A stretch of DNA of 64,000 bases from Bradyrhizobium sp. AZCC 1719. Lineage in GTDB: Bacteria; Pseudomonadota; Alphaproteobacteria; Rhizobiales; Xanthobacteraceae. The first letter of the stretch is position 1; each line of letters opens with the position of its first letter. A program made the translations under genes and the position numbers. The stretch is taken from positions 1-64,000 of the forward strand of contig NZ_JAZHRU010000001.1 in NCBI RefSeq assembly GCF_036924525.1, in the 5' to 3' direction. The notes beneath the pieces were generated by a model. It searched no databases. It was not told the origin of the DNA and was given only the letters and a program-made list of their open reading frames with translations. This document shows positions 1 to 64,000 of the stretch, piece after piece.

Positions 1-6128
<6,128 letters not shown>

Positions 6129-6143
6129 GATCGGAGCCGACCG

Positions 6144-18696
<12,553 letters not shown>

Positions 18697-18700
<4 letters not shown>

Positions 18701-20166
18701 ACCTGCAAAACCCGCCATCGCGCGTGCGCCGGCACCACGCCCCCGCCGATCCCAGCAGCACCACCCATGAGGCGCCGGTCCCGCCGGCGTCAACCCGGGG
18801 GCCGGCATCCCCGCCGCAACTTCATCAATTCGACGAAAAGCAGTTGTGGCGGGCAATGGCGTGGTTCGTCGTGCCGCAGACGGCAAATGCCGTGCTTCAA
18901 TTGTTCTCCGGCACCATCACGGCGATTTATTTCGGGCAGCTTCTCGGCCCATGGGCACTGGCCGTCGCCTCGGTGTTCTTTCCGATCTTCCTTCTGCTGG
19001 TCTCGTTTTTGATCGGCGTCATCACCGGCGGCATCGTTCTCGTCGGTCGCGCCTATGGCGCCGGCGATACGCAGCAGATCAAGAGTGTGACCGGAACCAC
19101 CCTGTGCGTCTGCGCCTTGGTCAGCATTGCCATCGCGGCAGTCGGCTATCGCTTCACTCCGGAACTGCTGGCCGTGATGGCAACGCCGCCGGATATTCTA
19201 TCGCCTGCCGTTGCTTACGCGCGCGTGACGTTCGTCTCGTTGCCGATCATGACATTGTTTTTCGCCTACACCTATCTTCTGCGCGGCACCGGCGATGCGC
19301 GGACGCCGTTCCTGGCGACGGCCTTGTGCATCGCCATCAGCCTGCTACTGACGCCGGCCCTGATCGAAGGCTGGTCCGGACTGCCGAAGCTTGCGGTGAC
19401 GAGCGCCCCGTGCGCCAATCTCGTAGCCTGCACGATATCGCTTCCGGCCCTCATGGCCTATCTTGCGGTCCGGCGACACCCGATGGCGTTCGACCGGGAG
19501 CTGTTGCGCCGAGTTCGGATCGACCCGGCGATCGCCCGATCGTTCCTGGCCATCGGCGTTCCCGCCGGTGTCCAGATGGCGATGGCTTCGCTGTCCGAAG
19601 TGGCAGTGGTCTTTCTCGTTAACGCTTTCGGATCGAGCGCGACCGCCGCTTACGGGGCCGTCAACCAGGTGGTCGGATATCTGCTGGCGCCGATGCAGGG
19701 TGTAGCGCTTGCCGCCACGGCGTTTGCGGCGCAGGCCGTTGGCGCGCGGCGAGCCGACCGGCTCGGAGCGATCACGCGGATTGCGACGGTGCTGAACGTT
19801 CTGATTGGCGCGCCGGTGGTCTGCGTCATCTGCCTGTTCCCGCAGATTGTCCTTTCGTGGTTCATAACCGATCCCGATACGCTGTCGATCGCCAGCCGCG
19901 CCTTACGGATCGCGCTCTGGAGCTATCTGTTGTTCGGAATCGGCAACGTCCTCGCCGGCGTCATGCGAGCGACCGGCGTGGTAGTGTGGCCAGCGGGCAT
20001 TACGATTGCCGCAATCTGGCTGGTCCAATTGCCCATCGCGTACCTGGTCTCCCGCTGGATCGGGCTGGACGGCATCTGGATCGGCTACCCGGCCGGCTTC
20101 ATCGCCGCGCTGCTTGCTCAAGTGATCTACTATGGTTTGGTTTGGCGGCATCGGCCCCACCAATGA
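18697..20166 (+). CDS. MATE family efflux transporter
   Basis: A 489-residue integral membrane protein of the multidrug and toxic compound extrusion (NorM/DinF-like) family. After a ~45-residue Pro/Ala-rich cytoplasmic lead come about twelve hydrophobic segments in two halves, with family-typical stretches such as GAVNQVVGYLLAP and the loop YLLRGTGDARTPF. The start is GTG and overlaps the NRPS stop (GTGA), so translation is coupled and the most likely cargo is the peptide product. MATE pumps use an H+ or Na+ gradient; the cargo here is inferred from context. A convergent gene begins about 120 bp downstream, and I see no clear terminator in that gap. Confidence 0.92.
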
Positions 20167-20285
20167 GCGTACAATGTTTCGCAACAGCGTTCGTGCGCCA
20201 AATGCAAAAAGGGACCCGTGGTTCTCTTCGCAGTCGGCAAGCGCGCAGCCGCTCCGAATTTCTCGACCGTCCGGCAATCTACAGG

Positions 20286-21263
20286 CTAGGAACTCGTCTT
20301 CGCCCTCCTGGCAGCAACCTGCTGGAGCGCCCAGCGAGAGTTCTTTCTGACCTCGGGATCCGGATCGTTTGCGACAAGAACGAGAAACGGTTCCGCAGCT
20401 GGATCGGCAATCTCCCCCAGCGCTGCCGCCGCCTCCTTCCGCAGATTTGCCTGCTCGTGCGTGATGCACTTGCCGATCGGGCGAACCGCCTGGTCTACCT
20501 TCATCTTGCCGAGACTTCTGATTGCCTTGAGCCGCACCTGCCAGAAATCGTCCGTCAACGCGGCGATCAATTGATCCGCCGCAACGAAGCCATTGACGTT
20601 AAGACCCAGCGTCTCCGCCGCCATTTCGCGGACCATCCAGTCATCATCCCCAAGCGTCCGCGTGATCGATTCGGCTGCAGGCTTCATCTGGGAAAACGCC
20701 AGCGCGCTGACCGCCGCCCGCCTGACATGGGCATCGGGATCCCCAGTGGATGCGGTGAGCGCGGGTATGGATTCCTCAAGCTTTAAAAAGCCGATGACGC
20801 CGATCGCCTGTACGCGTACCGCAGCATCGCTGTCCCGGAGCGCTTCCAGCGCCGGCTTGAGCGTGTCCTTGCGCCGCAATTCCTTCAGCGCACGGAGCGC
20901 GCCCATGCGGACAAAGGCGTGCGCGTGCTTGACCAAGGGGAGTATGGCATCGGCGCATGCTGAGTCCTTCAGTTCAGCCATGCTATCGGCCGCAGCGGAC
21001 GCGACCGCCTGCTCCGGATCGACCAACAGTTTCGCCAAGGCCGCTGCCGACTGCGGGCCGTCGAACTCTCCGAGCGCCATCGCCACCTGTTGACGCACCC
21101 CGGCGTCCGGATCGGCGACCATGCTGCTCAGAAGCCCGACGGCCGCGGGATCGCCGGAATGGCCCAGTGCGATGATTGCGACGCGGCGCTCGCCAGGATC
21201 GGCAGCTCCGAGCCGTTCATCGGCGTCTTCGAGATCGTCGTAGGATTCGAAAGGGCCCGACAT
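20286..21263 (-). CDS. HEAT-repeat protein of the AprBA-like cluster
   Basis: A 325-residue soluble protein made of about nine HEAT / PBS-lyase-type repeats, for example DPDAGVRQQVAMALGEF, DAAVRVQAIGVIGFL, DPDAHVRRAAVSALAF and DPDPEVRKNSRWALQQV. Such solenoids act as scaffolds or as lyase-like folds; no catalytic motif is visible. I chose the start at MSGPFESYDD because GAGGTAATC precedes it. A longer frame would run back into the ferredoxin gene. It lies 2 bp downstream of that gene, so it should be co-translated. It may tether the ferredoxin and flavoprotein, which is inference. Confidence 0.8.
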   Translation of the reverse strand: MSGPFESYDDLEDADERLGAADPGERRVAIIALGHSGDPAAVGLLSSMVADPDAGVRQQVAMALGEFDGPQSAAALAKLLVDPEQAVASAAADSMAELKDSACADAILPLVKHAHAFVRMGALRALKELRRKDTLKPALEALRDSDAAVRVQAIGVIGFLKLEESIPALTASTGDPDAHVRRAAVSALAFSQMKPAAESITRTLGDDDWMVREMAAETLGLNVNGFVAADQLIAALTDDFWQVRLKAIRSLGKMKVDQAVRPIGKCITHEQANLRKEAAAALGEIADPAAEPFLVLVANDPDPEVRKNSRWALQQVAARRAKTSS

Positions 21264-21265
21264 GA

Positions 21266-21499
21266 TTACCTCAGAAGGTACGGAATGTTGACAGTAACGG
21301 CACCGGTCGGGCAGTCGGCTTCGCACGGCATGCAGTACCAGCACTCGTCATACGCCATGTAGGCCTTTCCGGTCATGTCGCTGATGCGAAGCACGTCGAG
21401 CGGACAAACATCGACGCAGACCGTGCATCCCTTGTCCGCGATACACTTGGCGTCGTCCACAACGACCGGCACGGAGGTCTGATAACTGGCGAGAGGCAT
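21266..21499 (-). CDS. 2[4Fe-4S] ferredoxin, AprB-like electron carrier
   Basis: A 77-residue protein with two cysteine clusters: Cys19, 25, 28, 32 (CIADKGCTVCVDVCP) and Cys53, 56, 59, 63 (CWYCMPCEADCP). The spacing is that of 2[4Fe-4S] ferredoxins and resembles the Fe-S half of adenylylsulfate-reductase-type enzymes. Start MPLASYQTS follows an AGGAGACTTAG ribosome site. It sits between the large flavoprotein (33 bp upstream) and the HEAT protein, so it probably carries electrons to or from the flavoprotein. Cytoplasmic, as no signal peptide is present. Confidence 0.88.
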   Translation of the reverse strand: MPLASYQTSVPVVVDDAKCIADKGCTVCVDVCPLDVLRISDMTGKAYMAYDECWYCMPCEADCPTGAVTVNIPYLLR

Positions 21500-21532
21500 T
21501 GCTAAGTCTCCTGGTGCTTCGTTGCAGGGCGG

Positions 21533-23275
21533 TTATGCGCTGGCGCGGATGCGTTGCTTGTCGTACAGACCTTTCTCTTCGTCGGCGATCGGGACGACGT
21601 AAGGCTCTACATCCCGCTTCTCACTGGTCATCCTGCCGTTCCTCTTGCTGAGAAGCGTGTGGCAAAACCAGTTCGCGTTGTCCTTCTCCGGAAAATCGGT
21701 GCGGAGGTGATAGAGGCCCCAGCGGCTTTCCTCGCGGTAGAGCGAGGCGTGAGCTGCCATGTCGGCGCAATCGAGTATCGACTGGGCCTCAAGCGCGCGA
21801 AGCAGTTCGTGCGAGTTGCGCGCGATCATTCGCTGCTCCATATCCTCGCGAACCTCCGCCAGCCGACGCTGGCCGAGCTGGAACTTGCGCGTGACCTTCG
21901 GCGGCTGCAGGTAATCGTTGACCAGGCGGCGGGCCTTGTACTCGATCTGGTTCGGCGGGATGCCGTCTTCCCGCCTTGTCGGGGCCATCACCCGGTCGCG
22001 CTCTTTGGCCACGTCGGCCGCATCGAACGCTGCGAAGTCGTGATTGTCCGCGAACTCCATCGCGTCGATGCCCGCAACCGAACCGTTGGTAAAAGCGCCA
22101 AGCATGTAGTTGTGAGGCACGCTGGCCATATCGCCGGCGGCGTAAAGACCTGGCACGGTCGTGCGCGCAAAATCATCAACGAACACACCGGATGCGCTGT
22201 GTCCCGAACAGAAACCGATCTCGGAGATGTGCATCTCGATCGATTCGGTCCGATAGTCGGTACCCCGTCCCTTCTGGAACAGCCCGCGCGTCGGTCGCTC
22301 TACCTTGTGCAGCGTGGACTCGATCTCCTCGATGGTCTTCTCGTGAAGATGCGAGAGCTGAAGAAATACCGGTCCCTTGCCCGACAGCAATTCGTTGTAG
22401 AACTCGAGCATCATCTGGCCCGACCAGTAATCGCATTCGATGAAGCGCGATCCTTCGTTGTTGGCCGTGAACGCGCCGAAGGGACCGGCGACGTAGGCGC
22501 AGGCCGGTCCGTTGTAATCCTTGATCAGCGGATTGATCTGGAAACATTCGAGGTTCGCGAGCGCAGCGCCGGCATGATAGGCCATCGCATAGCCATCGCC
22601 TGAATTGGCGGCGTTTTCATAGGTACCGAACATATAGCCCGACGTGGGAAGGCCAAGGCGACCGGCGGCGCCCATGCAGAGGATGACAGCCTTGGCCTTG
22701 ATCACCAGGATCTCGGCGGTGCGCGTATTGACGCTGATGGCGCCCGCGACGCGTCCGTCGTGCGACGTCAGCAGACGGGTCGCCATGTAGCGGTTCGAGA
22801 TCAAGATCCGCGCCCGCCGGAGCTGGCGGTAAAGGGCCTTCTTGACCGTCTCACCGTTCGGCATCGGCAGGACATAGGTGCCGATATGGTGCACCTTCTT
22901 GACGGCGTAATCGCCGTTCTCGTTCTTCAGAAAGCGGATGCCGAAACTGTCGAGCTCCTCGATGATCTTGTAGCAATTCTGCGCGTATTTGTAGACGGCC
23001 TTCTGATCGACAATGCCGTCATTCGCGATGGTTATTTCCTTGGTGTATTGCTCCGGCGTCGCGTAGCCGGGAATGACGGCGTTGTTCAACCCGTCCATCC
23101 CCATCGAGATCGCGCCCGACCGCTTGACGTTCGCCTTTTCGAGTAGAACGACATTCGCCTTGGGGTTCTTCAGTTTCGCCTTGAGCGCCGCCATCGGTCC
23201 GGCCGTACCGCCGCCGATAACGAGCACATCGCAGGAAACTTCCGAATGCCCGTCGACGATCTCATCCATTGCCAT
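21533..23275 (-). CDS. AprA/FrdA-like FAD-dependent oxidoreductase subunit
   Basis: A ~580-residue flavoprotein of the succinate dehydrogenase / fumarate reductase / adenylylsulfate reductase alpha superfamily. The N-terminus has the dinucleotide motif VLVIGGGTAGPMAALKAK, the middle has a capping-domain region, a second FAD motif (PGLYAAGDMAS) follows, and the C-terminus is the helical flavoprotein tail (HASLYREESRWGLYHLRTDFP). I chose the start M-AMDEIVDG because AGGAG stands six bases before it; the frame itself stays open 58 codons further up without a ribosome site. It is followed by an AprB-like ferredoxin, as in AprBA pairs. The substrate is unknown: sulfite/APS is one candidate, and other organic acids are possible. 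Confidence 0.85.
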   Translation of the reverse strand: MAMDEIVDGHSEVSCDVLVIGGGTAGPMAALKAKLKNPKANVVLLEKANVKRSGAISMGMDGLNNAVIPGYATPEQYTKEITIANDGIVDQKAVYKYAQNCYKIIEELDSFGIRFLKNENGDYAVKKVHHIGTYVLPMPNGETVKKALYRQLRRARILISNRYMATRLLTSHDGRVAGAISVNTRTAEILVIKAKAVILCMGAAGRLGLPTSGYMFGTYENAANSGDGYAMAYHAGAALANLECFQINPLIKDYNGPACAYVAGPFGAFTANNEGSRFIECDYWSGQMMLEFYNELLSGKGPVFLQLSHLHEKTIEEIESTLHKVERPTRGLFQKGRGTDYRTESIEMHISEIGFCSGHSASGVFVDDFARTTVPGLYAAGDMASVPHNYMLGAFTNGSVAGIDAMEFADNHDFAAFDAADVAKERDRVMAPTRREDGIPPNQIEYKARRLVNDYLQPPKVTRKFQLGQRRLAEVREDMEQRMIARNSHELLRALEAQSILDCADMAAHASLYREESRWGLYHLRTDFPEKDNANWFCHTLLSKRNGRMTSEKRDVEPYVVPIADEEKGLYDKQRIRASA

Positions 23276-23344
23276 CATTCGCTCCTGGTTCGGCGTGTTC
23301 GCCGTCTTGGCGCTAGATTTTGTCCGGCTGGTCCTTCGGCGATA

Positions 23345-23356
23345 GCAATTAGTTGT
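23345..23356 (-). promoter_or_regulatory. Candidate operator, RMAACTAATY motif site 1
   Basis: Read toward the flavoprotein gene this is ACAACTAATTGC, 69 bp before the chosen ATG. It is nearly the same as sites at 24321, 25461 and 26779. Confidence 0.5.
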
Positions 23357-23438
23357 CGCCGGAGAGAGAAACTCAATGTTTGAGCCTTCTGCCGAAATCG
23401 AAGTCAGATCTTGAACAACAATGAGGCAGCCGTAACCG

Positions 23439-24212
23439 TTATCGCTCAACGAAAGCCTTCTCGATCACGAAGTGCCCGGGCTCGCTGTGATTGCCTTCGA
23501 CAAAACCGCGCGCCGCGAACATCACGCGGAGCTCCTCCAGCATGCCCGGGCTGCCGCACAACATGACCCGGTCGGTCTCCCGATCGAGCGCAGGAAGTCC
23601 GACGTCGTTGAACATCTGACCCGACTCGATCAGGTCGGTAATGCGGCCACGGTTACGAAACGGCTCGCGGGTCACGGTCGGATAGTAGATCAGCTTGCCG
23701 GCGAGCAGCGGACCGAACAACTCGTCCTCTCGAAGCCTTTCCACCAGGCGCTCGCCATAAGCCAATTCGGAAACCTGGCGGCAGCCATGGGCGAGAATGA
23801 TCGTCTCGTAGGACTCGTAGATGTCGGGATCCTTGATGAGGCTGGCGAACGGCGCGATACCGGTTCCGGTCGAAAGCAGTAGCAGCCGCCTTCCCGGAGT
23901 GAGGTTTCCGGTGACAAGCGTGCCGGTGGCCTTGCGACCGACGAGAATGATGTCACCCTCCTTGATCTTCTGCAGGCGCGAGGTCAGAGGTCCATCGCTG
24001 ACCTTGATGCTGAAGAATTCGAGAGCGTCCTCATGGTTGGCGCTCGCCATGCTGTAGGCACGGACAAGCGGACGTCCTTCGACCTCGAGGCCGATCATGG
24101 CAAATTGCCCATTTTGAAAACGAAAGCCCGGATCGCGCGTGGCTGTGAAGCTGAACAGGGAATCGGTCCAGTGTTTCACTGAAAGAACCGTTTCCTTCTG
24201 GTAAGCGCTCAT
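23439..24212 (-). CDS. fpr: Ferredoxin--NADP(+) reductase
   Basis: A 257-residue FAD/NADP-binding reductase of the bacterial FprA type. Visible are the FAD motif RAYSMAS (~57-63), the pyrophosphate loop LLLLSTGTGIAPFASLI and the C-terminal MLCGSPGMLEELR. The last residues (HFVIEKAFVER) match the family end. Start MSAYQKET follows GGAGGAAGCACG. The reaction is electron exchange between NADPH and ferredoxin, here most likely the neighbouring 2[4Fe-4S] protein. It has its own upstream region with a copy of the shared motif and is separated from the flavoprotein gene by ~160 bp. Confidence 0.9.
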   Translation of the reverse strand: MSAYQKETVLSVKHWTDSLFSFTATRDPGFRFQNGQFAMIGLEVEGRPLVRAYSMASANHEDALEFFSIKVSDGPLTSRLQKIKEGDIILVGRKATGTLVTGNLTPGRRLLLLSTGTGIAPFASLIKDPDIYESYETIILAHGCRQVSELAYGERLVERLREDELFGPLLAGKLIYYPTVTREPFRNRGRITDLIESGQMFNDVGLPALDRETDRVMLCGSPGMLEELRVMFAARGFVEGNHSEPGHFVIEKAFVER

Positions 24213-24320
24213 CGTGCTTCCTCCGTCGATCGTTCGATCGTCAAAAATGCGCATGTCAACGCGACGACGGAACGTTGGGTGAGAAGCAAAAATCTCGCAA
24301 CGACGGAGTTCAGTTCTTGG

Positions 24321-24332
24321 TCGATTAGTTTC
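24321..24332 (-). promoter_or_regulatory. Candidate operator, RMAACTAATY motif site 4
   Basis: Read toward the ferredoxin-NADP reductase gene this is GAAACTAATCGA, 108 bp before its ATG. It overlaps an exact inverted repeat ATTAG-TTT-CTAAT at 24324-24336. Confidence 0.45.
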
Positions 24333-24351
24333 TAATTTTTCGCGGACTTCA

Positions 24352-25366
24352 TCAAAACGAATGATACTTGACGTAAATCAACGACAACCCGATCAAGATC
24401 GCGGAAAGAATCAACAGGAGCATGATTGGCTTCAGGCCGAAGGCACGGATGCTTCTCCAGGGTAATGTCAATCCGATTGCCGCCATCGACATGACGAGAC
24501 AGAAGCGCGAGAGCGGCGTGGTCACCTGAGACAGCTCGCGCGGGACAAACCCCGAGGCATTGAGCAACGCAGCCAAGACAAAACCGACCAAAAAAGCCGG
24601 CGGCAACGGCGACGACGGCTTTTGCGAAGCACCCCCTACCGGACGCGATAAAGGATACAGCGATGCAGACTGGTGCCAGCAACGCCACGCGCAGAAGCTT
24701 TGCCACAGTGGCCATTTCGCCGGTCTCCGGATTGACGCTGTAGCCAGCAGCAACCGCGTGAGCCACCTCGTGAATACTTCCACCGAGAAAAATACCGCCT
24801 GCTGCCGAGTCGAGGCCGGCCATGTGAACCAGGAGCGGATACAGGATCATCGCCGCGGACGATATGATGCTGACGACGCCAATGGTGCAGGCGACATCTC
24901 TGTTAGCCGAGTCGTTGCGCATGACGACACAGGCAACGGCGGCGGCTGCCGACGCGCCGCAAATGGCGACGGAAGCTGCGGCGACCAGCGACAACTCCCT
25001 GGTAATTCCGAGCATCGGCCCCGCGAACCAGCCTACCGCCAGAACGATTGCCACGTTAATCGCGAGCGCAACGACGTCGGCCACGTTCAGAATCTGCAGG
25101 GTCGCGAGCGAAATCTGAAATCCAAGCAGCGCGACACCGATGCGGATCACGTGCCTGGCAGCGAACGAAATGCCAGTTTGAAACAGTGACGGAGGCGACC
25201 AAATCGCGGCGAGGACGAGACCGAAGATCAAGCCCCAGACAACAGCAGAACCTGCCAACAGCGCCGTCCAAGTCGCTGCGCAGGCGATCAGCGCGCAGAG
25301 GGCAATACCCGGAAGATCCCTCCAAAGCCAGTTCGGTTCGCTCAACCCTCCCGATTGATGCAACAT
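24352..25366 (-). pseudogene. YeiH/UPF0324-type putative sulfate exporter, frameshifted
   Basis: An ~337-codon membrane protein of the YeiH family (ten or so hydrophobic helices; family motifs GVALLGFQISL, AICGASAAAAVACV, GGSIHEVAHAVAAG). Start MLHQSGGL at 25366. The first frame loses family similarity after SFIASGRG. The expected C-terminus (PPAFLVGFVLAALLNASGF... through LIYVKYHSF) continues in another frame that stops at 24352. The break sits at the five-base C run 24632-24636. A one-base indel there restores one full-length protein, so this is either a recent pseudogene or a homopolymer sequencing error. The family is annotated as sulfate or sulfite export, which would suit sulfur-compound turnover by the neighbouring enzymes. 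Confidence 0.85.
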
Positions 25367-25460
25367 GATTCGCTTGCCCCGCGATGTTTGCGAAGCCGTG
25401 TTCGCGATACCGAGGCGGGACAAGCAAGTAATTTCCAGAACCGGCATTCGGCGCACGTCG

Positions 25461-25472
25461 GCAATTAGTTGC
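25461..25472. promoter_or_regulatory. Candidate operator, RMAACTAATY motif site 2 (divergent promoter)
   Basis: GCAATTAGTTGC on + (GCAACTAATTGC on -) lies between the divergent yeiH-like (94 bp from ATG) and DUF971 (50 bp from ATG) genes. The outer GCAA/TTGC bases form a dyad here. Confidence 0.5.
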
Positions 25473-25522
25473 TATCCAAGCGAGCTGTCGGACGGTAGCC
25501 CTTGCTAAGGAAGGACTTCCCA

Positions 25523-25828
25523 ATGTCGATGACACCACCGATTGCCACGGAGTCACCGACTTGCGAGGTGAGCGCCGATCTCGCCTCGCTATCAATGGTC
25601 GAAACCGACGGATCGCGCGTTACGCTTGCGGCGGAGAAGCTACGGCTATTCTGCAAATGTGCACATTGCACCCGCGCCCGCTTCGACGAACGCTTCCCGG
25701 ATCGGTTCCCCGGGATCGCCATCGTGGAGGTCTCCGACCTAGGCTACGGCCTGAACATTTCGTTCTCGGACGGGCATAACAGAGGAATTTATCCCAAAAG
25801 CTATTTGGCAGGTTTGGCCGAACATTGA
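25523..25828 (+). CDS. DUF971 / GBBH-like N-terminal domain protein
   Basis: A 101-residue single-domain protein with the DUF971 signature: LRLFCKCAHCTRARFDERFPDRFPG... followed by GYGLNISFSDGHNRGIYP. The CxCxxC-like cysteines (CKCAHC) suggest metal or Fe-S contact; in other proteins the domain precedes gamma-butyrobetaine hydroxylase or is linked to Fe-S cluster proteins. The start ATG at 25523 is preceded by AAGGAAGG at proper spacing. It is transcribed toward the Crp/Fnr gene, 100 bp away, and away from the yeiH-like gene. A role in Fe-S maturation of the ferredoxin or flavoprotein would fit; this is inference. Confidence 0.8.
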   Translation: MSMTPPIATESPTCEVSADLASLSMVETDGSRVTLAAEKLRLFCKCAHCTRARFDERFPDRFPGIAIVEVSDLGYGLNISFSDGHNRGIYPKSYLAGLAEH

Positions 25829-25929
25829 TTCCGTTCGGCTTTTCGACCGCGTCATCGATGGCGAAAAGATCAATCTGGCACGAAGATTGCTGCTTTTTAG
25901 ATCAGTTCTAGATGGTCTGGAGATCGGCA

Positions 25930-26709
25930 ATGTTGCTGCAGGCTGGAAATGTGGTGCGCGGAAGCTCGCCTTCGGCCACGGCGGCGGCCACGAAATCAAT
26001 ATCCCTGCTTCTCACGGAGAACCACCAATTGATCGGCGGCCCGCCGTCGCTGATGGACAAGTTGACGATACGCGAGCGCAACATCGTCCTGAAACAGGGG
26101 CGCCGAAAGGTCCTCAGTCGGGGGCAGACCCTATTCAGTCAGGGCGCCAAACATGACGGCATTTTCCTGATCGAAAGCGGCCGCATTCGCGTCTTCTATT
26201 CCTCGCCTCTCGGACGCGAGATCACCCTCGCCTATTGGCACGCCGGCAATTTCGTGGGCGGGCCGGAGGTCTTCGACAGCGGCATTCATCAGTGGTCCGG
26301 CGTCGCCTCCAGCAACTGCAGCGTCGTGCAGCTTCCCGGCAAGGAACTGCGGACGCTCGCCACTGAAATTCCCAATCTTGCGATCGGGCTGATCGAGGGC
26401 CTCGCGTTCAAGGGCAAATGCTATTCGGCGCTGGCGCAGATGCTGGGAACGCGCTCGATTACACAGCGGCTGGCGCATCTTCTGTTGCACCTGATGGATC
26501 TATACGGCGTCGAGGATCCCGACGGCGTGGTCATCGCCGCGGCTTTTACCCATGCCGACCTGGCGCACATGGTGGGCGCGACTCGACAATGGGTGACAAT
26601 CAGCCTCAAGCGAATGCAGCAGAAGCGGATTGTGCTGACTAAGCGGTCGCAGATCGTCGTCTGCCTGCCGAATGTTCTGGAAGAAATGCGTGGTCAGGCG
26701 TCGGATTGA
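25930..26709 (+). CDS. Crp/Fnr-family transcriptional regulator
   Basis: A 259-residue regulator: cNMP-binding-like beta barrel (about residues 45-150, with LSRGQTLFSQGAKHDGIFLIESGRIRVFY) followed by a Crp-type winged helix (~185-245; HADLAHMVGATRQWVTISLKRMQQK). No N-terminal cysteine cluster of the FNR type is present, so it probably does not sense O2 through [4Fe-4S]. The recognition helix ATRQWVTISLKRM differs from the FNR/FixK type, so its operator need not be TTGAT-N4-ATCAA. Start at 25930 is chosen for GGAG at seven bases. It sits among four transcription units sharing RMAACTAATY, so it is the obvious candidate to bind it. Confidence 0.88.
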   Translation: MLLQAGNVVRGSSPSATAAATKSISLLLTENHQLIGGPPSLMDKLTIRERNIVLKQGRRKVLSRGQTLFSQGAKHDGIFLIESGRIRVFYSSPLGREITLAYWHAGNFVGGPEVFDSGIHQWSGVASSNCSVVQLPGKELRTLATEIPNLAIGLIEGLAFKGKCYSALAQMLGTRSITQRLAHLLLHLMDLYGVEDPDGVVIAAAFTHADLAHMVGATRQWVTISLKRMQQKRIVLTKRSQIVVCLPNVLEEMRGQASD

Positions 26710-26778
26710 GTCTGGATGCACACGTAAGCGGCTTTGCACAGCAAAACTGCCCAACGAGTATGCAGCTGACCTTTAACG

Positions 26779-26790
26779 GCAACTAATCTA
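26779..26790 (+). promoter_or_regulatory. Candidate operator, RMAACTAATY motif site 3
   Basis: GCAACTAATCTA, 82 bp before the chosen ATG of the ABC binding-protein gene and in the same orientation toward the gene as sites 1, 2 (toward yeiH) and 4. Confidence 0.5.
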
Positions 26791-26872
26791 CTCCGATGAC
26801 CAGTCCGCATTTGCAGGGAACGTTACCCCAACCAATCATGGTTGCAGCGCTTCCAACCGAATGAGGATGAAC

Positions 26873-28294
26873 ATGGTCCGCCAAGTCCAATCACTTTCGA
26901 TAGCGATATCCGCAGCGTCAGTGGCCTTGGCGCTCGCGCAGCCTGCCCTCGGCGAAACCATTAAAATTGGTATCGGCACCCAGGACACCACAACCAACAC
27001 CGTGACGACCGGGATCGTCATCCGCCAATTGCGCCTGCTGGAGAAGTACCTTCCGACGGATGGCAAGTATGCCAACATCAAGTTCGAGCTCGAATGGCAG
27101 AACTTTACCTCGGGTCCACCCGTCACCAACGGCATGATGGCCAACAAGCTGCAATTCGGTGCCATGGGAGACTATCCGCTCGTCGTGAACGGCTTCACGT
27201 TCGAGAAGAATCCGGAAAGCAAGAGCCGCCTGATCGCGGTTGCAGCTTACAGCCTGTCCGGCTCCGGCAATGGCCTCGTCGTCCACAAGGACTCACCGTA
27301 TTACGAGCTCGCCGATCTCAAGGGCAAGCTGGTCAGCGTCCCCTTCGGATCGGCTGCCCATGGCATGGTTCTGAAGGCGATGCAGGACCGGGGCTATCCG
27401 GCGGATTTCTTCCAGCTGGTCAGTCAAAGTCCTGAGGTCGGTTCGACCAACCTTCAGGAGAAGAAGATCGACGGCCATGCCGACTTCGTCCCGTTCGCCG
27501 AACTGCTGCCGTTCCGCGGATTTGCCCGCAAGATCTTCGACGGCGTAGAGACCAACCTGCCGACCTGGCACGGCGTCGTGGTCCGCACCGACTTCGCCGA
27601 AAAGTATCCCGAGGTCGTCGTCGCCTACATGAAAGCGATCATCGCCGCCAACCAGTGGCTCCGCGCCGACCCGAAACTTGCGGCGGAGAAAATCGCGGAA
27701 TGGACCGGCATCAACAAGGAAGTCGTCTACATCTTCCTCGGCCCAAGCGGCAACATGACCACCGATCCCACCATCAAGCCGGCTCTGATCGATGCCGCAG
27801 AAGTCGACGTCAAGGTTCTGCAGAATCTCGGACGCATGAAGGAATTCGAGCCGAAGAAGTGGGTCGACGATTCCTACATCCGCAAGGCCTATGCCGAGAT
27901 GAAGCTGGACTACGACGCACAGCTCGCCAGCACCAAAAACTACGAGATTTCGGGCGAGGATAAGTTCTGCAAGAAGCCGATTTCGGATCCCCGCAAGTCC
28001 GGCGAAGTTTGGGTCGAGGATGAAGGCATCCTTCCGTTCAGCAGTGCGACCTGCACGCTTGGCGCCTACGCGAATTTCAAGACCAAGGGAAAGAAGATCA
28101 ACGTCACTTATGTCTTCGACACGGCACGCGGCATCAAATTGTTTGCCGACCAGGCCTTCTTTGCGGTCGCCGGCGGCGATATCGCCCCGTTCCTGCTGAA
28201 GAAGGACGCCGAAGCCTTCGCCGCGAAGAACAACGGCAAGGTTCTTGGTTTCGAGGAGGCGGTGAAGTCGGCCATGAGCGGAGGCAGGACATGA
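26873..28294 (+). CDS. ABC transporter substrate-binding protein, NrtA/TauA-like
   Basis: A 473-residue periplasmic binding protein with a signal peptide ending about ALALAQPALG-ET. The core resembles the nitrate/sulfonate/bicarbonate family: KIGIGTQDTTTNTV, then FGAMGDYPLVVNG and a binding lobe LVSVPFGSAAHGMVLKAM. It is ~100-150 residues longer than TauA or SsuA. The extra C-terminal part (~from DKFCKKPISDP) shows conserved-looking Cys residues. Start at 26873 is chosen because GAGG precedes it by six bases; two earlier in-frame ATGs exist. It is the first gene of a three-gene operon coupled by ATGA overlaps. The substrate is most likely a small oxyanion or sulfonate, not proven. Confidence 0.85.
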   Translation: MVRQVQSLSIAISAASVALALAQPALGETIKIGIGTQDTTTNTVTTGIVIRQLRLLEKYLPTDGKYANIKFELEWQNFTSGPPVTNGMMANKLQFGAMGDYPLVVNGFTFEKNPESKSRLIAVAAYSLSGSGNGLVVHKDSPYYELADLKGKLVSVPFGSAAHGMVLKAMQDRGYPADFFQLVSQSPEVGSTNLQEKKIDGHADFVPFAELLPFRGFARKIFDGVETNLPTWHGVVVRTDFAEKYPEVVVAYMKAIIAANQWLRADPKLAAEKIAEWTGINKEVVYIFLGPSGNMTTDPTIKPALIDAAEVDVKVLQNLGRMKEFEPKKWVDDSYIRKAYAEMKLDYDAQLASTKNYEISGEDKFCKKPISDPRKSGEVWVEDEGILPFSSATCTLGAYANFKTKGKKINVTYVFDTARGIKLFADQAFFAVAGGDIAPFLLKKDAEAFAAKNNGKVLGFEEAVKSAMSGGRT

Positions 28295-29199
28295 GCAGCG
28301 GTCCTGCGCATGCGCTGCATCCGACAGAGCACGAAGCACCCAAGATCGCCACTGAGCCGCCTCCCGCCGCGGCTGCGCCCGTCCACGAGCCCGCAACCCT
28401 CGCCGCCATGGTGGCGCGCTGGTACCGGCTCAACAAGAGCCGGTTGCGGGCTGCGCTGATCGGGGCCGTTTCCCTGGTCGCATTTCTGATTGTCTGGCAC
28501 CTGCTGACCAAATACCGCGTGGTGTTCTTTGTGCGCTTCACCAACGTCCCCTCGCCGCTTGACGTCTACGACAGCTTCACAAAAGCAATCCACGACCCCA
28601 AGTTCCTGATGCATGTCCTGCTGAGCTGCCGGAGAATCATATTCGGGTTTGCACTGGCGACGCTCGTCGCTGTGCCGCTCGGTCTCATCATGGGCCGTTT
28701 CAAGCTGATCCATGAAGTAGTGTTTCCGGTCTCCGAAGTGCTGCGCCCGATACCCGCCATCGCATGGGTACCGATGGCTATCATGCTGTGGCCGACAAAC
28801 GAACAGAGCATCGTCTTCATCACCTTCCTCGGTTCGTTCTTTCCCATTCTGGTCAACACACTGCACGGCATGGTCCTGGTCGATCCGGTTCTGGTTCGGG
28901 CCGCACGATGTCTCGGGGCGAGGGAAACCTCCATCTTTCGCGAAGTATATTTTCCCGCTTCGCTTCCGCACATCTTCACCGGGCTTACCGTCGGGATGGG
29001 TGTCGCGTGGGTTTCGCTGATCGCAGCCGAGATGATCTCCGGCCAGTACGGCATCGGCTATTTCACCTGGGAAGCCTATTCTCTGGTCCAGTATGCCGAC
29101 ATCGCACTCGGCATGATCGCGATCGGCGTACTCGGACTGACGTCCAGCCTGCTGATCCGCTCGGCCGGAAGGCTTGCTATGCCGTGGGGACGCACATGA
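28291..29199 (+). CDS. ABC transporter permease, SsuC/TauC/NrtB-like
   Basis: A 302-residue inner-membrane permease. A ~50-residue cytoplasmic lead is followed by six hydrophobic segments. The EAA-type coupling loop is visible near residues 195-225 (LVRAARCLGARETSIFREVYFPASLPHIFTGL). It overlaps the binding-protein gene and the ATPase gene by 4 bp each (ATGA). It belongs to the nitrate/sulfonate/taurine permease family, forming the channel for the cargo delivered by the preceding binding protein. Confidence 0.9.
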   Translation: MSSGPAHALHPTEHEAPKIATEPPPAAAAPVHEPATLAAMVARWYRLNKSRLRAALIGAVSLVAFLIVWHLLTKYRVVFFVRFTNVPSPLDVYDSFTKAIHDPKFLMHVLLSCRRIIFGFALATLVAVPLGLIMGRFKLIHEVVFPVSEVLRPIPAIAWVPMAIMLWPTNEQSIVFITFLGSFFPILVNTLHGMVLVDPVLVRAARCLGARETSIFREVYFPASLPHIFTGLTVGMGVAWVSLIAAEMISGQYGIGYFTWEAYSLVQYADIALGMIAIGVLGLTSSLLIRSAGRLAMPWGRT

Positions 29200-30068
29200 G
29201 TGTGATCGAGGCGAAGGCTGCAGCCGGCCACATCGAGGTCAAGAATTTTGCGCTGAGCTACGAGACCATCGACGGGTCCGTGGCCGCCGTCACCGACACG
29301 CAGATCCACGTCAAGCCGGGCGAATTCGTCTCAATCGTCGGCCCTTCAGGTTGCGGAAAATCCACGCTATTGAATGCGGTCGCAGGCTTCCTGAAGCCAA
29401 CCGCCGGAACGGTCACGGTCGACGGCGAAGAGGTAAAGGGTCCGAGCGCCGAGCGCGGCATGGTTTTTCAGCAATATTCGCTTTTCCCCTGGAAGACCGT
29501 CCGAGAGAACGTCGAATTCGGATTGAAGATGCGCGGCATGGACCGGTCCCGTCGCGAGAGAGCTGCACGCACCCTGCTCGGATTGGCCGGACTCGAAGCT
29601 TTCGAAAAGCATTATCCCGACCGCCTTTCCGGCGGCATGAAGCAACGCGTCGGCATTGTGCGCGCCCTGGCGACAGGGCCGAAAGTTCTCCTGCTCGATG
29701 AACCCTTCGGCGCACTGGATGCGCAGACCCGGGTCATCATGCAGCAAATCCTCACCAACATGTGGCAGCGGCTGAAAATCTCGGTCCTGTTCGTGACACA
29801 CGACATCGACGAGGCGATCTTCCTGTCCGACCGCGTCTACTGTATGACGGCCCGGCCCGGCTCCATCAAGGCGGAAATTCCCATTCCGCTCGAACGACCT
29901 CGCCAGCAATCGATGATGATGTCGTCGGAATTCCTAGGACTGAGACGCGGCCTGATGTCGTTGATCCGCGAGGAAAGCCTGAAAGCAATGGGAGGCGAAA
30001 TCAGCGACCAAGGCTTGCAAGGGCTCAATATAAACCTGCACGGGCAATCCCTGGCCGACGTTCTTTAA
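29196..30068 (+). CDS. ABC transporter ATP-binding protein, SsuB/TauB/NrtD-like
   Basis: A 290-residue ATPase: Walker A GPSGCGKST (~52-60), Q-loop QQYSLFPW, signature LSGGMKQRV (~149), Walker B VLLLDEPFGALD and H-loop VTHDIDEA. Start MSVIEAK overlaps the permease stop by ATGA; a longer open frame upstream is only a shadow of the permease gene. The C-terminal ~50 residues extend past the usual TauB end. It powers the uptake system encoded upstream. Confidence 0.92.
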   Translation: MSVIEAKAAAGHIEVKNFALSYETIDGSVAAVTDTQIHVKPGEFVSIVGPSGCGKSTLLNAVAGFLKPTAGTVTVDGEEVKGPSAERGMVFQQYSLFPWKTVRENVEFGLKMRGMDRSRRERAARTLLGLAGLEAFEKHYPDRLSGGMKQRVGIVRALATGPKVLLLDEPFGALDAQTRVIMQQILTNMWQRLKISVLFVTHDIDEAIFLSDRVYCMTARPGSIKAEIPIPLERPRQQSMMMSSEFLGLRRGLMSLIREESLKAMGGEISDQGLQGLNINLHGQSLADVL

Positions 30069-30076
30069 CCGGAAGA

Positions 30077-30143
30077 TGTGGAAGGGACCGGCTCGTCTCC
30101 TACAGCGGACTGCCTGCCAGACGAGTCGCGGTAGCCTTCCACA
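30077..30143. terminator. Nested inverted repeat between convergent operons, possible terminator
   Basis: Outer arms TGTGGAAGG (30077-30085) and CCTTCCACA (30135-30143); inner arms CTCGTCT (30092-30098) and AGACGAG (30119-30125). It lies between two convergent operons, where a bidirectional terminator would sit. There is no T tract on either side, so intrinsic termination is uncertain. Confidence 0.45.
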
Positions 30144-30156
30144 GCGCGAGGGCGGT

Positions 30157-31461
30157 TTATCCATAGAGAAGTTTGGGCAGGATCGTGACAATGCTCGGAC
30201 ACAGGGTCAGCAGCAGCACAAAGCCGATCATGATGATCAGATAGGGCAATGTCACGCGCGCGATGTAGCCGAGCCCGTCATCCGTCAGGCCCTGAATGAC
30301 GAACAGGTTGAAGCCGACAGGCGGCGTGATCTGCGCCACCTCGACAGCAAGCACGAGGAAGATTCCGAACCAGATGTCGTCGAAGCCCGAGGCCTTCACG
30401 ATCGGCAGCACGATCGGCAACGTCATCACGATCATCGAAAAGCCATCGAGGAAACAACCGAGGACAAGGTAGAAGCCGATCAGCACAACGATCAGCATGA
30501 AGGGTGATAGGCCGAGGCCTTTCACAAAAGCGGCCACGGATTGCGGAATGCCGAGGAACGCCGCGGCATTCCCGAGGATCGACGCGCCGAGCACGATCAG
30601 TGCGATCATCGAGCAGGTAACCACCGACCCGATGACCACATCGCGCATCACCTGCTGCGACAGCGACCCCTGAGCCCAGGCGACCAGCGCGGCGCCGAGC
30701 ACGCCGACCGCTGCCGCCTCCGACGGCGTCGCAAGGCCGCCATACATCGAGCCGAGCACGCATGCGATCAGAAACAAAGCCGGTGCAAGGTCCTTGAGGG
30801 CGGCGAAGCGTTCGCGCCAAGGGACCAGCGCAAGCTTCGCCTCGGCCTCCGGCACCAGCGTCGGGTTCAGAGTGGTGTGCAGCATCACCCAGGCCATAAA
30901 AGTCCCCGCCAGCAGCAGGCCCGGCAGGAGTCCGGCGGTGAACAGCTTCAGGATCGAGACGTCGCCAAGCACGCCATAGATGATCATGATATTCGAGGGT
31001 GGAAGCAGAAAGCCCAGCGTGCCGGCGCCTGCGAGCGAGCCGATCGCGATATCCCTGGAATAACCCCGGCGCAGCAGTTCGTTGAGCGACATGCGGCCAA
31101 TCACTTGCGTCGTCGCCGCCGACGAGCCCGAGATCGCCGCGAAGATCGTGCAGCCGATCACGTTCACATGCAGCAGACGTCCCGGCAGCAGTCCGGCCCA
31201 CGGCGCCAGCCCCTGAAACAGCGATCGCGATAACCGGGTGCGGAACAACAGCTCGCCCATCAGGATGAACAGCGGCAGAGCCAACAGCTCCTGGGTGGTC
31301 AGGATGTTCCAGGCGTATTGCGGAAGCAGCTTGTCGAGCGGGATCGACCGGAACATCGCGAGCAGCAAGGTCGCCGTGAGCGCGAGGGTCAACCCGATCC
31401 AGAGCCCCCCCGCCAGCAGCGCGAACAGAATAACGAACAGGCTGACGACTTCGATAGTCAT
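30157..31461 (-). CDS. dctM: TRAP transporter large permease (DctM)
   Basis: A 434-residue membrane protein with about twelve hydrophobic segments of the DctM family. Typical stretches include LPLFILMGELLFRTRLSRSLF, GAGTLGFLLPPSNIMIIYG and ITPPVGFNLFVIQGL. It is the third gene of dctP-dctQ-dctM, ~55 bp after dctQ, and ends the operon that starts with the hydantoinase genes. TRAP systems import carboxylates and some N-acyl compounds by ion gradient. The substrate is probably that of HyuAB. Confidence 0.93.
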   Translation of the reverse strand: MTIEVVSLFVILFALLAGGLWIGLTLALTATLLLAMFRSIPLDKLLPQYAWNILTTQELLALPLFILMGELLFRTRLSRSLFQGLAPWAGLLPGRLLHVNVIGCTIFAAISGSSAATTQVIGRMSLNELLRRGYSRDIAIGSLAGAGTLGFLLPPSNIMIIYGVLGDVSILKLFTAGLLPGLLLAGTFMAWVMLHTTLNPTLVPEAEAKLALVPWRERFAALKDLAPALFLIACVLGSMYGGLATPSEAAAVGVLGAALVAWAQGSLSQQVMRDVVIGSVVTCSMIALIVLGASILGNAAAFLGIPQSVAAFVKGLGLSPFMLIVVLIGFYLVLGCFLDGFSMIVMTLPIVLPIVKASGFDDIWFGIFLVLAVEVAQITPPVGFNLFVIQGLTDDGLGYIARVTLPYLIIMIGFVLLLTLCPSIVTILPKLLYG

Positions 31462-31516
31462 GGAACTTGCTTTCCGACGGCGAGAGCGGCGGCGCCGGCC
31501 CTCGTTGCGCGCGTGG

Positions 31517-32107
31517 TCATTCGACGGGCGAAGCCTTCATGCGATGGTCTTCGAGCGGCAGCCCGAGCGCCGCCTGGATGGCGCGCGCCAGGAATTGCAG
31601 CGTCAGCAGCAGCATCCCGAAGGTGACGACGGCTTGCGGAAACCACAGCGGCGTGTCGCTCGAAGTCGACAGCTGCCCTCGCGTGAAGGATCCCCAGGCG
31701 AACTTGACCATCGCCGAGGTCAGGAACGCCATAAAGACGAAGCCGGCGAACGCCGAGAGGATCTCAAGCGCACGTCCGACCGGCGCCGGTACGTTCTTCA
31801 GCAGCAGCACGACACGGATATGGCCGCCGACACGCAGCGTCATGGCCGCGCCGAAGGTAAAGGAGGCCGCCATGAGATAGGAGGAATATTCCCATGCGAT
31901 CGAGATGCTCGGAGGAAAGAACGGCAGGAGATTCGACAGAAAACGCGTCGCGACCTCGGCAAGCATCAACAGCGTCAGCATGAGCAGACAGCCGCCGCCG
32001 ATCCAGCCGTCGAGCCGGCCGAGGCGATCGATCGCGTCGAGCAAGATGCGCAGCGGCGGCGGCGCCGCCGCGTTGAGGCTTTCTGGGGGAGCAGGCAGGA
32101 CGCTCAC
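31517..32107 (-). CDS. dctQ: TRAP transporter small permease (DctQ)
   Basis: A ~196-residue small permease with four hydrophobic segments and the DctQ signatures (GGCLLMLTLLMLAEVATRF; AWEYSSYLMAASFTFGAAMTLRVGGHIRV). The start is uncertain: no ATG is available near the N-terminus and several GTG codons lie at 32107-32116, directly after the dctP stop. I took the one at 32107. A much longer open frame upstream reads antisense-like sequence across dctP and is not coding. Confidence 0.85.
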   Translation of the reverse strand: MSVLPAPPESLNAAAPPPLRILLDAIDRLGRLDGWIGGGCLLMLTLLMLAEVATRFLSNLLPFFPPSISIAWEYSSYLMAASFTFGAAMTLRVGGHIRVVLLLKNVPAPVGRALEILSAFAGFVFMAFLTSAMVKFAWGSFTRGQLSTSSDTPLWFPQAVVTFGMLLLTLQFLARAIQAALGLPLEDHRMKASPVE

Positions 32108-32118
32108 CACGGCCACGC

Positions 32119-33117
32119 CTAACGCTTGATTTCGGCGAGATAGGCCCGCACCGGCTTGTCCGCCGCCGGCACACGCTTGAGGAACGCCTCGAGCAGCGGC
32201 GCGGTCCGGGCGCGGATATCCGTCATCATCGCATCCGGCACCGGCACCACCTCCATGCCGCCCTCCTTGAGGCGGTTGAGGCTGTCGACGTCGGCCTTGA
32301 GCGAATTCGCCCAGAAATCCGGCTCCATCTTCGCGGCGATGTCGGCGACCGATTTCTGCTGATCCGCGCTCAAAACCTTCCACGAATCGAGATTGACGGT
32401 CAGCATCTGCGACGACCACACATGATTGGTCGGATAGATGTACTTCATGAACTCCCAGAACTTGCCATCGACACCGGACACCGCCGAGGTCGAAACCCCG
32501 GCGACCGCGCCCGACGCCAGTGCTGGAATCGTCTCGCCCCAGGGAATCATGACCGGCGCCATGCCGACCGCGTTCAGCATGTCGACGGCATTCTTGTCGG
32601 GCACGCGTATCTTGATGTTCTTCAGCCCCTCGACGCCCGCCACCTTCACCTTGAGGTGAAGGTATTGCGTCGGCCAAGGCACGATATAGAGAATCTTCTG
32701 GTTGTTGCGCGCGGCGATCTTGTCATATTCGGGTCGCACATACTTGTGCAGGATCTTCAGCTCGTCCATGGAGACGGCGAGAAACGGAATGCTTTCGACG
32801 CCCATGAAGGGCTCGTCGCCAACCTGCTGGATATTGAGCACGTCGGCCAGCGGAACCAAACCATCGCGCACGGCGCGCAGATGTTCAGGTCCCTTGAAGC
32901 CGAGCTGGCCGCCGGCCTTCACCGTGATATTGACGACCCCGTCGGTCTGCTTCTTGACCGCATCGGCGAAAGCCATGGCGTTATGGGTGTGGAAATTGCC
33001 GTCAGGCCACACCGTCGACAAGTCCCAGCTCGCCGTTGCGGCCATGCCGCGCGTCGAGAGATGACCGGCGGCGAGCATCGTCGCCGCTCCCGTCGTGAAA
33101 GTCCGTCGTGTAATCAT
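32119..33117 (-). CDS. dctP: TRAP transporter substrate-binding protein (DctP)
   Basis: A 332-residue periplasmic protein with a twin-arginine-like lead (MITRRTFTTGAATMLAAG) and processing near RGMAA. The DctP fold is recognisable from LSTVWPDGNFHTHNAMAFADAVKKQT, the conserved arginine in IKIRVPDKNAVDMLNAVGMAPVMIPWGE, and LDSWKVLSADQQ. It captures the substrate for the DctQ/DctM pair downstream. It is 51 bp after hyuB, so the transporter and the hydantoinase-type enzyme are very likely one transcription unit. Confidence 0.92.
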   Translation of the reverse strand: MITRRTFTTGAATMLAAGHLSTRGMAATASWDLSTVWPDGNFHTHNAMAFADAVKKQTDGVVNITVKAGGQLGFKGPEHLRAVRDGLVPLADVLNIQQVGDEPFMGVESIPFLAVSMDELKILHKYVRPEYDKIAARNNQKILYIVPWPTQYLHLKVKVAGVEGLKNIKIRVPDKNAVDMLNAVGMAPVMIPWGETIPALASGAVAGVSTSAVSGVDGKFWEFMKYIYPTNHVWSSQMLTVNLDSWKVLSADQQKSVADIAAKMEPDFWANSLKADVDSLNRLKEGGMEVVPVPDAMMTDIRARTAPLLEAFLKRVPAADKPVRAYLAEIKR

Positions 33118-33168
33118 CCGTCCTCTCCGTTTTGGTGAAGTTGAAGCGCAAAGCCGCCGCCGGATGCG

Positions 33169-34833
33169 TCAACCCGCGAAACCGTAAACCGCAACCGCAT
33201 TCGCGTGCGACACCAGGCCGCTTTCGACATCGTCGTGCACGCTTGCCGGCGCGCGTCGCCTTGGGTCGCCGATCCCGGCGCCGCCAGGCGTCATCACCAC
33301 AAGCCGATCGTCCGGCGGCACGGTCTGGAAGCCTTTGCCGCGCAGCTTCTGTCCCGACTTCAGTCCGACATAGCCGGCTTCGCCGTCACAGCCGCCATCA
33401 CGGCCGCGGGGCGGATGATCGATGCGGTCGAAGGCTGCCAGAATGTCGAACGGAGCATCGACGCCGCTGCCGACTTCGATGATCTGGCCGAGACCTCCGC
33501 GCGTGCGGCCGGCGCCGCCCGAATCCGGACGCAGCTCCTTGCGCCAGAAGATCAACGGCGTCTGTGTCTCCGCGATCTCGACCGGCGTGCCGCGTACGCC
33601 GCTGGGATAGGCCGTGGCCGACAATCCATCCTTGGCAAAACGCGCACCGGTGCCGCCGTTGCTCGTCACCGCCATCGAGAACCCGTAATTGCCGCCGGCG
33701 CCGCTGCGTGTTTGTCCGCGCACATTGAGATTCCACAGGCAGGACGTGCCTTCAGCCGGCACCCGCTCGGGAATGATCTGACGCAGGCACCCGAACACCA
33801 CGTCGGGCAGCATCTGGCCGATGACATGGCGCGACGCCACCGGCGCCGGCTTCGGCGCGTTGAGGATCGAGCCCGCGGGTGCCGCGACAGTCAGCAGCGA
33901 GAGCGAGCCCGCATTGTTCGGGATCTGCGAGGCGACCACGCAGCCGAGGCCGAATACAGTGTAGGCGGTGGTGTAGGAGAGCGGCACATTGATCCCGAAC
34001 TTCGAGGCGCCCGAGGTACCGTCGAAGTCGACGTGAATGCCCTCCTCCGAGATCGTCAGCGTCGCCGCGAGCGTGACCGGCGCGTCATAGCCATCGACGA
34101 CCATGCTGTTGCGCCAGACACCCTTCGGCAGCTTGGCGATCTCGGCCAGTGCCGCCTCCCGCGAGCGGTCACAGATGAAATCGCCAAGCGTATCGAGCGA
34201 ATCGATCTCGAATTCGTGCATCATCTCGACAAGGCGCTGGCAGCCGACATCGTTGCAGCCGGCCAGCGAATAGGTGTCGCCCTCGGTGTCGATCGGCAGA
34301 CGCGTGTTGCTGCGGATCATCGCCATCAGCGTCTCATTGACGACACCCTGATCGATCAGCTTCAGCATCGGGATATAGAGCCCCTCCATGAAGACGTCGG
34401 TGGCATCAGGGCCGAAACCGATACCGCCGATATCCATCAGATGGCTGGTGCAGGAAAACAGTGCGACCGCCTTGCCGTCCTTGAAGCAGGGCGTGGTGAC
34501 GACGAAGTCGTTGAGATGGCCGGTCCCCATCCAGGGATCGTTGGTGATGTAGGCGTCACCCGGCTTCATCGTTTCGATCGGGAAACGCGCGATGAAGTGT
34601 TTGACCGACTCGGCCATGGAATTGACGTGGCCCGGCGTACCCGTAACGGCCTGCGCCAGCATACGCCCCTTGAGGTCGAACACACCGGCCGAGAGGTCGC
34701 CACATTCGCGCACGATCGGGCTGAAGGCCGTGCGCAGCAGTACCTGCGCCTGCTCTTCGACCACGGCGATCAGCCGGTGCCACATGATCTGCAGATCGAT
34801 CAGGCTCGCGCCGCTTGGCTCATTCATGGTCAT
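33169..34833 (-). CDS. hyuB: Hydantoinase/5-oxoprolinase family, subunit B
   Basis: A 554-residue HyuB-family protein: N-terminal SLIDLQIMWHRLIAVVEEQAQVLLRTAFSPIVRE, the family stretch GDAYITNDPWMGTGHLNDFVV and the C-terminal MTPGGAGIGDPRRR. With HyuA it forms an ATP-dependent amidase acting on cyclic amides such as N-methylhydantoin or 5-oxoproline; the acetone carboxylase family is related. It overlaps the hyuA stop by ATGA and precedes the TRAP genes. The exact substrate is unknown. Confidence 0.92.
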   Translation of the reverse strand: MTMNEPSGASLIDLQIMWHRLIAVVEEQAQVLLRTAFSPIVRECGDLSAGVFDLKGRMLAQAVTGTPGHVNSMAESVKHFIARFPIETMKPGDAYITNDPWMGTGHLNDFVVTTPCFKDGKAVALFSCTSHLMDIGGIGFGPDATDVFMEGLYIPMLKLIDQGVVNETLMAMIRSNTRLPIDTEGDTYSLAGCNDVGCQRLVEMMHEFEIDSLDTLGDFICDRSREAALAEIAKLPKGVWRNSMVVDGYDAPVTLAATLTISEEGIHVDFDGTSGASKFGINVPLSYTTAYTVFGLGCVVASQIPNNAGSLSLLTVAAPAGSILNAPKPAPVASRHVIGQMLPDVVFGCLRQIIPERVPAEGTSCLWNLNVRGQTRSGAGGNYGFSMAVTSNGGTGARFAKDGLSATAYPSGVRGTPVEIAETQTPLIFWRKELRPDSGGAGRTRGGLGQIIEVGSGVDAPFDILAAFDRIDHPPRGRDGGCDGEAGYVGLKSGQKLRGKGFQTVPPDDRLVVMTPGGAGIGDPRRRAPASVHDDVESGLVSHANAVAVYGFAG

Positions 34834-36915
34834 GCCGCCTTCCGTTCCATGACAATACTGCCGGCACCGTCGATATGGGCATCGAAGCTCGTCGAGACGA
34901 ATGTCGATGTCTCATCTTCCGCGATCACAGCGGGTCCCGCGATGGTCGCTCCCGGTGCCATCGCGTCGCGTCGGTACAGCGGAATTTCGACAACCTTCCC
35001 TTGCCCGGCCATCGAAAAACTTGCGGCTGCCAGCGGCTTTTCCGGCCGGCTTGCGCGTCACCTCGGTAACGCGCGACGGATTGCGCGGCTCGGTGGTCGC
35101 GAGCACCGACCAGCTTAGCACCTCGATCGCAGCGCCCGGAATCGGCCGCTCGAACAAGGCCGCATAATCCGTCTCGAAGGCCTGGCGCAGACCTGCGAGA
35201 TCCGATGCCGTCAACCGCCGGTTCGGCAGCTCAACCATGATCTCGTGTCCCTGTCCGACATACCGCATGAAAGCGGCGCGTCGTTCGCGCACTGGCGCGC
35301 CGGCCGCGCCGGGCTCGACCAGGGCGCGCGCCTCGGTCGCCATCTCATCCAGCAGGTCGGACACAGCTGTGGCATCGAACGCATCGAGCCTGGCATGACG
35401 GCTGCGCACCAACTCATAGGCGATGGGCGCCGCAAGAAATCCGACGGCCGAGCCGACGCCGGCATTGGACGGTACGATCACGCGCGCGACGCCGATCTTC
35501 TCGGCGACACGGGCCGCGTGCAGCGGCGCGGCGCCGCCGAAGGCAATCAGGGTGTGCTGGCCAATGACGGCGCCGCGCTCGACCGCATGGACGCGGGCGG
35601 CGCTCGCCATGTTCTCGCACACGACCTCATGCACGGCGTAGGCCGACGTTTCCGCCGATAGTCCCAGCGGTTCACCAATGTCGCGCAATAAGGCCTGTTT
35701 GGACAGTTCGAGGTTAAGCTTGATCGTCCCGCCTGCAAATGCGTCCGGATCGATCTTGCCGAGCGCGACATCCGCATCTGTCACGGCGGGGCGTTGACCG
35801 CCGCGGCCGTAGCAGGCCGGCCCCGGCTCGGATGACGCACTCTCAGGGCCGACCGCGACGCGCTTCAGGGCGTCGACACGCGCGATCGAGCCGCCGCCGG
35901 CGCCGATCTCGACCATCTCGATCACGGGAATGCGCACCGGCAGGCCCGACCCTTTCAGGAAACGGGCGGCGCGATCGACCTCGAACACGCGCGAGGTTTC
36001 GGGCTGGTACTTTTCGATCAGGCAGATCTTGGCGGTGGTGCCACCCATGTCGAAGGACAGGACCCTGCTCTCGCCCAGACGCGCCGCGACCTGCGCCGCA
36101 AAAATCGCGCCGCCTGCCGGCCCCGATTCGACCAGGCGCACCGGAAAGCGCCGTGCCGTCTCGATCGAGGTGACGCCACCGCCTGAGGTCACGAGATAGA
36201 TGGCGCCGCGAAACTGCTCGACCTGCAGCGCCTCGGCCATGCGCGCGAGATAGCCGTCGATCAACGGCTGCACATAGGCATTGGCGACGGCGGTCGAGGT
36301 CCGCTCGTATTCGCGGATTTCAGGGCACACCGCCGACGACAGCGTTACCCAGATCCCCGGCATTTCCTCTTTCAGGATCGCGGCGGCGCGCCGTTCATGC
36401 TCGGGATTGGCATAAGAGTGTAGGAAGGCGAAGGCGACGCTTTCCACATTCTGCGCGCGCAGCTCGGGCACGAGTGCACGCACGGCGGTTTCGTCGAGCG
36501 GCAACCGCACGGCGCCCTGCGCATCGATGCGCTCGGGGACCGTGAAACGCAGGGCGCGCGGCGCCAGCGGTTTCGGCTTGTCGATCGCAAGGTCGTATTG
36601 ATCGTAACGACTCTCGGTACCGATATCGAGCACGTCGCGGAAACCTTGCGTCGCGACAAGCGCCGTCTTCGCGCCGCGGCGTTCGATGATGGCGTTGGTC
36701 GCAAGCGTCGTGCCGTGAATGAAGACGTCGATATCGCTCATGTGGGCGCGCGCGTCGGCCAGAATGAAACGCATCCCGTCCAGCACCGCCTGCTCCGGTC
36801 GTGCGCGCGTCGTCAGCACCTTGCGCGTCCTGCGATCCTGCCCCACATCCAAGACGATATCCGTGAAAGTGCCCCCGATATCGACGGCAAGCCGCACTTC
36901 GGCTCCCTCAAGCAT
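34830..36915 (-). pseudogene. hyuA: Hydantoinase/5-oxoprolinase family, subunit A, frameshifted near the 3' end
   Basis: HyuA-family ATPase subunit of ~690 codons. The N-terminus has the actin-like phosphate motif VDIGGTFTDIVLD; FIHGTTLATNAIIERRGAKTALVATQGFRD and VLSFDMGGTTAKICL follow. The main frame keeps family similarity to about VTEVTRKPAGK and then runs into nonsense. The expected end (GKVVEIPLYRRDAMAPGATIAGPAVIAEDETSTFV) is in another frame that stops at 34830 and overlaps the hyuB start as ATGA. The switch lies at 35001-35020, next to an A5 run (35015-35019). Loss of only the last ~60 residues plus intact hyuB suggests a recent mutation or a sequencing error. It reads away from the arylformamidase-like gene. 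Confidence 0.88.
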
Positions 36916-37282
36916 TCCAAATCTCCGCGTGCTGACCGACGAACTGTAGCCAAATATTCAGCAATTTCCATGCCACCGACTGCGCTGGCGGCGACATATC
37001 CAGCGATTTTGCTGGGTACCTATGCAGCACAACAAACATCCCGCGCCGGCCACTGACGGCACCTCATTTCATTTGTCGGCACCCGCGCACTCTCGTTTCC
37101 AAGCACGAAAATTGCATGGTGCTACCCCCATGAACCTGGCCAATCCGGACATCCACATGCTGCGCTCGCTGACGCCCGGCAGCATACCGAGACCGAGCGG
37201 GCGGCTTGGTCGTACTAAACTCATGATCGTCCCTTAGCGGATTTGAACAACAATGAATGCTTTGGTTCAGCAGGAGTGACGC
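36916..37282. other. Divergent intergenic region, 367 bp
   Basis: This lies between the divergent hyuA and hydrolase genes and should hold both promoters. I see no clear dyad or regulator site. A 71-codon frame at 37022-37237 (+) has no ribosome site and no recognisable similarity, so I do not call it. GGAGTGAC just before 37283 is the ribosome site of the hydrolase. Confidence 0.5.
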
Positions 37283-38170
37283 GTGACTGATATCTCGGCG
37301 ACGAAGGACAAGACTCTCGATCCCCGGCTGAACTGGGCTGCGCTTTCCCAAGCAGAGCGTGACGCCGCCTATGACAACAACGCAGCGGTAAAGAACAGCG
37401 CAGTGCTGATCGCCGAAAGAAATCAGATGTCCGAAACGCTGCGGGCCAGCCGCAAGTCCTTTCTTGATGTTCCCTATGGCGACCGCGAAAGGACGAAGGT
37501 CGATCTTTATCCGGCCGCCGACAAGACAGCGCCCTGCCTGGTCTTTTTGCACGGCGGTTACTGGCAGCGCAATTCGCGTGAAGTATTTGCAATGCTGGTC
37601 GAAGGCGTCGCGGCCCATGGCTGGTCGGTTGCCATCCCCGGATATTCGCTGGCGCCCGACGCTTCGTTGACGGACATCGTGACGGAGATATCCCTGTCGC
37701 TCGACTGGCTGGCCAAAAACGGAGAGTCGTACGGCATCTCCGGACCCGTCGTGCTCTCGGGCTGGTCCGCCGGCGCCCACCTCGTCGCAATGGCACTCGG
37801 TCACCCGCGCGTCGCCGCGGGACTGGCGATTTCCGGCGTGTACGATCTCGGACCCATCCGCGATACGGGCCTCAACAATGCGCTGAAGCTAACCAGCGCG
37901 GAAGTCGCGGCACTATCGCCGCTTCGCCTGACCGCCGTCCGCAAGCGACTCGACATCGCCTACGGCACGGCCGAACTTCCGGCGCTGGCTTTCGATTCAA
38001 TCAAGCTTCATGAAATGCGAGCCGCCGCTGGCGCGCCCGGCAAGCTCTACCCGATCGAAGGCGCAGACCATTTCACCATCCTCAGCGAGCTGCAGCGCCC
38101 TGACGGCGCGCTGGTCGATATCGCCCGAAAGCTCATCAGGTGGCAGTCGTCTAAGTCGCCGCCGACCTGA
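37283..38170 (+). CDS. Alpha/beta hydrolase, arylformamidase/kynurenine formamidase-like
   Basis: A 295-residue alpha/beta hydrolase. The oxyanion-hole motif HGGYWQR and the nucleophile elbow GWSAGAHLVAMAL match the kynurenine-formamidase branch; the catalytic His is in GADHFTI. The start is GTG with GGAG four bases away. These enzymes hydrolyse N-formyl or similar amide/ester bonds. It is divergent from the hydantoinase operon and overlaps the Rieske gene by 20 bp tail to tail. In this setting it may open or deformylate a breakdown product of an N-heterocycle; this is inference. Confidence 0.85.
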   Translation: MTDISATKDKTLDPRLNWAALSQAERDAAYDNNAAVKNSAVLIAERNQMSETLRASRKSFLDVPYGDRERTKVDLYPAADKTAPCLVFLHGGYWQRNSREVFAMLVEGVAAHGWSVAIPGYSLAPDASLTDIVTEISLSLDWLAKNGESYGISGPVVLSGWSAGAHLVAMALGHPRVAAGLAISGVYDLGPIRDTGLNNALKLTSAEVAALSPLRLTAVRKRLDIAYGTAELPALAFDSIKLHEMRAAAGAPGKLYPIEGADHFTILSELQRPDGALVDIARKLIRWQSSKSPPT

Positions 38171-38522
38171 TCGCCCCGGCGTCGATCCAGACCTGATCGT
38201 CTCCGATCCGGACCGGGTATAGCCGCAACGGCCGGCTCGGCCAGCCGTAGGAAATCTCGCCATTACGGAGATCGAACGAAGCCGCGTGACGAGGACAGAA
38301 CAGGCGTCCTCCCAACAGGTGTCCAAGACTGAGGTCAGCCTGTTCGTGCGGGCACATCCGTTCGCAGGCTACCGCGCGTCCTTCGCTCCAGACCAGGATC
38401 AGATCGATGCCGGTCACGCGGACGCAGACGATCGTTTGCGAGATCAGCCGGCTGAGCCCACAGACCGGCATCCATTTTCCGTCGTCTGACAACGCGACCA
38501 TTGGGGGCGGCTCATCCGCCAA
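38151..38522 (-). CDS. Rieske [2Fe-2S] ferredoxin-like protein
   Basis: A 123-residue single Rieske domain: Cys57-Pro-His59 and Cys76-Pro-Arg-His79 ligate the [2Fe-2S] cluster (CPHEQADLSLG... LFCPRHAASFDL). No oxygenase catalytic domain is attached, so it is an electron carrier, as in aromatic-ring oxygenases or nitrite-reductase small subunits. It overlaps livF by 11 bp and ends the liv operon. Its electron partner is not evident in the window; the molybdenum hydroxylase has its own Fe-S subunit. Confidence 0.88.
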   Translation of the reverse strand: MADEPPPMVALSDDGKWMPVCGLSRLISQTIVCVRVTGIDLILVWSEGRAVACERMCPHEQADLSLGHLLGGRLFCPRHAASFDLRNGEISYGWPSRPLRLYPVRIGDDQVWIDAGAIRSAAT

Positions 38523-39216
38523 GATAGGCCTTTCGCACGTGCTCGTTCTCGATCATCTCCGCACCAGGCCCGGAAAGAACGATACGGCCGCCCTCCAGGA
38601 GATAGGCGTGGTCGCACATCTCGAGCGCCGCAAACGCGTTCTGCTCGACCAGCAGTACCGTCGTTCCGGAATCTCGGATGCCGCGGATGATCGCAAACGT
38701 TCGCTCGACGATGTTGGGCGCGAGCCCAAGGGAAGGTTCGTCGAACATGATCAAGCGCGGACGTGACATCAGCGCCCGGCCGATCGCCAGCATTTGTTGT
38801 TCGCCGCCGGACAAGGTGCCGGCAGCCTGCCGCTTGCGGTCGGCGAGGCGCGGAAACTCGGCATAGATCCGATCGCGGTCGGATGCGATATCGGCAGCAC
38901 TGCTGCGCAGATAGGCTCCCATGTCGAGATTTTCCTCAACCGTCATATGTGGAAACACTCGCCGTCCTTCCGGACAATGCGCGATCCCACTCGTCACCAC
39001 GCGCGGCGGCTTGGCGCCCGCAATGTCCTTGCCCTCGAACAGCATCGATCCCGAACGCGGCGCAACGAGCCCGGAGATCGCGCGCAGCGTGGTGCTCTTG
39101 CCGGCGCCGTTGGCGCCGATCAAGGCGACCAGCTGCCCGGCCTTGACCTCCAGCGAAATGCCGCGCAACGCCATGACGCCGCCGTAGCCACACACCATGT
39201 CGCGGATCTCAAGCAC
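38512..39216 (-). CDS. livF: Branched-chain amino acid-type ABC transporter ATPase (LivF)
   Basis: A 234-residue ATPase of the LivF group: Walker A GANGAGKST, signature LSGGEQQMLAIGRALM, Walker B MFDEPSLGLAPN and the LivF-type end. It overlaps livG by 8 bp. Members of this transporter class often carry aromatic acids, urea or amides, not only leucine, so the name marks the family and not the cargo. Confidence 0.93.
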   Translation of the reverse strand: MLEIRDMVCGYGGVMALRGISLEVKAGQLVALIGANGAGKSTTLRAISGLVAPRSGSMLFEGKDIAGAKPPRVVTSGIAHCPEGRRVFPHMTVEENLDMGAYLRSSAADIASDRDRIYAEFPRLADRKRQAAGTLSGGEQQMLAIGRALMSRPRLIMFDEPSLGLAPNIVERTFAIIRGIRDSGTTVLLVEQNAFAALEMCDHAYLLEGGRIVLSGPGAEMIENEHVRKAYLGG

Positions 39217-39985
39217 GTGTCGCTCCCTGCCCGAGATAGGCCTCGATCACGGCCGGGTCGTTCCGGATCACGTCCGGCGGTCCCTCGGCAATGATCCGGC
39301 CGTAGTTCAGCACGACGATCCGGTCCGAGACGCTCATCACCATCGGCATGTCGTGCTCGACGAGCAGGATGGTGACGCCGCGATCCCGGATGTTGCGAAC
39401 CAACTGCACGAAGGTGTGGGTTTCCGAGGCGTTCATGCCGGAGACCGGCTCGTCGAGCAGCAGCATCGACGGCTCGGCGGCCAGCGCCAACGCCACACCG
39501 ACAAGACGCTGCTCACCATAGGACAGCGAGCCTGCAAGATCGTAGGCGCGGCGTTCGAGACCAACCCATTCGACCAATTCGCTGGCGCGCTCCCGCAAAC
39601 GGCGTTCCGAAGACCGCGCGCGCGGCAGCCCCAAAATGGCTTCGAGAAGGCTGACTCTCCCCTGGCGGTGCAGCCCGACTAGTAGATTGTCGTAGACGGT
39701 GTCGTTCGGAAAAACGCTGGTACGCTGGAAGGTGCGGGCCAAACCGAGATCAGCGATCTGATGCGGCTTCAATCCATTGAGCGCGCTTCCACGATAGCTC
39801 ACGGCACCGCGTGTTGGATCAAGAAAGCCCGTGACGACGTTGAAAGCCGTCGTCTTGCCGGCGCCGTTGGGCCCGATCAGGCTGACAATTTCGCCCTCGC
39901 CGACCGTGAAGTTCAAATCCGAGAGCGCAACGAGCCCTCCGAAGTGCACAGCGACCTTCTCGACCTTCAAGGCGATCGCTATCAT
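39209..39985 (-). CDS. livG: Branched-chain amino acid-type ABC transporter ATPase (LivG)
   Basis: A 258-residue ATPase of the LivG group: Walker A GPNGAGKTT, the GLARTFQ stretch typical of LivG, signature LSYGEQRLVGVALAL and Walker B MLLLDEPVSGMN. The start ATG at 39985 shares one base with the livM stop (TGATG). The open frame upstream of it is a shadow of livM. Confidence 0.93.
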   Translation of the reverse strand: MIAIALKVEKVAVHFGGLVALSDLNFTVGEGEIVSLIGPNGAGKTTAFNVVTGFLDPTRGAVSYRGSALNGLKPHQIADLGLARTFQRTSVFPNDTVYDNLLVGLHRQGRVSLLEAILGLPRARSSERRLRERASELVEWVGLERRAYDLAGSLSYGEQRLVGVALALAAEPSMLLLDEPVSGMNASETHTFVQLVRNIRDRGVTILLVEHDMPMVMSVSDRIVVLNYGRIIAEGPPDVIRNDPAVIEAYLGQGATRA

Positions 39986-41031
39986 CACGCGTGCTCCTTG
40001 GCGTCGCGTTCGGAGAAGGTAACCGGTGCAACCGTCTCGGCCCGGTTCCGCGGTTTCGCAAATCGCAGAGCCAGCGACGGCACGATGCCGCGCGGCAATA
40101 CGAACAGGATAACGATCAGCACGCCGCCATACGCGATCCATTGCGCCTCCGGCGCCATGATCGGCCGCAGAAACACAGGCAACAGCCCAAAGATCATTCC
40201 GCCGACGATGGGCCCCGCCAGCGAGCCCTTGCCGCCGGTGATGACCATGATCACCATCGTCACCGTGTTGATAAAAGCAAACACTTCGGGATCGATGATC
40301 CGGATGTAGTGTGCGTAAAGGCTGCCGGCCGCGCCTGCGATCCCCGCCGAGATCACCGCTGCCAAAGTGAGCGTCCTTGTCACGTCGATGCCGACGGATA
40401 CCGCCAGTGTTTCGTTTTCCATCAACCCGCGCATGGCGCGGCCGAAATGCGAATGGACCAGGCGCGAGATCAGTACATAGGTGACGACCGCGACGGCAAG
40501 CACGAGGTAATAGTTCTGCAGCTTGGTGCGGAGGGTCAGATCACCAAGACCCGGCAATCCGATCGTAATCGAAGGAATGTTGGTCAGCGCCAGCGGGCCC
40601 TGCGTCAGCTCAACCCAATTCAGCGCCACCAGCCGGACCACTTCGGCAAAGGAAATCGTCACGATCACGAAGTAAGCGCCGCGCACGCGAAACGACAACA
40701 GCCCCACGAGATATCCGCACAATCCCGCAACGACGATGGCCAACACGAAGCCGACGATTGGCGGCCAGGGGGTGTGAACGACGCGAAAGCCGAAGGGCAA
40801 GCCGACATCGAAGCCAAGCGACGTCAATGCGCTGACATAGGCGCCAATGCCGAAGAACGCGATGTGACCAAGGCTGAGCTGACCGGTAAACCCAAGCAGC
40901 AGATTGAGGCTCATCGCTCCGATGATGAATATGCCGGTCGTGATCAGCGCGTTCATGAGATATGGATCGCGCAGCCAGAGCGGCACCGATGCGAACGCGA
41001 CGACCGAGAAAATGGCGACTCCTGACTTCAT
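39985..41031 (-). CDS. livM: Branched-chain amino acid-type ABC transporter permease (LivM)
   Basis: A 348-residue permease with about nine hydrophobic segments and the LivM features LNLLLGFTGQLSLGHIAFFGIGAY and GKGSLAGPIVGGMIFGLLP. The start overlaps the livH stop as ATGA. It pairs with LivH as the heterodimeric membrane part. Confidence 0.93.
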   Translation of the reverse strand: MKSGVAIFSVVAFASVPLWLRDPYLMNALITTGIFIIGAMSLNLLLGFTGQLSLGHIAFFGIGAYVSALTSLGFDVGLPFGFRVVHTPWPPIVGFVLAIVVAGLCGYLVGLLSFRVRGAYFVIVTISFAEVVRLVALNWVELTQGPLALTNIPSITIGLPGLGDLTLRTKLQNYYLVLAVAVVTYVLISRLVHSHFGRAMRGLMENETLAVSVGIDVTRTLTLAAVISAGIAGAAGSLYAHYIRIIDPEVFAFINTVTMVIMVITGGKGSLAGPIVGGMIFGLLPVFLRPIMAPEAQWIAYGGVLIVILFVLPRGIVPSLALRFAKPRNRAETVAPVTFSERDAKEHA

Positions 41032-41900
41032 CCGACGCGCTCCGAGCGCGCGAAAAGTCCGGTCGGCTTGAAGATCAGAACCGCGATAATGATCAAAAAT
41101 CCCATGGCGTCGCGGTATCCCGAGGAAACGTAGCCGGCGCCGAGTTCTTCGGCGAGCGCCAGGATGAAACCGCCAATCACCGCGCCGGTGATGTTGCCGA
41201 GCCCGCCCAGGATCACGATCGCGAATGCCTTGACGGCGGCGAGATCGCCCATCTGCGGGAAGATGACGTAGACCGGACCGAGCAATGCGCCTGCCGCGGC
41301 GGCAAGGCTGGAACCGATTGCGAAGGTCGAGGTATAGATCAGGTCGACATTGACGCCCATCAGCGAGGCGGTGTCCTGATCTTGAAATGTCGCCCGCATC
41401 GCACAGCCGAGTTTTGTCTTGTTGATCAAGAGATAGGTGACGACGATCAGCATCGCCGCGGCGGCAAGGACAAACAGCCGCAACCAGGACACCGAGACCG
41501 GTCCGAGCACCAGTGGCGCCTCGGGGAAAGGCGTGGTCACCGATTTCGCCACGCCGCCCCATATCCACAAGGCGCCGGACTGCATCGCGATCCAGGCGCC
41601 GATCATGACAAGCATGGTGGTATCGATGTCGGAGCCGCGCAGCGGCCGCAGCAAGGTCAGCTCGATCGCCGCCCCAAGAAGCCAGCCGGCCACGACAGCA
41701 AGCGGCAGCGCCAGGAAGAAGTTGACTCCGAGCTGATGCACCACGATGAACATGATGTAGGCGCCGAACGTATACAGCACCCCATGCGTGAAGTTCACGA
41801 CGTTCATGATGCCGAAGATCAAGGTGAGACCGATGCCCAGCAGGGCATAGGTGCCGCCGAGCACCAGCATGTTGATCAGATGTTGCAGAAACTCGCTCAA
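41028..41900 (-). CDS. livH: Branched-chain amino acid-type ABC transporter permease (LivH)
   Basis: A 290-residue permease of the LivH group: start MSEFLQHLINMLVLGGTYALLGIGLTLIFGIMNVVNFTHG, about eight hydrophobic segments and the coupling region AVKAFAIVILGGLGNITGAVIGG. It follows the binding-protein gene by ~70 bp. Confidence 0.93.
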   Translation of the reverse strand: MSEFLQHLINMLVLGGTYALLGIGLTLIFGIMNVVNFTHGVLYTFGAYIMFIVVHQLGVNFFLALPLAVVAGWLLGAAIELTLLRPLRGSDIDTTMLVMIGAWIAMQSGALWIWGGVAKSVTTPFPEAPLVLGPVSVSWLRLFVLAAAAMLIVVTYLLINKTKLGCAMRATFQDQDTASLMGVNVDLIYTSTFAIGSSLAAAAGALLGPVYVIFPQMGDLAAVKAFAIVILGGLGNITGAVIGGFILALAEELGAGYVSSGYRDAMGFLIIIAVLIFKPTGLFARSERVG

Positions 41901-41969
41901 GGTGGCCCCCGGATATCCAGATGCCGGCGACGGCCGCGGATTCGCTGCCGCCCTCGCCGGTCAGCAACG

Positions 41970-43124
41970 TCAGAGCGTCTTCATGCCGATCTTGCCGTCG
42001 GTGATTTCGATCAGATAGACGTTGGGCTGGCTCTGGCCGCTTTCCTTGCCTTCGGGACCGGACTTGCGGAACACGATGTCGCCGTTCAGACCCTTCACCT
42101 TGATGTCCCAAAGTGCCGCCTTGATCGCCGCAGGCTCCGCCTTGCCCGCCTTCTCGATCGCCGCCGCTGCGGTGCGGATGCCGTCATAGCCCCGGAAGCT
42201 TTCGGTGCAGCCGGCGAAATCGTAGCCGCGCTTCTTCCATTCGGCGATGAAGTAGCTGGTCGCCTCCGGGTTCGGCGTCTTCTCGGGGAACCAGGGCAGG
42301 AAGGTCGTCAGGTGCATGGTGCCGTTGGCGGCCGCACCCGCCTGCGCGATGATCTGATCCGGATTCTGCGAGCCGCCGGTGGTTATGATGCGCTTCTTGA
42401 GGCCGAGGGCTGCAGCCTGCTTGAAGATCAGCGTGAGTTGGTCCACCGCCGTCGTCACAATGATGGTCTCGGAATCGGTGCCCTTCAGCTTGGAAAGCTG
42501 AGCGCTCATATCCTGGGCGCCCTGATCCATGGTTTCGACGGCTCCGACCGCAATGCCCTTCTCCTTCATCATCTTGCTGAAGTCTTCAGCGGTGCCGCGA
42601 CCCCAGTCGTTGTTGATGATGAGGAAATCGACCTTCTTCAATTCGAGCTTGTCGACGATCCCCTTGAACGCCGCGGCCTCGATCGCCGACGGCGGCGAGA
42701 TACGGAAGATGTAGGGATTGCCGGTCGTGGTGATCTTGCCCGACGAGGAAGTTTCAACCACCATCGGCGTTTCGTATTCCATCAGCTTGGGCATCACGGC
42801 AAGCGTCAGGCTCGAACCCCATGCGCCCATCAGCACCGGCACCTTGTCGCTCGTGATCAGCTTTTCGGCGACGGCGGCCGCCTCTGTCGGATTGCTCTTG
42901 TTGTCCTCAATGACGAGTTCAAGCTTCTTGCCGAGAATGCCGCCCTTTGCGTTGATCTCATCGGCCGCGATCTTGGCGCCGTTGACAACGTAGGTACCGG
43001 ACGCGGCGAACGCACCCGTAAGGGGTTCATTGACGCCGATCTTGATGGTTTGAGCGTTGGCGGCACCACCCAACAAGGCGACCGCCAGCGCTATCGTCGG
43101 AACAACTCTGAAAGTCCGTATCAT
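41970..43124 (-). CDS. Periplasmic binding protein of the LivJ/amide-binding type
   Basis: A 384-residue type I periplasmic binding protein. The signal peptide is MIRTFRVVPTIALAVALLGGAANA, then KIGVNEPLTGAFAASGTYVVNGAKIAADEINAKGGILGKKLELVIEDNKSNP, the standard start of this family. Start at 43124 is chosen for GGAG at six bases. It provides ligand specificity to LivFGHM downstream. Placement just after the molybdenum-hydroxylase operon suggests the ligand is the hydroxylase substrate, probably an aromatic or heterocyclic acid. Confidence 0.9.
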   Translation of the reverse strand: MIRTFRVVPTIALAVALLGGAANAQTIKIGVNEPLTGAFAASGTYVVNGAKIAADEINAKGGILGKKLELVIEDNKSNPTEAAAVAEKLITSDKVPVLMGAWGSSLTLAVMPKLMEYETPMVVETSSSGKITTTGNPYIFRISPPSAIEAAAFKGIVDKLELKKVDFLIINNDWGRGTAEDFSKMMKEKGIAVGAVETMDQGAQDMSAQLSKLKGTDSETIIVTTAVDQLTLIFKQAAALGLKKRIITTGGSQNPDQIIAQAGAAANGTMHLTTFLPWFPEKTPNPEATSYFIAEWKKRGYDFAGCTESFRGYDGIRTAAAAIEKAGKAEPAAIKAALWDIKVKGLNGDIVFRKSGPEGKESGQSQPNVYLIEITDGKIGMKTL

Positions 43125-43203
43125 GTGGTTCTCCAATCTCACGCTGTTCATCTATCCGCAGTTCACACCCGTCGTTTCCGCATAGCGCGGAGACTTCGAT
43201 CCA

Positions 43204-44409
43204 TCACGTCGCTCCGTCATTCTTGGACGAGAGACGATCAACCCAGCCCGCGACCCGCACGCGCAAAAGACTGAACACCAGCGACATTCCGTTCAGCTCA
43301 GCCGTCGTAGCGTCACCCGGTGGCGTGCCCGACAGGCGACGGTCAAGATTGCCGGCAAACTCTGTGATCAATCGCGCTGCGAGATCGCGCACCAGCCCCG
43401 GTCTTCCGACCTGCGCCAGCAGGCCAGTGAGCGTGTATCCGATGGAAATGTCGACGCGTGTCCCCTGCTCGATCGGCACCAGTCGATAGCGAATTTCGCC
43501 CTGCGTCGAAGACCGGCTGCGCCGGTCGTTGCCGATGCCGACGATGCGGCCGGACATATCGGCCGGATTACCTTCGACTCGCGCGGCGCCCTGGAACGTC
43601 GCGGCGATCGGGCCAATCCTGACCCGGATCGCACCTTCGACGCGCTCCGGCTTCGGCGGCGCCGTCAGCGACGCGCCGGGAAGGCAGGCCGCGACAGCAC
43701 CGATGTCGTCGAACATTGCAAAGACCAGCTCCGGCGGGTGCGCGACGCTGAACTGCTGCTTCAGAACGGTGGCGGGGATGAAGTCCGGAATTGCAGGAAC
43801 CGAACTGGCCGTTTCAGACGGCGTTTGTTCGCTTGCCGCCGGCCGGATGCGTTCGGCCCGGTCGGCACCGTCGTGCACGCTTCGACCTGAGCCAACAGGA
43901 CCCAGGATCTTTCGCCCTCCATCCCGCATCGGCGCGATATCGCGGGCACGCCGCGCTTCGATTACCGATTGCACCGCCCGCACGATGCCGACATAGCCGG
44001 TGCACCGGCACAGATTGCCACTCAAACCAACGCGGATCAGGCCCTCGTCGGCTTGCGGCAGGCGCAGCACCAGATCACGCGCCGAGACCAGCATTCCCGG
44101 TGTGCAGTAACCGCACTGCAGCGCATGCTCGCGGGTGAAGGCCGCGCGCAGTTCCGTCGTAACCTCGTCCTCATCGAGGCCTTCGATCGTGGTGACCTCT
44201 GCCCCTTCGCAAGCCACCGCATAGGTGATGCACGAGCGCGCCGGCACGCCGTCGAGCAGCACCGTGCATGCGCCGCAGACGCCGTGTTCGCAGCCGAGAT
44301 GGGTACCGGTCAGGTCGAGCTTCTCGCGAACGAAATCCGCAAGATTGGTGCGCGGTTCCGCTGATACCTGCACCGCGCGCTGATTTACGGTGAGTGCGAT
44401 AATGCTCAT
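43204..44409 (-). CDS. Molybdenum hydroxylase [2Fe-2S] subunit fused to a CoxG/SRPBCC domain
   Basis: A 401-residue two-part protein. Residues 1-155 are a CoxS/XdhC-type subunit with two [2Fe-2S] clusters: Cys40, 45, 48, 60 and Cys99, 102, 134, 136 (CGYCTPGM, CRCTGYVG). After a low-complexity linker (~160-205) comes a CoxG-like SRPBCC domain (~210-355; VAHPPELVFAMFDDIGAVAACLPGA) and a tail. In the CO dehydrogenase cluster coxS and coxG are separate genes; here they are joined. The start overlaps the CoxM-like stop as ATGA; the open frame upstream is a shadow. Confidence 0.88.
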   Translation of the reverse strand: MSIIALTVNQRAVQVSAEPRTNLADFVREKLDLTGTHLGCEHGVCGACTVLLDGVPARSCITYAVACEGAEVTTIEGLDEDEVTTELRAAFTREHALQCGYCTPGMLVSARDLVLRLPQADEGLIRVGLSGNLCRCTGYVGIVRAVQSVIEARRARDIAPMRDGGRKILGPVGSGRSVHDGADRAERIRPAASEQTPSETASSVPAIPDFIPATVLKQQFSVAHPPELVFAMFDDIGAVAACLPGASLTAPPKPERVEGAIRVRIGPIAATFQGAARVEGNPADMSGRIVGIGNDRRSRSSTQGEIRYRLVPIEQGTRVDISIGYTLTGLLAQVGRPGLVRDLAARLITEFAGNLDRRLSGTPPGDATTAELNGMSLVFSLLRVRVAGWVDRLSSKNDGAT

Positions 44410-45242
44410 GCGCCGGCTTCCCGGACCGCACGCTTGAGCACGTTCACATGAATATGGCGATGCGCTGCATTCGAGACGCCCGCCTTTGCCAGCAGGACAT
44501 CGGCAACACGCGCATCGAAGCGATCTTTGTAGTCGCCGGCAATGTGTCCGCCGAACAATTCCGCCGCTTTCGTGATGACGACGGGCGCAGAATCGATCGC
44601 ACCGATCACGACGCGGGCGGTCGCGGCGCTCGGATCGATCAGGATAGCGCCGATCGCATGCGCGAATTCGCCTGTCTTGCGGCAACTCTTGGCGTAGCCC
44701 CAGTGCGCCGATGCCGGCATCGCCGGAACATGAATGGTCTCGACGATCTCGCCATCGCGCAGCGCCGATTCGAGCGCGCCGACGATGAACTCCTCCATCG
44801 CCACCATGCGCGCGCCTGAAAGGCTTCGCAGCGTCAGTCGCGCACCCAGGGCCGACAGCGCGGATACCCAGTCTGCCGCGGGATCGGCATGGCTGAGCGA
44901 TCCACCGACCGTGCCGCGATTGCGCACGGCGCGGTAGGCGATGTTGCCGGCGACGCCCTGCATGGCGCCGCGCGTGACGTCCGGAATTCGTCCATCCTCG
45001 ATGTCGGCATGGGTGACACAGGCCCCGATCACGAGCTCATCGCCGCGACGCTCGACCTGCTTGAGCTCGGCAAGCCCCGTGATGTCAACGATTAACTGCG
45101 GCTCCACCAGCCGCAGATTGAGCATGGGACCAAGCGACTGGCCGCCGGCGATGATCTTGGCGGCAGTCTTGGCCTCGTCGAGCACGGCAAGTGCCGCCTG
45201 CAAGTCGCGTGGACGTTCGTAGCCGAAAGGCGCCGGTTTCAT
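44406..45242 (-). CDS. Molybdenum hydroxylase FAD-binding subunit (CoxM-like)
   Basis: A 278-residue FAD-binding subunit: KIIAGGQSLGPMLNLRL (~29-45) and VRNRGTVGGSLSHADPAADW (~105-125) hold the FAD pyrophosphate, and the C-terminal CO-dehydrogenase-flavoprotein domain follows. It passes electrons from the Fe-S subunit to the acceptor. It overlaps both neighbours by ATGA. Confidence 0.92.
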   Translation of the reverse strand: MKPAPFGYERPRDLQAALAVLDEAKTAAKIIAGGQSLGPMLNLRLVEPQLIVDITGLAELKQVERRGDELVIGACVTHADIEDGRIPDVTRGAMQGVAGNIAYRAVRNRGTVGGSLSHADPAADWVSALSALGARLTLRSLSGARMVAMEEFIVGALESALRDGEIVETIHVPAMPASAHWGYAKSCRKTGEFAHAIGAILIDPSAATARVVIGAIDSAPVVITKAAELFGGHIAGDYKDRFDARVADVLLAKAGVSNAAHRHIHVNVLKRAVREAGA

Positions 45243-47623
45243 GCCGCCGGCCTTTCTGCTTCGCGCGCGGCCAGGACCGCCTCGACGACGCGATATGGCG
45301 TAATCGGAGACTGCATCAGTTCGACGCCAAGCGGGCGAAGCGCATCGTTGATGGCGTTAGCGATCGCGGCCGGAGGGGCGATCGCGCCACCCTCGCCGAT
45401 GCCCTTCACGCCGAACTGCGTATAGGGCGACGACGTCTCCATGTGATCGAGACGCGGCGCCGGCACTTCGGTGGGCCCGGGCAGCAGATAGTCCGCGAGC
45501 GTCGTCGCAAGCGGCTGACCGGCCGCATCGAACGGCATTTCCTCGTACAGCGCGGTGCCGATGCCCTGTGCCAGGCCGCCATAGATCTGGCCGTCCACGA
45601 CCATCGGATTGACGAGAACGCCGCCGTCCTCGACGATGACGTAATCGAGGATCTCGATCTCTCCGAGATCGGGATCGACGGCAACGACCGCGGCATGCGC
45701 GGCATAGCTGAAGGTTCCGGTATCGCGCTGTGGCTTGTAGCCAGCCGTGACCTCCAGCCCGCCGGGATCGACGTCAGCAGGCAGATCCTGCGGACGGCGA
45801 TACCAGGTATGGGCGATTTCCTTCAAAGTGACGCTGCCGTTGACGCCGCGAACCTCGCCGCTCTGCAGCACGACCGCAGCCGGATCGTGCTGCAACAGCT
45901 TGGCACCGATGCGTCTGGCGCGCTCGCCCAGCTCACGGCACGCAGTTGCGACAGCGCCGCCTGCCATCACCATCGAGCGCGAACCCCACGTGCCGGTCGA
46001 ATACGGCGTCATCGCCGTGTCGCCGAGGATCAGGCGCACCTTGGCGACGTCGACGCCCAGCATCTCGTGGGCGACCTGGGCCAGCGTCGTCTCCATGCCC
46101 TGACCGTGCGAATGCACGCCGACACGGAGTTCGAGGCCGCCGTCCGGCGTCAGCCGCGCGGAGGCCTGTTCGTGGCCGGGCACCATCGGAATGCCCCAGC
46201 CGGAATAAACCGACGTGCCATGCGCGGCCTGCTCGCAATAGATCGAGACCCCGACGCCGATGCGCCGACTGTCTGCTTTACCCTCGCGCTGACGCGCCCG
46301 TACGCCCTCGACGTCGATCAACGCAAGCGCCCGCCGCATCGCCTCGGGATAGTCGCCGCTGTCGAAGTGCTTGTTGGTAATGTTGTCGAACGGCATCTGC
46401 TCGGGCCGCACCAGATTGCGCAGACGGACTTCGCCCGGCTCCAGTCCGGCTTCCGCCGCGACCAAATCGAGCATCAGTTCAAGTGCAAAGCAGACGCCGG
46501 TACGCGCCACGCCGCGATAAGGCAGGATCGGACACTTGTTGGTGGCGACCGAAAACGTCCGGCAGCGATAGGCCGGCATCAAATACGGTCCCGGCAGGAT
46601 GCTGGCGACCTGCGCCGCCTCAAGGCATGCCGAGAACGGATAGGACGAGTAAGCGCCGGAATCGACGGTTGCTTCGCAGTCGATGCCGCGCAGCCGGCCG
46701 TCACGATCGGCATAGACGGTGATCTTGTAGTGGTGCTCGCGGCAGTTCGAGCTGGCGGTGAGATGCTCGCGGCGATCCTCGGTCCAGCGTACGGGATTAC
46801 CGCGATGCATCGTCAGCCAGGAAAGGCAGACTTCTTCCGGCAGCAGGATTCCCTTGTGCCCGAAGCCGCCGCCAACGTCAGGCGAAACGATACGGATTCG
46901 GCCCTGCTCCATGCCAAGGCATTCGGCAAGCCCGCTGCGCGTGATGTGCGGCATCTGGGCTGAGGAATAGAGCGTGAGTTGATCGAGGCGGTGATCGAAG
47001 GTCGCGACCACGCCACGCCCTTCGAGCGGCGACATGCACTGCCGCGCGGTCGATATCTCGCGCGACACCTTGATCGGCGCATCGAACGCCTTGGAGATGT
47101 CGACCTCGAAGTTGGTTTCGAGAAAGACGTTATCGCCCCAATGCTCGTGCACCAGCGCCGAACCCGGCTCGCGCGCCTTTCGCATGTCATGGACCGCAGG
47201 AAGCTCTTCGAGATCGAGCGTCACCGCCGCCGCAATGTCCTCCGCCTCGGCACGGGTCGGCGCCACGCACATGGCGACGAGTTCGCCGACCTGACGCACC
47301 TTGCCAGTAGCAAGCACCGGCTGCTCGGAAATCTTGAAGCCCGGTAACCCTGAAACCGCGCGGATCGGATTGACGTCGACGAGATCCGCCGCAGTGAAGA
47401 CGCTGCCGCGATAACGCTCCGGCACATGGATGCCGCGGATCAGCGCATGCGCCAAAGGGCTGCGCACAAAAGCGACGTCCTGCAGCCCGGCAAGGCGGAT
47501 GTCGGCCACGAACTGGCCTCGGCCCCGCATCAGCCGATCGTCTTCCTTTCGCGGCAGCCGAGCGCCGACGCCTTGTCCGGCGCCCGCTCCGCCCGCAGAA
47601 GGAAACTCGCGCTCATTGCGCAC
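45239..47623 (-). CDS. Molybdenum hydroxylase large subunit (CoxL/XdhA-like)
   Basis: A 794-residue Mo-cofactor subunit: N-terminal RKEDDRLMRGRGQFVADI, GGGFGHKG near 254, PYRGVARTGV near 369, the cofactor motif HSHGQGMETT near 509 and the C-terminal catalytic glutamate motif KGIGEGG near 744. The site at 369 is YRGVAR and not AYxCSFR, so this is not a form I CO dehydrogenase but one of the many hydroxylases of aromatic N-heterocycles, purines or aldehydes. The operon order large - FAD - Fe-S, all with ATGA overlaps, shows one complex. Confidence 0.92.
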   Translation of the reverse strand: MRNEREFPSAGGAGAGQGVGARLPRKEDDRLMRGRGQFVADIRLAGLQDVAFVRSPLAHALIRGIHVPERYRGSVFTAADLVDVNPIRAVSGLPGFKISEQPVLATGKVRQVGELVAMCVAPTRAEAEDIAAAVTLDLEELPAVHDMRKAREPGSALVHEHWGDNVFLETNFEVDISKAFDAPIKVSREISTARQCMSPLEGRGVVATFDHRLDQLTLYSSAQMPHITRSGLAECLGMEQGRIRIVSPDVGGGFGHKGILLPEEVCLSWLTMHRGNPVRWTEDRREHLTASSNCREHHYKITVYADRDGRLRGIDCEATVDSGAYSSYPFSACLEAAQVASILPGPYLMPAYRCRTFSVATNKCPILPYRGVARTGVCFALELMLDLVAAEAGLEPGEVRLRNLVRPEQMPFDNITNKHFDSGDYPEAMRRALALIDVEGVRARQREGKADSRRIGVGVSIYCEQAAHGTSVYSGWGIPMVPGHEQASARLTPDGGLELRVGVHSHGQGMETTLAQVAHEMLGVDVAKVRLILGDTAMTPYSTGTWGSRSMVMAGGAVATACRELGERARRIGAKLLQHDPAAVVLQSGEVRGVNGSVTLKEIAHTWYRRPQDLPADVDPGGLEVTAGYKPQRDTGTFSYAAHAAVVAVDPDLGEIEILDYVIVEDGGVLVNPMVVDGQIYGGLAQGIGTALYEEMPFDAAGQPLATTLADYLLPGPTEVPAPRLDHMETSSPYTQFGVKGIGEGGAIAPPAAIANAINDALRPLGVELMQSPITPYRVVEAVLAAREAERPAA

Positions 47624-47659
47624 GGTGGCACTCTCCTCAATCGATTTGACGTGACCTCC

Positions 47660-48937
47660 TCAGGCCGCAACGGCCTGCGGTAGAATTGGCGCTACTGCGT
47701 CGTATCGCGCACCAGCGCGCAGACAGAACTCAGGCTGCAGCAGACGCTCGGCGATCACTTCATTGTTCTCGTTGTCGCGAAGGACAAATCGTCCGGTTCG
47801 CTCTCCGATCACCGAGACGTCGGCGTCCCTGCCAATCTTGAGGGCGCCGATTTCGTCAGCACGGCCGAGCATCCTGGCCGAGTTGGATGTGACCATCGGC
47901 ACGACCTGCTCCAGCGCGAGGCCGAGCGCCATCATCGAACTCATCGCCTGGACCAGACTGAACTTGGCCTGGCCGGCGAACGGATGATTCTCGTCGTCCT
48001 CATGCTGGTCGGGCGTGCCGGCGGGCGCAGGCACGTGGGTGTTGTAGCCGTGAATGTCCGCGCCGAGCGTGGTGGGGATGATACCGGCGGCGATCGCTTT
48101 TTTGGCGAGACGATAGGAGAAATGACTGCCGTGACCGACGTCGACCTTCAAGCCGCGATCGAGCGCCGCCTGAATCACCGGATGAACTTCACCCTCGCGG
48201 TTGACGAAGCCTCCGGGGTGGCGCGTGAACGGATGCGCCAGTACGTCGCCCTCTCGCAGTAAAGGAAGCACGCGCGCCAAAATCGTATCGACGTCTTCGC
48301 CATTGGTACCACTCTCAGGCAGGCCCCAGAGCTGGCCGAAATGCACATAGACCGGCAAATCGGCGCGGCGTCCGATCTCGGCCGCCATTTCGATGACGCG
48401 AATGCCCCAACGCGCGAAGCCGCCGATCTCCGCATGGGCCTTGATGCCGCGAACGATGTCGAGATTGGCCGTCGCCGCCTTCACCGTGGCGTCGATATCG
48501 ACGCCTTCAGGACTATAGAGTTGCGGATAGTAGTGGCCTTCGAGCCCACCGACCAGATAAGCCGACAGGAATGCATAAACGCGCGACTTCGCAGGCTCGG
48601 CAACGAAATGCCGGAAGCCGGGCAGCGTCATGCAGGACGGACCGCCCTGATCGACCAACGTCGTCACGCCGGACTGGACGCCGACCATGTCGGCATTCAT
48701 GCCGAAGCGACCGGTGACATACTGATAGACATGCGCGTGGGTATCGATGAGGCCGGGCAATACCACCTTGCCGGTCACGTCGATCACCTCTCGGGCGCTG
48801 GTCGGTAAAATGTCGCTCTGCACCGCCGCGATCTTGCCATTGCGGATAGCGACGTCCCTGATGCCATCGATGCCGGAGGCCGGGCATATCACGCGGCCGC
48901 CGCGCAGGAGTTGGTCGAAGGTGGCGCTGATCGACAT
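47660..48937 (-). CDS. Amidohydrolase/deacetylase-type metal-dependent hydrolase
   Basis: A 425-residue amidohydrolase-superfamily enzyme: VVLPGLIDTHAHVYQY (metal HxH), KAHAEIGG (likely bridging lysine), VYVHFG, DVGHGSHFSYRLAKKA and LGADIHGYNTH supply further ligands. It resembles dihydroorotase/deacetylase relatives that cleave cyclic or acyl amides. The ribosome site GGGGAG precedes the ATG by about eight bases. It is first in the operon, so its promoter region holds the 48985-49010 palindrome. It could open the ring made by the hydroxylase. Confidence 0.88.
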   Translation of the reverse strand: MSISATFDQLLRGGRVICPASGIDGIRDVAIRNGKIAAVQSDILPTSAREVIDVTGKVVLPGLIDTHAHVYQYVTGRFGMNADMVGVQSGVTTLVDQGGPSCMTLPGFRHFVAEPAKSRVYAFLSAYLVGGLEGHYYPQLYSPEGVDIDATVKAATANLDIVRGIKAHAEIGGFARWGIRVIEMAAEIGRRADLPVYVHFGQLWGLPESGTNGEDVDTILARVLPLLREGDVLAHPFTRHPGGFVNREGEVHPVIQAALDRGLKVDVGHGSHFSYRLAKKAIAAGIIPTTLGADIHGYNTHVPAPAGTPDQHEDDENHPFAGQAKFSLVQAMSSMMALGLALEQVVPMVTSNSARMLGRADEIGALKIGRDADVSVIGERTGRFVLRDNENNEVIAERLLQPEFCLRAGARYDAVAPILPQAVAA

Positions 48938-48984
48938 GAATAATCTCCCCTGTCTTCGCCGGCGGTGTTACTCCGCCCCGCGAC

Positions 48985-49010
48985 AGAATACGAAGCATAC
49001 TTCGTATTCT
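48985..49010. promoter_or_regulatory. Perfect 11+11 bp palindrome, likely MarR operator
   Basis: Arms AGAATACGAAG (48985-48995) and CTTCGTATTCT (49000-49010) with a 4-base centre CATA. It lies 48 bp before the amidohydrolase ATG and 67 bp before the divergent MarR-family gene. This is the usual size and place of a MarR-family operator controlling both directions. Confidence 0.75.
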
Positions 49011-49076
49011 ACAAGAGCAAACTTCATGCCATGATCTTCCCGTGGCGAAGCCCATCGAATCGAGCTACTCGCATCG

Positions 49077-49595
49077 ATGTTCCGAGGCTGGGAGAGTGCG
49101 TTGCGGAAAGCAAAGAAGCGTCATGGCGAGACCAGACATCGCCCGTGGCCGCTGTCAGAACGACCGGGCTTTCTGATCCGGCGGCTGCACCAGATCCATG
49201 TCGCGCTATTTCAGGAAGCATGCGGTGAGTTCGAGATCACACCACTGCAATACAGCCTGCTTTCGGCGCTTGCGGTGCGGAAAACCGCCGATCAGACCAC
49301 ATTGGCGGCCGATATTGCGCTGGACAGGACGACGACGACCGGAGCGCTCAAGCGACTGGCCGCCCGCAATTTCGTCGAGAGACCCGTAGATGATGAGGAT
49401 CGCCGCGCGCGGCTCTGTAAATTGACCCCGGCGGGAGCGGCGCTTCTGGCGAAAATAGAGGCATCAGCGCGGGCTGCGCACCGCGCCACGCTCGATAATT
49501 TAAGTGAACGGGAGCAAGCCGTATTCGTCGATATGATGCAGCGCATCGTTGCGGCGCACTCCAATCGCGACAGTGCTACTGCCCTATTCGATTGA
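49077..49595 (+). CDS. MarR-family transcriptional regulator
   Basis: A 172-residue winged-helix regulator: FLIRRLHQIHVALFQEACGEFEITPLQYSLLSAL, then TTLAADIALDRTTTTGALKRLAARNFVERPVDDEDRRARLCKLTPAG. The R-D-R turn of the wing and flanking dimer helices are typical. The start is uncertain; a TTG with GGGAGAG upstream (~49102) is an alternative to ATG 49077. It is divergent from the amidohydrolase-hydroxylase-Liv operon. MarR proteins of this kind usually repress and respond to aromatic acids. Confidence 0.88.
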   Translation: MFRGWESALRKAKKRHGETRHRPWPLSERPGFLIRRLHQIHVALFQEACGEFEITPLQYSLLSALAVRKTADQTTLAADIALDRTTTTGALKRLAARNFVERPVDDEDRRARLCKLTPAGAALLAKIEASARAAHRATLDNLSEREQAVFVDMMQRIVAAHSNRDSATALFD

Positions 49596-49689
49596 GCACC
49601 ACGGCATCATCTGCCGCCATTTTAACTCGAGCTGCATAATTTGTAATCACCCGAGACCCTGCACTGTATTTCATTGGACTCGGCAGAAC

Positions 49690-49800
49690 GCTGCTGCAGC
49701 TCGCTTGTGTAAGCGGTTTTCGGATTGTCGAATCGCCCAGCTCTCGCCCCTGTTCGACGATGCGGCCGTTATTCAGAACAATGGTCGCCGTTTTGGCGTC
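49690..49800 (-). pseudogene. Fragment of oligopeptide ABC-transporter ATPase (left flank of tRNA array)
   Basis: On the - strand this reads ATIVLNNGRIVEQG and then, after a frame change, NPKTAYTSEL, which matches the C-terminus of DppF/GsiA/YejF-type ATPases. The DNA is a diverged copy of the stretch at about 54814-54902 on the other side of the tRNA array. No Walker A part is present. It is a remnant. Confidence 0.65.
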
Positions 49801-49833
49801 TCCGTGCGCACGCAGCCAAGGCAAGAGAGACGT

Positions 49834-49908
49834 TGGCACCGGCTGACTGAATCGAACAGTCGACATCGGATTTTGGAGGCCCGCGTTCTGCCACTGAACT
49901 AAGCCGGT
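49834..49908 (-). tRNA. tRNA-Trp(CCA)
   Basis: Acceptor ACCGGCT/AGCCGGT, discriminator G, encoded CCA. Anticodon loop CTCCAAA; T arm GACTG-TTCGATT-CAGTC. The last anticodon-stem pair is mismatched. Confidence 0.85.
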
Positions 49909-49911
49909 ATC

Positions 49912-49986
49912 TGGTCCTGACTGGGAGAGTCGAACTCCGCATCTCCCGGTCCACAACCGAGCATCCTGCCATTGAACGAAGTCAGG
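49912..49986 (-). tRNA. tRNA-His(GTG)
   Basis: Acceptor CCTGACT/AGTCAGG, A discriminator, encoded CCA. Anticodon loop TTGTGGA on stem CTCGG/CCGGG. The base before the acceptor is T, so the usual encoded G-1 of tRNA-His is missing. Confidence 0.88.
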
Positions 49987-50028
49987 AGAGATTGAATGGT
50001 CACCTGTCGCGTAGTCGGCGACAGGAAA

Positions 50029-50103
50029 TGGTCGCGGGTACGGGGGTCGAACCCGCCACTCCAGCCTTATGAGAGCCGGCCCCTTCCCTGCCGAGGCCCC
50101 GCG
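50029..50103 (-). tRNA. tRNA-Met or Ile2 (CAT), first of three
   Basis: Acceptor CGCGGGG/ACCCGCG (one mismatch at the seventh pair), A + CCA. Anticodon loop CTCATAA. D arm is irregular. It lacks both the C1xA72 mismatch and the three G-C pairs of an initiator. Confidence 0.8.
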
Positions 50104-50109
50104 AGAAAT

Positions 50110-50185
50110 TGGCAAGCGCGGCAGGACTCGAACCTGCGATAACCGGAATCAAAATCCGGCGCTTGGCCAGCTTGGCGACGCGCCC
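50110..50185 (-). tRNA. tRNA-Gln(TTG)
   Basis: Acceptor GGGCGCG/CGCGCTT with two G-T pairs, discriminator G, encoded CCA. Anticodon loop TTTTGAT on stem CCGGA/TCCGG; T arm GCAGG-TTCGAGT-CCTGC. Confidence 0.9.
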
Positions 50186-50204
50186 AAAAATTTGGTCATG
50201 AATT

Positions 50205-50281
50205 TGGTCCTGCCAACGGGAGTTCAACCCGCGAAGTCCAGCGTTGAAAGCGCCGTACCCTTAGCACCAGGCGATGGCAGG
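50205..50281 (-). tRNA. tRNA-Glu(TTC), variant T-loop
   Basis: Acceptor CCTGCCA/TGGCAGG, A + CCA. Anticodon loop CTTTCAA. The T-loop is TTGAACT, so the near-universal C56 is G. Confidence 0.82.
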
Positions 50282-50282
50282 T

Positions 50283-50358
50283 TGGCGCGGGCGGCCGGGA
50301 TCGAACCGAACACCTCCTGTTTGGAAGACAGGCACGCAGCCCACTACGCCACGCCCGC
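50283..50358 (-). tRNA. tRNA-Gly(TCC)
   Basis: Acceptor GCGGGCG/CGCCCGC, G + CCA. Anticodon loop CTTCCAA on stem CCTGT/ACAGG. T-loop TTCGATC. Confidence 0.9.
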
Positions 50359-50410
50359 AAGAAGAAGCAGCCGCAATTGACGAGGAAGGCCCGCGCTATC
50401 CGCCTAATAA

Positions 50411-50434
50411 GATCCAATCGATTGCGATTGGATC
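50411..50434. repeat. Perfect 10+10 bp inverted repeat between tRNA genes
   Basis: Arms GATCCAATCG and CGATTGGATC with a 4-base loop ATTG, in the 95-bp spacer between tRNA-Ser(GCT) and tRNA-Gly(TCC). In the array transcript it would form a strong hairpin. No T tract follows on either strand. Confidence 0.8.
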
Positions 50435-50453
50435 GTCCATCGGTTTCACGTGA

Positions 50454-50540
50454 TGGCGGAGAGTACAGGGATCGAACCTGTGCGTCCCGAAGGACTCGAC
50501 GCGTTAGCACCGCGTTGCCTTGCCTCTCGGCCAACTCTCC
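50454..50540 (-). tRNA. tRNA-Ser(GCT)
   Basis: Class II tRNA of 87 nt: acceptor GGAGAGT/ACTCTCC, G + CCA, anticodon loop GTGCTAA on ACGCG/CGCGT, long variable arm with a TTCG loop, T-loop TTCGATC. Confidence 0.92.
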
Positions 50541-50638
50541 AATTCGGATGATGATCGCGGCGAAGCTCAAACCGGACGGCCATGTGCCGACAAGTATCAG
50601 ACAAGATCGGCTTTTCCTCGGGCCAAATTGATGAATGA

Positions 50639-50714
50639 TGGCGCACTCGGCTGGACTCGAACCAGCATAGGGCCGTTTAGAAGACGGCTGACCATCCAGT
50701 TGGTCCACGAGCAC
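50639..50714 (-). tRNA. tRNA-Arg(TCT)
   Basis: Acceptor GTGCTCG/CGAGTGC with two wobble pairs, G + CCA. Anticodon loop CTTCTAA on GCCGT/ACGGC; T-loop TTCGAGT. Confidence 0.9.
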
Positions 50715-50721
50715 ATGCTGA

Positions 50722-50793
50722 AGGCCCCGGCCGGTGCTGCCCCGGCTCATAGCGGTTTTGCAGACCGCCGCGTTCCTGTTTCGCCACAGGGCC
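50722..50793 (-). tRNA. tRNA-Cys(GCA), variant T-loop, no encoded CCA
   Basis: Acceptor GGCCCTG/CGGGGCC, discriminator T as usual for Cys, then TCA in place of CCA. Anticodon loop CTGCAAA on GCGGT/ACCGC. The T-loop is GGCAGCA in place of TTCRANN. Confidence 0.78.
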
Positions 50794-50797
50794 AAAT

Positions 50798-50871
50798 TGG
50801 CTGCGCGCGCAGGAATCGAACCTGCCTGAACGGATTCAGAGTCCGTCGCCTGACCGCTCGGCCAGCGCGCG
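50798..50871 (-). tRNA. tRNA-Gln(CTG)
   Basis: Acceptor CGCGCGC/GCGCGCA (first pair C-A), G + CCA. Anticodon loop CTCTGAA on ACGGA/TCCGT; T-loop TTCGATT. Confidence 0.87.
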
Positions 50872-50878
50872 ATGATCG

Positions 50879-50954
50879 TCAGCGTGGGTGGATTCGAACC
50901 ACCGATCCCCTGCTTCCAAGGCAGGTAGGGACGGCCAGGCTCCCCTACACGCTG
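50879..50954 (-). tRNA. tRNA-Pro(TGG)
   Basis: Acceptor CAGCGTG/CACGCTG, A discriminator, CCA not encoded. Anticodon loop CTTGGAA on CCTGC/GCAGG; T-loop TTCGAAT. Confidence 0.9.
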
Positions 50955-50962
50955 ATGATGAT

Positions 50963-51039
50963 TGGCCTTCCCGGCAGGACTCGAACCTGCATACCTTCGC
51001 GTTCGTAGCGCGCTGCTCATCCAGTCGAGCTACGGGAAG
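50963..51039 (-). tRNA. tRNA-Arg(ACG)
   Basis: Acceptor CTTCCCG/CGGGAAG, G + CCA. Anticodon loop CTACGAA. T-loop TTCGAGT. The first anticodon-stem pair is mismatched. Confidence 0.9.
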
Positions 51040-51046
51040 TTGAATA

Positions 51047-51121
51047 TGGCACTGCCAGCGGGACTCGAACCCGCGTCGACCGGCTGAGAACCGGGCATCC
51101 TTGCCGCTAGACGATGGCAGC
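51047..51121 (-). tRNA. tRNA-Glu(CTC)
   Basis: Acceptor GCTGCCA/TGGCAGT, G + CCA. Anticodon loop TTCTCAG; T-loop TTCGAGT. Confidence 0.88.
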
Positions 51122-51199
51122 GTGTCGATTTGTTCGACCATGATGAGGTCGCTTCCGTTTCCGCAGCCCAAGTCAGGCACGACATCGGAAGTGGTGGAT

Positions 51200-51275
51200 T
51201 GGCTCCCGCCGCACGATTCGAACGTGCCTTCCTCCGTTAACAGCGGAGCGCCCTCACCGAGATGGCTCGACGGGA
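51200..51275 (-). tRNA. tRNA-Asn(GTT)
   Basis: Acceptor TCCCGTC/GGCGGGA, G + CCA. Anticodon loop CTGTTAA on CTCCG/CGGAG; T arm GCACG-TTCGAAT-CGTGC. Confidence 0.92.
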
Positions 51276-51281
51276 ATGAAA

Positions 51282-51353
51282 TGGTGGAGCAACGGAGAGT
51301 CGAACTCCGGACGTCGATCTTGCAAGGATCAACTGCAGCCCGCTGCCTGCCCC
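51282..51353 (-). tRNA. tRNA-Ala(TGC), shortened D-arm
   Basis: Acceptor GGGGCAG/TTGCTCC with two wobble pairs, A + CCA. Anticodon loop CTTGCAA on TGATC/GATCG. The D region is only 15 nt and folds as GCAG-CGGG-CTGC, lacking the usual GG-containing loop. Confidence 0.82.
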
Positions 51354-51357
51354 GAAC

Positions 51358-51433
51358 TGGTACCCAGCGCCAGATTTGAACTGGCCTCCTGCGCTCTTCA
51401 GGCGCGTGCAATCACCAGATTTGCTAACTGGGC
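51358..51433 (-). tRNA. tRNA-Phe(GAA)
   Basis: Acceptor GCCCAGT/GCTGGGT, A + CCA. Anticodon loop CTGAAGA; T arm GCCAG-TTCAAAT-CTGGC. Confidence 0.9.
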
Positions 51434-51437
51434 TAGA

Positions 51438-51512
51438 TGGCGCGGACGTCGGTAATCGAAACCGATTCTCCTGAGTGGCACTCAGGTGCTCGACCTTCCA
51501 CGCTACGTCCGC
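51438..51512 (-). tRNA. tRNA-Gly(GCC)
   Basis: Acceptor GCGGACG/CGTCCGC, G + CCA. Anticodon loop GTGCCAC on CCTGA/TCAGG; T-loop TTCGATT. Confidence 0.9.
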
Positions 51513-51520
51513 ATTGATGG

Positions 51521-51599
51521 TGGTGGGTAACCCTGGAATCGAACCAGGCAGGCACAAAGGCGCAGGCTTTACAGGCCCGCTCAGTCCCCAGACTTACCC
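51521..51599 (-). tRNA. tRNA-Tyr(GTA)
   Basis: Acceptor GGGTAAG/GTTACCC, A + CCA. Anticodon loop CTGTAAA on CGGGC/GCCTG; long variable arm as in bacterial Tyr; T arm CCTGG-TTCGATT-CCAGG. Confidence 0.9.
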
Positions 51600-51603
51600 A
51601 AAT

Positions 51604-51680
51604 TGGTTGCAGGCCCCGGGGTTGCACCGGGCTCAACGCGGCTTATGAGACCGCATGGATACCTAACCGATCTGCCTGCG
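51604..51680 (-). tRNA. tRNA-Met(CAT) with C1xA72 mismatch, initiator-like acceptor
   Basis: 5' CGCAGGC faces 3' GCCTGCA, leaving C1 opposite A72, a mark of bacterial initiator tRNA. Anticodon loop CTCATAA, but the stem GCGGT/GCCGC lacks the three G-C pairs. T-loop TGCAACC is also unusual. Confidence 0.82.
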
Positions 51681-51687
51681 ATAAATA

Positions 51688-51748
51688 GTGCCAAGGCTGC
51701 AAACTCCTCGGCTGCGCCGGCGTACATCCGGCCTGGCGCGATCGTTCA
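51688..51748 (-). pseudogene. Possible tRNA remnant
   Basis: A 61-bp spacer holds a perfect 5-bp stem GCCGG/CCGGC with loop ATGTACG and a second stem CCGAGG/CCTTGG with an 8-nt loop, in anticodon-arm/T-arm order. No matching acceptor is found. Confidence 0.35.
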
Positions 51749-51824
51749 TGGCGGAGAGCCGAGGACCTGAGCCTCACACCTTTCGGTGCCATCGGTATTC
51801 GAAGCCGTGCCGGCGCGCCTGTCC
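51749..51824 (-). tRNA. tRNA-Ser(CGA)-like, D-arm almost absent
   Basis: Acceptor GGACAGG/GCTCTCC with two mismatches, G + CCA. Loop TTCGAAT gives anticodon CGA; long variable arm (GCACC-GAAA-GGTG) fits Ser. Only 9 nt separate acceptor and anticodon stem, and the T-loop is CTCAGGT. Probably degenerate. Confidence 0.6.
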
Positions 51825-51844
51825 GGTTCGTCATCCATCAAATT

Positions 51845-51920
51845 TGGCCACCACGATAGGACTCGAACCTGCATCCTCGACCTTCGGAGGGTCGTGCTCA
51901 TCCTGTTGAGCTACGTGGTG
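51845..51920 (-). tRNA. tRNA-Arg(CCG)
   Basis: Acceptor CACCACG/CGTGGTG, G + CCA. Anticodon loop CTCCGAA on CGACC/GGTCG; T-loop TTCGAGT. Confidence 0.92.
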
Positions 51921-51957
51921 ATGGTTCGCCGGCGGCCGCAACTCGCCGCCGGCGCCG

Positions 51958-52494
51958 TTACTTCTCGAGCTCGGCATCCCAGTACAGATAGTCGCGCCAA
52001 GTTTCGTGCAGAAAGTTCGGCGGGAAGAGACGCTGGGCCGCCATCAGGTCGTGCTGCGTCGGCTCAAATGGCTTGCGCAGCGGCTTGAGGTGGAAGCGGT
52101 CCTTGCGCGTGTTGCAGGGGCTGCAGGCCGCCACGATGTTGGTCCAGGACGTCTGGCCGCCGTCCGCCCGCGGGACGACGTGGTCGAACGTCAATTCGCC
52201 GCGCAGATGCTGGTCACCGCAATACTGGCAGCGGAAGCGATCGCGAAGAAAGACATTGAACCGCGTGAAGGCGACGCGAACCTGTGGCCGCACATACTCG
52301 CGCAGCGCGATGACCGACGGCAGCCGCATCACCGTCGACGGGCTGCGGACCACCTCGTCGTATTCTGCGACGACGACGTGCGATCCCTTCACGACCGCCT
52401 TGACGGCGTCCTCCCAGTTGAACAGCGACAACGGGAAGTAGTTGAGCGGCTGGAAGTCCGCATTGAGGACAAGAGCCGGGTTTGCTGCGAACAT
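51958..52494 (-). CDS. HNH endonuclease
   Basis: A 178-residue HNH nuclease. The zinc knuckle is Cys89-x2-Cys92 and Cys124-x2-Cys127; the catalytic stretch is FDHVVPRADGG (Asp104-His105) followed by Asn119 and Asn128. The N-terminal ~80 residues (LNADFQPLNYFPLSLFNWEDAVKAV) are the usual lead of this HNH family in proteobacteria and phages. The ribosome site GGAGAGG precedes the ATG. It is inserted between tRNA-Arg(CCG) and tRNA-Met(CAT), same strand, so it is probably co-transcribed with the tRNAs. HNH genes near tRNA clusters are known in phages and mycobacterial arrays. Target DNA unknown. Confidence 0.92.
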   Translation of the reverse strand: MFAANPALVLNADFQPLNYFPLSLFNWEDAVKAVVKGSHVVVAEYDEVVRSPSTVMRLPSVIALREYVRPQVRVAFTRFNVFLRDRFRCQYCGDQHLRGELTFDHVVPRADGGQTSWTNIVAACSPCNTRKDRFHLKPLRKPFEPTQHDLMAAQRLFPPNFLHETWRDYLYWDAELEK

Positions 52495-52516
52495 TGCCCT
52501 CTCCTCTCTTTGGCGG

Positions 52517-52591
52517 TGGTGGGCGCCACCGGATTTGAACCGATATGTGGGCTGTTATGAGCAGCCGGGTCTACCGTTGAGCTAGACGCCC
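52517..52591 (-). tRNA. tRNA-Met or Ile2 (CAT), third
   Basis: Acceptor GGGCGTC/GGCGCCC, A + CCA. Anticodon loop CTCATAA on GGCTG/CAGCC; T-loop TTCAAAT. Could read AUA if its C34 is lysidinylated. Confidence 0.9.
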
Positions 52592-52595
52592 GGAT

Positions 52596-52669
52596 TGGTC
52601 AGGATGGCGGGATTTGAACCTGCGCTCTCACGCATCCGAGGCGTGCGCTTTGGCCGGCTATACATCCTG
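52596..52669 (-). tRNA. tRNA-Pro(CGG)
   Basis: Acceptor CAGGATG/CATCCTG, A + CCA. Anticodon loop CTCGGAT on CACGC/GCGTG; T-loop TTCAAAT. Confidence 0.9.
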
Positions 52670-52673
52670 GAAT

Positions 52674-52748
52674 TGGCGCCCATGACGAGGATCGAACTCG
52701 CCTTCCCGGATCGACAATCCGGTCCCTTCGCCAGATGGGGACATGGGC
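52674..52748 (-). tRNA. tRNA-Asp(GTC)
   Basis: Acceptor GCCCATG/CATGGGC, G + CCA. Anticodon loop TTGTCGA on CCGGA/TCCGG; T-loop TTCGATC. Confidence 0.92.
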
Positions 52749-52751
52749 CAT

Positions 52752-52834
52752 TGGTGCGCTCGGCCGGGCTCGAACCGGCATGGTCTCCCACCGCCCTCTC
52801 AAGACGGCGCGTCTACCCGTTTCGCCACGAGCGC
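52752..52834 (-). tRNA. tRNA-Leu(GAG)
   Basis: Class II, 83 nt: acceptor GCGCTCG/CGAGCGC, A + CCA, loop TTGAGAG on CCGTC/GGCGG, long variable arm, T-loop TTCGAGC. Confidence 0.9.
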
Positions 52835-52841
52835 GAATGTT

Positions 52842-52925
52842 TGGAGGACCTGGTCGGACTCGAACCGACGATGCTTTCGCGACGGATTAAGAATCCGCTC
52901 CCTTGGCCGCTGGGGGCACAGGTCC
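52842..52925 (-). tRNA. tRNA-Lys(CTT) anticodon on a tRNA with long variable arm and U73
   Basis: Acceptor GGACCTG/CAGGTCC, discriminator T, CCA. Loop TTCTTAA gives CTT. The variable region is 12 nt (GC-GAAA-GC core) where Lys tRNAs have 5, and U73 is not usual for Lys. Confidence 0.8.
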
Positions 52926-52929
52926 GTTG

Positions 52930-53012
52930 TGGAGGATCCGGGTGGTTTCGAACCACTTGCGCACGGGTTAAAAATCCGCTCCATCTCCATTCAGGTTTGA
53001 CGCTCCGGATCC
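52930..53012 (-). tRNA. tRNA-Lys(TTT), enlarged D region, U73
   Basis: Acceptor GGATCCG/CGGATCC, discriminator T, CCA. Loop TTTTTAA gives TTT. The D region is 26 nt, longer than usual; variable loop 5 nt; T-loop TTCGAAA. Confidence 0.8.
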
Positions 53013-53155
53013 ATCGGTTTGATGGTTGCGGCGGCCAGCCGCTCCGATTTCACATGGCGCGCCATGATGGCGTCGCTCCTCGCCTTTGCCCTGACAAGCG
53101 CGGCCTGGCTCTCGGTGGAGAGAAGGTGCACGCCGGCAGGCAGGTTCTCGCTCAT
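52991..53155 (-). CDS. Small ORF in the tRNA array, unknown function
   Basis: A 54-codon frame (MSENLPAGVHLLSTES... IKPMDPERQT) with a strong ribosome site GGGAGG five bases before ATG. The protein is charged and helical, with no recognised domain. Its last 22 bases overlap the 5' end of tRNA-Lys(TTT). It lies between that tRNA and tRNA-Ile(GAT) on the same strand. Confidence 0.5.
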   Translation of the reverse strand: MSENLPAGVHLLSTESQAALVRAKARSDAIMARHVKSERLAAATIKPMDPERQT

Positions 53156-53174
53156 GACGACCTCCCATGCTGTC

Positions 53175-53248
53175 TGGTCCTCCCGTGATGAATCGAACAT
53201 CCGTCGATCGCTTATCAAGCGATTGCTCTGCCATTGAGCTACGGGAGG
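53175..53248 (-). tRNA. tRNA-Ile(GAT)
   Basis: Acceptor CCTCCCG/CGGGAGG, A + CCA. Anticodon loop TTGATAA on ATCGC/GCGAT; D arm TAGCTCAATGGCAGAGC; T-loop TTCGATT. Confidence 0.92.
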
Positions 53249-53255
53249 GAATTGA

Positions 53256-53332
53256 TGGTACGTCCGGCAGGCTCTGCCCCTGCCGCCTCCACCATGTCAC
53301 AGCGGTGCTCTCCTCAAATGAGCTACGGACGC
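53256..53332 (-). tRNA. tRNA-Val(GAC), variant T-loop
   Basis: Acceptor GCGTCCG/CGGACGT, A + CCA. Loop GTGACAT on the weak stem CCGCT/GGTGG. The T-loop is GGCAGAG on GCAGG/CCTGC, the same departure seen in the Cys tRNA of this array. Confidence 0.8.
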
Positions 53333-53336
53333 GAGT

Positions 53337-53411
53337 TGGTGCACGCTGACCGGATCGAACGGCCGACATCCTGCGTGTGAAACAGGCGCTCTTCCGCTGA
53401 GCTAAGCGCGC
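53337..53411 (-). tRNA. tRNA-Val(CAC)
   Basis: Acceptor GCGCGCT/AGCGTGC, A + CCA. Loop TTCACAC on CCTGT/GCAGG; T-loop TTCGATC. Confidence 0.9.
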
Positions 53412-53423
53412 GCTAAAGGATAG

Positions 53424-53463
53424 GTCCGCCGGGCGCCACCCCTACCGATTGGGCTACGCGGAC
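53424..53463 (-). pseudogene. Truncated tRNA: acceptor plus D-arm only
   Basis: GTCCGC (5') and GCGGAC (3') can pair around a D-arm-like TAGCCCAATCGGTAGGG. The anticodon and T arms are missing. A 40-bp deletion product of a former tRNA gene. Confidence 0.55.
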
Positions 53464-53492
53464 ATTTACCTACGCAATGGAATTGCAAAGTC

Positions 53493-53569
53493 TGGTGCTC
53501 CACGACGGATTCGAACCGCCAACGCACGGAGTCTAAGTCCGTCGCCTCTACCTGTTGGGCTAGTGGAGC
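53493..53569 (-). tRNA. tRNA-Leu(TAG) anticodon on a class I (short variable arm) tRNA
   Basis: Acceptor GCTCCAC/GTGGAGC, A + CCA. Loop CTTAGAC on ACGGA/TCCGT gives TAG. The variable loop is 5 nt (GCGTT), whereas leucine tRNAs are class II. T-loop TTCGAAT. Confidence 0.85.
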
Positions 53570-53901
53570 GAAATGAGGTTCGGAGCGGTGTTCATGTCGA
53601 TATTTCCTGGCACGCGCGCCGCAAGCGCTCGGTTCGGCCAGGCGCAGGCGAACGCTCGCCGCAGTGATCCCTGCAATTTTCAGTTCTGGGTGAGGATTTT
53701 TCGGCTGCAATCGCGACGGAAGCGCCCGCTGATGCGGGGCGACGGACGCGTACAAGATTTCGGAATAATGGAAAAATGCCCCTGATTTGCCCGACGCGTC
53801 AAGTTGCTTTGTCGAATGCCGGCGGCGGCCTGCTACTTTGCATGGGGTTGTTTTCGACATTTTGAGGGCGGCGCTCTACGCTGTAGCTACGCGGGCAAGA
53901 T
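53570..53901. other. Spacer of 332 bp in the tRNA array
   Basis: No convincing gene on either strand. The right part (53772-53865) looks like an interspersed intergenic repeat; the left part shows nothing I can name. Confidence 0.5.
53772..53865. repeat. Possible Bradyrhizobium-type intergenic repeat
   Basis: The stretch from AAAATGCCCCTGATTTGC to TTTGCATGGGGTTGTTTTCG resembles an intergenic sequence I recall as common in Bradyrhizobium genomes. Recognition is from memory; no second copy is in this window. Confidence 0.35.
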
Positions 53902-53968
53902 TGGTGCCGGTAGAAAGGATCGAACTTCCGACCCTGGCTTTACAGAAATCCTGCACTGCTACGCCGGC
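53902..53968 (-). tRNA. tRNA-like gene, anticodon TGT (Thr) by spacing, shortened D-arm
   Basis: Acceptor GCCGGCG/TACCGGC (one mismatch), A + CCA, T arm GGAAG-TTCGATC-CTTTC. Canonical spacing puts anticodon TGT in loop TCTGTAA, but base 33 would be C and the stem is poor. The D region is 10 nt. GTA is the alternative reading. Confidence 0.5.
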
Positions 53969-53983
53969 GTGAAATCTACCAAC

Positions 53984-54002
53984 GGCCGGGACAATCCCGG
54001 CC
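53984..54002. repeat. 8+8 bp perfect hairpin upstream of the first tRNA
   Basis: Arms GGCCGGGA and TCCCGGCC around CAA. It lies just 5' of the tRNA array in transcript direction. No T tract follows, so it is not a clear terminator. Confidence 0.6.
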
Positions 54003-54118
54003 AACAAAACACTCGCTGCCTGAAACCACCGTTTGCCGCTCCACTGAAGGAGACCGGTACCGGTCAGCGGATCGCCTTATGTCCTCGCAGGGGCGACCAT
54101 CCTGTATTCGAAATCACT

Positions 54119-54319
54119 TCACGTCATCTCGCGGCGGCCGTGGTGGCACGCCGACCGAGGTCGGTTGATGTAGTCGAGGTAAATCTGGCGGGCTTCGGAC
54201 TCGGAGATCCCTCGGCGCGCCACAACGGTGCGCACAAAGGCGAGCGCGATCGGCGAGGAGAAAATCCTCTCGCGGGTACGGTTCTCGAGTTCTGTCTCGG
54301 TGGTGTTCTTGCGGGCCAT
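54119..54319 (-). CDS. Small protein upstream of the tRNA array, unknown function
   Basis: A 66-residue frame, MARKNTTETELENRTRERIFSS..., with a good ribosome site GGAGG five bases before ATG; longer in-frame starts upstream lack one. It is polar and helical, containing SPIALAFVRTVVARRGISESEARQIYLDYINR, which may be a small DNA- or RNA-binding helix pair. No family recognised. It reads toward the tRNAs and is the first gene of the unit. Confidence 0.6.
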   Translation of the reverse strand: MARKNTTETELENRTRERIFSSPIALAFVRTVVARRGISESEARQIYLDYINRPRSACHHGRREMT

Positions 54320-54764
54320 GTTGCCCTCCGCCTGGTTGGCAGAGGGTGGATTCCCGCTGCCTGTTACGCTCTGCCTGCTATCCTGTTGGTCCCGAGATAT
54401 TCGGGCTTCGTCAGATAGCTCGGACCTTGTTCCGTCACGGACATGCACGACCAATCGCACGGCCGAATAAACGGCAGCGCGGCGGCGGCTTTCGCGACGA
54501 TATGTGAGCGCAATCGCAACACGGTTTCGGTCCTTAAAGAGCGCCGGCGAGTTCGACGGCGTTTTGTGGGGCAGCGGTATGCACAGAGATTTGCGAATCC
54601 GTCAAGAGCAATCGACCAACTATTTGCGGCGGGCGCTTCGCCGCCGGCAGCGCTAACGAACGTTTTTTCGCTGCTAATGTGTTCCGATAACACAGCTATT
54701 TGCTCGACCGCTCGCGTGAAGATCGAGCGCGAATAATTTGAGGCTATCTTCGTTTTGCTTCAGG
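54320..54764. other. Upstream region of the tRNA array, 445 bp
   Basis: Probably the promoter region of the array. It holds a dyad TGTGTT-N5-AACACA (54678-54694) and a 7-bp acceptor-like pair GGCAGAG/CTCTGCC (54348-54375) in the leader of the small protein. No convincing gene. Confidence 0.5.
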
Positions 54765-55005
54765 TCGCGAACGCAGCCAGTTCTGCCTCGATATGCGGCA
54801 CCGCGTCGACCAGTTCGCGTGTGTAAGCGGCTTTCGGATTGCCGACATCGCCCGGCTTTCGCCCTGTTCGACGAAGCGGCCATTTTGCAGCACGATGGTT
54901 CGATCGCACTTCATGCGAACCACGTTGAGATCATGGCTGACAAAGAGGAAGGCCAAGTCATCCTCGCGCCGCAACCGGTCGAGCAGTATTTGGGACGCGA
55001 CGGTT
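54765..55005 (-). pseudogene. Fragment of oligopeptide ABC-transporter ATPase (right flank of tRNA array)
   Basis: Reads [46 protein letters not shown], the Walker-B-downstream and H-loop part of a DppF/GsiA/YejF-type ATPase, and after a frame change [21 protein letters not shown]. An in-frame stop precedes ASQILL. It is a decayed C-terminal piece; a shorter diverged copy flanks the array on the left (49690-49800). Confidence 0.75.
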
Positions 55006-55141
55006 CAGACATCCGAATGGCGGAGTCAAAATCAACTTGATTATTCATTGATTTCAAGGCGCGTTTGGAAAAATGCCAAGAATACGCTCGCTCGATCAAT
55101 TTCAATAGATTGGGTGTGGTTTCCAAATAAGAACAGCGACA

Positions 55142-56011
55142 CTAAGCGCCACCTTCCCCCACAAGGGGAGGAGGAACAAGATAAGCCCGCTGAGCGTTCG
55201 GCCCAAACGCCTTGTGGCGCACCTGCGGACCAAGCTTCATCAGGCACTCCTCGAGCGCGCTCTTGATCTCGCGATAGCTGTCGGCGAGCAGACAGACCGG
55301 CCAGTCGGAGCCGAAGATCAGACGATCCTCGCCAAAACATCTGGCGGCATGCTCGACCAAGGGGAACAGACGAGCCGAGTCCCAATCGTCCCACTTCGCC
55401 TCAGTGGCGAGGCCTGAAATTTTGCACCAGACATTGCCGCACTCGGCGAGCGCTGCGAGACGATCGGCCCATTCACGGCTGAAGCCGTCGGCGATCGGCG
55501 GCTTGGCGGCGTGATCGAGAACAAAGCGCCCTTGCGGAAACGCCTGCGCGGTTGCGATCGCGGCCGGCATTTCTCGCGTGCGTACCAGGAGATCGTAGGT
55601 GAGATCGTGCGCAACCACTGCGCTCAAGCCCCGCTGCACGTCCTCGCGCAGCAGCCAATCAGGATCGGGCTCATCGTGCACCTGGTGACGAATGCCGACC
55701 AGCCTTTCGCCTCCGGGCAAGCCGCGCAGCCGTTCGAGCGTCTCGTCGACCGTGCCGCCCGTCAGGTCGACCCAGCCGACCACACCGATCACGAAGGGCG
55801 TCGCAGCGGCGACGCGCAAGAATTCCTCGGTCTCCTCGATCGAGGAACGGCATTGCACCAGAATGCTCGCATCGATCCCGTTGGCGCGAAGCAGCGGCGC
55901 GAGATCGCTCGGGCCGAAGGCGCGGCGGATCCGCGCGAGTTCAGGCGCCTCCATCCAGGGATAATCGGCGCGCGCGGGATCCCAGAAATGCTGATGACCG
56001 TCGATCACCAT
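55142..56011 (-). CDS. Amidohydrolase family 2, sugar-lactonase type
   Basis: A 289-residue TIM-barrel hydrolase of the COG3618 group (L-fucono-, L-rhamnono-lactonase): start MVIDGHQHFWDPARADYPWM with the HxH metal motif, FVLDHAAKPPI and the C-terminal LIFGSDWPVC with its metal Asp. It is the last gene of the sugar operon, 3 bp after the aldo/keto reductase, so it likely hydrolyses the lactone that enzyme makes. The last residues (NAQRAYLVPPPLVGEGGA) are atypical: the frame reads into a C/G-rich palindromic stretch at about 55151-55174 that has replaced the normal end. Confidence 0.88.
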   Translation of the reverse strand: MVIDGHQHFWDPARADYPWMEAPELARIRRAFGPSDLAPLLRANGIDASILVQCRSSIEETEEFLRVAAATPFVIGVVGWVDLTGGTVDETLERLRGLPGGERLVGIRHQVHDEPDPDWLLREDVQRGLSAVVAHDLTYDLLVRTREMPAAIATAQAFPQGRFVLDHAAKPPIADGFSREWADRLAALAECGNVWCKISGLATEAKWDDWDSARLFPLVEHAARCFGEDRLIFGSDWPVCLLADSYREIKSALEECLMKLGPQVRHKAFGPNAQRAYLVPPPLVGEGGA

Positions 56012-56014
56012 GGG

Positions 56015-56992
56015 TCAGGCTCCGCCCGGCAGTGGTGCGGACGCGTCGACCAATTTGCGCTCGCGCAGCTCGTGCCAGAAGGAGGACGGCACCAACCGCC
56101 CGGCCATCGCGATGTTATCCAAGACCTCCGCAGCGCTGCGCGCGCCGAGCAGCGCGACCGTTACCGCCGGATGGGCCAAACAGAACTGGACTGCGGCGGC
56201 CTTGAGCTCGGTGCCATGCTTGCGGCACAGCGCCTCCAGCGCCAGCGCGCGGGCGACGAGCGCCGCATCCGCGTCTTCATAATTGAACTTCGCGCCGTCG
56301 CGCGGGTTCGCGAGGATGCCGCTGTTGTAGATGCCGCCGAGAATGATGCCGATGCTCTTCGCACGGCAGATCGGAAACAACGTCGTCACCGCGCCCTGGT
56401 CGAGCAGCGTGTAGCGGCCCGCCAGCAGGAAGCAATCGACCGGCGCCACTTCGGCGAAGCGGACGAGCATCTCGGATTGATTCATACCGGCGCCGATCGC
56501 CTTGACCGTGCCGTCGTCGCGCAAGCGCCGGAGCGCACGGAAGGCACCGGCGACTGCATCCCCATAGTGATCATCCGGATCATGGACGAGCAATACATCG
56601 ACGCGGTCGAGCCCGAGACGGTCGAGGCTGTGCTCCACCGAACGCATCACGCCGTCGTAGCTGAAATCGAATTCCGGCCGCTCGGCCGGCGTGCCCTTGT
56701 AGTGATCGTCTTCCGCGGCCGCACTGGACGGGCGCAGCAAACGGCCGACCTTGGTGGAGATTGCAAAGGATTCCCGGTCCTGCTGGCGCAGAAAACTGCC
56801 CAGGCGACGTTCGGCCAATCCAAAGCCGTAGAGCGGCGCAGTATCGAAGAAGCGGACACCGAGCGACCAGGCGCGTTCGATCGTGGCTTCCGCGTCCCTG
56901 TCGCTGACCGGCGCAAACAGTCCGCCGAGAGGAGCGGTTCCGAGACCAATCGCCGTGACGTCGAGTCCATCCGCAAGTCGCGTGCGCTTCAT
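56015..56992 (-). CDS. Aldo/keto reductase, L-fucose/D-threo-aldose 1-dehydrogenase-like
   Basis: A 325-residue AKR-family enzyme: MKRTRLADGLDVTAIGLGTAPLGGLF, FFDTAPLYGFG (catalytic Asp, Tyr), AISTKVGRLL (Lys), VDVLLVHDPDDH (His). This branch oxidises aldoses at C1 to lactones with NAD(P)+. The frame extends upstream through ATG 57004 to a GTG at 57019; family similarity supports MKRTRL at 56992. Directly upstream is the strong 13-bp hairpin 57018-57047. It pairs functionally with the lactonase gene that follows. Confidence 0.85.
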   Translation of the reverse strand: MKRTRLADGLDVTAIGLGTAPLGGLFAPVSDRDAEATIERAWSLGVRFFDTAPLYGFGLAERRLGSFLRQQDRESFAISTKVGRLLRPSSAAAEDDHYKGTPAERPEFDFSYDGVMRSVEHSLDRLGLDRVDVLLVHDPDDHYGDAVAGAFRALRRLRDDGTVKAIGAGMNQSEMLVRFAEVAPVDCFLLAGRYTLLDQGAVTTLFPICRAKSIGIILGGIYNSGILANPRDGAKFNYEDADAALVARALALEALCRKHGTELKAAAVQFCLAHPAVTVALLGARSAAEVLDNIAMAGRLVPSSFWHELRERKLVDASAPLPGGA

Positions 56993-57017
56993 TCCAGGAT
57001 CCATGGTCGAAACATGC

Positions 57018-57047
57018 ACTCCCTCTCCCGCACCCGGGAGAGGGAGT
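57018..57047. promoter_or_regulatory. 13-bp perfect hairpin between binding-protein and reductase genes
   Basis: Arms ACTCCCTCTCCCG (57018-57030) and CGGGAGAGGGAGT (57035-57047) around CACC. In the transcript the downstream arm carries the purine-rich GGGAGAGGGA next to the possible GTG start 57019. It probably stabilises the upstream binding-protein message or lowers expression of the downstream enzymes. Confidence 0.75.
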
Positions 57048-57079
57048 GTAGCGCAGGAACGTTGGGGCTGAGAACGTTC

Positions 57080-58012
57080 CTACTTCAAGAGTTGAGCGAC
57101 GTTGTCCTTGGTCACGAGGTCAAGGCCGGTATGGATGACCTCGGAAACCTTCTCGCCCTTCTTGATCGCCAGCAGCGTATCCATTGCCTTCTCGCCCATT
57201 TCGAAGGGGCGCTGCCCGGTGAGCGCGTTGGAATAGCCGTCACGCAAGAGTTCAAGCTGCATCTTGAGCGTATCGGCGACGACGAGCGTCAGCTTGCCGG
57301 CATCGATGTCCTTCTTGTTCTTGTTGACGAAGGCCTTGTAGCCTTCCGGCGCAAACATCGGCCAGCCGCCGACCGGCACGATCGCGCCGAGATCCGGCGT
57401 GGCGGTGCGCAGATCCGCCATCTGCTGGACCGCGAGCGCAGGATCGTCGTTGCAGAAGGTCGGCGAACCCGCGACCTCGACCCATTTCGAACCCTTCAAC
57501 GCCTCGCGTACGCCGTCGACGCGCTCGGCAAGATTCTTGGCGCCGGGGCCGCCGGAGACGACGGCATACTTGCCGCCTTCGGGCTTGAGCTGGAGCAATT
57601 GTTTGCCAAGCGCGAGGCCAAAGTCCTTGTTGTTGGTGCCGATATAGGCGATCCGCTTCGAGCCAGGCGCATCCGCATCGAAGGTGATGACGGGAATGCC
57701 GGCCGCGGTCGCTGCCTCGATCGATTTCGTCATCGCTGCGACATCCGCGACCGAGATCGCAAGGCCGTCCACCTTCTGCGTGATGAAATCCTGGATGATC
57801 TGCGCCTGCGTCGCCGGTTCATGCTCGACCGGCCCCTTGTAGATGCATTGGACGTTGCCGAGCTCCTTGGCGCGCTTGAGGCAGCCGTCGCGCGCGACGT
57901 CGAAGAACGGATTGTTCATCGCCTTGGGCACGATCACGAACTTGTAGGTCTGCGCCAATGCCGGGGTGGCCATCATCGCGATGGCCATGCCGGCAAAAAG
58001 AAACTTCCTCAT
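57080..58012 (-). CDS. Sugar ABC transporter periplasmic binding protein
   Basis: A 310-residue RbsB/XylF-type binding protein. The signal peptide is MRKFLFAGMAIAMMATPALA, followed by QTYKFVIVPKAMNNPFFDVARDGCLKRAKELG. The hinge region DGLAISVADVAAM and ITFDADAPGSKRIAYIGTNN are typical of pentose and hexose binding proteins. Start at 58012 is chosen for AGGGA at four bases. It lies after the ATPase and permease genes, separated from the permease by ~90 bp. Confidence 0.92.
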   Translation of the reverse strand: MRKFLFAGMAIAMMATPALAQTYKFVIVPKAMNNPFFDVARDGCLKRAKELGNVQCIYKGPVEHEPATQAQIIQDFITQKVDGLAISVADVAAMTKSIEAATAAGIPVITFDADAPGSKRIAYIGTNNKDFGLALGKQLLQLKPEGGKYAVVSGGPGAKNLAERVDGVREALKGSKWVEVAGSPTFCNDDPALAVQQMADLRTATPDLGAIVPVGGWPMFAPEGYKAFVNKNKKDIDAGKLTLVVADTLKMQLELLRDGYSNALTGQRPFEMGEKAMDTLLAIKKGEKVSEVIHTGLDLVTKDNVAQLLK

Positions 58013-58103
58013 TGCTTCCCTCCACACATTTGTGCCTATCCATTTAAATTGATGCCCCGGAAAGCGGATAGACGATGCGTTCGTTGTCCTCCCGGAGTAA
58101 CTG

Positions 58104-59186
58104 CTAAGTCATGCGTGAGCGGATGCGGTCGACCAGCACGGCCAGGATGATGATCACCCCGACCAGCGTCTGCTGCCAGTAAGAGCTGACCTGCGCGAGC
58201 ACGAGGCCGTTGCGGATCACTTCCAGCAGCACGCAACCGACGATGGCTCCGAGCGGGCCGCCGATGCCGCCTGCAAGGTTGGCGCCGCCGATGACGGCCG
58301 CAGCGATGATGGTGAGCTCGTAGGACGTTGCCATGTTCGCAGGCGCTGACCCGAGCCAGCCGGAGACGACAATGCCTTGCAGGCCTGCGGCGAGCGCGCA
58401 GATCACATAGACTTCGATCTTCACCCGCACGACCGGAATGCCGGTCAGCTCGGCTGCCTTCTCGTTACCACCCAGCGCGAAGACGTGGCGGCCGAAGGTC
58501 GTATGGTGCAGCACGACCGCCATCACCACGGCGAGGATCACGAGATAGATGAAGGGCGCGGGTATGCCGAACAGATCGCCCGAGGTGAGCGCGTAGAAAT
58601 AATCGGCGTCCGGGCCGCCTGGAAAACTGCCGCGGCCATTGGAGACGACATAGCCGAGGCCGCGCACGATCGAGAGCATGCCGAGCGTGGTGACGAAGGG
58701 TGACAGCCCGAGCACCGCGATGCAGAAGCCGTTGATAAGACCTGCGATCAGCGCGGTGCCCAGTCCGGCAAGAACGGAGACCAGCAGGATCAGCCCCGGC
58801 ACGTTGGCGACCACGGTCTTGCCGTCCGCGGCAAGATGCACGAACAGCGCCGCGCCGGGCATGCCCGGCGTCGACAGGCTCGACATGACCATGGAGGTGA
58901 TCATCGCAGAGAAGCACATCATCGATCCCACCGAGAGATCGATGCCGCCGGTGATGATCACGAAGGTGACGCCGAGCGTGGCGATGGCGATGAAGGAGAA
59001 GTTCTTCGCCACGTTCTGCATGTTGCCTTCGGTGAAGAAATATGGACTGGCAAAATGCATCACGACGAGCAGCACCAGCAGCGCGAGCAGAACGTAGCCG
59101 GTTTGCGAAGCGAAGATGCCACGCTGCCACCATCTGATACGACCGACATTGGTAAACGAGATCGGGGATTCCAGGGGCATAGCCAT
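58104..59186 (-). CDS. Sugar ABC transporter permease
   Basis: A ~360-residue permease of the RbsC/XylH group, with about ten hydrophobic segments and the family stretches FIAIATLGVTFVIITGGIDLSVGS and AAVIGGANLAGGIGGPLGAIVGCVLLEVIRNGL. The start ATG at 59186 shares its first base with the ATPase stop (TGATG). Confidence 0.93.
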   Translation of the reverse strand: MAMPLESPISFTNVGRIRWWQRGIFASQTGYVLLALLVLLVVMHFASPYFFTEGNMQNVAKNFSFIAIATLGVTFVIITGGIDLSVGSMMCFSAMITSMVMSSLSTPGMPGAALFVHLAADGKTVVANVPGLILLVSVLAGLGTALIAGLINGFCIAVLGLSPFVTTLGMLSIVRGLGYVVSNGRGSFPGGPDADYFYALTSGDLFGIPAPFIYLVILAVVMAVVLHHTTFGRHVFALGGNEKAAELTGIPVVRVKIEVYVICALAAGLQGIVVSGWLGSAPANMATSYELTIIAAAVIGGANLAGGIGGPLGAIVGCVLLEVIRNGLVLAQVSSYWQQTLVGVIIILAVLVDRIRSRMT

Positions 59187-59971
59187 CACGCCGCCTCCTT
59201 TGCGCCCGTGATCAGGGCGGTGACTTCCTCAGGACTGGTGTCGCCGATCGGCTTGTCCGCCCGTTTCTCGCCGCGGCGCATGACCACGACGCGGTCACAG
59301 ACTGCGAACACGTCGGGCATGCGGTGGGAGATCAGCATGACGGCGACACCTTGCTCTTTCAGGCGATGAATGAGGCTCAGGACCTGTTCGACCTGGCGCA
59401 CCGAGATCGCGGCCGTCGGCTCGTCCATCATTACGAGCTTGGCGTTGGAAAGCCGCGTCCGCGCAATCGCAACCGCCTGGCGCTGACCACCCGACATCTG
59501 CTTGACGAGGTCATCCGGCCTCGTTTCGGAGCGCAGCTCGCCGAACAACTGCAGCGCGCGCACAGCCATCGCCTTGTGGTCGAGGAAGGCGAACGGACCG
59601 AATTTGCGCTTGAGCTCGCGGCCGAGGAAGACGTTGGCCGCCGCCGTCAGATTGTCGGCGAGCGCCAGGTCCTGATAGACGACCTCGATCCCGACCGCGC
59701 GGGCATCGATCGGGCGGTAGAAATGGACTGCATTGCCGTCGAAGCGGATCTCGCCATGGGTGGGGCGGAAGTTGCCGGCGATGATCTTCACGAGTGTCGA
59801 CTTGCCGGCGCCATTGTCGCCCATCAGGCCGACGACCTCGCCGGGGAAGACCTGCATGTCGACATCGTGCAGCGCGCGGATCGCGCCGAATTCCTTGCCG
59901 ATCCCTGTCAGCTCCAGGACCGGTTGCCCGTTTGCGCACGGGATTGTCATGCTCAGCCTCGCTTCAGACAT
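59186..59971 (-). CDS. Sugar ABC transporter ATP-binding protein (single domain)
   Basis: A 261-residue ATPase: Walker [10 protein letters not shown] (~51), signature [13 protein letters not shown], Walker [13 protein letters not shown] and H-loop ISHRMPDV. RbsA/XylG proteins carry two ATPase halves; this has one, so it must act as a homodimer, like the FrcA-type rhizobial transporters. It overlaps the xylA end by 8 bp. Confidence 0.92.
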
Positions 59972-61286
59972 ACCGGTTGACCAATGATTCCAGATATTCT
60001 TGACGACCCGAGCGCGGCTGTGGATCGAAGCCGGCTACCAGCGCCCGATCGGCGAGATCGGCGAGCGAACGCTGGCCGGCGAGAATTGCGCGCCCCTCCG
60101 GCTCAGCCCATCCGGCGTAACGCTCCGCGACCGGCTTCGTCAGCGCCTCAGCATCGAGCATGTCGGCCGCGGCGAGGAACGCCCGCGCGCAGGCATCCAT
60201 GGAGCCGACATGGGCGTGCATCAGGTCGTCCGGGTCTATGGATTGACGCCTGATCTTGGCGTCGAAATTGAGACCGCCGGTCGAGAAACCGCCACGGCGC
60301 AGGATTTCATGAAACACCAGCGCCAGCTCCGGCACGTTCATCGCGAACTGGTCGGTATCCCAGCCGAGCAGGTCGTCGCCGCGGTTGATGTCGAGCGAGC
60401 CGAACACGCCGAGCGCGCCGGCGAGTGCGACCTCGTGCTGGAACGAGTGACCGGCAAGGATGGCGTGGTTCTGCTCGATGTTGAGCTTGACGTCCTTCAG
60501 CAAATCGTAGCGCTGAAGGAAGCCGTAGCAGGTGGCGACGTCGAAATCATATTGATGCTTGGTCGGCTCCTTCGGCTTGGGCTCGATCAGGATCGGTCCC
60601 TTGAACCCTATTCTGTGCTTGTGCTCGACGACGAGCGAGACGAAGCGGCCGAGCTGATCGAGTTCGCGCTGAATGTCGGTGTTGAGCAGTGTCTCATAGC
60701 CTTCCCGTCCGCCCCAGAGCACATAGTTCTGACCGCCGAGCCGATGCGTTACCTCAAGCGCGGCGCGGACCTGGCCGGCGGCATAGGTGAAGATGTCCGG
60801 ATCCGGATTGGTCGCCGCGCCCGCCATGTAGCGACGATGTGTGAACAGATTGGCCGTGCCCCAGAGCAGCCGCACTTTGCTCGATGCCATCTTTTGTTCG
60901 AAGAGATCGGCGATGGCGTTGAGGTTGGCAACGGACTCTGCCAGCGAGGCGCCTTCCGGCGCGGCGTCGACGTCGTGGAAGGTGAAGAAGGGCGCATCGA
61001 GCAGGCGGAACAGCTCGAACGCGACGTCGGCCTTGGCGCGCGCCATTGCCATCGCATCCGCACCATGATGCCAGGGCCTCATGAACGTCTCGCCCCCGAA
61101 AGGATCGCCGCCGGGCCAGCAGAACGAGTGCCAGTAGCAGACGGCGAAACGCAGGTGGTCCTCGAGCCGCTGCCCGTGAACGATGCGATTCTTGTTGTAC
61201 CAGCGGAAGGCGAGCGGGCTTTTGGCGTCCTTGCCGCCATAGGCGATCGGCGCACTCGCCCCGAAGAATTTGGGTGACACGTTCAT
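59964..61286 (-). CDS. xylA: Xylose isomerase
   Basis: A 440-residue xylose isomerase (class II length). Visible are the catalytic His in FFTFHDVD, the metal ligands in [21 protein letters not shown] and [18 protein letters not shown], and [19 protein letters not shown]. Reaction: D-xylose to D-xylulose. Start MNVSPKFFG follows AAGGAG; the ATG overlaps the xylB stop as ATGA, so the two are translationally coupled. Confidence 0.97.
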
Positions 61287-62740
61287 AGGGAGAACTCCTT
61301 CAACGCAGGATATAGTTTTCGCCACTGGTGATAGGCTTCATCATAGGCGGCTGCGGCGGACGCTCGCGGCAAGAAGCTCGCAAGTCGCCGCGGACGCGTG
61401 CAGACCTGGGCAGGGTTTTCGCCTGTGGCGGCAAGCCGGCCGAGCCGTGCCGCGCCAAGCGCTGCACCGACCTCGCCCTCCTCGACGCGGTGCACGGAAA
61501 TGCCGAGCACGTCGGCGCAGATCTGCGCCCACAGCGCCGAGCGCGATCCACCACCGACGAGATCGACTTCGGTGATCGCCGAACTGGCATCGCCGAGCGC
61601 CGCAAGATTGTCGCGCGCAGCAAAGGCCACGCCTTCGAGCACAGCCTGAACGATTTGATCGCGCCCCGTCGCACCACGCAAGCCGACGAACGCGCCGCTG
61701 GCAGCAGCGTCGTTGTGCGGCGTGCGCTCGCCGTCGAGATAGGGAAGGAACTTGACCGGGCTCGGGCCGCGGACGGTCTCGCCGAGCGGCGCCAGCAACG
61801 CGGCGGCAGGCGTCGCCATGACGCCCGAAAGCCAGGCGAGCGAGGCGGCCGCCGCCAGCATCACGCCCATCTGGTGCCAGAGACCCGGAAGCGCATGGCA
61901 GAAGGCGTGCACAGCCGACGCGGGCGCCGGCGCAAAACTGTCGGTGACACGAAACACGACGCCTGAAGTTCCCAGCGACAGGAATGCATCGCCGGGTGTG
62001 ATGGCGCCGAGCCCGATCGCGCTTGCGGCACAGTCTCCCGCACCGCCGGCAACCACAACATCTTTCGCCATGCCCCAGCGCTTCGAAAATTCGGGAGCGA
62101 GTACCGCGCTGATCTCGCTGCCTTCGACCAGGCGCGGCATGTGGTGAAGATCGAGCCCGGTGGCATGTAGCAGCAACGCAGACCAGCGGCGCTGACCGAC
62201 ATCGAGCCAGAGCGTCCCGGCGGCGTCCGACATGTCCTCGACCATCTCGCCGGTCAGGCGGTAGCGCACGTAGGCCTTCGGCAGCAGCACTTTTGCCACC
62301 CGCTCGAAAATCTCGGGCTCGTGGCGGGACACCCAGAGCAGCTTTGGCGCGGTGAAGCCTGGCATCGCGAGATTGCCGGCGACGGTGTGGAGCGAAGGAC
62401 AGCGCCCCTCGAGCCTCTTGCATTCGGCAAGGGAGCGGCCGTCATTCCACAGGATGGCCGGACGCAGCGGACGCCCGTCCTCGCCGAGCAAGGTAGCGCC
62501 GTGCATCTGGCCGGAGAGACCGATGCCACGCACCAGCGCGACGTCGCGCGGATGAGCGGACGCGAGATCGTCGACGGCGCCGATCGCCGCATCAACCCAG
62601 GCGTCCGGATCCTGCTCGGACCACAGCGGTGCGGGATGCGAGAGCGCAAGCTCGCGCGCGGCTGTCGCGACGATTACGCCAGCCTCGTTCAAGAGCACCG
62701 CCTTCACACCGGACGTGCCGATGTCGATCCCGAGATACAC
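61283..62740 (-). CDS. xylB: Xylulokinase
   Basis: A 485-residue FGGY-family kinase: [19 protein letters not shown] (phosphate 1), [28 protein letters not shown] (substrate contact) and [15 protein letters not shown] with [14 protein letters not shown] (adenosine site). Reaction: D-xylulose + ATP to xylulose 5-phosphate. It follows the regulator gene by 82 bp and is coupled to xylA. Confidence 0.97.
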
Positions 62741-62822
62741 GTCGTTGTCCTCCCTTCCGGCCCGATCGGCGATCTTTGTCGCCTTCCCAACACCGGGCCG
62801 TCTTGCAAATCAGTTCTGCAGG

Positions 62823-63860
62823 CTACGGGAGATTGTCCCGCATCACGATGTCGATCCGGATCTTCTCCTGCTCACTCAGGATCGGCTCGCCGCGGGCGAG
62901 CGCGAGCAGCACGCGCACGGCGGCGCGGGCCTCATGTCCCGGGTTTTGCGAAATCGCCGCATCCATCACGCCTTGCAACAAGAGCTTGCGCGTCAGCACG
63001 GTGACGTCGTGTCCGACGAACACTACTTGTTTCTCGCGGCCGGAATCGATCAGAGCCTTGGCAACGCCTTGCGTGCCGGCGCCGACATTGTAGAGGCCGA
63101 CGATGTCAGGATGTCTGCCGAGCAGCCGCGACATGAGCTGTTCCGAGCGCTCGTCCTCGTCGCGCCCTTCGAGCACGGGCAGCACGTTGAGCCCAGGAAA
63201 CTCCGACGCCATCACCTGATTGAAGCCGAAGATGCGCTCGGCATGGTCGCGCAGACCTTGCGAGCCGGCGACGATCGCGACCTTGCCGGATCGCGGACCA
63301 ACGAGGCGGCCGACCAGCGCGCCCGCGGTGCGCCCGGCGGCGATATTGTCGATGCCAACATAATAATGACGGCGCGACGACGGCACATCGGAGACCAGTG
63401 TCACCACCTTGGCGCCGCCATCGACGAGATCGTTGATGGCGGCCCGCACGCTCGGATGATCCAGCGCGATTACCGCGACGCCGTCATACTCGCCGGCAAG
63501 AGCCTCCAGCGAGCTCGCGAGAACGGAGGCGTCGAACACGTCGGTTGCGACCAACTCGACCGCGAGGCGGCGGGCCGACAGCCAGCCCGACATCTCGCCG
63601 AGATAGGACTGGATCTGCTGCATGAACAGGTTCGGCCCCGACGGCATCACGAAGGCGAAGCGCCGGGCACGGCCACGGGCAAGCTCGGCGCCGGCCACAT
63701 GCGGCTGGAAGGAGTTGCGCGCGATCGTCTCCTTGACGCGGCGGATCGTGTCGGGCCGCACGCCGGGGCGGTTGTGCAGGACGCGATCGACCGTCGCGAG
63801 GCTGACGCCAGCCTGGCGGGCGATGTCCCTGAGCGTGAGAGGGCCGTCCGGCTCCTTCAT
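62823..63860 (-). CDS. LacI-family transcriptional regulator
   Basis: A 345-residue regulator: the N-terminal HTH is TLRDIARQAGVSLATVDRVLHNRPGVRPDTIRRV (~9-42), with a periplasmic-binding-protein-like sensor after it. VDRVL in the recognition helix and FVGHDVTVLTRKLLLQGVMDA are typical of the sugar-responsive group. It is the first gene of the operon and presumably controls it together with its own promoter, within 63861-64000, where I see only a short direct repeat TTTGAGG (twice) and no clear palindrome. Confidence 0.93.
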   Translation of the reverse strand: MKEPDGPLTLRDIARQAGVSLATVDRVLHNRPGVRPDTIRRVKETIARNSFQPHVAGAELARGRARRFAFVMPSGPNLFMQQIQSYLGEMSGWLSARRLAVELVATDVFDASVLASSLEALAGEYDGVAVIALDHPSVRAAINDLVDGGAKVVTLVSDVPSSRRHYYVGIDNIAAGRTAGALVGRLVGPRSGKVAIVAGSQGLRDHAERIFGFNQVMASEFPGLNVLPVLEGRDEDERSEQLMSRLLGRHPDIVGLYNVGAGTQGVAKALIDSGREKQVVFVGHDVTVLTRKLLLQGVMDAAISQNPGHEARAAVRVLLALARGEPILSEQEKIRIDIVMRDNLP

Positions 63861-64000
63861 GGGGCTGAAGGCTAGCAGAGGTAATTTGAGGTACGCAACT
63901 CATTTTGAGGAATACGGCGCAGTAGAGCATGTTCAGGGCCACCGCCGTGGAGCGGGGGCTGCATCCCAGAAGGCTGAACTGCGGCACCGTCAACGTTTCG

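Follow-up and report, generated by a model that had tools for sequence, protein, structure and literature searches.

For decades, the question of why near-complete sets of tRNA genes occur in phages and in some bacteria has stayed unanswered. The window (the whole 64-kb stretch of Bradyrhizobium DNA analysed here) raises this question, because it holds a dense tRNA array. Partly decaying and with an intact nuclease gene, the array is a natural test case for the function of phage tRNA arrays. On balance, the favoured reading is that a tRNA array unit evolved in temperate Bradyrhizobium phages, where it would serve as a spare tRNA set, and now stands free in the chromosome.

The tRNA array and its conserved unit

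ARAGORN, applied to the whole window, called 25 tRNA genes, all on the minus strand between 49834 and 53569, with a density of 6.7 genes per kb (25 in 3.74 kb). Rfam gave 22 tRNA matches over the gathering score window-wide, and 24 when 5 kb was searched. Rfam also found 22 of the 25 ARAGORN genes, missing Asn, Ala and the tRNA(CAT) at 51604, and it added Cys(GCA) and Val(GAC). Five further genes fall below both thresholds (Tyr, Thr(TGT), Lys(TTT), Ser(CGA) and the third CAT gene). In all, 32 tRNA or tRNA-like genes could be placed, as the original prediction of a dense one-strand array had stated. That prediction also counted 19 clear amino acids plus a weak Thr(TGT). Seventeen are supported by ARAGORN and 18 with Cys, and the weakness of Thr was borne out; Tyr is also weak here, and was called at the equivalent place in several relatives' arrays. 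Two of the three proposed CAT tRNAs were called by ARAGORN, and the third was placed by eye. No rRNA family was matched alongside the tRNAs in the Rfam search of the window, as had been expected.

The tRNA genes are listed below, with the 3' end of the locus at low coordinates; those without comment were called by both ARAGORN and Rfam.

53902..53968, -, Thr(TGT)-like, without D arm; Rfam 21.7 bits, below gathering
53493..53569, -, tRNA-Leu(TAG)
53423..53463, -, tRNA relic, only acceptor and D-arm parts; read by eye
53337..53411, -, tRNA-Val(CAC)
53256..53332, -, Val(GAC), degenerate T loop; Rfam 33 bits
53175..53248, -, tRNA-Ile(GAT)
52930..53012, -, Lys(TTT)-like; by eye; Lys(TTT) called beside Lys(CTT) in phage arrays L120 and L121
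52842..52925, -, tRNA-Lys(CTT), T73; ARAGORN and Rfam
52752..52834, -, tRNA-Leu(GAG)
52674..52748, -, tRNA-Asp(GTC)
52596..52669, -, tRNA-Pro(CGG)
52517..52591, -, tRNA(CAT)
51845..51920, -, tRNA-Arg(CCG)
51749..51836, -, Ser(CGA)-like, degenerate; by eye; Ser(CGA) called beside Arg(CCG) in L052 and L053
51604..51680, -, tRNA(CAT), degenerate T loop; ARAGORN, not Rfam
51521..51600, -, Tyr(GTA); tRNA-Sec model 25.8 bits, below gathering
51438..51512, -, tRNA-Gly(GCC)
51358..51433, -, tRNA-Phe(GAA)
51282..51363, -, tRNA-Ala(TGC); ARAGORN, not Rfam
51200..51275, -, tRNA-Asn(GTT); ARAGORN, not Rfam
51047..51121, -, tRNA-Glu(CTC)
50963..51039, -, tRNA-Arg(ACG)
50878..50954, -, tRNA-Pro(TGG), altered 3' CCA; ARAGORN and Rfam
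50798..50871, -, tRNA-Gln(CTG)
50719..50793, -, Cys(GCA), degenerate T loop; Rfam 42.2 bits
50639..50714, -, tRNA-Arg(TCT)
50454..50540, -, tRNA-Ser(GCT)
50283..50358, -, tRNA-Gly(TCC)
50205..50281, -, tRNA-Glu(TTC)
50110..50185, -, tRNA-Gln(TTG)
50029..50103, -, third CAT tRNA-like gene; by eye; tRNA(CAT) called after Gln(TTG) in L120, L122 and L130
49912..49986, -, tRNA-His(GTG), A73 like host tRNA-His; ARAGORN and Rfam
49834..49908, -, tRNA-Trp(CCA), 3' end of unit; ARAGORN and Rfam

The conserved unit is larger than the array first described. Comparison with arrays at other sites placed its 5' end at ~54756 and its 3' end at the CCA of tRNA-Trp, and it contains two ORFs not listed earlier, LEAD (a name coined here) and HNH. 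The other features are as follows.

54811..54899, -, ABC-transporter ATPase gene, part of 3'-end remnant, outside unit (insertion-site comparison)
49834..54756, -, conserved unit in full: leader, LEAD ORF, tRNA array and HNH; bounded where arrays located elsewhere cease to be similar
54576..54605, -, leader element CTTGACG-N18-CATACC, promoter-like (aligned leaders)
54325..54345, -, small hairpin CCTCTGCC/GGCGGAGG over the likely Shine-Dalgarno of LEAD (covarying arms)
54119..54319, -, LEAD ORF, 66 aa, uncharacterised, frame open across loci
53574..53870, no strand assigned, dispersed genus repeat inside the array; second copy at G000:C1:2758446-2758741, 87%
52991..53155, -, small ORF, 54 aa, overlapping the Lys(TTT)-like gene; tblastn found relatives in 8 of the 20 array loci fetched
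51958..52494, -, HNH endonuclease gene, 178 aa, mid-array (PF14279/PF01844)
49697..49785, -, second, partial copy of the ABC 3' end, other side of unit, 84% identical

CTTGAC and GCATA are kept in 32 of 33 aligned leaders, which include three second fetches of arrays already counted; only L193 differs. This element is a putative promoter, from which LEAD, the tRNAs and HNH would be transcribed as a single operon. The arms of the LEAD hairpin covary across leaders (TCTGCC/GGCAGAG versus TCCGCC/GGCGGAG). The LEAD frame is open in 40 of 41 loci examined, or 27 of 28 when those that came from scanning with LEAD are set aside. LEAD has 599 homologous proteins, a predicted structure of three helices (mean pLDDT 79), and a dN/dS of 0.54 with low dS. 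The HNH gene sits between tRNA(CAT) and Arg(CCG). The repeat, which was matched in many genus genomes, interrupts the array; in several relatives the array is continuous without it.

Accessory status and insertion site

The original prediction was an acquired accessory unit of phage or plasmid type, to be abandoned if its tRNAs were the only copies in the genome. The array is accessory, because 46 other tRNA genes for all 20 amino acids are scattered across the 7.2-Mb contig. Moreover, the array tRNAs share only 55-78% identity with the host tRNA that has the matching anticodon. The prediction of acquisition is further upheld by the empty site in relatives and by the prophage copies described below.

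The window unit stands alone between the ABC-transporter gene remnant and marR, where the insert measures ~4.9 kb; it has no ORF typed as integrase, with Pfam applied to nine window ORFs. The site is empty in 13 of 14 fetched relatives, and two genomes (G335 and G201) have an empty site here and an array elsewhere. The copy in the present genome would have moved in between the two genes. The 84% ABC 3' repeats represent a partial gene duplication. Ten group A arrays occupy six insertion sites, the window site and five others in close relatives. Nine of these arrays have a mapped end; their 5' ends lie within ~60 bases of each other and their 3' ends at the tRNA-Trp CCA.

Phage copies and known array systems

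In a second Bradyrhizobium genome, the same kind of unit was found inside a tailed-phage prophage with terminase, portal, tape measure and integrase genes (PHROGs), and syntenic phage genes occur in two more genomes. The leader, LEAD, the tRNA order and the HNH position are common to the window unit and the Bradyrhizobium phage arrays. Near the stand-alone copies, none of 112 phage-region ORFs matched outside the array in the window and L046-L050 (60-120 kb and the contig's last 40 kb). The window unit resembles a prophage array without being part of a prophage. The unit probably originated in temperate phages and then entered the chromosome. This direction is supported by distribution rather more than by the HNH tree, since the deep nodes are weakly supported (several under 60).

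The unit is best read as belonging to the kind of tRNA array known from mycobacteria. PMC5966550, following Tran et al., defines such a unit by at least 20 tRNA genes and at least 2 per kb; ARAGORN, the predictor used there, gave 25 and 6.7 in the window, and the redundancy with a housekeeping set is also present. According to the descriptions in PMC5966550 and PMC12803027, the mycobacterial arrays likewise have at least 20 redundant tRNAs, high density, an embedded HNH gene (here 51958-52494) and differing flanks. They occur in chromosomes, prophages and plasmids, and phage-to-chromosome transfer was proposed for one group. The Bradyrhizobium unit, however, belongs to another phylum and opens with a conserved leader and the LEAD ORF; no phage trace was found close to its stand-alone copy, and its empty site is resolved. 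The array described for Acidithiobacillus (PMC5468388) was also horizontally acquired into a proteobacterial chromosome; it forms part of an island or integrative element of 300-325 kb, compared with an insert of only ~4.9 kb in Bradyrhizobium.

Selection, function and alternative explanations

The HNH gene and many of the tRNAs are under selection here while other tRNAs decay. The divergence of the ARAGORN-called tRNAs is 0.22 of that at HNH fourfold sites. Stems are paired in 97.4% of cases in group A versus 94.9% when shuffled, and in 96.9% versus 79.2% in phage arrays. The HNH gene is kept under purifying selection while tRNAs get lost: its median dN/dS is 0.11 in stand-alone group A (55 pairs) and 0.06-0.11 in the four stand-alone groups measured, and none of 65 distinct HNH genes collected has an in-frame stop.

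In the phage, the spare tRNAs would most likely keep protein synthesis running during an infection in which host tRNAs are cut or translation comes under stress. Phage tRNAs are described as acting against tRNA-cleaving defence (PMC11555353, PMC10264068), and the array tRNAs may likewise replace host tRNAs cut by anticodon nucleases, as first proposed. No PF13166 (PrrC/RloC-type) match over the cut-off was found in the host, and such matches are no commoner with the array (9/35 array-bearing genomes versus 59/230 others, Fisher p = 1.0). Of the 29 non-CAT array tRNAs, 10 have an anticodon loop identical to that of the host, unlike the prediction of uniform evasion. The host would process and charge the array tRNAs. 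Base 73 matches the host cognate in 25 of the 30 window tRNAs that end in CCA, and in 153 of 170 in phage arrays; for Lys(CTT), Glu(TTC) and the two Gly tRNAs it deviates in all called group A copies, and charging of these is therefore doubtful. Also against a functional set, several window tRNAs are degenerate, and Rfam scores are below those of two phage arrays and of the core set. The HNH enzyme encoded in mid-array probably causes the region to spread or be amplified, like the homing endonucleases of phage tRNA regions.

The unit might instead be centred on homing, with LEAD and HNH as a replicating core and the tRNAs as hitch-hikers or recombination arms, in the style of SegB and T-even phages. 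SegB is a GIY-YIG enzyme. In phage T6 it adjoins the tRNA genes (PMC13096335), so a nuclease gene lies beside phage tRNA genes in both cases; the Bradyrhizobium nuclease is an HNH enzyme of temperate phages with putative cleavage. This alternative has some appeal, because LEAD and HNH are still present in loci that have lost most tRNAs, HNH is strongly constrained, and several sites are occupied; but it is doubtful. HNH matches occur in 192 of 198 family genomes, nearly all as a mostly single gene at ~60% identity, and no tRNA is annotated within 4 kb of related HNH genes in four checked phages. Both are atypical of a homing gene, and the latter shows that the HNH family itself is untied to tRNAs. 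The paired changes in tRNA stems also argue against it.

It is rather unlikely that the array is a dead relic, the inactive remnant of a decayed prophage. The smaller tRNA number of stand-alone arrays (10-25 called by ARAGORN per group A array, versus 31-33 in three phage arrays), the degenerate members and inserted repeat in the window, and the near-total tRNA loss in group D would fit; whereas the intact, constrained HNH gene, the slow evolution of the remaining tRNAs, the similar ends at six sites (unlike random prophage decay) and the lack of matches to the 112 phage-region ORFs nearby would not.

A reserve operon for the host's own translational stress is unlikely. The trn operon of Anabaena PCC 7120, as described in PMC10272220, is likewise a long operon of accessory tRNA genes, 26 in all, which supplements a housekeeping set; it stays silent until ribosome-targeting antibiotics induce it. 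Chromosomal retention with selection on tRNAs would agree with such a role. However, the Anabaena operon is TrcR-repressed and on a megaplasmid, whereas the Bradyrhizobium unit is chromosomal, patchy (of 265 genus genomes, at least 35 have the array-type HNH, among the matches listed), at different sites and subject to ongoing loss. Codon compensation for phage or foreign genes is very improbable: GC is slightly lower in the unit (0.605 versus 0.641 for the window) and in the phage region of G302 (24-104 kb, 0.613 versus 0.639 for its flank), but the set spans nearly all amino acids rather than rare codons, and none of its 32 anticodons is missing from the 46 other tRNAs, which contradicts the earlier suggestion of new decoding capacity for foreign genes.

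A further, tentative reading takes the leader together with LEAD and HNH as the lasting core. In the group D lineage, tRNA loss has gone so far that LEAD and HNH are left with, at most, a handful of called tRNAs. It is possible, if somewhat improbable, that this phage-derived pair is kept for its own function, e.g. as a nucleic-acid-cutting defence or mobility module, with the array as protection or vehicle. The unit can be compared in three states: in phage, free-standing at six chromosomal sites (one with sequenced empty sites), and tRNA-poor with leader, LEAD and HNH left. Separate tests of the tRNAs, LEAD and HNH are thus possible in non-pathogenic soil bacteria.

tRNA content and accessory status of the array

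The unit lies on the minus strand of the window and contains the following features:
49834-54756 (approximate ends), minus strand, the entire unit of leader, LEAD ORF, tRNA array and HNH gene
49834-53569, minus strand, 25 tRNA genes, the full set called by ARAGORN in the 64-kb window
51958-52494, minus strand, HNH endonuclease gene midway in the array
53574-53870, dispersed repeat of about 290 bases inserted in the array
54119-54319, minus strand, LEAD, an ORF of 66 aa

Above the gathering score, Rfam gave 22 tRNA matches window-wide and 24 in a 5-kb search, and added Cys(GCA) and Val(GAC) to the ARAGORN set. The 32 tRNA or tRNA-like genes counted in the original prediction were reached in total; five of them, however, are only weak or degenerate copies (Tyr, Thr, Lys(TTT), Ser(CGA) and the third CAT), located by visual inspection or from low scores. 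Eighteen amino acids have a supported tRNA; the Tyr and Thr genes are weak in the window. Rfam matched no rRNA family in the window, in agreement with the prediction. A further copy of the repeat is found at G000:C1:2758446-2758741 in the same genome, and related matches occur in many genomes of the genus; the arrays of several relatives are continuous without it.

A single contig of 7,200,329 bp starts with the 64 kb of the window. The RF00005 search (E <= 0.001) detected 67 tRNAs on this contig, 21 within the array and 46 elsewhere. Typed by ARAGORN, the 46 non-array tRNAs cover all 20 amino acids, although the list is without Leu(TAA) and may thus miss a gene. The array is therefore accessory, as had been predicted, and the 46 other tRNA genes rule out that it is the core tRNA set. 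None of its anticodons is new to these 46 tRNAs. Recent duplication of host tRNAs was also ruled out, since array tRNAs share an identity of just 0.55-0.78 with the host tRNAs of the same anticodon. No near-identical plasmid or phage record was found by blastn in two collections, where the best single record covered at most 8% and at most 6% of the array.

The leader, the LEAD ORF and the insertion sites

The unit extends beyond the tRNA genes. The related stand-alone arrays (group A, loci L111-L119), drawn from 20 loci fetched in other genomes, are alignable to the window over a stretch that starts about 438 bases before LEAD and ends at the tRNA-Trp CCA. The leader contains a promoter-like element, CTTGACG-N18-CATA; CTTGAC and GCATA are present in 32 of the 33 aligned leaders, three of which are second fetches. 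A small hairpin with covarying arms also covers the probable ribosome-binding site. A boxA-like antiterminator was considered for the leader and dropped, because GCTCTTTAA is missing from some leaders and GCTCTT is absent from the 700 bases upstream of the host 16S gene.

An open LEAD frame was seen at 40 of the 41 loci examined, or at 27 of 28 without the 13 loci that came from the LEAD scan itself; no LEAD was found in the array locus L130. The length varies among loci and the frame is kept. LEAD has 599 homologues and is predicted to form three helices; it showed no Pfam family above chance, no PDB or fold match worth naming and no convincing structural relative. Its dN/dS in group A is 0.54, with a low dS (0.18 vs 0.39 for HNH), which suggests that LEAD may be conserved in part at the nucleotide level. 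A LEAD homologue is also located near 8001 of L193 (B. jicamae PAC68), with zero tRNAs called within 16 kb.

On one side of the array here lies the remnant of an ABC-transporter gene, on the other marR. These two genes are adjacent without an array in 13 of 14 fetched relatives, which were taken from the best matches; the exception, L175 (genome G425), lacks the ABC gene at this place. Genome G290 has an intact ABC gene ahead of its array and the same marR flank as the window genome; the two genomes therefore have the array at the same site. The ABC 3' end is just upstream of the array in genome G437, too. The window genome itself has a truncated ABC gene, part of whose 3' end is repeated on the far side of the array. 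Genomes G335 and G201 have this same site empty, with an array at another place. Flank comparison placed ten group A arrays at six sites. ACGAAG is found at the 5' end of eight of the ten, and all nine with a mapped 3' end terminate at tRNA-Trp. The unit thus seems to move as one piece.

Other genes of the window include:
45242-47623, 47663-48937 and 55145-56011, minus strand, a catabolic gene neighbourhood adjoining the insertion, with molybdopterin dehydrogenase and amidohydrolases
3-18700, plus strand, three very large ORFs (2041, 2164 and 2021 aa), the first being a non-ribosomal peptide synthetase with condensation, AMP-binding and carrier domains
18697-20166, MatE transporter after the large ORFs

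Phage carriers and decay of the tRNAs

A scan with the LEAD alignment revealed 19 loci in genome contigs (18 Bradyrhizobium records and one Hyphomicrobiales MAG) and seven contigs in IMG/VR, all seven with a tRNA array. One of the seven (132 kb) corresponds to contig C4 of the prophage carrier G302. All ten proteins submitted from this contig matched PHROGs, namely terminase, portal, head protease, two major head proteins, minor tail protein, tape measure, endolysin, DnaB-like helicase and integrase. An array of 31 tRNAs is located between the endolysin and the integrase. The arrays of genomes G320 and G234 have many G302-type phage proteins nearby, with the succession preserved. Viral status was checked with PHROGs for G302 and by synteny for G320 and G234; L201, L205, L206 and L207 are viral by the IMG/VR classification. 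In these phage arrays the tRNAs follow the window order, with a few extra members. A simple ORF caller predicted 112 ORFs in the G302 phage region; apart from the array itself, none of them had a match in the window or in L046-L050, which cover 60-120 kb and the final 40 kb of the contig.

Three phage arrays have 31-33 tRNAs, whereas those of group A have 10-25. The median Rfam score is near 49 bits for the window array, 54-56 for two phage arrays and about 66 for the core set. The tRNA divergence in group A is 0.22 of the HNH fourfold rate. Stems are paired in 97.4% of cells in group A (shuffled mean 94.9%) and in 96.9% in the phage arrays (79.2% shuffled); this test leans to intact genes, because only ARAGORN tRNAs with CCA ends were used and Met and sets under four were excluded. 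Group D keeps LEAD and HNH; tRNA-Asp is called in four of its seven distinct loci, some other tRNAs are present as relics, and most of the seven have common flanks.

The HNH gene and the possible role of the array

The position of the HNH gene is also conserved. Of 39 loci checked, 14 have tRNA(CAT) and Arg(CCG) as the closest called neighbours of HNH. The remaining loci lack a call for one or both of these tRNAs at that place, and their called neighbours match the same order position (in three, Ile(TAT) is called instead of CAT). The array-type HNH was counted in at least 35 of the 265 genomes of the genus, the window's own included. No in-frame stop was found in 65 distinct HNH genes collected, of which 27 belong to a 58-61% identical paralogue outside arrays and from which incomplete locus-end copies were skipped. 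The median dN/dS of HNH is 0.111 for the stand-alone arrays of group A, 0.167 for those of phages, 0.088 in group C, 0.068 in group D and 0.064 in group E. The paralogue is widespread outside arrays, and the array HNH was matched in 192 of 198 family genomes. No tRNAs are annotated near HNH in four other phages. Arrays of similar order, with an HNH 65-68% identical, are present in another genus of the family (L052, L053 and L130, from genomes G101 and G185).

At position 73, 25 of the 30 window tRNAs with a CCA end carry the base of their host cognate, as do 153 of 170 phage tRNAs; A73 of the array tRNA-His is likewise that of the host. The pattern would fit charging of most array tRNAs by host synthetases, the exceptions being Lys(CTT), Gly and Glu(TTC). 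Phage tRNAs have been reported to restore infection in the face of tRNA-cleaving defences (PMC11555353) and are argued to evade tRNA-cleaving nucleases (PMC10264068); a homing endonuclease that amplifies a tRNA gene against such a defence was also reported (PMC13096335). By analogy, the phage array most likely provides rescue or evasion against tRNA-cleaving defence, and, with lower probability, the chromosomal copy may have the same protective role. No PF13166 (PrrC/RloC-type) nuclease was found over the cut-off in the window genome. Nor was there an association with the array across 265 genomes (9 of 35 array-bearing vs 59 of 230 others), where the array-bearing genomes were hand-picked among the HNH matches listed, the weakest lying outside. 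Anticodon loops are the same as those of the host in 10 of 29 non-CAT array tRNAs. These results tell against a simple anti-nuclease version. The suggested replacement of host tRNAs cut by anticodon nucleases has phage precedents as a proposal and no support from the PF13166 data.

No description of a Bradyrhizobium tRNA array was found in titles and abstract openings among the matches listed, which is no proof of novelty since most subscription journals lie outside this coverage. In the accessible text of an mBio paper on Bradyrhizobium prophages, the word tRNA occurs once, within a genome table (PMC10127595). According to two reports (PMC5966550, PMC12803027), mycobacterial tRNA array units satisfy the same definition as the Bradyrhizobium unit and likewise have an HNH gene inside and variable flanks; for one mycobacterial array group, transfer from prophages into chromosomes has been proposed. 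What the Bradyrhizobium unit adds to the known arrays is LEAD, a set of resolved insertion sites and a tRNA-poor state.
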